Below, one piece after another: positions 1-64,000 of a stretch of DNA of 64,000 nt. Below the pieces are notes generated by a model that saw only the letters and a program-made list of their open reading frames with translations, did not search any database and had not been told where the DNA came from. The stretch comes from Diphasiastrum complanatum (lineage: Eukaryota; Streptophyta; Lycopodiopsida; Lycopodiales; Lycopodiaceae). Where the stretch lies: contig CM055100.1 of NCBI GenBank assembly GCA_029204225.1, positions 12,163,040 to 12,227,039 on the forward strand. The letters run 5' to 3'. Position 1 is the first letter of the stretch, and each line of letters starts with the position of its first letter. The position numbers were made by a program, and so were the translations under genes.

Positions 1-465
1 AAGAATCAATAGACTGGTTGGTTTCTTGACTCTTGGACTTCTAACATGCTGTAGATTAGTTCTTGTTTCTTGTTTTGTCAATTTATGCAAGTGTAGCTCA
101 ATTTAGTAATGCTTAGGCTCTGATTTAGTTTGTTTTTAGGAGTAGATAGCTATAGAGTCTGCTGAATGTTCATCTGGGCTGCACTCTGATCTGTGAATGA
201 GCGTTCTTGGCTTGCATCTATGTATGAATGTAAGTGCGTTCAAGAGAGTTCATCCCTGAGTAGTCCTCTGACAAGCAGGAGAAAAAATATACTACAATGA
301 CAATCTGTTCCTTCTATCTGATTTGGCATTGTAAGATCAAGATCACACATAACGAATGCCCTGAAGCCTGGTAACAGGTAGAATACCAAGCCGTAGAAGT
401 TGTAAGCAAGAAGAAAAAGAACCGTAGTAAACACATCCTCTGGCCCTATGGATCTGTAAACATTT
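1..465 (+). repeat. Dispersed repeat H, copy 1 (partial at window edge)
   Basis: This stretch is collinear with 49380-49840 over its whole length, including the shared words TTCTTGGACTTCTAACATGC and GAGCGTTCTTGGCTTGCATC. By eye the copies are roughly 75-80% alike with small indels. Neither copy holds a convincing ORF, a primer-binding site or terminal repeats, so the element class is unknown. It may be the leader or LTR of an old retrotransposon. The copy is cut by the window start. Confidence 0.7.
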
Positions 466-544
466 GGCACCGTTGCCCATTGAACTCCAACAGCTTCTAC
501 ACCAGAAACCCACAACCTTGTCCACGCTCCGCCCGTCCCCTCAC

Positions 545-772
545 GATCACATCTCAACCGGAGCCCCCCTTGTGTTGAAATCTCAACCGGAGAGCTCATG
601 TCCAATCTCAACCAATGCATTCTGTTGAATCTCACCCGACACACATTGTCTCAAATCTCAACCGACGGTCATCCATTACATCTCGACTGATGGTAATCTA
701 TTGAAATCTCGACTGACGGTTTTCACTCAGATCTCAACCGACGGTACTCCATCAAATCTCAACTGATGGCCT
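545..772 (+). repeat. Degenerate minisatellite with ATCTCAACCG core
   Basis: About eight degenerate units of roughly 25-35 bp each carry a version of ATCTCAACCGACGG or ATCTCAACCGGAG, separated by variable spacers. The same core on the opposite strand (CGGTTGAGAT) builds another array at 47583-47815. The array ends exactly where the truncated LTR of D1 begins. Confidence 0.65.
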
Positions 773-773
773 C

Positions 774-891
774 ATTTGTCAAATTGCCAATCTAGATCAA
801 CTTTTTTGTGTCTAGTTTTTAGCAAGCATCCAATCACTCTTGTGGATCTTTTGTAGATCCATTTATGGTCCTAAAGTACAGTACATTCACA
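774..891 (+). repeat. D1 5' LTR, last ~118 bp
   Basis: The sequence from TTTGTCAAATTGCC to ATTCACA matches the end of the D2 5' LTR (ending 36212) and of the D1 3' LTR. The upstream ~550 bp of the LTR, including any promoter, is absent and is replaced by the minisatellite. Confidence 0.85.
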
Positions 892-904
892 TGGTATCAG
901 AGCC
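892..904 (+). other. Primer-binding site (initiator Met tRNA) of D1
   Basis: TGGTATCAGAGCC directly follows the LTR end TTCACA. It is the standard copia primer-binding site, complementary to the 3' end of plant initiator Met tRNA. Confidence 0.9.
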
Positions 905-1602
905 AAGTACAAGAGCATAAGCCATTGATCTAATGCAAATCCATTTTTAGCAAGTTTTGGTGCTAAAAACTAGTATTGAGAGGGCAAGCTAGAACCTTGA
1001 TTTTGGTGAGGAGATTTGATCCCAAACTTGGTAGGGGTCCAAATCCGTACTATCCACATGTGTGGGCACCTCTAAACCTGCATTTAATGCATGGTATTCA
1101 TTTGATCCAAAGAAATTCAATTTTTGAGCTTTTGATGTAATTTTTCATGGAAATCTTAGGATAGGCTACCAAGATTGAGTGCCATTGATTAGATTTGACA
1201 TAGGGTCATGAAATCTAATTAATCTAGGCTGAAATCAGGTCCTCTGAACTTGTTTTACAGGTCTTGAAAGTACATCAAAAAGTGTGAGTGAGATTAAGTC
1301 ATGTTTTTGTCCAAAAATAGTCAAAATTGACAAGATTTGATTGTAAGTAGATTTCACATCATCTTATCTTCATTACAACTTTGTGAGGGAGTGCTAGAAC
1401 TGAGATTATAAGTCCATTTGTTGGATTAGAAATCTAATTTGAGTGAAACACTACAAGAGAGAGACCTTAGTGAGTTTCTAGAGACAATCAAATCCATTTC
1501 TTGGCAAGATTTGTTTGAAAGTAGTTTTCACTTCATCTTATCTTCATTCCAGCTTTGTGAACGAGTGATAGAACTGTGATTATAATTCCATTTGTTGGAT
1601 TA

Positions 1603-2346
1603 TGTAGCGGCCTTGGTTCACCTGTCACACATAGATTCGTTCCCAAGGGAATAGTGCTCCCCTTGCGAAGTTAGCTTGCAAATCCTACTCTAACCACACC
1701 TAGATTAACCACATCTAACTATCCACCCTACTTTAACCACAAGCATGAGAAGGAAGAATAGATTACAATGGGGGAGGTGCTTACATCCTATCCTCTCTAC
1801 TCTCTTTGAAATCATTAACAACATGCAAGTAGAGAGAAGAAGCAAATGGAAAGCAAATAGAAAATGCAAAAGCGTGAGAGAGAGAGAGAGGGAAGGAAGC
1901 AAGGATGTTCAAATCTCATTTGGGCATAATCTCCTCCTCCTATTGAACATCAAAATATGGTACAAAGAGTGCATTTTTATGGATGGGAAAGGCCCTTGTC
2001 CCTTTCTCCTATTGGTTAATTACAATGGCAAGGATCCTAATCCAAGGCTCCTAAACTAACACAAAATGAATCTAATGGTTCCTTAAGAAAGCACAAGGGC
2101 ACTCACATGATTCATGTGAGTTCTAATTTGGGCCCTTTTAGCTTTTTTATTAACAACTTGACTTAGGGCCTCTAAAGTCATTTTAGAGTTTTAGGCCCCT
2201 AGTCACTTATTCCTAGTTCTACAAGTTCTACAAAACCAAATTGCATGCTCATTAGGTTGGGCTTATACATGCAGGAAGCCAGTGCCCTTGCACTTATTGC
2301 TCTACATGTACAGTGTACTGTGGTGGGGCCCACTAAGTGTCCAAAA
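1603..2346. mobile_element. 744-bp solo-LTR-like insertion in the D1 leader
   Basis: D2 has an uninterrupted leader here (TTTGTTGAATTAGAAATC near 36910). In D1 the sequence is split at GATTA, which appears on both sides of the insert (1598-1602 and 2347-2351) as a 5-bp target-site duplication. The insert starts with TGTAGCGG. Its 3' end, GTGTCCAAAA, is not a clean CA. Its right half resembles 40200-40560, with matching phrases around 'aggcccttg' and 'ttgggcttacacatg'. There is no coding sequence beyond chance ORFs. Confidence 0.65.
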
Positions 2347-2445
2347 GATTAGAAATCAAATTTGAGTGAGAGACTACAAGTGTGAGACCTTTGTGAGTTT
2401 CAAGTCAATCAAATCTATTTCTTGTTAGTAGAAAACACTAGTAAG

Positions 2446-3995
2446 ATGGGATCTGCTGGAGCATATCTTCTAGAAGCTAGTGAGAGATTGAATTCTACAA
2501 GTTATGCTATTTGGAAGGTTAGGATGGAGTCACTCTTGGTGCTCCAAGGCCTTTATGAGTTCTTGATTGATGATGAAAATGAACCTCTAGGTGCACAGGA
2601 ATTAGTGAGATACAAAAAGAGATCTAGGCTAGCACTTCATTGTGCAAAAATGAATGTAAGCAATGTAAGTATCATCATGTATTAGTGCTAAAGAGGCTTG
2701 GGAGTCTTTAAAATAAATCTATGAATCTAGCAACACTTCTAGAGTTCTTATGCTTAGAAATCAGATTTTGCAAAGCATGAGGGGAAATGAGGAGAGTGCA
2801 CATGATTATGTACTCAGTGGAGAGAAGATTCGTGATGGAGAGCTTGTACAAATTGTCCTTAATGGCCTAGGAGATGACTTTGCAAATCTGGTCCAAAGTT
2901 TTGCCATCCAAGACACTTTGCCAACTATAGAAATACTTCACAGTGTATTAGTGGCTAAAGAGTGTAGGATGCTCCACACCAGCGGCAAGAATTAGTTCAT
3001 TGTCTTTGCAGGATGGAGATGAGAAAGCTAGTTTCTCATTCAAGGGCAAAAATAAGACCAATGGAAAGAAGAAGCATCCAAAGGAGGGCAAAGAAGAGGA
3101 TGATGCATCAAGTTCAAAGGACAAGTCAAAGCAAAAATGCTTCTTTTGTGGAAAGAAGGGGCATTATGCATCTGAATGCTACAAGAGGCTAAGAGCACAA
3201 GTGGAGGAGGACAAACAAGGAAACCTTGCAAAGGAGGAAGTAGATTTATTCTTGATGGCATCTACATCTTCACCAACAAGAAATCACAATTCAAGAGATA
3301 CATGGTGGATTGACAGTGGGGCTAGCTCCCACATGTCTTGTGAGAAGGACTTTTTCTCAACCTTACACTCTTTCAATGCTGCTAAAAAGTTTGTCTTTAC
3401 TGCAAATGATGAAGAGTGTAGGATAGATGGTGTTGGCACCATCTCTTTATGTCTAGAATCCTCAAAATGCATGGATCTAGAAAATGTCCTTTATGTACCA
3501 TCAATCACCAAGAATATGCTTAGTGTTGGTCTACTCTTAGAAAGTAATTTGGATGTCCACTTTAAGCATGGTGCTTGCTTCATCTTGAAGAATGGTGTTT
3601 GCATTGCAAAAGGATTCAAACATGGAAGATTGTTTAAGTTGGAAGCTAGTGTTGCTTTTGAAAGAATGAGCTTGGCAAAGGAGGAGATCACTCAAGAGGA
3701 GATCTTGGCAAAGTGTGATCTTGCTTTCATTGAGGAGGAGCATCAAAAGGAAGAAGATCTTGAGAATCAGCCTCAAAGCATGAGAGTTCCAAGGGAGTCC
3801 TCAATGACAATGGCCGAGTCATCAAATTGCATGCAAATTGTCCATTCAAGTGTGCATCTTGCAAGGGTGGTGAGCATTGGAGAGTCTACTATCTTTGAAT
3901 ACTTTTTGGAAAGTATTAGTAGACATGAGGTGACTTGTTTCTTACATTTAAGATTCCTGGTTTTTATTACTTTGTATGACAAGACAATGAAATGA
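2446..3995 (+). pseudogene. gag: D1 gag-protease polyprotein, broken
   Basis: This is the remnant of a copia gag plus aspartic protease. The start MGSAGAYLLEASERL matches D2 and D3. A UBN2-type gag region follows, then a zinc knuckle CFFCGKKGHYASEC near 3148-3190 that binds RNA during packaging, then the protease active site WWIDSGASSHM near 3304-3336. A small insertion after 2660 shifts the frame, about 30 bp present in D2 are missing near 2815, and a stop at 2993 separates gag from the knuckle. After the pre-integrase phrase LFKLEAS the protein departs from copia and becomes acidic (AKEEITQEE, IEEEHQKEED). No HHCC or DDE integrase follows. Compared with D2 the coding potential is similar but the lesions are private. 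Confidence 0.85.
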
Positions 3996-4549
3996 GATGC
4001 TTTGAAATCTACATTTGTTGTTGATAAAGCAATTTCATTGGATAACTATCTTTGTAATAGTTTGAATAGAGTCATAAAAGATGAAATATCATTTGCTTTG
4101 GAAATGTTTGTGTCCACATGCTTTGTGCATGATCATTCCAATGTAAGGACCAAAGATTATCCTCTTTCACTGATAGGAATAATGGGTAGAAGAACCATGA
4201 GTATCAAGATGAGCCATCTAGGCTCAATCATATGGATCAAGCAAGGCAAGTTGTCTTTGGCAACATTATGTATGCACTTAATAGTTTTATTGATGTATCT
4301 TCAAGTGTACAAAATGCCTTGGAATCCATGGCTTGGCATGATGTATAGTTTTTTAAGTGTGCTATATGTATATAGACACATTTGTGGAACATCTTGTAAG
4401 GGATGAGGTGGTAAAAGATCCTTCATGGACATCATTCTCTATTGGAGTCTCAAAAGTTCCTTATCTGTAGCTGGATTTTTTAGACACTTCTAAAATCATT
4501 CATTCATCTAGCAAGAGAGTTGTAGATATATCAAGCTAAACTTGAGGAG
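3916..4549 (+). other. D1 3' tail: 336-bp D1-specific segment plus RT scar and polypurine tract
   Basis: Bases 3916-4251 are present in D1 and absent from D2, which jumps directly from the equivalent of 3915 to GTCTTTGGCAAC. The segment holds a 134-residue open stretch (4002-4406) with no family I recognise. From about 4424 both D copies encode a scar like the RT thumb (GERSFMDIxLY; compare DERSFMDITLF in A). The tail ends in the purine tract CTTGAGGAG next to the LTR at 4550. Either D2 lost the segment or D1 gained it. Confidence 0.6.
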
Positions 4550-5232
4550 TGTGAAGAATTGCCAAAAATTGGCAAATCTAGCTTGATCAAAAACCATGTA
4601 GAACTTTGTAAATATTGTGTATAATTGTGTTTCACACATGAAAGGCCAATATTCCACGTGGCAACCCACTCCTTATGTAGGTTAGGTCAAGTCAAGAGAG
4701 TTGGTCATGTCTATTTGGTGGTCATCCCTACTTTATAGGACCTACACCTAAGTTTAAGGTGAAAATTTGACCAACTAGCTACCTACCAAGCATAACTCTA
4801 GGATCTAGGATAGGGTTTCATTTTAGGGCAAGAAGAGTGAGTTTACTTCCTTATTAAATGCTGGAAATCCACCTAACTTTTAGAAGGAAGTCAAATTTGC
4901 TATGTATTCCAAGCTGCCATAGTGAGAAGGTAGAAAATTTTTGGAGCTCATTGGCAATCTCAAGTTAATTCACTATGTACATTGAGTTTTTGTGATCCAA
5001 ATGAAACCAAATCAATTTCTACTTGTTTCTCAGGTTGAAGGCCGTACTACAACCTATAGTACACATGTGTGGGCTCTGATTTCAATGTTGATCAATGTTT
5101 TTGATTGTTAATGTTTGTTGTTTGTCAAATCGCCAATCTAGATCAACTTTTTTGTGTCTAGTTTTTTGATAGATTGTTAAGCAAACATCCAATCACTCTT
5201 GTGGATCTTTTGTAGATCCATTTATGGTCACA
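4550..5232 (+). repeat. D1 3' LTR
   Basis: The LTR begins TGTGAAGAATTGCC after the purine tract and is collinear with D2 LTRs at 35569-36212 and 38842-39537. Its last ~18 bp are shortened: it reads TTTATGGTCACA where D2 continues to TACTTTCACA. It carries GCCGTACT and a CACATGTGTG palindrome variant near 5065. Confidence 0.85.
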
Positions 5233-6099
5233 GCCATCCAAAAGCAACTAGTGAACTTCGAATCACAAATGTTCATAATGTCACTTTGGTACTATAAAGC
5301 CTAAACAGACACTCTATAACTACTTGGTCAATACCCGAATAAACATAGTTGATTTGGTAAGGTGATCGGTTGAACCAAAATTCCACTAGCCTGTTTATTC
5401 ATCCAGGGTATGAATACTATCCTCTCCTATGGATTAGGTATTTTTTAGAATTTGAGTTATGATTTACCAATCCCAACTCTCCATATTCCCAAGACCATAC
5501 CAATCATAAGAGTGCATTGCAATTCTTAAAAGACACATGAGTTGTTCCTGAAAGTTCTTTCAATTTGGAAACTTCCAGACTTTCCCAAATCACACACGAT
5601 GGTGTCTACAAAAGGATTGTAATCCAAGAAAGCCCTTACTTTAGACATGGCACAAATTGTCATTCCAAAGTTAGTGTCCCAATCTAGAATACATCTAGAT
5701 TTTCCTCTCAAGTTCTAATCTAGAATAACTTAAGATTTTCTAGGACCTCATTACGTGAAGTTCTAACTCTTGGAAAACAACACCTATCCAACTCTCTTGA
5801 GTTTTCCGAGATAGCATTCCATCCTTTTCGTACAGGAAAAGATAAGTCCCAACAGTTCTCGTGTATTCTATGCACACACATCTGTAAACGAATCCAAAAT
5901 GACTCATAGACGTTGTGACTTATAAGCTATACATCTCAACAATAATATCCATAATTAGGATTATATGGTTGATTTCCAACAACTAACTCAGAAGTAGTGC
6001 TTCAAACATGGTTAGTTGTATCGGATTTAGAAATTATTTAAATGTCTTGATTTGGTACCAAAACACCACATTTAATCAAGGTCAAAAAGCAATTTTCAA
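5233..6099. other. No recognised feature
   Basis: No copia motif, LTR end, tRNA or convincing ORF is visible; open stretches are 61 codons or less. The base composition is ordinary for the window. It may be the diverged interior or LTR of an old element associated with the integrase relic at 6100-6450. Confidence 0.4.
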
Positions 6100-6450
6100 T
6101 GAGAAATTACTAACCCAGTGAGAAATTGTTTCAAACAAACTTCTCATAAATATGCAAGTGGCTCCTCCATTGCTTTTAGATGATGAAAAATGTACATCTG
6201 AGTCTACCAACTCCAATGGATGTGAAGTCTTGATGGAAGACCTTGTATATGGCTTCTTATGTGATTTTGCTATTGCACAAGCCTCACATGGCTTGATCTC
6301 TATGTAAAGTGATCTTGGTAAACCAATGGGTTTTGTATCTTTGACCCTATAAAGCATGGATTTGAAATTGGGATGTCCCAATCTCCTATGCCATAACTCC
6401 TCCTTAGAAATATCATCCTTCTTGAAGGGTGTAGAGGAGAAACTTGACAC
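6100..6450 (-). pseudogene. Copia GAG-pre-integrase/integrase N-terminus fragment
   Basis: The minus strand encodes LWHRRLGHPNFKSM, the pre-integrase LWHxRLGH signature. About 35 residues later come CEACAIAKSHKKPY and HPLELVDSDVHF, i.e. the HHCC zinc finger and the first catalytic Asp region of a copia integrase. The frame breaks near 6120 after SKSNGGA. Nothing of RT or gag flanks it, so it is an isolated fragment unrelated in position to D1 (opposite strand). Confidence 0.85.
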
Positions 6451-7640
6451 TATGTTTCAAATTGCTATTCAAAGCTATAAAGTAGTAATCACTCCTTTTG
6501 GACATGAATAACAGCTGACGTTCAGCTATGACACCTATCTTCCTCACGTAACTAGCATGTGTAGTTTTGTTGTGTGGGATGGTAGCATGTATCAGCTGGA
6601 CGTCTTAAAAGTGGTTATGCTTTATGGTGTTTTTTAGTACTGTATTTTACTTTTCAACTGTACTTTACCTTGTTGGATTATGAATAAAGGCTTCAAAAGA
6701 TTTCAGTATTGTTTTGTCAAGAGGAACTAATTGCAGTATCATATTTCTCTCTATGCATCTTGGTGGTGTAAATCTGACTATTCCTTGGTTGGGATAGTAC
6801 TAAACTTTTACCTTTTATCCATTTTAATAACCAAGGTCTATTTTTATGGTTTAGTCCACAGGATGGTTTCAGGGTGTTGCCTCGTTGGGTTATGGGGTGC
6901 CCCTTCCTCCACCTAACCATATTGTTCATACACTGATTTATTGTATGAGAAAGTCGTTGAGATGCATAATTTTGTCTTTAACACTGATAGGGCTACATGT
7001 TCTTCTGCTGGACTTGAGGATAAGATTCTATGCCTGATTGATCTTCTTGAAACTATTGACTGGGTTAAGATCTATCTTGAGTTCGTTTGAGCTTAGTGGA
7101 AAATCTTTACAGTCATCTTAATGATTTTGTTGAAAAATTTGAAGAAGAGAAAAAATTCGGTAATATGCATACATGTGCTTGGAAATTGAAAATGGTATTA
7201 CTGTGAAGATTATTAAAATATTATCTTTCTATCTCCAGAGTTTGGGATCATGTCCATCATGATTTTCACTAGATTTCATGTTGTACATATAAGGAGTGAG
7301 AATTGAGCACATATCCTTCTAGTGTAGCTCGGATTTGAGTTAGATAGGTTCAATTATGATGACATGCAGATGTTTAGAGAGCATGCAAAGTCTTACTGTA
7401 TGCATGCAAGCCACATGCAATTAGTGCATGCAACATGCAAAGTAGTTTCTATTATCTACACATGTCTAGGCAATTTTAGGAGTCAACATGCAGTACATGC
7501 AACATACATGCATGCAGTTACACATGTGGATCTCTGGTAGGTGAATTAGTTCAGTTAAGTGGACTTTCCATGCAACTCCACTGTAGGAATTCGAGTCTCT
7601 CCCATGTAGGAAAAGCTAGGCATGTTTTGCCACATTGTGA
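6451..7640. other. Unclassified stretch with a CATGCA-rich cluster
   Basis: There is no coding signal longer than chance. Between about 7366 and 7525 the hexamer CATGCA or its complement TGCATG appears about ten times, often as GCATGCA or ACATGCAACATGC. This is the RY-repeat motif known from seed-gene promoters, but here it may simply be LTR sequence. A smaller cluster of the same kind lies at 12230-12510. Confidence 0.45.
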
Positions 7641-7900
7641 ATATTGAGATTTTGGTGTTTTGGACTCATTCTCTCTCTACCCACGTTTTCTATGTATGAT
7701 TTTCTCTCTCTACCTGAGAGCAGTCTTTTTTGCCCATACTAAAGACTTAGAATTTTTGCTGACATTCATTTCTCATAGTGAAGAATTAGATTTTTTCATC
7801 AGATGTATGCCATTGTGCTCTTGCCTTAGATTTTTCAAGCATACTGTTCTTTGATCAATCTTGTGCAATCACAACACCTCAGTAAGATCCTGTAGGGTGT

Positions 7901-8227
7901 GTGGTGAAGTTCACATGTGCTAAAAACTTCACAATTACTCTTGCTATTTTTTCCTCTTCTATTCCTGACGCTCCTCTCTCACCACACCCTCTAGTCTTCA
8001 TTGATGACCTAGATGAGGACAAAGCCTCTCAGCTCGAGATTTTTTCTCAGGACATTTGTGACATTGGTGACCTTTCTTCTTATGACTTCTACCAATCTAA
8101 AAATTGTCAAGTCTCCTTTGTTCCTAGCAGAATTACTGAGTACAAATCCACTCTCACATCTTATAAACTTTGGGGCCTTCCTTCTGTCAATTTCCTTGTA
8201 CCTATTCCTATCGACTTTGGATTATGA
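7901..8227 (+). pseudogene. N-terminal piece of a decayed RT-like protein
   Basis: An open stretch of 108 codons starts the run of coding-like sequence that extends in fits to 10868. It contains the acidic phrase FIDDLDEDKASQLEIF and a serine/proline-rich start. No conserved domain is recognised. It is assigned to the relic only because the pieces follow one another in the same strand with short frame changes and no intervening element. The open frame reaches back to about 7660, so the true start is uncertain. Confidence 0.4.
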
Positions 8228-8948
8228 TGACTCATTTAACAGAAAAGAAAATACGAGTCTGCAAGTTGGCCGCCCTTCATAAAAATCCTTCTCTTGAGAC
8301 ACTCATTTCATTCGACACCATTATTCGTATGAATAAATTCAAACCTTCTCGTTTCCCCTCTGAGCAGACCTGGGCCAGAACTAGAGGCCACTTTGAGACT
8401 GGCTTCAATAGAATGAACCTTCACCAAGCCAAAATTTGGAACTGGAAAAGAACTTTCTTCAAGTTTAGATGTGGTGAAGAATGTAAAAACAGCTCTTTCA
8501 TCATCTGGTTTGACCACGCTATCTGGTTCGTGATGAATAACCTAGCAAAGTTTTTTCCTGGTGCTTTCCTCCAAAATCAGATGAATGCATTCCTCATGTG
8601 GCTTCATAAACCTACTAGGGATGTAGTGAAATCTCACTTGACTTTTCTCTTCATCCACCAATATATGATTGATGCTCCATTTAACTTGCTAAAGATTCCT
8701 TTGCCAAACTCCTTGCACCTTTGGGAGATGCCAAAAATATTCGGGAAATAGAGCACCTTTTAAAAAGACCTACATTTTCTACCCTTATAGATAAGTACTT
8801 CCAGAATTCCAATAAAAGAACGGTTTTCAAATTTCAAAGAAAAAAGTGGGAGAAAAGGCAGTTTTCAAATTTCAAAGGAAAGGAAGGACAAAGCAGTGCC
8901 ACCAAGGATGACTTACCAGTTAAAAAACTGACCTTTTACAGATCTTAA
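8170..8948 (+). pseudogene. Middle N-terminal part of the RT-like relic
   Basis: Two overlapping open stretches lie in different frames: 193 codons ending 8751 and 75 codons ending 8948. The first contains FPSEQTWARTRGHFETGFNR and KIWNWKRTFFKFRCGEE, basic and aromatic-rich like nucleic-acid-binding segments. The second contains NIREIEHLLKRPTFSTLIDK and a lysine-rich end. The shift lies near 8700, where the downstream frame reads FAKLLAPLGDAKN. I do not recognise a named domain. Continuity with the RT core downstream is inferred from order and composition. Confidence 0.45.
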
Positions 8949-9048
8949 TCGATGTGCAGGATGAAAAAGAGACAGTTAGAAGGGAAATTAGAATTTCAAC
9001 GACCGGCCGTCTCCAGTTTCCACTAGCAGTGACACAGGGAGAGTCTTT

Positions 9049-9790
9049 TTGCATTTATGTTACTATAATAGATTTTTTGAAGTGATCCATGTGAAGCACT
9101 TTTACGCTCACATTTTACGTAGACTTTTTGGTATTGTAGACGAACTCTTTCATGATATCATCTTTGGCTGGTCATATCTACCAAGTGTAACATGCGAATG
9201 GTATTTTCTTTATGATGTTTTTTGCGAATTTGATATAGATATAGATAACCTACATTCCTATCATTGTCTTACTTTCAAACTTTTCATAAATTTCATCTCA
9301 GAAAAATTTGGTCATGTCATATGCACAGATTGTTATATTGTTAAAAGTTCTTTCTTACGTAAATCATTAGAAAAAGGTCTAAACCACATTACTTTGAGAC
9401 AAGCTAATGTGAACGAAGTTGCTTCTGAACTATGTAATGGCTGGTTTAAACTTATGAAACTTCTAATTTCTTATGCATCTTTAGACGATACCACAAAAAT
9501 GAGACATGCTATTTTTTGTAAAGGCATTGCTTTGAGCCATATTAGAAAGGGTAGAAGGCTTTATGGAAACACTGCTTCTCTTACTAAGAATAGGATTGCC
9601 AATGATGAAGTACTATGGCTTACTAGTTTTCTCTACGTAAATGGTATCGATAAAGCACAACACAACACTTGTTTTATGTGCAAATCTTTGTATGAGAGTT
9701 GGCCATATAGAGACTCAACAGTCCAAACTTTACTCCTTTTTCCAATGAACAATTAAACTATGTTGAAGATTCCCTTGCAAATATAATGGA
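9049..9790 (+). pseudogene. Region upstream of RT core in the RT-like relic
   Basis: A 235-codon open frame contains FYAHILRRLFGIVDELF, GHVICTDCYIVKSSFLRKSL and ASLTKNRIANDEV. A short bridge in another frame (8942-9060) links it to the preceding piece. After 9756 the coding signal continues in a third frame with NEQLNYVEDSLANIM. It occupies the place where Penelope-like and rvt proteins have their RT-N domain before the fingers. No gag, zinc knuckle, protease or LTR accompanies it. Confidence 0.5.
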
Positions 9791-9814
9791 TATTACCAGA
9801 GATTTTCTTGGGGA

Positions 9815-10868
9815 ATGATTCTCTATCATACCTCCTCTGCACATAGAAAGCCCACAAGGGTTCATTTAGATGGATTACCAATGCTCATTATTGCTATTTC
9901 ACAAGACTTGCCAAATTTCTCACAAGAGCTCTTGGTATGTTGTCACTGTTCCTTATGGAGGGTACAGGCCTTAAGCCAAATACATATAGGAGTATCCTAA
10001 GAGCAGATACCATTCTACACTGGTAATGTGAGTCATCTATGGATTTCTATCTAAATTTACCACCTTTGATTACCAATATTTGGGTTGCAGATATTTCAAA
10101 ATGTTACGAGAATATACCCTTGTCATGGGATAAAAAACAATCACACAAAACTCTTGATATAAATCTACTCTACCAATGGAATGATCTCGTGATTGATAAC
10201 TGCATTGTCAGATTAGGGAATACGTGGTATACCTATGGGCTTTTCATGCCCACCAACCTAGTGTAATTGGTATGTATCCTACCTTGAAGCACAATTTATA
10301 AAGAGGCTTGCAAAATTAGGCCTTACCACGTTTATGAACGACTTTATTTACTCCTTCAGAAATATTGATGACATTTGTTTCATCGATAACCCTAATATTG
10401 AGCTCTTTATGGATAAAAAACAAATAAGAACTTCTGATAACCCTTCTTGGATCTACCCTCTAGACTTTCTAGAAATAGAAAGAAAATTTTCAAAAGGAAA
10501 CACTACCAGCTTTGTAAATATATATACGTTTCATTTGATCAAAATTTTGGTTTGACGCACCTCTCAAAGTTTGATAAAAAAGAGAATTACCTTTTCCATT
10601 TCTGCAGTATATACATCTGGCTTTGAATAGACCAATCTATAATTCATATAAGGTTATTGTTTCACAGGTCATTGCTGGAATGACCTCTTGTAACAAACAA
10701 GATATGTTCATTAAAGAAGTCAAAATTTTGGTTGATGCTTTTCAAAAAAATGGGTTTATAAGGGATAAGCTATGTTTTATTATCAATAACTTACTCAGCT
10801 CTGAAGTTTTTCCAAGCTTGTCTTACTCTTTACCACATGATATTGATGGTCTTTTGGCGGACAATTAG
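9815..10868 (+). pseudogene. Reverse transcriptase core of a non-LTR, Penelope/rvt-grade element
   Basis: Across several frames, in the correct order, I see HRKPTRV then RWITNA near 9833-9882 (finger motif with template-gripping Arg), WVADISKCYENIP at 10081-10119 (motif A, catalytic Asp), TYGLFMPTN at 10231-10257 (motif B), YSFRNIDDICFI at 10349-10384 (motif C, catalytic DD), WIYPLDFLEIE (motif D), and a tail with NRPIYNSYKVIVSQV and FQKNGFI. The RxIDDI catalytic box and the SNRP/NGF tail are features of the Penelope/TERT/rvt side of the RT tree, not of copia (YVDD) or LINEs. Many one-base shifts and a stop near 10023 make it a pseudogene. No GIY-YIG endonuclease is seen before the CT microsatellite. 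Confidence 0.6.
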
Positions 10869-10903
10869 CTATCCCTTACGGGGAGTTAACTGCCCCCGAA
10901 GGG

Positions 10904-11148
<245 letters not shown>

Positions 11149-11183
11149 GGACACTTCTACGTTTGAATTTGCCTTGCTTTGCC

Positions 11184-11249
11184 ACCAAACAAGTGGACAA
11201 TAGATGAACTATCGCTACCAAACAAGTGGACAATAGACGAACTATCGCT
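11184..11249. repeat. Tandem duplication of a 33-bp unit
   Basis: Two head-to-tail copies of a unit beginning ACCAAACAAGTGGACAATAG differ at one base (GATGAAC versus GACGAAC). This indicates a local and fairly recent duplication. Confidence 0.95.
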
Positions 11250-11899
11250 TTCTCAAAAACACAAGGTTATAATTCAAAGCAACCCCTTCGTGCATAAAAC
11301 GATTTTCCTAACTAAGGGTTTTTCCTCTTTTTTGGGTTTTTTTTTTTAAAACACACTCTACAAAAGTTTGAAATTCAAAAGCTTGATTGGAAGGTTTTTT
11401 TCCCTCCTTTATGACCTTCGGGAAAACTACTCTACATAACACTACAAAAGCATGCAGTTTCGAGGATCCTCCATCACTTCACCGTAAAGAGTTTCTTGTC
11501 TCTCATAGACAACAAATGAGCCCTACCATATCTGGATTCAACATCACACTTTCTTTTGGTAAGAGACTCTCCTTCACCTTTGTATTCTAGCGCATTTTTC
11601 ATGCTTCCGGGTCTCGATTATACTTCTTTGTGTAACCGCTGGCTATGGTTTTATCATGCTCACTGCATAAAGCTTTGTATGAGTACTTTATGGTTTAGTG
11701 AAGGAATGTCCATCGATGGACAAATTCAATGGCTTGTTGTGTAAAGGCATCCTGCCTATCAGTGATCAGCATAATACTCTTTACTACATCGGAGTATGAA
11801 CTAGAAGGTAGAAGATAACAGACATCGTTAAAAGATGACGCTATCACATACACCGGTATTAGTTTAGTATCATAGAGTAAGGAATCTAAACCTAAAAAA
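11250..11899. other. Unclassified stretch, possible decayed coding
   Basis: Plus-strand fragments such as KECPSMDKFNGLLCKGILP (near 11700-11760) read like protein across shifts, but no family is recognised. They might belong to the RT relic upstream or to another element. No LTR ends or RNA genes are visible. Confidence 0.3.
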
Positions 11900-12655
11900 T
11901 GTCATATGAGAAAATCAGCATATAAAATTCAAAGAGTAGAGCCAACAAAGATCAAAGCTACATTTATTCCTCACAAATAGGAAAAGTACACAAGCATAAT
12001 AATGTATGAAGAAGACACCAATCTCGAGTAAGAAAGAGAATACAATTACAACCAAAATAGCATGAGATCCAATTTTGACATTATGACCTTACAAAAGTTT
12101 GATTCATCATTAATAATGAATGAGAACCATATGTACATATATAGGAGAGCCAAAACTCATGGTACTACTAGCATTCAATGCATTTCCTACACCTATTCAA
12201 GTGTAAACTAGCACTATATTGATATCTAATAGCTTGCATGCAAAGATTGCACCTAACTTCCACCTACTTTTTCCAAATAGCAATTTCTCAACTAGACAAA
12301 TACAAAACTACATGCATGTGTCCATTACTATATTTGCATGCCTTGCATGTCACAATGGAAACTTAGGACACAATTCATTATGATGGCTCAAGTTTCTACA
12401 AAGTCATATTAGACCATTTCCATGTGTAAATCTACATGCACGTCAGTCTAGACATTGTGAACATTGTTGCATGTCATACTAGACCAACTAGACTTTTTGC
12501 ATGGCAATGGAACTTGATCTACCTAACTCAAACTCGCCCTATTTTTCAAGGATATGTTCTCAATTCACACACCTTGGATATGTACAATCAATTTACATGG
12601 GTAGAACCCCCAAAATCAACATATGTAAGATAGATATGTTTTACAATTCTTCACA
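11900..12655 (-). repeat. Probable 3' LTR of copia element C (left edge approximate)
   Basis: Read on the minus strand, a TGTGAAGAATTG start at 12655 follows a purine tract (AAGGAGGAG, 12656-12664), exactly the layout of the B and D 3' LTRs. A TATA-like CTATATATG lies about 500 bp in. The other edge was not located, so 11900 is a guess. Several CATGCA hexamers lie within. Confidence 0.5.
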
Positions 12656-12667
12656 CTCCTCCTTAAA
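12656..12667 (-). other. Polypurine tract of element C
   Basis: The minus strand reads TTTAAGGAGGAG immediately before the LTR start TGTGAAG. This is the plus-strand primer site of an LTR element. Confidence 0.6.
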
Positions 12668-12875
12668 ATATATCTATCTGATGTTGATGAAGATCCTTTG
12701 TGTGTGGATTCTTTGTTTTGTATCTAAAGTGAAGATCCAAAGAATCCATCATAGTAGCACACTTACCAAATCCATGATAAGATCTCTTTAATAGAAATTT
12801 TTTCCAAATGCCTTTGAAAATATTCCACCAATCTGCCACTATGTCGATATGCCTCCTCCATGCCTAATGTAGATT

Positions 12876-13511
12876 CTAGGTTTGCAAAGTCATTTTGGAT
12901 GAGGATGGCTCCATAAGAATCTGAAAAATACGAGGCTTCAAAGCCTCATCATGATCACAAAGATCATATAGATCAAAATTATACCATGAGCAATATTCAA
13001 GATTAAGCAAACTAGCTTCATTAGTCCAAACTCTATGAACTCTATCCAAAATGGATCTAATCTTGAAATCATACTCTAACTTGATCAAATTGAGGCTAAA
13101 TACTTTCTTAAGGATGTAAGTGTCCTGATTGGATGTTCTACTTACTCTCAAAGGAAGTTCACAATATGCCTCAAAACATTGAAAAACTCTTTTTTTCAAA
13201 CTATGAGTTCTAAACTCATTCTTGCTCTTACTCAATTTAAGAGCATACAAATGATGATACGATATCTTGATTTCTAGATGTTTTGGAAACATAATCAAGT
13301 CATCAATGACAAGAATCAATTCCAAATTAAAGACTTCATTCAAAACTAGAATTGTCTTACTTGATCTTTGAGATGAACAAACCTCAACTAAGCAAGATAT
13401 ATCATCAATCAAAGAAAGAGAATCATAGGTGAGTAGAATAGAATGAATACCACCTTCAATTATCCTTTCTTTTTGATGAAATAAGAACCACAAGGACTCG
13501 GCCTTGTACAA
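12876..13511 (-). CDS. Unknown 211-residue ORF in the RT/RNase H position of element C
   Basis: An uninterrupted 211-codon frame lies between the integrase relic of C (13575-13960) and its polypurine tract, where RT and RNase H would be expected. It has no YVDD, no RNase H DEDD pattern and no copia phrase that I can find. It contains LIDDISCLVEVCSSQRSSK, ILVIDDLIMFPKHLEI and a C-terminal YDLCDHDEALKPRIFQIL. Such length is unusual beside the shattered gag and integrase of the same element. It could be a captured host sequence or a chance survivor. Its start codon is not supported by context. Confidence 0.4.
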   Translation of the reverse strand: MYKAESLWFLFHQKERIIEGGIHSILLTYDSLSLIDDISCLVEVCSSQRSSKTILVLNEVFNLELILVIDDLIMFPKHLEIKISYHHLYALKLSKSKNEFRTHSLKKRVFQCFEAYCELPLRVSRTSNQDTYILKKVFSLNLIKLEYDFKIRSILDRVHRVWTNEASLLNLEYCSWYNFDLYDLCDHDEALKPRIFQILMEPSSSKMTLQT

Positions 13512-13574
13512 TGAAGATCTTCTTGGGTATGGATATTGAGGATACTACTCCTTAAATCTCGACCCCATCATAAG

Positions 13575-13960
13575 TCAGCTTTTGTCTATAGAATGAACTT
13601 TTGATGCATTTAGAGACACTGTTCTCTCGGCCTCTTCCAAGATAGAAGATAGATCTTCATAATAAATAACTTCTCCATGCTCAAACACCTTTGAGATAGA
13701 GAGTGTAAAGGCTATGTAGCCTTCCTTGGTGGATAAACATCCAACCATGATCCATAAGCTTGGATCTCCATCCTTCTTTCCTTCCAAGAAACCACATGCA
13801 AAGCAATAACCTTCAAGAACACTAAGTTACACAACCTTAGGCTTATAGTTGAACAAGACTCCATATAGCGCAATCCTTCCAATAGCTCCATAACTCCAAA
13901 AAGCTTTGCATAATGGAAATACACATGCACCATGAAACTTGAAGAGACAAGATGCTAGAG
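13575..13960 (-). pseudogene. Element C integrase C-terminal region, degraded
   Basis: Two overlapping frames align by eye with the end of copia integrase. One gives the 'FWGEA...NYKPKV' region; the other gives CGFLEGKKDGDPS, VGCLSTKEGYIAF and KVFEHGEVIYYED, matching CYVHVPLETRTKEDPS, LGYASSSKGYKVY and KFVVSRDVIFDE in family A. The DDE core is missing between this and the zinc knuckle at 14035-14090, so the element has an internal deletion as well as frame losses. Confidence 0.6.
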
Positions 13961-13964
13961 TCTT

Positions 13965-14177
13965 CAATCTCACCCTCATCGACAAGGTTACCTACTTGCT
14001 TTGGTTTCCCCTTGCCTTATTCCGCTAGGAATTTTCGACATTCACTCTTCCAATGCCCCTTTTTATCGCAATGGAGGCACTTGCTTTTCTTCTTGGACTT
14101 GCTGGAAGATCTCTCATCCTCCTGAGTCTTGGCAAATTGTTGTTTAGGATTCTTCTTGCCCTTGTCCTTGCCTTGTT
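13965..14177 (-). pseudogene. gag: Element C gag C-terminus with CCHC zinc knuckle
   Basis: The minus strand encodes KCLHCDKKGHWKSECRKFL, a CX2CX4HX4C nucleocapsid knuckle of copia gag, preceded by a lysine-rich run (KSKKKSK). It ends at 14177-14182 exactly where element A-minus inserted (TSD TTTGG). The N-terminal part of the same gag lies on the far side at 20339-20808. Confidence 0.85.
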
Positions 14178-14182
14178 TTTGG

Positions 14183-14864
14183 TGTAAAAATTACAGCAAA
14201 TAAGGATCCTAAAACACTTGAAATGATGAGGGAAACAATAGATTATGATTTCATAAGATTAGCACAAGTTGAACCATCAAAATCCATCAAAAATCTATGC
14301 TTGAACCTCACTAAATGGCCCAAATCCTTGAAGAAGGCTTCACACGTGTGAAAGTACGGCCTCCCACAGTCTGAGTACTGTACACCAGACCTACATTCAA
14401 TCCTATAATCATTAGTAATCACAAGTACTCAAACAATTATGAACATAGAGAGCAATTGCACCATTATGAGAGAAAAAACATGAAATTGCTTGATTGATTT
14501 TGGTGAGATATCATCACCTATATATACATGATCCATCACGGTTTTGGGCAGGTATGAGTAGCCCTAAACCTATCCCTAATTCTAATTTTGGTGGATCTTT
14601 CATCCCTACCAAGTTAGAGTTGGAATCTTGGAGATCCCTCAACAATGCAAAAATTACCAAAAATAGCTCCTATTTTTTCTCCCTTGTATCTAAGCATAAT
14701 TTGGACTCATTCCAAAGGTTCTAACACTTAGGTCTACTTGAGAACATCCTTATGAATGGAATCCTATGCTATTTGGCACGTGTGACAAGCCACATCATGA
14801 TTATCTAACTATTTACAAGTCATATGACCAAAACTAGTCAAGCTAGAATTGTGAATTTTTAACA
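14183..14864 (-). repeat. A-minus 3' LTR, 682 bp
   Basis: Bounded by TGTAAAAATT at the left and TTTTTAACA at the right on the plus strand (TG...CA). It contains the 14-bp palindrome TTCACACGTGTGAA at 14339-14352 next to GTACGGCC, and TATATATACA near 14520 as the likely TATA box on the complementary strand. Confidence 0.97.
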
Positions 14865-14878
14865 CTCCTCCTCACTAT
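14865..14878 (-). other. Polypurine tract of A-minus
   Basis: The minus strand reads AGTGAGGAGGAG directly before the 3' LTR, identical to the tract at 28532-28543 in A-plus. Confidence 0.9.
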
Positions 14879-17634
14879 CTAGCTTGGTTCAATCATTGCT
14901 TTACTAATAACTCCAAGTGATGATCTGAACTTCATAAAAGGTTTCTTTTGAAGTGGTTTAGTAAGTAGATCAGCTACACATTCATTGCTTGGAACATGCT
15001 CCAAAGCAATCTCCTTGGCTTGCACCATTTCTCTCACAAAGTGATGGCATATCTCAATGTGCTTAGATCTTGCATGGAAGATTGGGTTAGATGCAAGGTG
15101 TTGGGCTGATATATTGTCATTGTAGATGATTGGTGCCTCCTCTGAATCCATGATCTTTAGTTCCACCAATAATCTCTTGATCCAAAGTACCTCCTTTGTA
15201 GTGGTTGTCAAAGCTTTGTACTCGGCCTCGGTTGAAGATAGAGATATAGTTTCTTGCTTTTTTGAAAGCCATGAAACCACACCTTCTCCTATGAAAGTTG
15301 AATAGGCACTTGTTGATTTCCTATCCCTCTTGTCCCCTGCAAAATCTGAATCACTAAATGCATGAAGGTTAATCACATCTCCTCTATATAGAATCCCAAA
15401 ATCCAATGTACCCGAGATGTATCTTAGAATCCTCTTAGCCTTTTTCCAATGGATATTCAATGGCTTTTGCATGGATTGGCTCAACCTACATACACTAAAG
15501 CTAAGATCTGGTCTAGTTATAGTCATCCACATTAAGGAACCTATAAGTTGCCTAAACAAAGTGATGTCCATGAAGGATCTTTCATCATCTTCATTTGGCA
15601 CTTTTACATCTTGCTCCATTGGTGTGTCAACACTTTTGCATACTTCCATCTTAAACTTCTTCAAAAGACTTTGAGCATAGTTTACTTGACTTATAAAGAT
15701 AAAATCAGACCCTCTAAGTACTTCTATGCCTAAGATGAAGTGAAGACACCCTAGATCTACCATCTTGAACTCTAAGGATAGATCTATCTTGATTTTTTCA
15801 ATACCATCAACACTATTTCCACTAATAATGATGTCATCTACATAAATGAGTAAAAGTACAATACCAACATCATCAAACTTAATGTAAAGAGTGGGATCAT
15901 ATTCACTTTGAACAAAAGAAAGTGAAATAAGATAGCAATGTAGTCTTGAATTCCAAGATCTCGAGGCTTGCTTCAAGCCATAGATGCTTCTTTGGAGATG
16001 GCATACTTTGTTCTCCATTCCATGCTTGATGAACCCTTGTGGCTGCTCCATATAGATATCCTCTTCCAAAAAACCATTCAAGAAATCATTAGAGACATCC
16101 ATTTGACATAGAATCCATCCAAAATGTGATGCAAAGTGCAATGATTAGTCTTATTGTGACCATCTTGGCCACGGGTGCAAAAGTTGCCTCATAGTCTATC
16201 CCTCTCTCTTGAGCATAACCTTTTGCAACTAATCTTGCTTTATGTTTGTTAACACTCCCATTTGCATTCAACTTAAGCTTGAAGACCCACTTGCATCCTA
16301 TTACATTCCTTTGAGGTCTCTCAACAAGCAACCAAGTTTCATTCTCAATCAAGGCATCATACTCATCCAACATAGCTTTATACCATTCTTTGGAGTTCAA
16401 TGCATCTTCAACATTAGATGGTTCTTCAAAACTAGATAAAGCATAAGAAGTGGATGAGATACCCTCAACTTGCTGTCCTTTGCCTTGATATGTGAGCCTT
16501 GATGTCTCCACTTTTGCCCTTGAAGATCTCCTTGGTGTGATAGGTGGGTTTGGTGCTTGCTCCTCCATGAGCTCCTCCTCAAAACCAAGATCTTGCTCCT
16601 CGACCATCTTCTTCTTGATTGTTGGAGCACTTGAGCCTTCTTCAAGCATATGCATATGATGTTCATCAAAGATGACATCCCTTGAAACAACAAATGGATG
16701 GGAGATAGACTTTATAGCCCTTGCTTGAGCTTGCATATCCAAGCATGATCCCTCTTGTGGAAGATGGATCCTCCTTGGTTCTTGTTTCCAATGGCACATG
16801 CACATAACATATACACCCAAAAACTTTCAAGTGATTAAGATTGGGTTTCTTTCCATACAACATCTCATAAGGAGTTTTGCCTTCAATTGCCTTGCAAGAC
16901 ACCCTATTCATCAAGTAGTTTGCACATACAAGAGACTCACCCCAAAAGGATTTGGGCAAACAAGCATCTAATCTTAAAGCCTTAGAACATTCACATAATG
17001 TTCTATTCCTTTTTTCAGCAACTCCATTTTGTTGAGGAGTGTAAGGACAAGAAGTCTCTTTCTTGATCCCTTCCTCCTCACAAAAGGCCTTGAACTCATT
17101 GGAGATGAATTCTCCACCATTGTCACTTCTAAGAATCTTGATGCTATGATTATGATGTTTTTCCACAAACAACTTGAACTTTACAAAAGTATCAAATTCT
17201 TGAGACTTGAAGGAAAGTAAGAACACCCAACAATATCTTGAGTAGTCATCAATGAAGGTTAAAAACATAGATGAACCTCCATTAGATTTGGTGCTAGCAA
17301 TGTGCACATCCGAGTGTATGAGTTCAAGAGGATGAGATGACTTTGTGATGGAGTTAGGAAACACCTTCTTATGTGCCTTGGATAAGGCACAAGCTTCACA
17401 AACCTTGTCTTCCTTCCCAATAGACCTTGGTAGGCCTAAAGCATACTCCTCCTTGATCATAACCTCCATGGAACCCGAGTTGACATGTCCAAGTCTTTTG
17501 TGCCATAAAGTAAAGGTAGATATCTTGTTCTTCTCGGCCAACATGACAACATTAGTATCCACAAATGCATCCAGCTTATAAAGTTTGCCAAGTCTAGTGC
17601 CCTTAGCCACTATCTTACCCTTCTTCTTGATGAG
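14879..17634 (-). pseudogene. pol: A-minus pol: integrase, reverse transcriptase, RNase H
   Basis: Downstream of the TGA at 17635-17637 the same frame continues. The pre-integrase reads LWHKRLGHVNSG with CEAC; the integrase triad lies in LIHSDVH, RSDNGGEF and NGVAEKRNRT; linker and GYKVYLP follow; then RT with KHKARLVAKGYAQ, QMDVSNDFLNG, YGLKQASRSW and YVDD at about 15833-15844; then RNase H with SDSDFAGD, LSSTEAEYKAL, NDNISAQ and VADLLTKPL. Two private lesions break it relative to A-plus: an 8-bp deletion near 16694 and a one-base insertion near 16134. Apart from these the frame is open to the end. The stop lies just before the polypurine tract. Confidence 0.93.
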
Positions 17635-18840
17635 TCATTCATTTGAAGCAAAGTCAACATTGAAACCATTGTCTACCATTTGGCCAACACTTAGTAGATT
17701 CTTTGTTATTGTAGGAATGTACAAAACACCTTCTATGTTGATCTTTTTGGAAAATCCTAAGCAAAGGGGAATGCTACCAACTCCTTCAATCTTACAAGCT
17801 TCATCATTTGCTGTATAGATAGACTTTATAGGTCCATCATAAGATAAGAGAGAAGAGAAAAACTCCCTTTTACTAGTCATGTGTGAACTAGCACCCGAGT
17901 CAATCCACCAAGGATCTTCTCCTTTGAAGCTTGTTGAAGAAAATATGGACATCATGAGAGAGTCCTCATGTGAACTCTCCTCCTCCTCCTCTTTGCTCAT
18001 GTTGGCTTGGCTTTGATCTTGCTTCCTCTTGAAGCATTCCAAGGCATAATGCCCCATCTTGCTACAATAGTAGCACTTCACCTTTGATTTGTCCTTCTTG
18101 ACTTTGGTGGTTGATGGAGATGCCTTTGGGGGTCCTTCTTGATCCTCAAGCTTTGTAGACTTCTTGAATGTTGATCCTTTGCCTTTGGACTTGCCTTTGC
18201 CTTTGGTGAAGAGAGCTTGGTCATCTCCACCTTGGATGGAAAGCCTATCCATCCTCTCTTGCATTTGGCTCCTTCTTGATTCCTCGGCCATGAGTGTGCC
18301 TTGGAGTTCTTCAAGTATGGGTAGCTTACCCATAATTGCATATCCCTGAACCAAATTGTCAAATTCAAAGCTTAGTCCATTCAATATGAGTTGAACAAGC
18401 TCTTCATCCTTGATAGGGTCACCTATAAAGGCTAGCTCTTTGTTCAATTCCTTTACTCTTAGGACAAAAGTATGTGCACTCTCTCCTTTCTTTTGATAGC
18501 TTCTATAGATTTGATTCTTCAAAGCTAACATTCTAGTTTGGTTCTTGGATTCATAGACCTTTTGCAAAGTCTCCCAAGCATCTTGAGCTGAAGTGCAATC
18601 TCCTACCTCTCTTAAGAGTTCATTTGCAACATTCATTTTTATGCAATGTAGTGCAACATTGCACCTCTTGATGTATTTGGCTTTTTCTTGAGGATGAATA
18701 GGTTCACCCTCCTTACCATTTACAATTTCCATCAGATCTTGCATGATCATGATGGATTCCATTTTAACTTTCCATATGGAATAGTTAGTTTTGTTGAGCC
18801 TTTCATTAGTATCCAAAAGATATGCATTTATAGATGCCAT
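17635..18840 (-). CDS. gag: A-minus gag-protease, 401 residues, ends at a shared TGA
   Basis: The start MASINAYLLDTNERLN is shared with A-plus. Gag UBN2-type region covers residues ~20-190 (WETLQKVYESKN at ~90-100), a basic KGKGKSKGKG stretch lies at ~213-222, the zinc knuckle CYYCSKMGHYALEC at 256-269, and the aspartic protease active site WWIDSGASSH with catalytic Asp at 314. The protease continues to LLSVGQMVDNGFNV. The frame is intact over all 401 codons and stops at TGA where the sibling families B and D have Cys in the equivalent phrase. The frame after the TGA is open into pre-integrase. Gag packages RNA and the protease would mature the particle in the cytoplasm. Confidence 0.93.
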   Translation of the reverse strand: MASINAYLLDTNERLNKTNYSIWKVKMESIMIMQDLMEIVNGKEGEPIHPQEKAKYIKRCNVALHCIKMNVANELLREVGDCTSAQDAWETLQKVYESKNQTRMLALKNQIYRSYQKKGESAHTFVLRVKELNKELAFIGDPIKDEELVQLILNGLSFEFDNLVQGYAIMGKLPILEELQGTLMAEESRRSQMQERMDRLSIQGGDDQALFTKGKGKSKGKGSTFKKSTKLEDQEGPPKASPSTTKVKKDKSKVKCYYCSKMGHYALECFKRKQDQSQANMSKEEEEESSHEDSLMMSIFSSTSFKGEDPWWIDSGASSHMTSKREFFSSLLSYDGPIKSIYTANDEACKIEGVGSIPLCLGFSKKINIEGVLYIPTITKNLLSVGQMVDNGFNVDFASNE

Positions 18841-19638
18841 CTAGTCTCCTAATCAAGGACTTGACACAAATGAAGGTTACTTCTATTGATTTGATTGAAG
18901 GTCTACCTTATCCCACTTCTTAGGGACCTAAAAAGATCAGTAATAGACTTCCTATAAAGATCTAAGAATGATCTCTAACAAAATCAAATCATAGAATACT
19001 AGAAACAATGCACTTGCTTGATTGAAGTAGACAATACTAGTAGAATTGCCCCTCTTTCTATAAAGAACATTAAAGCTTCCAAATGATCTGATCAAGAGTG
19101 AATTTCAGCAACCTAATATACTTCCAAAATCACTTGTAAAAGATCTAAATGGAACTTAATGAGGATGCAACACAATCTACTATCCAATCACAAGCAAAAA
19201 ATGATCAAAATTGATGAAAAATTGATCTATTTTGGTGCATAAGTCAAGCAATGGTTGGACTGAACCTAAATCACTTTAGGAGGTGTATACTACACCTTAG
19301 GACAGCCTTTAAGAGTCCCCAAAACTCTGATCATCCCTCTCCTTGAATGCTAGAAAGCCTCCTCTATGAAATCACCTCCAAAACTCGCTTAGAAATCAAT
19401 GCTTGGAGCAAGCAAAACTTGCTATCTTGGTAATGTGAATTGAATTCAACTTTGCCTCTGGTTTTAGACAACTAAACACCTGCAAATGAAGTCACACAAC
19501 ACCAATCTCCAATGTATTTGACTCACTTTGAGTTCTAGAATCAATACTAGATGCTAAGATCCAATCTACACAAGATTTAGATCAAAGATTGTGATCAAAT
19601 TGAATGAAAACCAAGGATTTAGCTCATTTCAACCTTTA
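18841..19638 (-). other. A-minus untranslated leader
   Basis: About 800 bp between the PBS and the gag start, collinear with 23762-24560 in A-plus. It presumably contains the packaging signal and gag translation leader. No ORF of note. Confidence 0.8.
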
Positions 19639-19651
19639 GGCTCTGATACCA
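19639..19651 (-). other. Primer-binding site of A-minus
   Basis: GGCTCTGATACCA on the plus strand is TGGTATCAGAGCC in element sense, abutting the 5' LTR. It is complementary to initiator Met tRNA. Confidence 0.95.
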
Positions 19652-20333
19652 TGTAAAAATTACAGCAAATAAGGATCCTAAAACACTTGAAATGATGAGG
19701 GAAACAATAGATTATGATTTCATAAGATTAGCACAAGTTGAACCATCAAAATCCATCAAAAATCTATGCTTGAACCTCACTAAATGGCCCAAATACTTGA
19801 AGAAGGCTTCACACGTGTGAAAGTACGGCCTCCCACAGTCTGAGTACTGTACACCAGACCTACATTCAATCCTATAGTCATTAGTAATCACAAGTACTCA
19901 AACAATTATGAACATAGAGAGCAATTGCACCATTATGAGAGAAAAAACATGAAATTGCTTGATTGATTTTGGTGAGATATCATCACCTATATATACATGA
20001 TCCATCACGGTTTTGGGCAGGTATGAGTAGCCCTAAACCTATCCCAAATGCTGATTTTGGTGGATCTTTCATCCCTACCAAGTTAGAGTTGGAATCTTGG
20101 AGATCCCTCAACAATGCAAAAATTACCAAAAATAGCTCCTATTTTTTCTCCCTTGTATCTAAGCATAATTTGGACTCATTCCAAAGGTTCTAACACTTAG
20201 GTCTACTTGAGAACATCCTTATAAATGGAATCCTATTCTATTTGGCACGTGTGACAAGCCACATCATGATTATCTAACTATTTACAAGTCATATGACCAA
20301 AACTAGTCAAGCTAGAATTGTGAATTTTTAACA
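19652..20333 (-). repeat. A-minus 5' LTR, 682 bp
   Basis: Nearly identical to the 3' LTR at 14183-14864. It keeps the palindrome TTCACACGTGTGAA at 19808-19821 and the TATA-like TATATATACA. Its outer end AATTTTTAACA meets the TSD TTTGG. Confidence 0.97.
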
Positions 20334-20338
20334 TTTGG

Positions 20339-20808
20339 CACGTCACAAGTACTTGATTGTCAGTATTTTGACGCCTAGCTTTCAACACTTCTTGCCGTTG
20401 CTCTTCCTGCATCAAAATTCCTATGAGTTCGTCAAAGGTTGGCAATCTTTCTCTTGATGCTATTCTGCTCACAAACATCTGATAGGGTTCTACAATGTCG
20501 CACAATGCATTGTGCACCAGCTCCACATCACATATGCGCTCACCAATAGAATGCAGTTCATCCCTCATTGTCTTGATTCTGGTCATATAAGTCTGAATGT
20601 GCTCTCCTTGTTCCATGTAGGAATTATTCAGATTTGACTTCAAAAACATGATTCTTGATGGATTTGACATCTCGAACTGCTCCTTTAGCACATCCCATGC
20701 CTGTCTAGGTGTAACAACATCACAAATGTGGGTAATGATGTGATCCTTCATTGACAAGTTAATGAAGGTCAAAGCTTTCCTCACCTTCTTGTCGAACAGA
20801 ATATTCAT
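20339..20808 (-). pseudogene. gag: Element C gag N-terminal part (UBN2), split by A-minus
   Basis: The minus strand encodes a copia gag core with TPRQAWDVLKEQFEMSN, LKSNLNNSYMEQGEHIQTY, MRDELHSIGE and FDELIGILMQEEQRQ, typical of the Retrotran_gag_2 (UBN2) fold. It is open for about 157 codons up to the insertion site of A-minus and resumes at 14177 with the zinc-knuckle part. The usual first ~70 residues of gag are not visible upstream of 20808, so the element is truncated at its 5' side too. No 5' LTR was found. Confidence 0.85.
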
Positions 20809-21703
20809 GGAATCCAGTGTGTATATTTCTTGGGTGTATGTTGTGCATATACTCTAGTATCTTTTAATGAAGTATGATTTTGGAATCCTATAAATTATGA
20901 TTGACGAATCATAAGATTCTAAATGTTATGATTGAAGAATCATAAGTTGATACTTAATGGGCATTAGAAGATTATAAAGGAAGGTGATGATTCTTAAGAG
21001 ATGAGTAATTCTTGATCAAGTGAACGAGTCAAGAATTTAATCTATTTTCTGAACTCTGAATTTCTTTAGTTTTGTACATACTTGAGATTGTGTGGATCTC
21101 AAATACATGTTCTTTAAGTAATTTATTTACTTATAAGGAATTTGCTTATTTTAGTGGATGAAATTCTACTATAGATTGTAGTTAAGGAATGCTTGTGGAT
21201 TGTTTTTAGCCTAAATCTTCGATTAATTAGGAGACAGACATATCTATGAAGTTGAAGGTTGTTATTTTCTCGCATATGTTGTTAGGAATAAGAGCACTTA
21301 ACTCAAGAGAGTATATGGGGTGCTCATGACTGAGTTAAAGTCATTTTTATCTCGATGCATCTCCTAAGAGATTTTGGTGGGATGAGTTTTTGTACCTTAG
21401 TTTCTGAAAAAATTCTAAGTGTATTTGTACCAGGAAGCATTTATGATAGGTCTGCAAGAAATTGTGGATAGTCTTGGACTATAGTTTTTTGGATCTTTAA
21501 CTAATCATGGAATCACAAGAGTGGCAGATTAGCCATGATCTAAAATGTATCTGCTGACATCATAGCATCAGATCAGATATCTATACTTCTAGGTACTTGC
21601 ATGATCTTGCTGGTACTCTTTGGAGCGTGCAGGCAGGAGAAGGTTTCGTTTCCGTTGTTGGTTTCTTTTTGGTCATTCACCTTCTCTCGTATTGGACCGC
21701 AAA
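20809..21703. other. Unclassified host sequence with twin hairpins (20895-20914, 20926-20945)
   Basis: Lies between the truncated gag of C and the B-minus insertion. Two near-identical 20-bp inverted repeats, TTATGATTGACGAATCATAA and TTATGATTGAAGAATCATAA, are 11 bp apart; each can fold into an 8-bp stem with a 4-base loop. The rest has no ORF or motif that I can name. Confidence 0.5.
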
Positions 21704-21708
21704 AGATT

Positions 21709-22356
21709 TGTGAAAGATTTCAGATCCTTAAGATCCAATCTACTTGAATGATCTTTGGTTAGAAAGAGAAATACACTACCAATTTCACCAATGTAGAAAA
21801 ATCAGCATCTACACACAATTTGAGATGCAAACACTAATAGAACTTGATCACACTTGAATGAAATGATTATGTACTGCTGCTGTCCATACAAAACCAGCAA
21901 GCTACTGTATTTCACACGTGTGGATCCAAAATAGCAAATATAGATCATTCTACACATAGAATTGCAAGCAATCACCAAGATAGTGCACAATGGATAGTAG
22001 AACCCAAGAGAACCATGTATAAGCATGAAATGAGATAGAGAAGAGAGAAGATGACTCTCTCCACGAGTTACATCCTTTTATAACAGGTCCAAACCCTATT
22101 TGGCTACTTGGCTTTTCCACCAAAATGCTAACCCTACCAATTTTGGGTCTAGATTCAATGTACCGAACTTATTCAAATTGAATCTACTCAAACTCGCATT
22201 CTATCTTTCCCACACTTTCAAAAAGTGTTTATTCAAATGAAATTTAGACTAATGAACTTTGAAAAGTCAACCTCTAGGTCTAAAACAAGTTTTGGCCTCA
22301 ATATGCCAAATATGGAAATATTGCAAAATGTGATGAAACTAGTTGAATCTTCCACA
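21709..22356 (-). repeat. B-minus 3' LTR, 648 bp
   Basis: TGTGAAAGAT...TTCCACA on the plus strand. It carries TTCACACGTGTGGA at 21911-21924. The polypurine tract (minus strand GTTGAAGAGGGAG) lies at 22357-22369. Confidence 0.95.
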
Positions 22357-22940
22357 CTCCCTCTTCAACTAGTTTTAGCATAGACTTTGATAATATTCCA
22401 AGTGAAGTCCTATGCTTCATGAACAAGTCTTTTCCCAATGCTTTGGTGAAGATATCAGCTACACATTCCCTTGAAGACACATGTTGAAGCTCCACCTCCT
22501 TTGCAATGACTCGCTCCCTCACAAAATGATATTGTATCTCAATATGCTTGCTCCTAGCATGAAAGATAGGATTGGATGCCATTCTTTGGGCTGATTGATT
22601 GTCACAAAAGATGATTGGGCTCTCTGAAAAATCTAGCAAGTGAAGATCCTTGATCATCCTTTTGATCCATACCATCTCCTTTGTGCAATGTGTAAGAGCT
22701 TTGTACTCGGCCTCACTAGATGACAATGAGATAGTGGCTTGTTTCTTTGACATCCATGATATAGCTCCATCACCTATGAAAATACAATAAGAACTAATGG
22801 ATTTCCTATCCATTACATCTCCAGCATAGTCTGAATTTGCAAATCCAAAAAGATTAGGTGATGATCCCTCATACAATAGGCCAAAATCTCAAGTTCCAAT
22901 GATGTACCTCAAAACTCGCTTTCCTAGCTTCCAATGCTCC
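22298..22940 (-). pseudogene. B-minus RNase H, ending inside the 3' LTR
   Basis: Copia RNase H resumes at HWKLGKRVLRYI near 22928-22940 after the foreign segment, then shows NSDYAGD (first Asp region), FIGDGAISWMSKKQ, SSSEAEYKAL, FCDNQSAQ, HARSKHIEIQYHFVRE and VADIFTKAL. One shift lies near 22880. The frame passes through the purine tract and stops about 59 bp inside the LTR at 22298. With no RT upstream this domain could not act on its own product. Confidence 0.92.
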
Positions 22941-23067
22941 TAGCATAGTTTGTGCCAATAGAACTTTGATCCATCATAAGAATGATCTTCTTCCTAAGAA
23001 TAGATCTCCTTTCAATGATCATGTAATGCTCAGAATAGAAATAACCATAATTGATATAGAGAATAGT

Positions 23068-23748
23068 TGTTAAAAATTCACAATTCTAGCTTGACTAGTT
23101 TTGGTCATATGACTTGTAAATAGTTAGATGGTCATGATGTGGCTTGTCACACGTGCCAAATAGCATAGGATTCCATTCATAAGGATGTTCTCAAGTATAC
23201 CTAAGTGTTAGAACCTTTGGAATGAGTCCAAATTATGCTTAGATACAAGGGAGAAAAAATAGGAGCTATTTTTGGTAGTTTTTGCATTGTTGAGGGATCT
23301 CCAAGATTCCAACCCTAACTTGGTAGGGATGAAAGATCCACCAAAATTAGCATTAGGAATAGGTTTAGGGCTACTCATACCTACCCAAAACCGTGATGGA
23401 TCATGTATATATAGGTGATGATATCTCACCAAAATCAATCAAGCAATTTCATGATTTTTCTCTCATAATGGTGCAATTGCTCTCTATGTTCATAATTGTT
23501 TGAGTACTTGTGATTACTAATGATTATAGTATTGAATGTAGGTCTGGTGTACAGTACTCAGACTGTGGGAGGCCGTACTTTCACACGTGTGAAGCTTCTT
23601 CAAGGATTTGGGCCATTTAGTGAGGTTCAAGCATAGATTTTTGATGGATTTTGATGGTTCAACTTGTGCTAATCTTATGAAATCATAATCTATTGTTTCC
23701 CTCATCATTTCAAGTGTTTTAGGATCCTTATTTGCTGTAATATTTACA
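23068..23748 (+). repeat. A-plus 5' LTR, 681 bp
   Basis: TGTTAAAAAT...ATTTACA. A TATA-like TATATATAG lies at 23406-23414 with the probable RNA start ~30 bp downstream. The palindrome TTCACACGTGTGAA is at 23580-23593, preceded by GTACAGTACTCAGACTG and GGCCGTACT. Confidence 0.97.
23406..23414 (+). promoter_or_regulatory. TATA box of the A-plus 5' LTR
   Basis: TATATATAG about 340 bp into the LTR, at the place expected for the U3/R promoter. The same site exists in all four A LTRs. Confidence 0.6.
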
Positions 23749-23761
23749 TGGTATCAGAGCC
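23749..23761 (+). other. Primer-binding site of A-plus
   Basis: TGGTATCAGAGCC directly abuts the LTR end, complementary to initiator Met tRNA. Confidence 0.95.
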
Positions 23762-24560
23762 TAAAGGCTGAAATGAGCTAAATCCTTGGTTTTCATTCAA
23801 TTTGATCACAATTTTTGATCTAAATCTTGTGTAGATTGGATCTTAGCATCTAGTATTGATTCTAGAACTCAAAGTGACTCAAATACATTGGAGATTGGTG
23901 TTGTGTGACTTCATTTGCAGGTGTTTAGGTGTCTAAAACCAGAGGCAAAGTTGAATTCAATTCACATTACCAAGATAGCAAGTTTTTGCTTGCTCCAAGC
24001 ATTGATTTCTAAGCGAGTTTTGGAGGTGATTTCATAGAGGAGGCTTTCTAGCATTCAAGGAGAGGGAAGATCAGAGTTTTGGGGACTCTTCAAGGCTGTT
24101 CTAAGGTGTAGTAGGCACCTCCTAAAGTGATTTAGGTTCAGTCCAACCATTGCTTGACTTATGCACCAAATTAGATCAATTTTTCATCAATTTTGATCAT
24201 TTTTTGCTTGTGATTGGATAGTAGATTGTGTTGCATCCTCATTAAGTTCCATTTAGATCTTTTACAAGTGATTTTGGAAGTATATTAGGTTGCTGAAATT
24301 CACTCTTGATCAGATCATTTGGAAGCTTTAATGTTCTTTATAGAAAGAGGGGCAATTCTACTAGTATTGTCTACTTCAATCAAGCAAGTACATTGTTTCT
24401 AGTATTCTATGATTTGATTTTGTTAGAGATCATTCTTAGATCTTTATAGGAAGTCTATTACTGATCTTTTTAGGTCCCTAAGAAGTGGGATAAGGTAGAC
24501 CTTCAATCAAATCAATAGAAGTAACCTTCATTTGTGTCAAGTCCTTGATTAGGAGACTAG
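23762..24560 (+). other. A-plus untranslated leader
   Basis: About 800 bp without a significant ORF, collinear with the A-minus leader. Gag starts at 24561. Confidence 0.8.
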
Positions 24561-25766
24561 ATGGCATCTATAAATGCATATCTTTTGGATACTAATGAAA
24601 GACTCAACAAAAGTAACTATTCCATATGGAAAGTTAGAATGGAATCTATCATGATCATGCAAGATCTGATGTAAATTGTAAATGGTAAGGAGGGTGAACC
24701 TATTCATCCTCAAGAAAAAGCCAAATACATCAAGAGGTGCAATGTTGCACTACATTGCATAAAAATGAATGTTGCAAATGAACTCTTAAGAGAGGTAGGA
24801 GATTGCACTTCAGCTCAAGATGCTTGGGAGACTTTGCAAAAGGTCTATGAATCCAAGAACCAAACTATAATGTTAGCTTGGAAGAATCAAATCTATAGAA
24901 GCCATCAAAAGAAAGGAGAGAGTGCACATACTTTTGTCCTAAGAGTAAAGGAATTGAACAAAGAGCTAGCCTTTATAGGTGACCCTATCAAGGATGAAGA
25001 GCTTGTTCAACTCATATTGAATGGACTAAGCTTTGAATTTGACAATTTGGTTCAGGGATATGCAATTATGGGTAAGCTACCCATACTTGAAGAACTCCAA
25101 GGCACACTCATGGCCGAGGAATCAAGAAGGAGCCAAATGCAAGAGAGGATGGATAGGCTTTCCATGCAAGGTGGATATGACCAAGCTCTCTTCACCAAAG
25201 GCAAAGGCAAGTCCAAAGGCAAAGGATCAACATTCAAGAAGTCTACAAAGCTTGAGGATCAAGAAGGACCCCCAAAGGCATCTCCATCAACCACCAAAGT
25301 CAAGAAGGACAAATCAAAGGTGAAGTGCTACTATTTTAGCAAGATGGGGCATTATGCCTCGGAATGCTTCAAGAGGAAGCAAGATCAAAGCCAAGCCAAC
25401 ATGAGCAAAGAGGAGGAGGAGGAGAGTTCACATGAGGACTCTCTCATGATGTCCATATTTTCTTCAACAAGCTTCAAAGGAGAAGATCCTTGGTGGATTG
25501 ACTCGGGTGCTAGTTCACACATGACTAGTAAAAGGGAGTTTTTCTCTTCTCTCTTATCTTATGATGGACCTATAAAGTCTATCTATACAGCAAATGATGA
25601 AGCTTGTAAGATTGAAGGAGTTGGTAGCATTCCCCTTTGCTTAGGATCTTCCAAAAAGATCAACATAGAAGGTGTTTTGTACATTCCTACAATAACAAAG
25701 AATCTACTAAGTGTTGGCCAAATGGTAGACAATGGTTTCAATATTGACTTTGCTTCAAATGAATGA
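24561..25766 (+). pseudogene. gag: A-plus gag-protease, early stop and altered zinc knuckle
   Basis: Collinear with the 401-residue A-minus gag-PR. It has a private stop at codon 38 (TAA, 24672-24674, where A-minus has Glu). The zinc knuckle near 25327-25368 reads CYYFSKMGHYASEC: the second Cys is Phe, which should abolish zinc binding. The protease active site WWIDSGASSHM is kept. It ends in the same TGA (25764-25766) as A-minus. From the first Met after the stop (24765) 333 codons are open. Confidence 0.93.
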
Positions 25767-28529
25767 CTCATCAAGAAGAAGGATAAGATAGTGGCTAAGG
25801 GCACTAGACTTGGCAAACTTTATAAGCTGGATGCATTTGTGGATACTAATGTTGTCATGTTGGCCGAGAAGAACAAGATATCTACCTTTACTTTATGGCA
25901 CAAAAGACTTGGACATGTCAACTCGGGTTCCATGGAGGCTATGATCAAGGAGGAGTATGCTTTAGGCCTACCAAGGTCTATTGGGAAGGAAGACAAGGTT
26001 TGTGAAGCTTGTGCCTTATCCAAGGCACATAAGAAGGTGTTTCCTAACTCCATCACAAAATCATCTCATCCTCTTGAACTCATACACTCGGATGTGCACA
26101 TTGCTAGCACCAAATCTAATGGAGGTTCATCCATGTTTTTAACCTTCATTGATGACTACTCAAGATATTGTTGGGTGTTCTTACTTTCCTTCAAGTCTCA
26201 AGAATTTGATACTTTTGTAAAGTTCAAGTTGTTTGTGGAAAAACATCATAATCATAGCATCAAGATTCTTAGAAGTGACAATGGTGGAGAATTCATCTCC
26301 AATGAGTTCAAGGCCTTTTGTGAGGAGGAAGGGATCAAGAAAGAGACTTCTTGTCCTTACACTCCTCAACAAAATGGAGTTGCTGAAAAAAGGAATAGAA
26401 CATTATGTGAATGTTCTAAGGCTTTAAGATTAGATGCTTGTTTGCCCAAATCCTTTTGGGGTGAGTCTCTTGTATGTGCAAACTACTTGATGAATAGGGT
26501 GTCTTGCAAAGCAATTGAAGGCAAAACTCCTTATGAGATGTTGTATGGAAAGAAACCAATCTTAATCACTTGAAAGTTTTTGGGTGTATATGTTATGTGC
26601 ATGTGCCATTGGAAACAAGAACCAAGGAGGATCCATCTTCCACAAGAGGGATCATGCTTGGATATGCAAGCTCAAGCAAGGGCTATAAAGTCTATCTCCC
26701 ATCCTTGAACAAATTTGTTGTTTCAAGGGATGTCATCTTTGATGAACATCATATGCATATGCTTGAAGAAGGCTCAAGTGCTCCAACAATCAAGAAGAAG
26801 ATGGTCGAGGAGCAAGATCTTGGTTTTGAGGAGGAGCTCATGGAGGAGCAAGCACCAAACCCACCTATCACACCAAGGAGATCTTCAAGGGCAAAAGTGG
26901 AGACATCAAGGCTCACATATCAAGGCAAAGGACAGCAAGTTGAGGGTATCTCATCCACTTCTTATGCTTTATCTAGTTTTGAAGAACCATCTAATGTTGA
27001 AGATGCATTGAACTCCAAAGAATGGTATAAAGCTATGTTGGATGAGTATGATGCCTTGATTGAGAATGAAACTTGGTTGCTTGTTGAGAGACCTCAAAGG
27101 AATGTAATAGGATGCAAGTGGGTCTTCAAGCTTAAGTTAAATGCAAATGGGAGTGTTAACAAACATAAAGCAAGATTAGTTGCAAAAGGTTATGCTCAAG
27201 AGAGAGGGATAGACTATGAGGAAACTTTTGCACCCGTGGCCAAGATGGTCACAATAAGACTAATCATTGCACTTGCATCACATTTTGGATGGATTCTATG
27301 TCAAATGGATGTCTCTAATGCTTTCTTGAATGGTTTTTTGGAAGAGGATATCTATATGGAGCAGCCACAAGGGTTCATCAAGCATGGAATGGAGAACAAA
27401 GTATGCCATCTCCAAAGAAGCATCTATGGCTTGAAGCAAGCCTTGAGATCTTGGAATTCAAGACTACATTGCTATCTTATTTCACTTTCTTTTGTTCAAA
27501 GTGAATATGATCCTACTCTTTACATTAAGTTTGATGATGTTGGTATTGTACTTTTACTCATTTATGTAGATGACATCATCATTAGTGGAAATAGTGTTGA
27601 TGGTATTGAAAAAAATCAAGATAGATCTATCCTTAGTATTCAAGATGGTAGATCTAGGGTGTCTTCACTTCATCTTAGGCATAGAAGTACTTAGAGGGTC
27701 TGATTTTATCTTTATAAGTCAAGTAAACTATGCTCAAAGTCTTTTGAAGAAGTTTAAGATGGAAGTATGCAAAAGTGTTGACACACCAATGGAGCAAGAT
27801 GTAAAAGTGCCAAATGAAGATGATGAAAGATCCTTCATGGACATCACTTTGTTTAGGCAACTTATAGGTTCCTTAACGTGGATCACTACAACTAGACCAG
27901 ATCTTAGCTTTAGTGTATGTAGGTTGAGCCAATCCATGCAAAAGCCATTGAATATCCATTGGAAAAAGGCTAAGAGGATTCTAAGATACATCTCGGGTAC
28001 ATTGGATTTTGGGATTCTATATAGAGGAGATGTGATTAACCTTCATGCATTTAGTGATTCAGATTTTGCAGGGGACAAGAGGGATAGGAAATCAACAAGT
28101 GCCTATTCAACTTTCATAGGAGAAGGTGTGGTTTCATGGCTTTCAAAAAAGCAAGAAACTATATCTCTATCTTCAACCGAGGCCGAGTACAAAGCTTTGA
28201 CAACCACTACAAAGGAGGTACTTTGGATCAAGAGATTATTGGTGGAACTAAAGATCATGGATTCAGAGGAGGCACCAATCATCTACAATGACAATATATC
28301 AGCCCAACACCTTGCATCTAACCCAATCTTCCATGCAAGATCTAAGCACATTGAGATATGCCATCACTTTGTGAGAGAAATGGTGCAAGCCAAGGAGATT
28401 GCTTTGGAGCATGTTCCAAGCAATGAATGTGTAGCTGATCTACTTACTAAACCAATTCAAAAGACACCTTTTATGAAGTTTAGATCATCACTTGGAGTGA
28501 TTAGTAAAGCAATGATTGAACCAAGCTAG
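25767..28529 (+). pseudogene. pol: A-plus pol: integrase, reverse transcriptase, RNase H
   Basis: In-frame continuation after the TGA: LIKKKDKIVAKG, pre-integrase LWHKRLGH, integrase catalytic phrases HSDVH, SDNGGEF and NGVAEKRN, RT phrases KARLVAKGY, QMDVSNAFLNGF and LIYVDDIIISG (near 27558-27590), and RNase H SDSDFAGD, STEAEYKAL, NDNISAQ and ADLLTKP. Private one-base errors lie near 26560 (loss of C in the AAACCC run) and near 27612 (an extra A in an A run just after YVDD). All catalytic residues that I can read are kept. The stop at 28527-28529 precedes the purine tract. Confidence 0.94.
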
Positions 28530-28531
28530 AT

Positions 28532-28543
28532 AGTGAGGAGGAG
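28532..28543 (+). other. Polypurine tract of A-plus
   Basis: AGTGAGGAGGAG immediately before the 3' LTR start TGTTAAAAAT. Confidence 0.92.
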
Positions 28544-29224
28544 TGTTAAAAATTCACAATTCTAGCTTGACTAGTTTTGGTCATATGACTTGTAAATAGT
28601 TAGATAATCATGATGTGGCTTGTCACACGTGCCAAATAGCATAGGATTCCATTCATAAGGATGTTCTCAAGTATACCTAAGTGTTAGAACCTTTGGAATG
28701 AGTCCAAATTATGCTTAGATACAAGGGAGAAAAAATAGGAGCTATTTTTGGTAATTTTTGCATTGTTGAGGGATCTCCAAGATTCCAACCCTAACTTGGT
28801 AGGGATGAAAGATCCACCAAAATTAGCATTAGGGATAGGTTTAGGGCTACTCATACCTGCCCAAAACCGTGATGGATCATGTATATATAGGTGATGATAT
28901 CTCACCAAAATCAATCAAGCAATTTCATGATTTTTCTCTCATAATGGTGCAATTGCTCTCTATGTTCATAATTGTTTGAGTACTTGTGATTACTAATGAT
29001 TATAGGATTGAATGTAGGTCTGGTGTACAGTACTCAGACTGTGGGAGGCCGTACTTTCACACGTGTGAAGCTTCTTCAAGGATTTGGGCCATTTAGTGAG
29101 GTTCAAGCATAGATTTTTGATGGATTTTGATGGTTCAACTTGTGCTAATCTTATGAAATCATAATCTATTGTTTCCCTCATCATTTCAAGTGTTTTAGGA
29201 TCCTTATTTGCTGTAATTTTTACA
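28544..29224 (+). repeat. A-plus 3' LTR, 681 bp
   Basis: Matches 23068-23748 at all but about seven positions. The palindrome TTCACACGTGTGAA is at 29056-29069. It is followed by the TSD ATAGT. Confidence 0.97.
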
Positions 29225-29229
29225 ATAGT

Positions 29230-30172
29230 GTCCACTTGGGATGCTTCACTATTTCTTACATCAATTTTACATGTAAAAATGTGACTAGAACATGAAGAAT
29301 CAAATAGAATGTAAATGAAATGATTCCACCATGCTTCCAACTCTGAACTTTGTGGAAAATTACAGCAAACAAACAATAAATTTGAGTGATCAACTTTTGC
29401 TTGCATGTCTCCTCCTTCTTTGTCCTTTGTTGCCTTGTATCCACCATGATACTCCATGAATGAGCCTCCATCTTCATCTTGCCACAAGAAACCATCAAAC
29501 CTTGGAAATCCATGAGTAGGTGAGTACGTAAATGATGCAAATCAAGCACCACATGACTGCATAAACCAAGTAGTTTGCACTAGTCCATCTTCAAGATCTA
29601 CTTGACACAAGAAAATGACCGTGAATTCACCAAAAATTGACAATCTCCAAGTATTGGCACCAAGTAGCTCAACACTTGAGAACTTAGCCATGGATGAGTG
29701 ACATAATGAACCTCCAATAGCTTCATTTCCATCAGCAAAATCGGCCAAGAATGCTAGTACAAATCCAACATCAAAACAATGCTCACCAATGTAGCTAGTT
29801 TTGCCATATCTTGACAATTTGCACACATCCACATGAAATTGCTCAAACATGAGATAAAACAAGTAAAGTAAACTTGAACAACACTTCCTTGCTGCTCCTT
29901 TGAACTTACTTGAGTCATCAATATTCTGCAAAAATATATCCATAACACCCTTGCCAATTACCTCTCCTTTGATGCTCTTGACTAGCTCCAAATTGCCACC
30001 TTCCATTTTGACTAGTTGAAGCGCTTTGAGATCAACCTCTTGATCTTCAACTTGATCATCAAAGTCATTGAAAAAAATTTGTTTTCCATATCCATTACTT
30101 GATTTTACAGCAAGACAACATCCGTCCACTTGTATAGCTCCATGTACACAAGAAGATCCTCCAAAAGATGTT
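29230..30172 (-). CDS. Non-copia ORF replacing the RT of B-minus (continues at 22941-23067)
   Basis: The integrase-RT linker of B runs in frame through ARKEEEWIQAMNLEYQFLMK and at about 30172 departs from copia. The sequence that follows has no RT motif: no KARLVAKG, no YVDD. It reads as an ordinary protein rich in aromatic residues (LLYLFYLMFEQFHVDVCK, LAFLADFADGNEAIGG, FDGFLWQDEDGGSFMEYHGG, ELEAWWNHFIYILFDSS). One TGA near 29544 interrupts it. After the A-plus insertion it continues at 23067-22941 and meets RNase H out of frame. The same insert with 1-3% differences by eye is in B-plus. The family and source gene are unknown; a captured host gene fragment is the simplest idea. Confidence 0.6.
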
Positions 30173-31239
30173 CCACTCTTCATAAGAAATTGATACTCAA
30201 GATTCATTGCTTGGATCCACTCCTCTTCTTTCCTTGCTTGATCTACACTTGTAGGCTCATCCAAAGAGGTTAGGAAAGCAACATAATTTCCAAAAACTAC
30301 TTGCTTACCCTTTTGATCATATGTGAGCCTTGAAGGTACTTGTCTTTCCCTTGATGTTCTCCTTGGTTTTTGACTTGATGAAGGTCCATCATCATCACCA
30401 TCCAAAGTAGGATCCTTCTCATCAACATCAAGAATGTTAGATCCATCCACACTACCATCAATCATGCTTGAAGACACTTTTGGAATGTTCCCCTCATCAA
30501 AGATGACATCTTTACCAACCATCACTTTGTTAGTATACGGAATGTAAACCTTGTAGGCTTTACTCACCTCACTATATCCAACAAAAATACCTCTTCTTGA
30601 AGATGGATCCTCCTTGGTCCTATCATCAAGAGTAATGTTGACATAGCATGTGCATCCAAAGGTTCTTAGAAATTTGACACTCGGCCTCCTCTTAAATAGC
30701 ATCTCAAAAGGTGTCCTTCCATCCAAAATAGCACTCGGCCACCTATTGCACAAGAAATTGGCACACAACAAAGCTTGATCTCAAAATGGTTTGTCAAGAT
30801 TAGCACTTAACCTCATAGCTTTAGCACACATAAAGTCCTATTCTTCCTTTCAACCACTCCATTTTATTGTGGAGTCCTTGATGTTGTATACTCCCTCTTG
30901 ATCCCATGCTCATCACAAAAGGCCTTGAACTTGTTAGATATGTACTCACCACCATTGTCACCTCTCAAGCACTTGATCTTTGTGGAGAATTGGTTCTCCC
31001 TTGCATTCTTGAACTTGACAAAGACATCATACACCATCCTTGCTCTTTAGTATATAGATCCAACAAAATCTACTAAAATCATCAATGAATGTTACATACA
31101 TCTTAGCTCCACTATTGCTAATTGTAGTAAATCCATGAATATCCGAATGTACAAGTTGAAAAGGCTTTGTAGATCTAGAAATAGATCTAGTATAAGGTAG
31201 TTTATATGACTTAGACAAAGCACAAGACTCACAAACATG
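30173..31239 (-). pseudogene. B-minus integrase, broken
   Basis: Downstream of the TAG at 31240 the copia integrase continues: CESCALSKSYKLPYTRS, LVHSDIHGF (first Asp), FIDDFSRFCWIY, LRGDNGGEYIS (second Asp) and NGVVERKNRT (Glu). Then come LCNRWPSAILDGRTPFEML, FVGYSEVSKAYKVYIP, VIFDEG and the linker to QAMNLEY. Frame shifts lie after SKDGV (~31027) and around 30830-30890. The first shift is shared with B-plus. The last 200 codons (from 30771) are open and run into the foreign ORF. Confidence 0.88.
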
Positions 31240-32681
31240 CTAGTCATTACTTAAGGAACTTGGAAAACCAATCACAACCTTCTTCCTTGCCATTACCTCC
31301 AATGACTTGAAGTTGAGGTGTCCCATCCTTTTGTGCCAAACCTCTTGAATAGAAATTTGCTCCCTTGCAACACATCCAACTTGGTTAGCAATAACGCAAG
31401 CATCAAGTTTGAACAACTTCCCTTGCCTTTTACCTTTTCCAATCAAGACATCCTTCCTTTTGATCAAACAAGCATCTCCATCAGACTCCACCTTGAGGGC
31501 CTTACTTACCATTTGACTCACACTAAGCAAATTCTTGGTAATACATGGAATAAACAAGACATACTCCAAATGAGCATTCCTATTTGTAGAGAGAGAAATA
31601 AGAATTGTGCCAATCCCTTTGATTGCACACTCACCATCATTGGCCGTGTAGATCACCTTCTTGTCACCTCCATATGCCAACAAAGAGGTGAAGTACTCTT
31701 TGTGAAAGGTCATGTGTGAACTTGCTCCACTATCAATCCACCAAGGATCAAGATCTCCATCATTAGCAAGCATACATGAAGACATCACAAAAGCATCATC
31801 ATTTGCATCTTGCACATCCAAACCATCCTCATCAAGAGTAAGATTACCTTGCTTGTCTCCTTGATCTCTCTTCTTCTTGTAGCACTCACTTGCAAAGTGT
31901 CCTTTGATGCCACAATAGAAGCACTTGAGCTTTGATCTATCCTTCTTTTTGCCACTTGAAGAAGCATCCACTTGATCTTGCCCTTTAGACCACTTGCTTT
32001 TTTGTTTTTGCCCTTGAGTTTGCCCTTTGTGAACATAGCATCCTCTTGAAGTGTCGATGTAGATCCACCTCTTGCTTGAAGCCTATATTCCTCATTGATC
32101 AAGATCTCTTGAAGATACATCAAACTTAGCAAAGTCTTTTGAATAGCAATACTTAGAACAATTTTAGCATGAGCATCCAACAAGCCATTAAGAATCACTC
32201 GAATAAGCTCTCCTTCCTTAATGCTTTCATCTATGCAAGCTAACTCATCATTCAATGCTTTCATTCTCAAAACAAAAGTACTTGGACTTTCTTTATTCTT
32301 TTGCAAACAAGAAAAGATTTGCCTTCTTAGAGTCAACACTCTAGAAGTAGACTTGGATTCATAAAGCTTCTTCAATGAATTCCAAGCTTCCAAAGATGGA
32401 TGTGCACTTACCAACTTCCTTGAGAAGTTCATTGGTAGCATTCATCTTTATCATGTGTAGAGCCTTCTTGGCCCTCTTGTCATACCTCAATTGATCTTGT
32501 TGTGTTGCTGGTCTCTCTTCAATTGATCTTGTTGTGTTTCTGGTCTCTCCTCCAAAGCTAAAACAATATCCAAAACATCATTCATCTCAAGAAGTGACTC
32601 CATTCTCACTTTCCATAATGAATAGTTACTTGAGGTAAGCCTATCATTGGCTTCCAACATGACTCCAATTGAGGTTGCCAT
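31240..32681 (-). pseudogene. gag: B-minus gag-protease, several shared lesions
   Basis: Start MATSIGVMLEANDRL at 32681. A 32-bp tandem duplication (32486-32549) shifts the frame. A further one-base shift lies near VGKCTS/AHPSLEAWNSL (~32400), another just before the zinc knuckle (~31965). The knuckle is CFYCGIKGHFASEC; the protease site is WWIDSGASSHMTF; pre-integrase reads VWHKRMGHLNFKSLE. It ends at TAG 31240-31242 before the integrase zinc finger. All of these breaks also occur in B-plus at matching places. Confidence 0.9.
32486..32549. repeat. 32-bp tandem duplication in B-minus gag
   Basis: Two head-to-tail 32-bp units differing at two positions. Since 32 is not a multiple of three, the duplication shifts the gag frame. 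The identical event is at 42853-42916 in B-plus. Confidence 0.95.
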
Positions 32682-33269
32682 GTAGCAATGACCTGATCTT
32701 CTCTTTCAACCTGTTTCAATGCACAAAGCACTCCTATGAACAACAACAAATGCTTTCAAAAGAAATCACCAAGATTTCAAACTATCTCACAAATTCTCTT
32801 CTAGCACTTATCCAAGCAAATCAACACATAGAATCATGGAATCTTGATCAACCTATGATCTATCCTCAATCTAATGACTTTTGCCACTTCCTAAGATTGA
32901 AACACACTCAAATGAAGTCCAGCAACCTCACTATCTAGAGATCCAATCAAAATTAGGGTTTTGACAAAATCACAAAAAATTGACTATTCCAAATCTACAT
33001 GCAAATGCGGAAAATTTGATATGCAATCTATAAGCCACCACTTAGGCTGAACCAATGATCCAAAAATCGGCCAAATCCAGCATGTGAATTCAAAAAATGG
33101 AATTGAACAAGTATATTGAACTATTTAGTGTTTTGATCTACAAAAGATCCAATCTACAAAAGCAAAAAATCTGATTTTGGTGTAGAATCCTCTCTAGCAT
33201 GCTCTAGACTTGATATCTTCACCAAATCATTGATAGATCTAATTTCCTCCTTCATAACCTGAAACACAA
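32682..33269 (-). other. B-minus untranslated leader
   Basis: About 590 bp between the PBS and the gag start. It is open on the plus strand for 89 codons (32669-32938), which I regard as chance since the same holds for the homologous leader of B-plus. Confidence 0.75.
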
Positions 33270-33281
33270 GCTCTGATACCA
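33270..33281 (-). other. Primer-binding site of B-minus
   Basis: GCTCTGATACCA on the plus strand, i.e. TGGTATCAGAGC in element sense, abutting the 5' LTR. Confidence 0.93.
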
Positions 33282-33931
33282 TGTGAGAGATTTTAGATCC
33301 TTAAGATCCAATCTACTTGAATGATCTTTGGTTAGAAAGAGAAATACACTACCAATTTCACCAATGTAGAAAAATCAGCATCTACACAATATTTGAGATG
33401 CAAACACTAATAGAACTTGATCAAACTTGAATGAAATGATTATGTACTGTTGCTGTCCATACAAAACCAGCAAGATACTGTATTTCACACGTGTGGATCC
33501 AAAAATAGCAAATATAGAGCATTCTACACATAGAATTGCAAGCAATCACCAAGATAGTGCACCAATGGATAGTAGAACCCAAGAGAACCATGTATAAGCA
33601 TGAAATGAGATAGAGAAGAGAGAAGATGACTCTCTCCACGAGTTACATCCTTTTATAACAGGTCCAAACCCTATTTGGCCACTTGGCTTTCCCACCAAAA
33701 TGCTAACCCTACCAATTTTGGGTCTAGATTCAATGTACCCAACTTATTCAAATTGAATCTACTTAAACTCACATTCTATCTTTCCCACACTTTCAAAAAG
33801 TGTTTATTCAAATGAAATTTAGACTAATGAACTTTGAAAAGTCAACCTCTAAGTCTAAAACAAGTTTTGGCCTCAATATGCCAAATATGGAAATATTGCA
33901 AAATGTGATGAAACTAGTTGAATCTTTCACA
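33282..33931 (-). repeat. B-minus 5' LTR, 650 bp
   Basis: TGTGAGAGAT...TTTCACA on the plus strand. TTCACACGTGTGGA lies at 33484-33497 and the TATA box CCTTTTATA (sense TATAAAAGG) at 33649-33657. It is bordered by the TSD AGATT. Confidence 0.95.
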
Positions 33932-33941
33932 AGATTCTCGT

Positions 33942-34289
33942 TCATGAATCTTTCGTGTTCATGAACCGTTCGTCTTCGTCTACTTTGACTTTCGTGTTCG
34001 TGAATCGTTCATCTTCGTTTCCTTTGGCTTTCATGTTCGCAAAACTTTTCGTGCTTCGTGTCTCCAGATCTTTGATTTCGTGAATGTCTTCATCCGGCTG
34101 AGGGCTGAAAGCTAGCAAGGCTTTGTAATTAGAAACATTTTTTTTCTTCAAGTTCATTCGTGATTTCATATCTGGGGGAGCATTTTGAATATTGCACCTT
34201 ATACAAAACCATGAATGATTATGAATGATAGTTTTGATGTTGCATAGAGGTTGATGAACATTAGGTAATGCATTCTTAACATGAGTCAT
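33942..34289 (-). CDS. 115-residue ORF with 39-bp internal repeats, cut by B-minus
   Basis: The minus strand is open from 34289 into the B-minus insertion site. The C-terminal half is repetitive: SFANMKAKGNEDE, RFTNTKVKVDEDE and RFMNTKDS derive from ~39-bp DNA repeats at about 33949-34060 (CTTTCGTGTTCATGAAC family). The N-terminal part includes NHSWFCIRCNIQNAPPDM. No family is recognised. It may be the remnant of a host or element gene disrupted by B-minus; the other side of the insertion is at 21703 and leftwards. Confidence 0.35.
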   Translation of the reverse strand: MTHVKNALPNVHQPLCNIKTIIHNHSWFCIRCNIQNAPPDMKSRMNLKKKNVSNYKALLAFSPQPDEDIHEIKDLETRSTKSFANMKAKGNEDERFTNTKVKVDEDERFMNTKDS

Positions 34290-34310
34290 TCTTCAAAGCT
34301 CTCTTCAGTC

Positions 34311-35519
34311 TCTATGACATTGATTGTCAAACATGGTCCACCTGCAAAAATAGAATTTTTTTGAGGAACAACATGGGCATGAGATACACATGTTGATAGT
34401 GAAAGTTGTTGATTCTCATGGTACTCCATGCATTTAAGTCATTGGTGCAAAGCTTTGTGCTGAACTTATATTATCCTTACCAATCATCAATGGATTTATG
34501 GTTGAACAACAAGCAGCAAGATCATGTGTGCTATTGAGTACTATTAACGGTTGAAAATGGTGGAGCATGCTTCAAGGACGTTCATATTGGAGAGAGAATG
34601 GTGGAGGGCATGTATTGCTCAACCTTATGCTAGCTTGCTACTTAAATTATAGGGCAGATGATGTTCTATGTACACTATGTAGCGAGTTCTCAAAGAAGGT
34701 GCAACACACATTTGCTTCTGTGATCCATGTTTTAGCTTTGTTTTATCTCTAGCATTTTGCTTTGCTTTAAACTACTGTATCAAAATTTTTTGGAGTTCTA
34801 AGCTGCCTCATCATGGATCTGTGTGCCTTTGATATTCTTATATGTCTAAAAAATTAGTGAAAAGTGAGACACGTAGAAGTCTCTAAAAGTTAATTGTTCT
34901 AGAAGCTTAAAGTCCTTGCTGTTGAAAGTAATATAATCCCTTGATACCATTGCTTGATAATTCATTGATTACTAATGGATGGTGACATTTCACCCAAAGA
35001 TTCATGTAAATTGAGGTTACATGAAGGTGATGTTACTAGATTGGAATGAATCATGCCCAATAGAAAAATTTGTCTCTTAGCATACTTCTAAAGGTTGATA
35101 TAGTACTTCAATGCAAAGATATATAATTTGAGAATTAGTCCATCTCTAAGTACTTATTTGATATTGAAGTCAGACTAAGGATTGATTTTTAGAATAAAAG
35201 TAAAGTTAAATGATTGATTTGTTAGCTTTTGAGCTTAATTTTCAAGTTCTGGTTGATTGCTCATCCTGTGTATCATGATGATGATTAGATATATTGAAGA
35301 TTTTATCCATTTGGACTTATAGCTCAATGTAACTTTGGACTCTAAAAGAATACTCAGAATAAGAGATAAACATTCGAGAAATCATTTATCTCTGAGTGCT
35401 TTTTAAGGTTGGTTGGTAAAATTGAGGATAATGATTTATGGGAAAGAGTTAAAAGCATACAAATTGGATCTTCCCTAGTTACTCGTTCTAAGGACAGAAC
35501 TGGTTTAAGGGGGGAAGAA
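34311..35519 (+). other. 3' end of an unclassified LTR element (family G interior?)
   Basis: The stretch ends in a textbook polypurine tract, AAGGGGGGAAGAA (about 35507-35519), directly before the G LTR. Just upstream LGSSLVTRSKDRTG reads like the basic C-terminus of a Ty3-type pol, but no RT, RNase H or integrase is visible in the preceding 1.1 kb, which is badly decayed. Confidence 0.45.
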
Positions 35520-35568
35520 TGTTATGTCTATGTCCAGTATGTGAAATTCGGAATAAGTCTGACATGGA

Positions 35569-36212
35569 TGTGAAGAAATTGCCAAAAATTGACAAATCTA
35601 GCTTGATCAAAAACCATGTAGAATAGTGTAAATTGTGTACACAAGTGGGTCCCACACATGTGAGGCCATGCTGCCACATGGGGTCATCCCTACTTTATAA
35701 GACCTACACCTAAATTTAAGGTGAAAATTTGACCAACTAGCTATCTACCAAGCATAACTCTAGGATCTAGGCTAGGGTTTCATTTTAGGTCAAGGAGAGT
35801 GAGTTAACTTCCTTATTACATGCTGGAAATCCACCTAACTTCAAGAAGGAAGTCGAATCTGCTATGTATTCCCTCTCTCCATAGTGAGAAGATAGAAAAT
35901 TTTTGGAGCTCATTGGCAATCTCAAGCTATTTCACTATGTACATTGAGTTTTGGTGATCCAAATGAAACCAAATCAATTTTTACTTGTTTCTCAGGTTGA
36001 AGGCCGTACTATAGCCTGTAGTACACACGTTTGGGCTCGGATTTCAATGTTGATCAATGCTTTTGATTGTGAATGCTTGTTGTTTGTCAAATTGCCAATC
36101 TAGATCAACTTTTTTGTGTCTAGTTTTTTGATAGATTGTTAAGCAAGCATCCAATCACTCTTGTGGATCTTTTGTAGATCCATTTATGGTCCTAGATTAT
36201 AGTACTTTCACA
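35569..36212 (+). repeat. D2 5' LTR, 644 bp
   Basis: TGTGAAGAAATT...TTTCACA. It lacks ~50 bp present in the 3' LTR after the phrase CCATGCTGCCACATG. It carries GCCGTACT and ACACACGTTTG, a decayed version of the palindrome, near 36022. Confidence 0.92.
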
Positions 36213-36225
36213 TGGTATCATAGCC
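36213..36225 (+). other. Primer-binding site of D2
   Basis: TGGTATCATAGCC, the initiator Met tRNA site with one substitution (T for G). Confidence 0.88.
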
Positions 36226-37017
36226 AAGTACAAGAGCATAAGCCATTGATCTAATGCAAATCCATTTTTAGCAAGTTTTGGTGTTAAAAACTAGTATTGA
36301 GAGGGCAAGCTAGAATCTTGATTTTGGTGAGGAGATTTGATCCCAAACTTGGTAGGGGTCCAAATCCGTACTATCCACATGTGTGGGCACCTCTAAACCT
36401 GCATTTAATGCATGGTATTCATTTGATCCAAAGAAATTCAATTTGTGAGCTTTTGATGTAATTTTTGGTGGAAATCTTAGAATAAGCTACCAAGATTGAG
36501 TGCCATTGATTAGATTTGACTTAGGGTCATGAGATCTAATTACTCTAGGCTGAAATCAGGTCCTCTATACTTGTTTTACAGGTCTTGAAAGTACATCAAA
36601 AAGTGTGAAAGAGATTAAGTCAATTTTTTGTCCAAAAATAGCCAAAATTGGCAAGATTTGATTGTAAGTAGATTTCACAACATCTTATCTTCATTCCAAC
36701 TTTGTGAGGGAGTGCTAGAACTGAGATTATAAGTCCATTTGTTGGACTAGAAATCTAATTTGAGTGAAAAACTACAAGGGAGAGACCTTAGTGAGTTTCT
36801 AGAGACAATCAAATCCATTTCTTGGCAAGATTTGTTTGAAAGTAGTTTTCACTTCATCTTATCTTCATTCCAGCTTTGTGAGGGAGTGATAGAACTGTGA
36901 TTATAAGTCCATTTGTTGAATTAGAAATCAAATTTGAGTGAAACACTACAAGTGTGAGACCTTTGTGAGTTTCAAGTCAATCAAATCTATTTCTTGTTTG
37001 TAGAAGTCACTAGTAAG

Positions 37018-38567
37018 ATGGGATCTGCTGGAGCATACCTTCTAGAAGCTAGTGAGAGATTGAATTCTACAAATAATGCTATTTGGAAGGTTAGGATGGA
37101 GTCACTCTTGGTGCTCCAAGACCTTCATGAGTTCTTGATTGAAGATGGAGATGAACCTCTAGGTGCACAGGAGTTAGCTAGATACAAGAAGAAATCTAGG
37201 CTTGCACTTCATTGTGTGAAGATGAATGTGAGCAATGATTTGTTGAGAGAAGTATCAGAATGTACTAGTGCTAAAGAGGCTTAGGAGTCTTTAAAAACAA
37301 TCTATGAATCTAGTAACAGTTCAAGAGTACTCATGCTTAGCAATCAGATTTTGCAAAGCATGAAGAGAAGTGAGGAGAGTGCACAGGATTATGTACTCAG
37401 AATCAAGTCTCTAAATAGGGAGTTGGTTTCCATTGGAGAGAAGATTCATGATGGAGAGCTTGTACAAATTGTTCTTAATGGTCTAGGAGATGACTTTGCA
37501 AACTTGGTCCAAAGTTTTTTCATCCAAGACACTTTGCCAACTATAGAAAAACTTCACAGTGTATTAGTGGCTGAAGAGTGTAGGATGCTCCATGCAAAAT
37601 CTAGGATGAGTTCCTTGTCTTTGCAAGATGGTGATGAGAAAGCCAATTTCTCATTCAAGGGCAAAAAGAAGACCAATGGAAAGAAGAAGCATCCAAAGGA
37701 GGCCAAAGAAGAGGATGATGCATCAAGCTCAAAGGACAAGTCAAAGCAAAAATGCTTCTTTTGTGGAAAGAAGGGGCATTATGCATCTGAATGCTACAAG
37801 AGGCTAAGAGCACAAGTGGAGGAGGACAAACAAGGAAACCTTGCAAAGGATGAGGAGGAGGATGAAGTAGATGTATTCTTGATGGCATCTACATCCTCAC
37901 CAACAAACAATAGCAATTCAAGAGACAATTGGTGGATCGACAGTGGGGCTAGCTCCCACATGTCTTGTGAAAAGGACTTTTCTCAACCTTACACTCATTC
38001 AATGATGCTAAAAATTTTGTCTTTACTGCAAATGATGAAGAGTGTAGGATAGATGGTGTTGGCACCATCTCTTTATGTCTAGAATCCTCAAAATGCATGG
38101 ATCTAGAAAATGTCCTTTATGTATCATCAATCACCAAGAATATGCTTAATGTTGGTCTACTCTTAGAAAGTGGTTTGGATGTCCACTTTAAGCATGGTGT
38201 TTGCTTCATCTTGAAGAATTATGTTTGCATTGCAAAGGGATTTAAACATGGAAGATTGTTTAAGTTGGAAGCTAGTGTTGCTTTTGAAAGAGTGAGCTTG
38301 GCAAAGGAGGAGATCACTCAAGAGGAGATCTTGGCAAAGTGTGATCTTGCTTGCATTGAGGAGGAGCATCAAAAGGAAGAAGATCTTGAGGATCAGCCTC
38401 AAAACATGAGAGTTCCAAGGGAGTCCTCAATGACAATGGCCAAGTCATCAAATTGCATGCAAATTGTCCATTCAAGTGTGCATCTTGCAAGGGTGGTGAG
38501 CATTGAAGAGTCTACTATGTCTGAATACTTTTTGAAAAGTAGTCTTTGGCAACATTTATGCACTTAA
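37018..38567 (+). pseudogene. gag: D2 gag-protease polyprotein, broken
   Basis: Start MGSAGAYLLEASERLN, gag core with SAKEAxESLKTIYESSN, IKSLNRELVSIGEKI and LVAEECRML, zinc knuckle CFFCGKKGHYASEC near 37759-37800, protease WWIDSGASSHMSCEKDF near 37933. A stop (TAG for TGG) sits at 37282-37284 and a one-base loss at ~37980 (TTTTCTC where D1 has TTTTTCTC) shifts the protease frame. The downstream part from MDLENVLYV is open for 156 codons, ends in the same acidic non-copia tail as D1 (EEEHQKEED, QPQNMRVPRE) and stops at 38565-38567. It is the best-preserved D gag in the window. Confidence 0.88.
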
Positions 38568-38841
38568 TATTTTAATTGATGTATTCTCAAGTGCACAAAA
38601 TGCCTTGGAATCCATGGCTTGGCATGATGTTTAGTTTTGATGTGTGCTACATGTATATAGACACATTTATGGAACATCTTGTAAGGGATCCTCTAAGAGG
38701 TGGTGAAAGATCCTTCATGGACATCTTTCTCTATTGGAGTCTCAAAAGTTTCTTGTTTGTAGCTGGACTGTTTAGACACTTCTAAAAGCATTCATTCATC
38801 TAGCAAGAGATTTGTAGATAGATCAAGCTAAATTTGAGGAG
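38568..38841 (+). other. D2 3' tail with RT scar and polypurine tract
   Basis: Encodes GERSFMDIFLYWSLKSF, matching the RT thumb phrase DERSFMDITLFRQLIGS of family A and FEDITLYRRIIGS of D3. This shows that RT was once present and was deleted internally. The tract ATTTGAGGAG precedes the 3' LTR. Confidence 0.65.
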
Positions 38842-39537
38842 TGTGAAGAAATTGTCAAAAATTGGCAAATCTAGCTTGATCAGAAACCATGTAGAATAGT
38901 GTAAATTGTGTACACAAGTGGGTCCCACACATGCGAGGCCATGATGTCGAATCCCATCCTAATGTAGGTTAGGTCAAGTCAAGAGAGTTGGTCATGTCTA
39001 TTTGGTGGTCATCCCTACTTTATAGGACCTACACCTAAATTTAAGGTGAAAATTTGACCAACTAGCTATCTACCAAGCATAATTCTAGGATCTAGGCTAG
39101 GGTTTCATTTTAGGTCAAGGAGAGTGAATTAACTTCCTTATTACATGCTGGAAATCCACCTAACTTCAAGAAGGAAGTCGAATTTGCTATGTATTCCCTC
39201 TCTCCATAGTGAGAAGATAGAAAATTTTTGGAGCTCATTGGCAATCTCAAGCTAGTTCACTATGTACATTGAGTTTTTGTGATCCAAATGAAACCAAATC
39301 AATTTCTACTTGTTTCTTAGGTTGAAGGCCGTAATACAGCCTGTAGTACACACATGTGGGCTCGAATTTCAATGTTGATCAATGCTTTTGATTGTGAATG
39401 CTTGTTGTTTGTCAAATTGCCAATCTAGATCAACTTTTTTGTGTCTAGTTTTTTGATAGATTGCTAAGCAAGCATCCAATCACTCTTGTGGATCTTTTGT
39501 ACATCCATTTATGGTCCTAAAGTACAGTACTTTCACA
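38842..39537 (+). repeat. D2 3' LTR, 696 bp
   Basis: TGTGAAGAAATTG...TTTCACA, with GCCGTAAT and ACACACATGTGGG near 39350. Confidence 0.92.
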
Positions 39538-39973
39538 GATAGCCAATCACTCCAGTGTATATGGTTATTGGTTATGTCTCATCATTCCAGGCTTGGCTTA
39601 TAAAGATAATTAATAATCATATGAGGGCCCAGACCTGTAATTGGACATAGGAGCACTTGCATGGTGTATGATTGCTATAATGCAAGAATAGGAAGTCAAT
39701 TGCTTATTATAGGCTACACGGGAATCCTAAGGAGAATATTCTCTCTTTGGAGAGATAATACTTACCATGGAAACTTGCTCATCTCCCACTTGGAATTTCA
39801 GATTTTTGAGCCATGTTTCCTCTCGTCTCTTGCATTCATTCACCATGCATGGGGGTGAAGTGGTTAGGGTATTGACTAGTCATTTCCTGTTGATTGGGTG
39901 CTTTTGCTCCAATGTGTCCTTTTGATTGTTTTGCAATAGGATCTAGTCCGATTTTCATATGGCAATTTTTACA

Positions 39974-40689
39974 AAAAGAGTAAAAAAAGAGATAGCGGGA
40001 GGTTAGCTCTCATGCTTACACCTCTAATCTAATGGAGATACCATTCACAACTCATAAACAAGTAAGAAACAAAGCATAAAAAATGGACACCTTGGAAAAG
40101 ATAATAAGAAAATAAGCATAAGCACAAGATGATGCTTCAAGTTTCCTAAATGGTAGAGTTTCCTCCTCTCAATTAAGCATGAAAAATGAGTACATGAGAT
40201 GTCTTTTAATTCTTGGGGAGGCCCTTGCCCTTTGCTACTATTGGCTATTAAAATTTGTAAGGATTGAAATCCAAGCCTTTCAAGAAAACAGAAAAAAATC
40301 TAATTGTGCACAAAGTAGCACATTCTAATTACCACATTTTGATTTGGACTCAAACTTAAAACTTTTGTAACTTAGACTTTGGGCCTTTTCTATTATTTTA
40401 TTTACAAGGCCCAAGTCTATTTTATTCTAGGTCACAATATATTACACCTTACAAATGTGCTCATTGGGTTGTGGGCTTACACATGTAGGATGCCATGACC
40501 CTCGTACCTAATTTTTATTTTTTTGATGGGCCCATTTATTTTTGTACAAATATTTTTCCAACAGGGCGAATATTTTTTGTTAGTCATTTGAAGCTTACAA
40601 AATATGAATCAGATCAACTCTATTTTCTAACAAAGAGTATATCTCAAATAAATTCCATGAATATTGTGAGGGATCAAAAGAGAATTCTC
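39974..40689. repeat. Solo-LTR-like sequence related to 1603-2346
   Basis: The segment 40200-40560 shares several phrases in the same order with the right half of the D1-leader insertion (GGCCCTTG, TTGGGCTTACACATG, CATGACCCT). No termini or TSD were identified. AT-rich, no coding. Confidence 0.45.
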
Positions 40690-40945
40690 TTCTATCTATT
40701 TTCCTTCACACAATGGGATTGCTGAAAGAAAGAATAGATCCTTATGTGAGTGTGCAAAAACAATTCCAATTGAAGTCTCTTTACCTATTGATTTTTGGGG
40801 AGAAGCTATAAATTGTGCAAACTATATGTGCAATAGATTATCTCACAATGCCCTTAAAGGAAAATCACCATATGAAGTCTTGTTCAACATCAAGCCTAAG
40901 GTTGATCACCTTAGAGTTTTTAAAGTACATGCTTTGCTCATATTC
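40690..40945 (+). pseudogene. Copia integrase fragment
   Basis: Plus-strand frame reads SHNGIAERKNRSLCECAKT (third catalytic Glu), DFWGEAINCANYMCNRL and GKSPYEVLFNIKP with VDHLRVF, the C-terminal half of a copia integrase core. It is open for ~80 codons and then runs into the LTR-like sequence at 40945. The FWGEAINCA wording is shared with the scrap at the right end of the window. Confidence 0.85.
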
Positions 40946-41511
40946 TGTCATGTGCTACGTGTAATTAGCCCATGAGCTTACTAATGAATTGCCAAATATG
41001 GCCATGGAGCTAAAGTAGACTAGAATAAGTCATTACGACAGTTAATAAGGTGGCTCGAACAACCTTGCTATATTTGTGAATAGTGAACTTGTAATAATGG
41101 TTGTAAGGCCAAATTAGCCAAATAAGGCCTCAAACTTATAGTAGAGGCACAAATGACCACTATAAATAGCTGAGGTCTTGCTAAATTCGGAGGCTATAGA
41201 TCATTTTGTAATTTTGAGTTTTAAGAGATCTTGGAGCTTCTCTTTGAGAGCTTTCTTGATGGAGAAAGTGGTTCATGTGCCTAAAATCACATGAGAGCTA
41301 TGATCATGCTCTAAAATTAGGCCCCTATCTTGTGAATGATCAATAACCATGAATAAAGATACCTTACTTTGCCTATTTTGGTGAAGTTTTGCTACTTTTA
41401 GCTATTTTCTTGATTTTTGACTCGTTTCTTGATTTCTTGCACTTCCATTGTAATTTGATGTTTAATGAATGGATGAGATGTTTGAATGCTATTATTGGCA
41501 CATGAAAATTT
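40945..41511 (+). repeat. LTR-like sequence followed by PBS
   Basis: TGTCATGTGCTACG starts a ~567-bp stretch with a TATA box (TATAAATAG, 41161-41169) and an abutting PBS-like TGCTATCAGAGC at 41512-41523. The right end lacks a CA, so the boundary is tentative. Family unknown. Confidence 0.5.
41161..41169 (+). promoter_or_regulatory. Probable TATA box in the LTR-like sequence
   Basis: TATAAATAG lies ~220 bp into the LTR-like stretch and 350 bp before the PBS, a normal position for an LTR promoter. Confidence 0.5.
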
Positions 41512-41523
41512 TGCTATCAGAGC

Positions 41524-42171
41524 ATTAGATCCTTTCCCCATCAAATTTGATGGATTTTGTTACATTTGGTAGAGTTTCTTGTTCTAGTTTTCTTGATATT
41601 TCAATTTTCAGCAGGATTTGATTCAGTTTTTGACCATTTAATCTTTATTTTTGTGTAATTTCTTATGTAGATCAGTAGATCTTTTTTTAAGCTTCTTGGG
41701 GGTACTGAGATTTTCTCATTTGGAGCTATAATGACCAAGTTATGGCCATTTTAGTGGTTTCATTCCAATTTTAGCTAGTTAAGTTTTTGCATTCCATTTT
41801 TTATTTTCATTTTTGGCTGTACTTTTGGCTGAATTTGATGACTATATTTCTATAGCATTGTAGATCTCTATCTTAGCTTAAATTTGAGCCAATTTGCAGC
41901 CAATCTAGTTGAAAATTGAGAGAGATATGACATTTTTTGTGAAGGAGGTCAAATTTTAGCTTTGGTAGGAAATTTGGGAGAGAAGCACTTTAACGTTTCA
42001 TTACTGAAGTTTTGCTTCTTTGTAAAAAAATTTCAATTCCTTCATTGTGAAGTTTCATAAAAAATCCTTAAAAAATAAAATTTAAAAAAAAACAATTTGA
42101 CCTAGCCTAGCCTAAACTACCCTAACCCTAAGGTCCTAACCTAAACCCACTCTACTCTCTACGCTACCTCT

Positions 42172-42172
<1 letters not shown>
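41524..42172 (+). other. Leader-like sequence without ORF
   Basis: AT-rich, T-run-rich sequence downstream of the PBS at 41512. No gag follows; it ends in the CT repeat. Confidence 0.4.

Positions 42173-42226
<54 letters not shown>
42173..42226. repeat. (CT)27 microsatellite
   Basis: Perfect CT dinucleotide of 54 bp. Confidence 0.98.
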
Positions 42227-42228
<2 letters not shown>

Positions 42229-42720
42229 ATTTGGTGACTTCCCTTGGATCTCCACCATTCTATCATCTGCTAGAGCACATAAAGGAAGTTCATCAACAGG
42301 CAGAACGTGTACAGTAGTAGATGAATGCACCCTAAGTGGTGGCTAAGTGGTTCAGCCTAAGTGGTGGCTTATAGATTGCATATCAAATTTTCCGCATTTG
42401 CATGTAGATTTGGAATAGTCAATTTTTTGTGATTTTGTCAAAACCCTAATTTTGATTGGATCTCTAGATAGTGAGGTTGCTGGACTTCATTTGAGTGTGT
42501 TTCAATCTTAGGAAGTGGCAAAAGTCATTAGATTGAGGATAGATCATAGGTTGATCAAGATTCCATGATTCTATGTGTTGATTTGCTTGGATAAGTGCTA
42601 GAAGAGAATTTGTGAGATAGTTTGAAATCTTGGTGATTTCTTTTGAAAGCATTTGTTGTTGTTCATAGGAGTGCTTTGTGCATTGAAACAGGTTGAAAGA
42701 GAAGATCAGGTCATTGCTAC

Positions 42721-44162
42721 ATGGCAACCTCAATTGGAGTCATGTTGGAAGCCAATGATAGGCTTACCTCAAGTAACTATTCATTATGGAAAGTGAGAAT
42801 GGAGTCACTTCTTGAGATGAATGATATTTTGGATATTGTTTTAGCTTTGGAGGAGAGACCAGAAACACAACAAGATCAATTGAAGAGAGACCAGCAACAC
42901 AACAAGATCAATTGAGGTATGACAAGAGGGCCAAGAAGGCTCTACACATGATAAAGATGAATGCTACCAATGAACTTCTCAAGGAAGTTGGTAAGTGCAC
43001 ATCCATCTTTGGAAGCTTGGAATTCATTGAAGAAGCTTTATGAATCCAAGTCTACTTCTAGAGTGTTGACTCTAAGAAGGCAAATCTTTTCTTGTTTGCA
43101 AAAGAATAAAGAAAGTCCAAGTACTTTTGTTTTGAGAATGAAAGCATTGAATGATGAGTTAGCTTGCATAGATGAAAGCATTAAGGAAGGAGAGCTTATT
43201 CGAGTGATTCTTAATGGCTAGTTGGATGCTCATGCTAACATTGTTCTAAGTATTGCTATTCAAAAGACTTTGCTAAGTTTGATGTATCTTCAAGAGATCT
43301 TGATCAATGAGGAATATAGGCTTCAAGCAAGAGGTGGATCTACATCGACACTTCAAGAGGATGCTATGTTCACAAAGGGCAAACTCAAGGGCAAAAACAA
43401 AAAAGCAAGTGGTCTAAAGGGCAAGATCAAGTGGATGCTTCTTCAAGTGGCAAAAAGAAGGATAGATCAAAGCTCAAGTGCTTCTATTGTGGCATCAAAG
43501 GACACTTTGCAAGTGAGTGCTACAAGAAGAAGAGAGATCAAGGAGACAAGCAAGGTAATCTTACTCTTGATGAGGATGGTTTGGATGTGCAAGATGCAAA
43601 TGATGATGCTTTTGTGATGTCTTCATGTATGCTTGCTAATGATGGAGATCTAGATCCTTGGTGGATTGATAGTGGAGCAAGTTCACACATGACCTTTCAC
43701 AAAGAGTACTTCACTTCTTTGTTGGCATATGGAGGTGACAAGAAGGTGATCTACACGGCCAATGATGGTGAGTGTGCAATCAAAGGGATTGGCACAATTC
43801 TTATTTCTCTCTCTACAAATAGGAATGTTCATTTGGAGTATGTCTTGTTTATTCCATCTATTACCAAGAATTTGCTTAGTGTGAGTCAAATGGTAAGTAA
43901 GGCCCTCAAGGTGGAGTCTGATGGAGATGCTTGTTTGATCAAAAGGAAGGATGTCTTGATTGGAAAAGGTAAAAGGCAAGGGAAGTTGTTCAAACTTGAT
44001 GCTTGTGTTATTGCTAACCAAGTTGGATGTGTTGCAAGGGAGCAAATTTCTATTCAAGAGGTTTGGCACAAAAGGATGGGACATCTCAACTTCAAGTCAT
44101 TGGAGGTAATGGCAAGGAAGAAGGTTGTGATTGGTCTTCCAAGTTCCTTAAGTAATGACTAG
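42721..44162 (+). pseudogene. gag: B-plus gag-protease, same lesions as B-minus
   Basis: Start MATSIGVMLEANDRL. The 32-bp duplication at 42853-42916, the frame change before AHPSLEAWNSL, the change before the knuckle CFYCGIKGHFASEC (~43485-43526), and the TAG at 44160-44162 all match B-minus. One extra private stop (TAG) lies at 43219-43221. The protease WWIDSGASSHMTF and pre-integrase VWHKRMGHLNF are kept. Confidence 0.9.
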
Positions 44163-44522
44163 CATGTTTGTGAGTCTTGTGCTTTGTCTAAGTCACATAG
44201 ACTACCTTATACTAGATCTATTTCTAGATCTACAAAGCCTTTTCAACTTGTACATTCGGATATTCATGGATTTACTACAATTAGCAATAGTGGAGATAAG
44301 ATGTATGTAACATTCATTGATGATTTTAGTAGATTTTGTTGGATCTATATACTAAAGAGCAAGGATGGTGTATGATGTCTTTGTCAAGTTCAAGAATGCA
44401 AGGGAGAACCAATTCTCCACAAAGATCAAGTGCTTGAGAGGTGACAACGGTGGTGAGTACATATCTAACAAGTTCAAGGCCTTTTGTGATGAGCATGGGA
44501 TCAAGAGGGAGTATACAACATC
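44163..44522 (+). pseudogene. B-plus integrase N-terminal part, deleted downstream
   Basis: CESCALSKSHRLPYTRS, VHSDIHGF, FIDDFSRFCWIY, then the shared shift after SKDGV, then LRGDNGGEYIS and HGIKREYTT. The sequence jumps at 44520-44524 into the foreign ORF at a short shared word (ATC), so the third catalytic Glu and the C-terminal half are gone. Confidence 0.88.
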
Positions 44523-45466
44523 TCAAAGCGCTTCAACTAGTCAAAAGGGAAGTTGGCAATTTGGAGCTAGTCAAGAGCATCAAAGGAGAGGTAATTAGCA
44601 AGGGTGTTATGGATCTATTTTTGCATCATATTGAAGACTCAAGTAAGGTCAAAGGAGCAGAAAGGAAGTGTTGTTCAAGTTTACTTTACTTGTTCTATCT
44701 CATGTTTGAGCAATTTCATGTGGATGTGTGCAAATTGTCAAGATATGGCAAAACTAGCTACATTGGTGAGCATTATTTTGATGTTGGATTTCTACTAGCA
44801 TTCTTGGCCGATTTTGCTGATGGAAATGAAGCTATTGGAGGTTCATTATGTCACTCATCCATGGCTAAGTTCTCAAGTGTTGAGCTACTTGGTGCCAATA
44901 TTTGGAGATTGTCAATTTTTGGTGAATTCACGGTCATTTTCTTGTGTCAAGTAGATCTTGAAGATGGACTAGTGCAAACTACCTGGTTTATGGACTCATG
45001 TGGTGCTGGATTTGCATCATTAATGTACTCACCTACTCATGGATTTCCAAGGTTTGATGGTTTCTTGTGGCAAGATGAAGATGGAGGCTCATTCATGGAG
45101 TATCATGGTGGATACAATGCAACAAAGGACAAAGGAGGAGGAGACATGCAAGCAAAAGTTGATCACTCACATTTATTGTTTGTTTGCTGTATTTTTCCAC
45201 AAAGTTCAGAGTTGGAAGCATGGTGGAATCATTTCATTTACATTCTATTTGATTCTTCATGTTCTAGTCACATTTTTACATGTAAAATTGATGTAAGAAA
45301 TAGTGAAGCATCCCAAGTGGACACTATTCTCTATATCAATTATGGTTGTTTCTATTTTGAGCATTACATGATCATTGAAAGGAGATCTATTCTTAGGAAG
45401 AAGATCATTCTTATGATGGATCAAAGTTCTATTGGCAAAAACTATGCCAGGAGCATTGGAAGCTAG
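44523..45466 (+). CDS. Non-copia ORF in the RT position of B-plus
   Basis: The homologue of the insert in B-minus, open here without a stop for more than 300 codons and also across the A-plus target site. Phrases include MDLFLHHIEDSSK, CSSLLYLFYLMFEQF, WRLSIFGEFTVIFLCQV, SPTHGFPRFDGFLWQDEDG, FEHYMIIERRSILRKKIILM. No membrane protein, zinc finger or polymerase signature is clear. It ends at TAG 45464-45466, 15 bp into the resumed copia RNase H in another frame, so it is not fused to RNase H. The source is unknown. Confidence 0.6.
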
Positions 45467-46092
45467 GAAAGCGAGTTTTGAGGTACATCATTGGAACTCG
45501 AGATTTTGGCATATTGTATGAGGGATCATCACCTAATCTTTTTGGATTTTCAGATTCGGACTATGCTGGAGATATAATGGATAGGAAATCCATTAGTTCT
45601 TATTGTATTTTCATAGGTGATGGAGCTATATCATGGATGTCAAAGAAACAAGCCACTATCTCATTGTCATCTAGTGAGGCCGAGTACAAAGCTCTTACAC
45701 ATTGCACAAAGGAGATGGTATAAATCAAAAGGATGATCAAGGATCTTCACTTGCTGAATTTTTCAGAGAGCCCAATCATCTTTTGTGACAATCAATCAGC
45801 CCAAAGAATGACATCCAATCCTATCTTTCATGCTAGGAGCAAGCATATTGAGATACAATATCATTTTGTGAGGGAGCGAGTCATTGCAAAGGAGGTGGAG
45901 CTTCAACATGTGTCTTCAAGAGAATGTGTAGCTGATATCTTCACCAAAGCATTGGGAAAATACTTGTTCATGAAACATAGGACTTCACTTGGAGTATTAT
46001 CAAAGTCTATGCTAAAACTAGTTGAAGAGGGAGTGTGGAAGATTCAACTAGTTTCATCACATTTTGCAATATTCCCATATTTGGCATATTGA
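45451..46092 (+). pseudogene. B-plus RNase H, ending inside the 3' LTR
   Basis: HWKLGKRVLRYIIGTRDFG, SDSDYAGD, WMSKKQATISLSSSEAEYKAL, then a stop (TAA for TGG) at 45721, then FCDNQSAQRM, HARSKHIEIQYHFVRE, VADIFTKAL. The frame crosses the purine tract and ends 59 bp inside the LTR, as in B-minus. Confidence 0.92.
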
Positions 46093-46683
46093 GGCCAAAA
46101 CTTGTTTTAGACTTAGAGGTTGACTTTTCGAAGTTCATTAGTTCAAATTTCATTTGAATAAACACTTTTTGAAAGTGTGGGAAAGATAGAATGCGAGTTT
46201 GAGTAGATTCAATTTGAATAAGTTGGGTACACTGAATCTAGACCCAAAATTGGTAGGGTTAGCATTTTGGTGGGAAAGCCAAGTGGCCAAATAGGGTTTG
46301 GACCTGCTATAAAAGGATGTAACTCGTGGAGAGAGTCATCTTCTCTCTTCTCTATCTCATTTCATGCTTATACATTGTTCTCTTGGGTTCTACTATCCAC
46401 TGGTGCACGATCTTGGTGATTGCTTGCAATTCTATGTGTAGAATAATCTATATTTGTTATTTTTGGATCCACACGTGTGAAATACAGTAGCTTGCTGGTT
46501 TTGTACGGACAACAACAGTACATAATCATTTCATTCAAGTTTGATCAAGTTCTATTAGTGTTTGCATCTCAAATTGTGTGTAGATGCTGATTTTTCTACA
46601 TTGATGAAATTGGTAGTGTATTTCTCTTTCTAACCAAAGATCATTCAAGTAGATTGGATCTTAAGGATCTGAAATCTTTCACA
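46034..46683 (+). repeat. B-plus 3' LTR, 650 bp
   Basis: TGTGGAAGATT...TTTCACA after the tract GAAGAGGGAG. TATA box TATAAAA at 46308-46314 and the palindrome-containing TCCACACGTGTGAAA at 46468-46482. Confidence 0.95.
46308..46314 (+). promoter_or_regulatory. TATA box of the B LTR
   Basis: TATAAAA in the context CTGCTATAAAAGGATG, conserved in both B-minus LTRs on the other strand. Confidence 0.65.
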
Positions 46684-47582
46684 CTTATTGCTTGTGGCTG
46701 GACTATGCAATCTCAAGAATGCAGTCATCTATTCAAATGGCTATGATGATCCAGTTGTAATACATTTGCTTGTTGTGCAAGCGGTGGAGGTTGACATCAG
46801 CAGCGTACGTCCAATTCAAGTGTATCAGATGCTTTCTACATTGAGTTAACTGAGGCTGGGCTCTGCTCAAAATCTTTCTTCACAAATTTTACCTCAGAGT
46901 AAAACAAACTTGCTATTCGAAACCCAAACACTGAATCAATCCTGGTAGAATTAGCGATCAAATCTTGTTGTAGATATAGTTGAATAGATTTAGAAGATGA
47001 GACGAATATGAGGAAGCGAACGAGGAAGTGAGCAAATGAACTCGCCACAGTACAAGAATGATTAAAAGATCAAAAAGCGAAGAACACAAGTCATATGCAG
47101 AAAAATATAAATCAATCCATATAAATATTGTAGACAAAAGCGCTGCCTATCTGCAATGTTAATCTTTCATCGCTCTCTCTCTCTTGAAAGTATTTGCTTC
47201 CCAATGGTTCCGAGTAACAGGGGTACATCTATCCAATGAGGCGTCAAGCCTTCAACAAAGGAAAGAATAGTTTGTGTCAGAAACTGACACCTCCATCGTC
47301 ATTGCATCATTGCATCATTGTGTCTGCGGGTACCTCTGTGGCAGCCTGGAGAGATTAAGCATCGGAGATTTGCACTTCCTCGGGCTTGTAGGACCTTATA
47401 AATTGCTTTGCCATGTCTGTTGAAGGAGCATTATCAACGAGATTGGAGTTGGTTGTGGCTGTAACCTAGCCATGGAAACGCGCGACCTTGTTTGGAAGCT
47501 TTCTCCTTTGACCCTGTCCAGCTCGGTCTAGAGTTCATGCTCCCTCACATCTTCTAGCTCGGTCGAGAGCTCAGGCTTTCTT
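46684..47582. other. Unclassified flank with an exon-like stretch
   Basis: 46692-46849 on the plus strand is open and reads like protein (LKNAVIYSNGYDDPVVIHLL, VQAVEVDISSVRPIQVYQM) before a TAA. No start, splice partner or family is identified. The rest up to 47582 has higher GC than the surrounding repeats but no ORF or RNA gene that I can support. Confidence 0.35.
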
Positions 47583-47815
47583 GGCTTTGATTGAGATCCT
47601 TCTCTCTCCTCCGGTCGAGATCCCTTTCTCTCTCCTCCGGTTGAGATCCTTCTCTCTCTACCCCTTCTCTCTCCTCCGGTTGAGATCATTCTCTCTCCAC
47701 CCCTTCTCTCTCCTCCGGTTGAGTTTCGGTCGAGATCTCTCTCTCTCTCTCTTACCCTTCCCTATGTTGGTTGAGATGTCTCTCTCTCTACCCTTCCCTG
47801 CGTCGGGTGGTTTCT
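47583..47815 (-). repeat. Minisatellite of ~39-bp units with CGGTTGAGATC core
   Basis: Six or so units combine TCTCTCTCCTCC with GGTTGAGATC. The core is the reverse complement of the ATCTCAACCG core at 545-772, so this is the same repeat family in the opposite orientation, here expanded with CT-rich spacers. Confidence 0.7.
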
Positions 47816-48520
47816 CTCTCTAGCCCCTCTCCATTCTACGTGCCACAGACTTCGCGGCCTCTCCTGAAATATTCCTTGTTTGATTCTCTTTGAATATTCT
47901 TTATTTTCATTTCTATGCCCTCTGAAAAAAAATATTGTCCGGCTTTGTCCAAATGATTTTAACAGTCTGGGTTTCTTCCTCGAGCACATGGGAGATTCTT
48001 CCAAATAACCGACATAAAAAAAATACCATCAAATTTCAGGATTTTTTACGGCTTCATTTTTTCCACGGTCCAATGCTCCAATGAGATCAAAAAAAAATTT
48101 AAGTAAAGGCCCCTTTCTAAGTTGTTAATTCCCCTGTCTTCGTGTAGCCTTAACTTTTGCGTTTAATGTCGGAATTCAGTGCTTAAAGAACGAAAATTGC
48201 TCAGTTCACTATGTTGAGTACAATGGTCATCATTTCATCATCATTATGTACTTCTTATTTATAATTTTATTTTAGGACCCTTTGTCCTAAGTTGTTTACA
48301 CTTTATGTTTTATTCATTTAATTGACCATATCTCATCCGTTTGAGCTCATATTTCAGTGTCGTAGAAAGCAAACTTCATTAGCTCAACAAGATTGTCAGT
48401 GATGTGTAATCAGTAGAACAACAACTAGTAGCTATGGCACTACCAAAACTACAAGCAATATAGTTTAGAAGCTAAAAGAGATCAAATCTACAACTCATTA
48501 TCTATTAGGCTTAGATACCA
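47816..48520. other. No recognised feature
   Basis: Mixed sequence with short A and T runs. No copia motifs, LTR ends or RNA genes. Confidence 0.4.
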
Positions 48521-49379
48521 TGATAGATTTATAACAAAAAATGAATCCTAATGATTCACAACACTGATGCATATTGTACAGTAGGCTGAATTATATTGAA
48601 TATAACAAGTAGAAACAAAACTAGCTCCTAATTCTAGCTTCTCTTGGCATTTGCTCCACTCAGGCTCATAGACGTTGGCTGATTCTGACGAATCCCCGAG
48701 ACACTCGGACAGAGCAACTCAAGAGCACCTCTCACCTTAGACTGAGGAGGTCTCTGAGAAGACGAGACTAATGAAGACTGAGAGCCGAGTATGAGAGCCG
48801 AGAAATACTAGCTAGGAAAGACATGCAAGAACTGTGTAAGCCTCATGGTGTATTTCGGAAGATGGAATGACCATGTAGGAGCTAGTATTTCTAAGCAAAT
48901 GTAAATAAATGCAAGTAGACCCCTCTTAAAGAAAGTAGAGTGAGCCACCTTTTGATGGTGACCTTTAATGGAGAGCATTATTCCACTTGTAGATTGTGAA
49001 ATGCGGAACTAGGATGCCACCTAAGGAGCTCTCTTGCTTATTTAAGAGACTCCCTCTTTGTGAAGAGGAGCTTTTTGCATTGTATCTACTCCATTCTTAA
49101 TGAGAAGATTTCCCATGAGTTTGATACTAGACTAAGCTCCTTGATCATGATGGTTTTCTTGAGTGATGCCCCTATGATCATGCCCTTCCATTCATATTGT
49201 GTGTGATTGTGAATTTAGAGTGGATTAGTTTTCTTGCTTTCCTAGTTGTGGATTAGAACTCATGTTTTCTTGTCGATTAATGTAGGAGCCAACATTGAAG
49301 TAAACTAAATAGGCTAGAAATGTGGCATAAATCTTGCATATTCTCTAACATTCTAGTTCTTGATGTTCTTGGGACGTCC
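48521..49379 (-). repeat. Possible LTR (minus) with PBS-like neighbour
   Basis: GCTTAGATACCA at 48509-48520 resembles a minus-strand PBS (TGGTATCTAAGC) and abuts a TG start (TGATAGATTTATAAC). The far boundary is not found and the following H repeat may belong to the same element. Tentative. Confidence 0.3.
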
Positions 49380-49840
49380 AAGAATCAAAAGGCTGATTAG
49401 TTTCTTGATTCTTGGACTTCTAACATGCTGTAGATTAGTTCTTGTTTCTTGTTTATCAGTTTATGCAAATGTAGCTTAGTTCAGTGTAGTGTAGGATCTG
49501 ATTTCAATCTGTTTTTAGAATAAGTAGCAGTAGAATCTATAGAACATTCATTTGGGCTGCACTCTCTTCTGTGAATGAGCGTTCTTGGCTTGCATCTCTA
49601 TGTAGAATCTAAGTGCATTCAAGAGGGTTCGACCATGAGTTGTCCTCTGATAGGCAGGACAATAAACCTATACTACAGAGTTATTCCGTCCGTTTCTGTC
49701 TGGCCTAGGCATTGTAACAAATAAGAAACAATCAAGTAATGCCCAAACAAGCCTGGTAACAGGCAAGAAATAGATCTGTAAGCAAGAAGCAGAAAGGTAA
49801 ACAATAGGTCCTCTGGAGCACGGGATCTGTCAACAATAGA
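49380..49840 (+). repeat. Dispersed repeat H, copy 2
   Basis: Collinear with 1-465 in the same orientation. The copy differs by scattered substitutions and small indels; no termini identified. Confidence 0.7.
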
Positions 49841-50496
49841 CTTGGGTCATATTTAGATTTGATGGTACAACAAGCAATTTTGACCTATAATAACTTCAAA
49901 TAATATTAAATCAATGGAATAAACACTGAAGATCCAACACATAAAAAAAATGTTGGAAAGTTTGAAATCTCGATTTCTACATCAAATTAGATTATGATTT
50001 ACAATGATATGTATACAAGAGAAACTCAAATCTAGAGTTTTAGTTTCTTCTCAACCACATTTGACCTAACCCTAAAATCAGAACCTGAAGATGGTCCATC
50101 AACCCTAATGTTGACCTCATTGAAGTTAGATCTCTTAATAATGTAAAAATTGTCTATTTTAAGTCCTATATTTTTTCCAAGGCTAAAATGGCCTTTTGTT
50201 CTCAGATGATAGAATGCTACAAGACTTTGAATGAAGAAATCAAATATTGTGAAATTTTTCTAAGCATATGTTCATTTGGCCAATGCCACATCATCACGTT
50301 ACATGGCAAATCATAAGGTATAGTTCTTCGTGGTGAGTAACTTCTCCACCTGTCAAAAGGGTTAGAACACTAGGATAGAGCTCTAACTTTTATCTAGTTG
50401 CATATTTGGAAGTTTTTCTACTTTAACACTACCACACCACCTCTTTCCCCTAACTCTGTCCACCTAATTAGTTTCCAAAAAGTAAAGAGAAAAAAG
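49841..50496. other. No recognised feature
   Basis: AT-rich sequence without ORFs or motifs, bounded on the right by the G LTR start. Confidence 0.4.
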
Positions 50497-50983
50497 TGTT
50501 ACGTCCATGTCCAGTATGTGGGATTCGGAATAAGTCCTAACATAGATAGCCAGTCACTCTAGTGTATACGGTTATTGGTTATGCCTCATCATTCTAGGCT
50601 TAGCCCGTAAAGATAGTTAATAATCATATGAGGGCCCAAACCTATTATTGGACATAGGAGCACTTGCATGGTGTATGACTGTTATAATGCAAGAATAGGA
50701 GGTCAATAGCTTATTATAGGCTGCATGGGAATCCTAAGAAGAATATTCTCTCTTTGGAGAGAGAATACTTACCATGAAAATTCGTCCATCTCCTTATTGG
50801 AATTTCAGATTCTTGAGCCAGGTTTCCTCTCCTCTCTTGCATTCATTCACCATGGCATGGGGGTGAAGTGGTTAGGGTATTGACTAGCCATTTCCTATTG
50901 GTTGGATGGTTTTGCTCCATAGGTGTCCTTTTGGTTGTTTTGCAACAAGATCTAGTCTGATCTTCATAAGGTAATTCTTATAG
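50497..50983 (+). repeat. LTR of family G, uninterrupted
   Basis: TGTTACGTCCATGTCC... through GTAATTCTTATA, ~487 bp, collinear with the two halves of the G LTR around D2. It contains CTCTCTTTGGAGAGAG, an inverted repeat. The abutting PBS makes it a 5' LTR. Confidence 0.8.
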
Positions 50984-50999
50984 TGGTATTAGAACAAGG
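50984..50999 (+). other. PBS-like site of the G element
   Basis: TGGTATTAGAACAAGG is close to TGGTATCAGAGCAAGG, an initiator Met tRNA primer-binding site. Confidence 0.65.
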
Positions 51000-52781
<1,782 letters not shown>

Positions 52782-55198
52782 GTGTTTATGCAAAAACAAT
52801 CAATTGAGTAATATTTTTTGAAGTTAGAACAAAATGCCAATCTAATATCTTAAAGGCTCAAAACTTCCTTCTTTTCAAATTGTATAAATAAGTCTTGTAG
52901 GCAATGGGACAAGAGAGAACAAATTGGTATTTTTAAGAATATAATCTAGTAGCAGAATTTCAAAAAATAAACAAATTAAGAGTATTTGTTTCTTCATACT
53001 ATCATTATGTATGTCATGAATATCATCTATTTTAATATTGTGATTGTATGATAAATATTGTATCTACAATAATGCATTGGCCTAGATTATAATATTTGCA
53101 GGTGACAACTTCAAGGTATGGAATTTTTTTAGAAATCTAGGTTTCAATATTATATATAGTAAGCTTACTATTGCATTTGCATTGAGCTTGTAACTTTAAA
53201 ACAAAGTTGATAAATAGGTTAATATTTGAAATATAATTTGATTATTTTTAACTAAGAGTGTACATGAGACACCTACTTGTTTGTTGTACATATATAGTAC
53301 ATCTTTGTCAATTATCTAAAAAACGAGAAAATAAAATGCTTTTCTTGAACAGTGTTCTATTTGTTGTACAAGTGTATCTTTGGGAAGGGAAGTAGAAAGA
53401 TAGTCAACAAAGGGACCCATATTAGGTGCCATGTGTTGAAAGCTACAACAATGTGCTCATTTGAGAGGGCGAGGTACATTGTTTGTTCAATTATCATATA
53501 TTTTGTTTCTCTCAAAAAGTTGCTTTGACTATTAACTTCATACAAAAGTACAATAAAAGTCAAAGCTAGGTTACTAAGCACAAGTCAAAAGAAAGAAAGT
53601 GAGGTTTCAGACATCTTAGTAAGTAGAATTGAACATAATAACTATATGAAATGCACAATAAATGCTTGGTTACTTCAAATACTTTTTTCTTTTTGTGTTT
53701 GTTCTTTTGTGGACATCTTGGAGTTTTAATGTCTCCATCACTTGTAGTGTTTTTTTTTTAATCTCATTCTCTCTTGAATTGTTGTTTTTTAATCTTTTTA
53801 AAAGTATAGTGGCCCATTTTGGATTTCAAGGACTCATGATATTTTTGTTACAAAATCTAATGTCATTGACAACAACTTTAACTATAGGCTACTCTTGGAT
53901 TTGAAATTAAAATTTGAAATTGATTTTCAAAGTTTGTGGTTTGTTTTTCAGAAACCCTGTAATAGTTACATTATTCATTATTATAGATTGGGTAAGAAAC
54001 AACACAAGTTTTATCAAATGAACACACAATTACACTCAAAGTTCTAGCAAAATGTGCATTTTCAAACACTTTTGAAAACAAATCTCTAACTACCATGATT
54101 TCATATAATTCTTTCACATGAACTTTTTCACACATATTTTTCAATGAAATTTTTGAGCCTATGAATTTGATCGAATCTTTGTTGGATTTATCTCTTCTCT
54201 CTCTAAATTCTGGGAATCGAACAAGATGATGGAGTTATGAACAATTCCTCAATGTATGCACTAAGTGTATCGAATCATATCAGGGTAGTGACTCAAGAGA
54301 CTAGACTGAACGTACTTGATCCTAACGTTGTTAGAATCAATGGTATCGATTTCATAGACAAACATAAAGTTTTGCAACTGATACTATAGAAGTAAAACAG
54401 ACAATTCAGACAAAACAATAAGAGAAATCAAACAAAACAATCAAGAAAGTATTGCATGCATACTGACAACAATCTGAATGCAATAAGATGATGATTCAAT
54501 TTAGACTCGAATATGAAAATACAAGTTAGTACATGCTAGACCACAAAACAATTGCAAGCGAAACCGCATGCTGAAGACTATCTTAGTTCTATAATAGATA
54601 TGAGCTTATTTTGAATCTCAATCTGAAAACAAAATTTGATGCGTGAAAGCATCTACAATGTTTGTCTATGAATGAATAATATAATTAATATTAGTAGCAT
54701 CATCATCTATTGTAATACAATTTGTGCAGATATATACAAAATGACATAGAGACATTAAGTTGTCCAATATGTAGATCTTGGCTGAAGTGGTAAATGTCAC
54801 CATCTAGGTGGATAGCAGATGTGGATGTCACTATTCTGGTAGGCGATAGTCATGGTTGTCATTATCTGGACAAATGGTTGTAGTCATTGTTAAGGTAGTT
54901 GCATAGTAGCAGGAGTGGCTAGATACATGTCTAGCTTCATTTTGAGTAGTGCCATGTCAGCAGTCAAACTCGATGATTTAGTTAATTCAAGTCAATTCTA
55001 GTTGACGTCGAATTGTCAAGAAGTTTGACTCTTTTGAGTTTGACCCTTCCGACCCTCAACAATCTGACTATCACGTAGACACAAGTCTTCAAATCTCACG
55101 TGATAATCAGATTGTGTGACAATAAGAGTAAAAATTTAGCAATATAAATGGATTGAGATTAACATGGGATTCAGGTTAGTAGAGGAGTAAATCCAACA
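52782..55198. other. AT-rich stretch; right part probably the 3' LTR of a decayed minus-strand copia
   Basis: 52782-54200 shows no ORF or motif. The right border at 55198 (GGATTTACTCC preceded on the minus strand by a purine run AAGGAGGGG) looks like a minus-strand LTR start TGTTGGATTTAC, with the RNase H relic following in the correct position. The other LTR end was not found. Confidence 0.4.
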
Positions 55199-55239
55199 CC
55201 CCTCCTTAATCTGGATTCATGAATATATAGATCCTTAGA

Positions 55240-55860
55240 CTTAACGATGTACAGAATTTGTTAGGTTCATCAATATTCAGTGCCTTCATAAAAATATCTA
55301 CGTCATGTCCTACGTTCAACAGTGAGTTAAGCTTACCTCTCTGTCGAGAATCTTACCCCTAACATAGTGATATGTGCTTACTCCTAGAATAAAATCGAGG
55401 ATTGGTCAATAAGGCAATGGCACTTTGATTATCACATAATATATCTATCAGATGTACTGATTCAGACTAATGTCTAATAGTAAATTTCTCAACCTTTTTT
55501 AATAGCTTGCAAAGCAAATGATATAATCTATCTGTATTAAAGAGAGAGATATAGAAGTTTGCTTACAACTAATATAGGAGACAAGACTTTTGTTGAAAAA
55601 GAACATAAATCCAGATGTAGATTTATGAGTATCTACATCTCCTACATAGCTTGCATCTATATATCCATTGAATTGGTGGGGTTGTCATTGGCAACCTTCC
55701 CATAGTAGATGCATAGGTCCTTGTAGCTCAAATGCATCTCATGACACAAATTAGAGTCTTCCAATGGATCATAAGAAGATTTGTTATAAATTGGCTTAGT
55801 GAGTTGACTGCAGAGAGATGTTAGGCTAGTATAGACACACACGTACATGAGAGATCCAAG
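55240..55860 (-). pseudogene. Copia RNase H relic, heavily decayed
   Basis: Across shifts the minus strand gives LTKPIYNKS, DASYVGDVDTHKSTSGFMFF (copia RNase H DADxAGDxxxRKSTSG), KQTSISLSLIQIDYI (KQxSVSLSxxEAEYI) and HYVRGKILDREV (HFIRExVxxGxI). Active-site residues are partly lost and stops are frequent. A different copia lineage from A, B and D, and clearly older. Confidence 0.65.
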
Positions 55861-56183
55861 TGGATTGTGTGCGCACTCTGGTGGATCAACTGATGATCCG
55901 GCCCTCGATTTTGTTGCTCCTATATAATAGCAACATCTTCTTCAGTTTCATTGTTGAATAGTTGTTCGATTGTCGACACCCAAACTAGATGCTTGAATTG
56001 TCATGTCTATGGCAAAAGTAATCGATGGCTTCCATAAAACTTTATCCTTGCCTTTGAAATTAATGAATTGGTTCTCAATAAAAACAATATCCCTACTCTG
56101 TTGGGTATTGGGGTCGTATAGTGTTATATACCATAATGCTACATCCTTTAGTGATGGCCTTGCAAGGGTCGAGATGTATGTCT
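55861..56183. other. No clear feature; possibly upstream RT of the same relic
   Basis: Too decayed to read. Bounded on the right by the B-like LTR at 56184. Confidence 0.3.
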
Positions 56184-56832
56184 TGTGAAGATTTTATGAA
56201 TCACTAACATCCAAAGATATCACTTGATCTTTGGTTATGAATGACAACACAATTAGCACTGTTGGCAATGTATATAAAATCAACATCTACTTAATGAAAG
56301 AGATGCAAACTCAACAAGATATTGATCAAACATCAAATACATAAAATAATGAAGTTGCTTTCCATACAATAACAGTAAGGTACTATATTTCACATGTGTG
56401 GATCTGAATCACAACAAATATAAGCATTCTACACACAACATTGCAAGATATCATCACTATAATGCACTAATGGATAGGTGATCCCAAGAGAACTCATGTA
56501 TAAGCATGAAATGAGATAAGAGAGAGAGAAGATCTATTCTCCCATGCTTGTACACTATTAATAATAGGTCCATGCCTTATTTTGAACTTGGTTTCCCTTC
56601 ATAGAAACTTCTAGATCAAATATCCTACTTACAATATAGACTAGATTCAGTGAATCAACTATCCAAATTTGAATCTTCCAAACTTGACCTTCTACATTTC
56701 CTTCACTTTCTAAAAGTAGTAACTCAGAAAAATTTAGACTAAAATAACTTTGAAATGTCTATCTCTAAGTCTAAAATGCAAATTGGCCTCAATTGCCAAA
56801 TACAAAAGACCAAACTAGTTGACAATTTCTCA
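56184..56832 (-). repeat. B' 3' LTR, ~649 bp
   Basis: TGTGAAGATT...ATTTCTCA, collinear with B LTRs; keeps TTTCACATGTGTGGATC near 56389, a one-base variant of the palindrome. Confidence 0.8.
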
Positions 56833-56998
56833 CTCCCTCTTCCACTAGTTTTAGCATAGACTTTGAGAATACTCCAAGTGAAGTCCTATGCTTTGTAAAC
56901 AAGTCTTTTCGAAGTGCTTTGGTGAAGATATCAGCTATACATACCTTTGAAGACACATGGTGAAGCTCCACCTCCTTTGCCATGACTTGTTCTCTCAC
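56789..56998 (-). pseudogene. B' RNase H C-terminus
   Basis: MAKEVELHHVSSKVCIADIFTKAL, then KHRTSLGVFSKSMLKLVEEGV, the extreme C-terminus of B-type RNase H. As in B the frame runs into the LTR. Confidence 0.85.
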
Positions 56999-57000
56999 AA

Positions 57001-58382
57001 AGCCACCTCAGGAGAGCTTGACGAGATTGTGACAAAGTCTTCATCTCAACTTTTGTCCATTCATGTTTCAACCACATATCCACAATCTATTGTATGTAGA
57101 GTACACAATTATTTCTATATATAGAATTGTTATTTTCATTCAAATTACCATTCCACTGAGGTTAAAAAACTCGTCTTAGAATTTTGCAATGTTAAAATAG
57201 AGAATATTGTTGGTGAGTTTTCTACTAGCATGCAATCCCAAATATAAGTTTATGTATACATTTTTGTAATAATTTGTTATTTGTTTTCTAAAACCAATTT
57301 GTTTTTCAAGTACAAGTCTCAAGTTCAAAATGTAATAGGGATGCGACTTTGTAATGAGATTGAATACATAATCATTGGCTATCATTCATTAGATGAGAAC
57401 TCTAAATGTTGTATTACAACACATCAAGACTAAAAAGCTTTGGAAATTTATTCTAATACCCAACTATTACAAAAGAATTAAAAATTTGTATGAGTAATTC
57501 TATGACTTGTTCTTATCGAAAGTCACAATAGTTAATAAATTATTTGATTGAATTTTTTCTGACTTAGTTTATTGGTTGCTAGATTTATTTAGTGGAAGGA
57601 TATTATCAGCACATTTGTTGTTTAGAAAAGTAGACATTATATTGTTGTAGAATTAGATTTTAAGTTAGTAGAATCTACAAAAATGAGAATAAAATTTCTC
57701 TTTGTTTTATCAGATTAGTTAGTTGAGGTTGGAAAGTATATAGATGATGAACACTATGTCATCTCTCTAGTAAAAAAGTTGGCGACACGAGAGATTTTAT
57801 AGATGTCTTAGTTTAAAAATATAATGTTCTTACATTCGAGAAGTAGTTGAGAAGATACCAATTGCATCTACTGAGGCTTTTCTAGAGAAACACGAAGACT
57901 TAATAGACATTAAGAACTTTTGAGTCATCGAATATACTCTTCTTCATTAAAATATAAATTATGTATTTTTTGATATTATTAATAAAAAATTTCTGTCATG
58001 AGAATTTAAGATTGATTGAACTTTTTTAATCTATTTGTAATACAAAAATATTTTGAACTGTTGTGTTACGATTTTTTTAAATAGTTATACTAAAATTAGA
58101 TGATATTTTTATTTTTATAAATGTCTTAAAATATCTCAATTTATACTCTACTAAAAACTGACACATATTATTAAAATTTATAAGATTTCTATTATTTTTA
58201 TTTCTAAAAAGAGATTGATAAAATAAAATCTATTTTTTGGGATACTACAAACAATTAATTCTCTTCAAACAATTACACAATCTTGTTCATTTATTAGTTT
58301 TATATAATTTATGTTTAAATATCTATATAGATTTTTATATATTATAGTTTTAAAAATATAAAAACTTTAAAAATATAAATTG
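57001..58382. other. Very AT-rich stretch, no recognised feature
   Basis: 57400-58400 is dominated by A and T runs with ORFs below 70 codons. No terminal repeats or motifs were found. Confidence 0.45.
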
Positions 58383-58459
58383 GCTGAACACATGGGACAT
58401 GTACAGTATATGCTGAACACATGGTACGGTATATGCTGAAGACATGGGACATCATATGG
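58383..58459. repeat. Three tandem ~25-bp units (GCTGAACACATGG...)
   Basis: Units at 58383-58411, 58412-58434 and 58435-58459 each begin GCTGAA(C/G)ACATGG and end in an ATAT-like tail. Confidence 0.85.
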
Positions 58460-59008
58460 AGGGCTCACACCACCTCCATTTCGTAAGAAATGTAATTAGA
58501 AAGTCAGACACCAATGGTAAACTTGTAATTATTGTACGTATGCCTAGAGGCATAAAATAGTGTAACAATTAAACGTGCCTCGAAGCACAATAGGAAAATT
58601 ATGTGGCATGGCTCAAATAAGAAGTACAAAAACATTGTAAAGTCAAGTTACTTGTCAAAATAAAGAACGTGTGATCTATTATAGGTAAAACTATAATGAA
58701 AGAGCGATAGCTTGTTAGGCTGCCTCCATGCTAGCTTCCTTCACAAAATGAAAACTACAACTAAATCCTAAAAGATACACGAGAATCTAACTTAAACCAC
58801 TCCTACTTCATCATGGCTATTTGTGGACGCCATCATACCCTTGTTGCTCTTGGCCTCTTTGGGTTCCAAGACATCCAACATAAAAGGAAATCCTACCTAC
58901 AATGGCTTAAGGCGACTGGAATTTATGAAAAAACTCACCGGCTACTTAATCAAACTTCATCGTCAGTCTTGGAATTCACTCGAACTCCAATATCGAGAGA
59001 CCAGATGT
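58460..59008. other. Unclassified flank of D3
   Basis: 58813-59008 is open in two frames (~60 codons each; HHTLVALGLFGFQDIQHKRK in one) but no family is recognised and D3 interrupts it. Confidence 0.35.
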
Positions 59009-59698
59009 TGTGAAAAGTACGGTACTAAGGACCATAAATGGATCTTTGAATGATCCACAAGGTTGATTGTGTGCTTGTTAAAGAATCTATCAGATAGTAG
59101 TCATCAGAAAACAAGATCTAGTTTAGCAACTTGATAGAAAACAAGAGAGACAATCAGAGTATTGATCAAAAACTATAATCCAAGTTCTCGCGTGTGAAAA
59201 TCAGGCTGTATTACGGCCTATAGACAAATTTTGAAGGGTGCCAAAGTTGGGTTTCATTGGAATCAATCACAATCACCATACATAGAGAGAAAATCCGAGT
59301 TTCTCCTTGAGGCTCCAAAAAGTTTCTATCTTCTCACTATGGAGAATGGGAATACATAGTAAAAGACACTTCCTTTGCCAAGTTAGGTGAAAATCCAGCA
59401 TGTAATAAGAAAGTAGACTCAAATTTCTTGCCCTAATGTGGAAACCCTAGCCTAGATCCAAGAGTCATGCTTGGTAGGTGCATGGTAGCTACAAATCTCA
59501 TCATAAATCATGGTCTAGATCCTACAAAGTAGGAATCACTAACAAATGGACACACGCACTCCTCTTGACTCGTGGTAACCTACCTTAGGTGTGGATTTAC
59601 AAGTGGCACTTTGGCCATTCAAGTGGCTAACAAAAAATATTGACAAAATGTACAATATTCTACATGGCTAGATTTGCCAATGTAGGCAATTTTTCACA
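59009..59698 (-). repeat. D3 3' LTR, 690 bp
   Basis: TGTGAAAAGTAC...TTTTCACA on the plus strand. Recognisably related to D LTRs (GGCCGTAATACAGCCTG, TGCTTGGTAGGT blocks) but clearly diverged. CTCGCGTGTGAAAAT near 59188 replaces the palindrome. The purine tract on the minus strand reads TTTGAGGAGGAG at 59699-59710. Confidence 0.9.
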
Positions 59699-59785
59699 CT
59701 CCTCCTCAAATCTAGCTTTGGAAACCACAATACTTTTATCAATCACTCCAACTAAAGATCTAAGCTTGAAAAATAAGTCTTTAGG

Positions 59786-60604
59786 TCAAGATTTAGTAAA
59801 CAAATCAACCAAGCAACTTGATGATGACACATGTTGGAGCTTGATCTCTTTTGCTTGTACTTTTTCTCTCACAAAATGATGAGCAATCTTGATGTGTTTG
59901 CTCCTTGCATGGAATGTAGGATTAGTTCCAAGTGATTGGGCTGATTGGTTGTCACAATAGATGATAGGGATCTCCTCCTTTATGATATGAAGCTCCACCA
60001 ATAGCCTTTTGAGCCACAAGACCTCCTTGCATGTTGATTTCAAGGCCTTGTATTCGGATTCTGTGGAAGATAAGGAGATGGTATCTTGCTTTTTGGAAAG
60101 CCATGATACTACTCCATCACATAGAAAGGTGGCAAAAGCAGTTGTTGATCTTCTATCCACTTTGTCACCTACAAAATCCGAGTCACTATAGGCTCTTAAG
60201 CCAAGATTAGTCCCTCTATACAAAATGCCAAAATTCTTAGTAGATGAAATGTATCTAAGAACTCTTTTGGCCATCTTCCAATGTGAAACTAGAGGACTTT
60301 GCATGAATTGGCTTAACTTTCCAACACTATAACTAAGATCAGGTCTAGCTATAACTAAATAGATCAAGGAGCCAATAATCCTTCTATATAATGTGATGTC
60401 TTCAAAGGATGTTTCATCACAATCAATAGATGCTTTTACATGTTGCTCCATTGGTGTCTCAATGCCTTTACAATTCTTCATTCCAAATATATCTAGGATG
60501 GATGTAGCATATTTAGATTGACAAATGAAGCTAAAATCACATCCTCTAATAACCTCTATTCCAAGAATGAAGCTTAATAGGATGAGATCTATGTAAATCA
60601 TTGT
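59786..60604 (-). pseudogene. D3 RT thumb and RNase H
   Basis: LSFILGIEVIRG, SKYATSILDIFGMKNCKG, TPMEQHV, FEDITLYRRIIGSLIYL and ARPDLSYSVGKLSQFMQ form the RT thumb/connection; SDSDFVGDKVDRRSTT, WLSKKQDTISLSSTESEYKAL, YCDNQSAQSL and HARSKHIKIAHHFVRE form the RNase H. It is open for 271 codons and stops one residue after VDLFTKS. The catalytic YVDD and everything upstream to the protease is deleted, so the polymerase cannot work. Confidence 0.92.
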
Positions 60605-61592
60605 AAGAAAGTAAAGTGGAGAAAATGTCCTTTTGATATGTCATGTGGGAACTAGCCCCACTATCAATCCACCAAGAATCATTGGTGTTGCTCTTGGTTG
60701 ATGGTGGTTTGTTGGAAACCATCAAGGATGACTCTTCTTCATCCTCTTCCTCCTAATGTGCAATGTTGCTTTGTTTGCTCTCTTGTGCCTTCTTCTTCTT
60801 GAAGCATTCTGATGCAAAATGTCCTTTCTTTCCATAGAAGAAAACATTTGTACTTGGACTTGTCTTTGATCTTGCACTTTGAGCTTGAAGCCTCATCCTC
60901 CTCCTTGGTCTCCTTGAAGTGCTTCTTCTTGCCATTGGTCTTCTTCTTGCCTTTGAATGAGAAATTAGCTTTCTCATCACCATTCTGCAGAGAAATAACA
61001 TTCATTATTCCATTGGTATGCATCATCCTACACTCTTTAGCCACTAATACACTGTGAAGCTTTTCTATAGTGGGCAAAGTGTATTGGATTGCAAAGCTTT
61101 GGACCAAATTTGAAAAGTCACTCCCTAGACCATTAAGGACAATCTAAACAAGCTCACTATCTTGAATCTTCTCTCCAATGGAAGCTAACTCCCTATTGAG
61201 AGACTTGATTCTGAGCACATAAACTTGTGCACTCTCATCGCTCCTCTTCAGGCTTTGTAGAATCTGATTCCTAAGCATGAGTACCCTCGAAGTGTTACTA
61301 GACTCATAGATTGATCTTAATATTCCCAAGCCTCTTTAGCACTAGTACAAGTTGATACTTCTCTCAACAAATCATTGCTTACATTCATCTTCACACAGTG
61401 AAGTGCAAGCCTAGATCTTCTCTTGTATTTAGCTAACTCTTGTGCACCTAGAGGTTCATCTTCATCATCAATTAGAAACTCATAAAGGTCCTGGAGCACC
61501 ATGAGTAACTCCATCCTCACTTTTCAAATAACATAATTGGTAGAATTTAACCTTTCACTAGCTTCTAGAAGGTATGCTCTAGCAGATCCCAT
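60605..61592 (-). pseudogene. gag: D3 gag-protease, broken
   Basis: Start MGSARAYLLEASERLN at 61592; gag phrases LLREVSTCTSAKEAWEY, IKSLNRELASIGEKIQD and IEKLHSVLVAKECRMM; zinc knuckle with frame damage (CFFYGKKGHFASEC in one frame, the second Cys being Tyr); protease WWIDSGASSHMTYQ near 60640-60675. Stops at 61144 and in the first 40 codons, and shifts near 61320 and 60850, kill it. The protease is joined directly to RT thumb at ~60605. Confidence 0.88.
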
Positions 61593-62342
61593 CTTACTAG
61601 TGAAATTCTACACACAAGATATAGATTTGTTTGAACTCACAAAGGTTTCTAACTTGCAGTGTTTCAAATGTTGACTTCTAATCCAATAGATGGACTTGTA
61701 ATCACAGTTCTATCACTCCCTCACAAAGCTGGAATGAAGATAAGATGAAGTGAAAACTACTCTCAAGCAAATCTTGCCAATCTTGGCTATTTTTCAACAA
61801 TAGAATGACTCTATCTCTCTCTTTCACTTTGATGTACTTTCTAGACCTAGTTTTCACTTTAAGAAAGTCTGAATTCAGCCTAGATTAATTAGTTCTCATG
61901 AATTAAATCCAAAACTAATTAATTACAACAATGTTTGAGTTGCCCATTCTCATCTTTGTATTTCTTACGGCACCAATCTGTGCCCTCTGCTTCATTCTGG
62001 AGCCTCTTTGACTGGTGCGCAGCTTACACCTCCAACACTCCCCCTTAAGCAAGCACTAGTTGACAAGGCAAACTCCCCCTTGCTATCACAACTGAATACG
62101 GTTGTAGCAAGTCCTGGGCTTTGATACTATGTAAAAAGTTTTTACACTTGGTGTGTGTGGTCGGGCTAGGGATTGAACCTAGGACCTCCCCAATTTCGGT
62201 GGAGTGCTCTACCACTGAGCTACCCATCCATTTATGTTCCAAGAGTGTTGTGCAAGGGCTATAGCCTTGACACTTTCTAACACTCCCCCTCAAGGCATAG
62301 CCCTTTTTAGCTACTATCCGCCTAGACCACACCCACAATCAT
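61593..62342 (-). other. D3 leader, partly foreign
   Basis: 61593-61920 matches the D1/D2 leader (AGAACTGTGATTA, GGAATGAAGATAAGATG blocks). From about 61920 to 62342 the sequence is unrelated to D1/D2. It includes two GGGGGAGTGTT polypurine-plus-LTR-start-like junctions, a second PBS-like word (TAGTATCAAAGCCC in minus sense, about 62120) and the tRNA-like sequence. Confidence 0.65.
62159..62229 (-). tRNA. tRNA-like sequence, GAA in the anticodon position (Phe-like)
   Basis: 71 nt fold by eye into a cloverleaf: acceptor GGATGGG/CCCGACC (one A-A mismatch and one G-T), D arm GCTC-AGTGGTA-GAGC, anticodon arm CTCCA-CCGAAAT-TGGGG with GAA at positions 34-36, five-base variable loop AGGTC, T arm CTAGG-TTCAATC-CCTAG. 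Box A (TAGCTCAGTGG) and box B (GGTTCAATCCC) of the internal pol III promoter are intact. The acceptor mismatch and its setting inside an element argue for a captured tRNA or tRNA-derived repeat, not a working gene. Confidence 0.65.
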
Positions 62343-62355
62343 GGCTCTGATACCA
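62343..62355 (-). other. Primer-binding site of D3
   Basis: GGCTCTGATACCA on the plus strand abuts the LTR start at 62356; initiator Met tRNA type. Confidence 0.92.
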
Positions 62356-62958
62356 TGTGAAAAGTACAGTACTAAGGACCACAAATGGATCTTTGATTGA
62401 TCCACAAGGTTGATTGTGTGCTTGTTAAACAATCTATTAGATACTAGTCATCAAAATACAAGATCTAGTTCAGCAGCTTGATAGAAAACAAGTAGAGACA
62501 ATCAAAGCATTGATCAAAAACTATAATTCAAGTTTCCACGTGTGAAAATCAGGCTGTAGTACAGCCTGTAGATAGAGTTTGAAGTGCGCCAAAGCTGGTT
62601 TTCATTGGAATCAATCACAATCACTATACATAGAGAGAAAATCTGAGTGACTCCTTGAGGTTCCAAAAGGTTTCTATCTTCTCACTACGGAGACTGAGAA
62701 TACATAGTAAAAGACACTTCCTTTGCCAAGTTATGTGAAAATCCAGCATGTAATAAGGAAATAGACTCAACTTTCTTGTCCTAATGTAAAAACCCTAGCC
62801 TAGATCCAAGAGTCATGCTTGGTAGGTGCATGGTAGGTACAAATCTCATCATAAATCATGGTCTAGATCCTACAAAGTAGGAATCACTACCAAATGGACA
62901 CAACCACTCCTCTTGACTCGTGGTAACCTACCTTAGGTGTGGATTTACAAGTGGCACT
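62356..62958 (-). repeat. D3 5' LTR, outer ~90 bp missing
   Basis: Matches 59009-59610 of the 3' LTR and then switches, after TACAAGTGGCACTTT, to unrelated sequence. TTCCACGTGTGAAAAT lies near 62534. Confidence 0.88.
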
Positions 62959-63320
62959 TTATTATCGACATATCAGTCGGGCACTCATCCCATAGGCGGC
63001 TACTTGGGTTAGTCGGGTAGCCACACGTAGGAAACTTAGCCTATATAGTATATTTTGGTTTCGTTATGCTATACTCAGGGGCATGTCCTAGGTCTTTTGT
63101 CAGTATTTTAGCCCATGTTGGGCCTTTTACTTAGACAGGTGCCTTATTAGTATGTTGAAACGTGTCGAGCCCATGCATGTTGGGGCTTTGGGTATATGTA
63201 CAGCTTTTTCTTTGTAATCTATAACTTTTGTTGTGCCATCTTTGAGAGATTGTGAGCGTGTCTATGGTGATTAGTTGATGTGATCTGCATACCGCACTAG
63301 AACCTAACAGGATCTTAACA
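62959..63320 (+). repeat. LTR of another element (family F), 5' side
   Basis: TATTATCGACATATCAG... to AGGATCTTAACA, ~360 bp, ending at a PBS. The left end lacks a canonical TG (TA instead), so either the terminal G was lost or the boundary is a few bases off. It is distinctly more GC-rich than the copia LTRs around it. Confidence 0.65.
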
Positions 63321-63562
63321 TGGTATCAAAGCGGTAGGGTGATATAGGTATGCACGATCCGGTGGAGCTATGGGATAGTGTCTCTCACCAGGAAAAATAT
63401 CTTTTAGAGCATCTCAGGAGGAGGACTCCATACAGGGTATTGGCAGTCCGGATCATAGGAGATAGCAAAGTTCCTTCAATTGGAGCTTCAGGGAAGATCT
63501 AAACGATTGTCGTAGATGAATACCAAGGAGGATTCATGGAAGAAGCTTGATCACTACAAACG
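63321..63562 (+). other. PBS (63321-63333) and leader of element F
   Basis: TGGTATCAAAGCGG is an initiator Met tRNA PBS variant. The ~230 bp downstream have no ORF and end where the minus-strand copia fragment begins. Confidence 0.65.
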
Positions 63563-64000
63563 TCAATCTCTAGGCCTAAGATGAAGTGCAATTCTCCAAG
63601 ATCTTGCATCTTGAATTCATTTCCAAGTGCAATTTTAGTTTTTTCAATAAATTGATACAACTTCCACTGAGGATAATATCATCAACATAAATTAGAAGAA
63701 TGATAATATCACTAGCATAAAACTTGAATACAAGGATAAATTAGAAGAATGATAAAATCACTAGCATAAAACTTGAATACAAGGAAGGATCATAGTCACT
63801 AGGATTAAATCCTAGTGAGACAAGGAAAGAATTGAGTTAAGCATACCATGATCTTGGTGCTTTCTTAAGTTTATAAAGACTTGTGATATGAAATATGCAT
63901 AGTTAGTGGAATCAAGATCCACTTGCTTGCCTTTGTCAATAGTCTGCACAATTTATAGCTTCTCCCCAGAAGTTAATAGTTACAATTCAAATTTCTTTAG
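63563..64000 (-). pseudogene. Copia integrase/RT fragment, deleted and duplicated
   Basis: The minus strand reads NFWGEAINCADY (integrase), jumps to LYKLKKAPRSWYA (RT), then SFLVSLGFNPSDYDPSLY, LIYVDDIILSGS (catalytic YVDD) and KTKIALGNEFKMQDLGELHFILGLEI. The integrase-to-RT jump deletes the linker and RT fingers. A 49-bp duplication splits the stretch between DPSLY and YVDD. It is cut by the window end. Confidence 0.85.
63687..63784. repeat. 49-bp tandem duplication inside the RT fragment
   Basis: Two units beginning ATAAATTAGAAGAATGATAA (63687-63735 and 63736-63784) differ at one base. 49 is not a multiple of three, so the duplication shifts the frame just before YVDD. Confidence 0.95.

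Follow-up and report, generated by a model that had tools for sequence, protein, structure and literature searches.

The reverse transcriptase (RT) of element B, a copia family of Diphasiastrum complanatum, has been replaced by a different open segment, designated here as X. The replacement is real and is a trait of the family; the same segment also occurs in a second retrotransposon family of this genome, B2. The X-bearing form of B (B-X) is probably a semi-autonomous copia form that gained X through copy-choice recombination with a B2-type RNA and is replicated in trans by RT-bearing copies of B. No published account of element B was found among the open-access papers searched.

Element B in the window

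The window, i.e. the whole analysed stretch of 64,000 nucleotides, contains two B copies. The first, B-minus, is a complete copia insertion on the minus strand (21709-33931), flanked by the target-site duplication (TSD) AGATT (21704..21708 on the left, 3' LTR side, and 33932-33936). Its LTRs measure 650 and 648 bp (K80 0.022); the 5' LTR, TGTGAAAG...TCTCACA (33282..33931), is followed by the primer-binding site TGGTATCAGAGC, and the 3' LTR occupies 21709..22356. The gag-PR-IN-SH3/linker coding (30168..32681, minus) covers the Pfam domains PF22936, PF13976, zf-CCHC and PF25597 and is interrupted by a tandem duplication in gag, a stop after LSND and frame breaks in IN. This frame-broken coding ends with ...QAMNLEYQFLMKSGT, and X starts directly after the ACAT junction, its first part (29225..30167, minus) lying at the place of RT and its last part (22941..23062, minus) holding part of an out-of-frame relic of the RT C-terminus. 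The RNase H domain with the polypurine tract (22357..22940, minus) restarts at HWKLGKRVLRYI, in a frame differing from that of the upstream coding. Nested within X is element A (23068..29224, plus, TSD ACTAT), a separate copia insertion that does not belong to B and whose clean empty site is seen in B-plus. The span 22941..30172 given in the earlier note includes element A (23068-29224), with X at either end.

The second copy, B-plus, lies on the plus strand and consists of the leader, gag, PR and part of IN without a 5' LTR (42340..44522, ending at an internal deletion), X with its left end deleted (44523..45449, open within the ORF 44441-45466), RNase H with the polypurine tract (45450..46033) and the 3' LTR (46034..46683). 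A deletion of about 850 bp has taken out the IN C-terminus, SH3, the linker and the opening stretch of X; in the resulting 341-codon frame (44441-45466), IN coding runs straight on into the middle of X. Copia coding up to QAMNLEYQFLM, followed by about 1.07 kb without RT motifs and then by RNase H, describes B-minus correctly (Pfam finds no RT in X, and RNase H resumes at HWKLGKRVLRYI), but not B-plus, in which the QAMNLEYQFLM region is deleted and X lacks its first part. Neither of the two window copies has an intact X frame, owing to the deletion in B-plus and to a stop interrupting X of B-minus (ORF 30771-29542). The two copies have lesions in gag and IN in common and pair in a tree of nine B copies (support 0.94).

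The X-bearing form as a family

Element B is a 6 kb family with the order LTR, gag, PR, IN, X, RNase H, LTR, where X covers about 1.07 kb and RT at the same place about 0.88 kb. X lies between the IN and RNase H sequences in 20/20 fetched copies, these being the best X matches, so that by choice they carry X and are comparatively intact. Across the genome, the IN/X junction pattern is found at 1,792 places and its reversed control at none. The earlier proposal that B lost its RT, carries other open sequence there and multiplied in that state is supported.

Concerning its classification, B shows the Ty1/copia order, with gag, PR, IN and SH3 in the X copies (Pfam, tblastn) and SH3-RT-RH as one frame in an RT-bearing stretch, as well as TG...CA LTR ends, a primer site after the 5' LTR and a 5-bp target duplication. 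Clear 5-bp TSDs were seen for the window copy and 4 of the 11 listed fetched copies (L011, L025, L027, L028), the other seven having a truncated end or no clean TSD; the LTR K80 in these 11 copies is 0.012-0.035, over 239-651 aligned bases, which marks the LTRs as young. RT, the remaining Ty1/copia feature, is absent from B-X, which has lost an essential enzyme and multiplied with intact LTRs, as non-autonomous or semi-autonomous elements do. Pfam recognizes no RT domain in X, and a profile built from local RTs scored X of the copy L019 at -1.6 bits, with 59/400 shuffles as high.

In L019, gag-PR-IN-X forms one open frame of 1,190 codons, 18 bp of IN present in most other B copies being missing. 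Its X has 0 stops in 361 codons, whereas Markov sequences simulated under two models, 300 per model, averaged 14-22 stops and never had fewer than 5; L019, like the B2 copy L046 below, was picked for the frame tests as the most open copy. Some copies may give a Gag-PR-IN-X product, in agreement with the chimeric product suggested previously.

The RT-bearing form of B

Two contiguous stretches represent B with RT and without X. The first (C15:19076754-19078243) is one open frame of 496 codons (SH3-RT-RH) that includes YVDD, and its identity to B is 96.5% before the junction and 97.6% from RNase H onward; the second (C6) reaches 96% on either side, has frame breaks in RT and has lost the RNase H front. 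X is absent from both (2/2) of these stretches spanning RT. Columns diagnostic of RT-bearing versus X copies amount to 0/285 in SH3 (three RT-bearing copies) and 0/289 in RH (two), in a comparison covering few copies and these two flanks, with the more distant C21 left out.

The RT junction pattern was found 1,696 times genome-wide (reversed control 0), although it encodes a conserved protein motif and other families may supply some of these places. With the C15 RT as query, 3,841 first-look candidates were obtained; the best 40 of them, C15 itself counted, all match at 99-100% over 886-888 bp, and every one of the five located on C1 and C2 falls at a listed place of the RT junction pattern. 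Since the RT junction stands at 1,696 alongside 1,792 for X, the RT-bearing and X-bearing forms both look common. The idea that RT-bearing relatives are rare, which came from 46 candidates listed with B0 as query against 3,841 with the RT of B, was dropped; the smaller figure came about artificially, through either distance or the omission of common words. Simple decay of RT in place is rejected, because the RT-bearing B copies share the flanks and X occurs in B2.

Family B2 as the second carrier of X

B2 has the plan gag-PR-X, and X of B corresponds to the 3' part of a B2 segment of about 2.1 kb that lies after gag-PR and extends to the 3' LTR. The sample comprises four copies (L029, L044, L045, L046) together with relatives of low copy number; among the four, L046 has the most open frame, 685 codons with 0 stops, compared with simulated means of 32-44. 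The LTR ends and the primer site are alike in B and B2. With regard to timing, dS between B and B2 is 0.52-0.64 for gag-PR (w 0.27-0.38, 18 pairs) and only 0.05-0.11 for X (18 pairs), i.e. far below gag-PR. An 88-bp gap in X of B2 was considered as an intron and rejected, as it has no GT-AG ends and the deletions differ in other copies.

In TR-GAG elements, GAG is the sole retrotransposon domain; neither family fits that class, B having PR, IN and RH and B2 having gag, PR and X. The capture of a host gene comparable to maize Bs1, as put forward in the earlier note, is not supported. The note named an insert that is itself part of a transposon as refuting this idea, and that is largely the case: in B2, a longer open frame includes X as its 3' part.

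Composition of X and selection

The ends of X look like worn copia pol, while the middle (approximately 600 bp) has no match to anything tested. The start of the part X3 resembles the SH3-RT linker (z 11.6 versus B0, 6.1 versus element A), and the end of X resembles the DNA of the B0 RT C-terminus, out of frame (z 4.3 in B2, about 8 in B). The part X2, upstream, resembles the RT palm of B0 (DNA z 3.6, protein z 5.0, hhalign E 1.4e-4 at probability 52), its palm profile scoring 12.0 bits against 6.0 for the best of 400 shuffles; for L046 the palm score is just 5.2 against 4.5. Against the other four RT targets the resemblance is not clear (X end z -0.9 to 2.4, X2 z 0.1 to 2.9), and for the middle of X versus the RT profile 9/400 shuffles score as high; the resemblance to pol is very uneven along X. 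No Pfam family matches X2, X3 or X of B at E up to 10, and the part X1 has a sub-threshold match to I-HmuI_NUMOD-like (E 0.06-0.07, 16-18 residues, half the cut-off score). X of the window has no PDB match, the B2 frame two weak ones (E 0.2 and 0.7). Among the best 40 candidates scored per search, which were filled by transposon copies, no intron-bearing donor gene was found in the same genome.

The dN/dS test proposed earlier, among B copies, revealed no amino-acid constraint: within B (22 copies) X variants look neutral, with w 0.84-1.12 and 10 singleton stops versus 7.8 expected. The differences between B and B2 in X tend toward amino-acid replacement (NG86 w 1.4-2.4); this replacement excess depends on polarity (P 0.005 or 0.18), and strong positive selection was not accepted for that reason. 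For B2-type copies, w varies widely (0.27-2.8). The B burst may be too recent for judging selection, L019 being open, yet with no clear purifying selection in B. AlphaFold gave a mean pLDDT of 32 on X from two sequences alone, uninformative either way.

Origin of the X-bearing form

Under copy-choice, reverse transcriptase would have switched between co-packaged RNAs of an RT-bearing B and of a B2-type element (gag-PR-X), on the left at the short shared word ACAT and on the right just upstream of RNase H. The recombinant, now without a polymerase, would have retained LTRs, primer site, gag, PR, IN and RNase H, with RT presumably supplied in trans by RT-bearing B copies during its spread, and the two forms may have stayed similar through recombination or recent age. 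The direction would be from B2 to B, as X is longer in B2 and the B junction lies inside X; an unsampled third element could also be the donor. X itself would be carried along as a passenger: an old open frame that derives in part from worn pol and shows no detectable constraint on its protein.

As for the source of the passenger, X might be copia pol throughout, decayed and rearranged, with relics of RT palm, linker and RT C-terminus in a new order and nothing foreign captured. This is a serious possibility, although we do not favour it: the matches of X3 start, X end and X2 to B0 and the similar lengths of X (about 1.07 kb) and the replaced RT (about 0.88 kb) speak for it, whereas the middle of X scarcely exceeds its shuffles, the other RT targets and L046 give little, the resemblance is patchy, and plain decay should have filled 685 codons with stops. 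A cellular gene fragment forming at least the middle of X, taken up by a B2-type element first and passed on to B, is unlikely; it would account for the 600 bp without clear pol homology in DNA or protein and for a frame open far beyond chance in L046, but both X ends and X2 resemble pol, no Pfam or PDB match is accepted and the transposon-filled search yielded no donor locus.

Less probable again is that X is a mobile module passing between LTR families by recombination and aiding its recipients not by its amino acids, but by a long translatable frame or an RNA feature replacing RT, for example by protecting genomic RNA from decay or assisting packaging, which would let the RT-less forms draw level with the autonomous parent. 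A functional accessory protein encoded by X, or a Gag-PR-IN-X fusion, that aids spread and changes adaptively appears highly improbable: long open frames in two high-copy families and the lean to amino-acid changes between B and B2 would suit it, but variants within B are neutral, nonsense included, the replacement excess hinges on polarity and w of B2-type copies is scattered. An assembly or nesting artefact, with X an unrelated insertion confined to the two window copies, is already refuted by the 1,792 junctions and the clean empty site for element A, even though A is truly nested in the region.

Relation to known systems

Parasitic retrotransposons are common, but one rarely sees the event that founded one together with its surviving parts. 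In this genome, B with RT, B without RT and an X-carrying relative occur side by side, the junction is readable and the two B forms are apparently comparable in number; the system allows asking how often retrotransposons of different families recombine, whether a parasite needs a stuffer where the polymerase was and why a frame stays open without amino-acid constraint.

Maize Bs1 is an LTR element with non-pol coding sequence, its chimeric frame including segments from named host genes (PMC13317346); B likewise carries non-pol coding sequence in a chimeric frame, but X is shared with another retrotransposon and no host donor is known. Barley BARE-2, with BARE-1, is a copia parasite ascribed to template switching and presumably using partner protein (PMC13317346, PMC9744471); its GAG is broken and it acquired foreign LTR sequence, whereas B-X lacks RT. 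In the wheat copia family RLC_Angela, autonomous elements coexist with non-autonomous ones comparable in size (PMC9744471), the coding of the latter being highly degenerate, in contrast to the defined domain swap and some long open frames of B-X. RLG_Sabrina and RLG_WHAM of wheat are high-copy GAG-Pro elements without RT or IN, and in shorter Sabrina variants a coding block is swapped for unrelated segments encoding other proteins (PMC9744471); the replaced part is GAG-Pro in Sabrina and RT in B, and for B a family with the same segment has been identified.

The plan of B2 is closely matched by RLG_Quinta of einkorn wheat, a non-autonomous element with GAG and a domain of unknown function, without RT and IN, whose LTR ends and primer site match those of the autonomous RLG_Cereba, with lineages having recombined (PMC11302176). 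Quinta and Cereba are Gypsy by name and not copia, B differs in keeping IN and RNase H and having lost RT alone, and X, unlike the Quinta/Cereba case, is common to two families.

Structure of element B in the window

Element B, a copia family, is represented in the window by two copies. The first, B-minus (21709-33931, minus strand), is a complete insertion with the TSD AGATT and an LTR K80 of 0.022, split inside X—the ~1.07 kb insert occupying the place of the reverse transcriptase (RT)—by a plus-strand copy of a separate copia, element A (23068-29224; own TSD ACTAT, LTR-LTR K80 about 0.010). The second, B-plus (42340-46683, plus strand), is without a 5' LTR and has lost the C-terminal end of IN, the SH3/linker and the first part of X to an internal deletion. 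The earlier note described copia coding up to RT, then the insert and then RNase H in both copies; this order applies to B-minus, where the coding, with frame breaks, extends to the linker just before RT and is followed by X and RNase H, but not to B-plus, owing to its deletion. The lack of RT motifs in the insert, also claimed there, was corroborated: Pfam finds no RT in X, and a profile made from 14 local RT sequences finds none in the X of L019, a genome copy fetched with its flanks.

The two copies have several lesions in common (30880-33062 in B-minus, 42340-44522 in B-plus): gag is tandemly duplicated, LSND is followed by a stop, and IN contains breaks. They also form a pair in the X tree (support 0.94); the damage has thus spread along with the copies.

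X as a trait of family B

The genome search with X gave 4,361 first-look candidates, the best 40 of which, the window's own included, are all at least 97% identical. In all 20 B copies fetched with flanks from these 40 listed matches, IN is joined directly to X, followed by RNase H sequence, some copies (e.g. L028, L020) having local deletions or insertions; since they were picked by X, they establish the structure of B-X—the form bearing X and devoid of RT—rather than its frequency. A 32-bp pattern of the IN/X junction, with at most two mismatches allowed, has 923 forward and 869 reverse matches (reversed control 0). The LTR-LTR K80 values of 11 listed B copies are 0.012-0.035 (239-651 aligned bases). 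X is stop-free in 11 of the 20 fetched copies, two of them (L023, L024) with small deletions. L019, lacking 18 bp of IN that most other B copies have, carries gag, PR, IN and X in a single open frame of 1,190 codons, with RNase H next, open in a different frame.

Copies of B with reverse transcriptase

A search with the RT of B0, a more distant RT-bearing relative, led to three places with flanks 95-98% identical to B, two of which were read across RT, and to a fourth, C21, at 83-87%. The C15 copy (C15:19076754-19078243) presents SH3-RT(YVDD)-RH in a 496-codon stop-free frame without X; the C6 stretch has RT where X would be, but the reading frame is broken inside RT, and RNase H has lost its front part to a deletion. 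The scarcity of RT relatives suggested by the B0 search proved wrong, the C15 RT search having given 3,841 first-look candidates, of which the 40 scored, itself included, are all 99-100% identical over 886-888 bp. The RT-start pattern has 844 + 852 matches (control 0), the total of 1,696 being approximate because the pattern spells a conserved motif; all five C15-RT matches on C1 and C2 fall at places among the first 100 listed for this pattern.

The flanks of these RT-bearing copies differ from those of X copies about as much as the latter differ among themselves, with identities of 97.0, 97.2 and 95.2% in SH3 for three copies (97.05% among X copies), and 97.5 and 95.7% in RNase H for two (97.88%). 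Diagnostic columns, counted with the C21 copy (84%) excluded, number 0/285 in SH3 (three RT-bearing copies) and 0/289 in RNase H (two).

B0 itself, with an open SH3-RT-RH, lies in L045 (minus strand, 7501-5400). Its RT is about 100% identical at five places, L045 included (C19:32757212, C9:12930387, C1:15613069, C20:24258002 and C8:15398426), which are very recent copies.

Family B2 and the timing of X

The second family with gag-PR-X, B2, was first met as a neighbour of a B copy (L013, then L029). Its identity to B is 79% in gag, 69% in PR, 78% in the LTR and 87% in X. Copies such as L044 are organized as LTR-gag-PR-X-LTR, with only scraps of IN and the RNase H end, and their X is longer, ~2.1 kb. 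L046, the most open of four B2 copies, has PR and X in one 794-codon open frame, the 685 codons of X containing no stops versus simulated means of 32-44. Of the other three, L044 carries a single stop in its X region, L029 shows frame breaks, and a further insertion interrupts L045. The search with B2 X gave 4,592 first-look candidates. About 165-170 bp of the X middle are missing at one same place in three B2-type copies (L042, L043, L046), so that internal deletion variants of X exist. B2-type copies are also clustered, four at C10:9.40-10.15 Mb and two at C14:47.66/48.23 Mb; those compared (2/4 and 2/2, respectively) are nearly identical, and the clusters look more like local duplication than transposition.

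Between six B and three B2 copies, gag-PR exhibits dS of 0.52-0.64 and w (dN/dS) of 0.27-0.38, X dS of 0.05-0.11, dN of 0.12-0.17 and w of 1.4-2.4. The dS of X being far below that of gag-PR, X has been shared much later than the separation of gag-PR.

In comparison with RT-bearing B0, w is 0.29 for the SH3 and 0.14 for the RNase H of B, low values indicating that these domains were formerly constrained. Within B, no clear departure from neutrality was seen in any of five regions (three classes each), the lowest values being those for singleton stops in IN-SH3 (2 vs 6.9 expected, P 0.029) and for gag variants in at least three copies (n 2, P 0.043); neither pattern was seen in X within B. Between B and B2, the excess of replacement changes in X depends on polarity, being present under one (P 0.005) but not under the other (P 0.18), and stops are not clearly depleted (P 0.07, 0.16). 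Among B2-type copies, w ranges from 0.27 to 2.8, mostly 0.5-1.3. For the X protein, we conclude that purifying selection is not detectable and positive selection not proven.

Composition of X

The first ~90 bp of the B-shared part of X resemble the SH3-RT linker (z 11.6 vs B0, 6.1 vs A), and the last ~190 bp include out-of-frame RT C-terminal DNA when compared with B0 (B 61 vs shuffles 31.8 +/- 3.7; B2 z 4.3). X2, an upstream portion of the longer X in B2, is similar to the RT palm: it retains YMEQ..YGLK..LYF..LLIY but has lost YVDD (in hhalign, E 1.4e-4 at a probability of 52), with profile scores of 12.0 bits for L044 vs the best 6.0 of 400 shuffles and 5.2 vs 4.5 for L046. Against four RT targets other than B0, the resemblance of the X end and X2 is not clear. 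These pol-like pieces are not in normal pol order, and the X middle (~600 bp) matches nothing tested. Structure prediction of the window X, from two sequences only, was uninformative (mean pLDDT 32).

Proposed origin of B-X

At the left junction, B reads GGAACAT|CTTTTGG, RT-bearing B GGAACAT|GG (C6) and B2 TTCACAT|GTTTTG; at the right one, X stops just before GGAGCATTGG, which is uninterrupted in RT-bearing B. Both junctions fit copy-choice. B and B2 are alike in their LTR termini and primer site, and the LTR ends of B0 are similar as well; together with the junctions, this suggests that B-X could be obtained in one reverse-transcription round from co-packaged RNAs. B-X most likely arose by copy-choice between RT-bearing B and B2-type RNAs: the two would share one particle, a single round on both would yield B-X, and the latter would afterwards rely on RT supplied by RT-bearing copies. 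The data establish the structure and the timing, whereas the mechanism, its direction and the supply of RT in trans we infer from established retrotransposon biology. In the Arabidopsis Onsen family, pairwise recombination has been reported during bursts (PMC5668417), and Triticeae elements are reported to undergo template switching (PMC1950507).

B2 is like wheat RLG_Quinta, with GAG and a domain of unknown function but without RT and IN (PMC11302176), and like RLG_Sabrina variants, with unrelated segments in place of GAG-Pro (PMC9744471). B-X differs from both in that only RT is lost, with IN and RNase H retained, and in that a relative of its donor is identifiable. In maize Bs1, unlike B-X, the inserts come from host genes (PMC13317346).

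Other elements in the window

Element A, an RT-bearing copia, has a second copy at 14183-20333 (minus strand; LTR-LTR K80 about 0.010); in the plus-strand copy (23068-29224), RT is divided between the overlapping frames 26570-27694 and 27570-28529. The related elements at 803-5019 and 35625-39306, with gag-PR and a reduced, decayed pol—the latter retaining a scrap of the RT C-terminus at 38630-38743—may represent another non-autonomous family. Finally, in the copia element at 59146-62793 (minus strand), PR is followed directly by the C-terminal end of RT and by RNase H, which is a different route to the loss of IN and most of RT.
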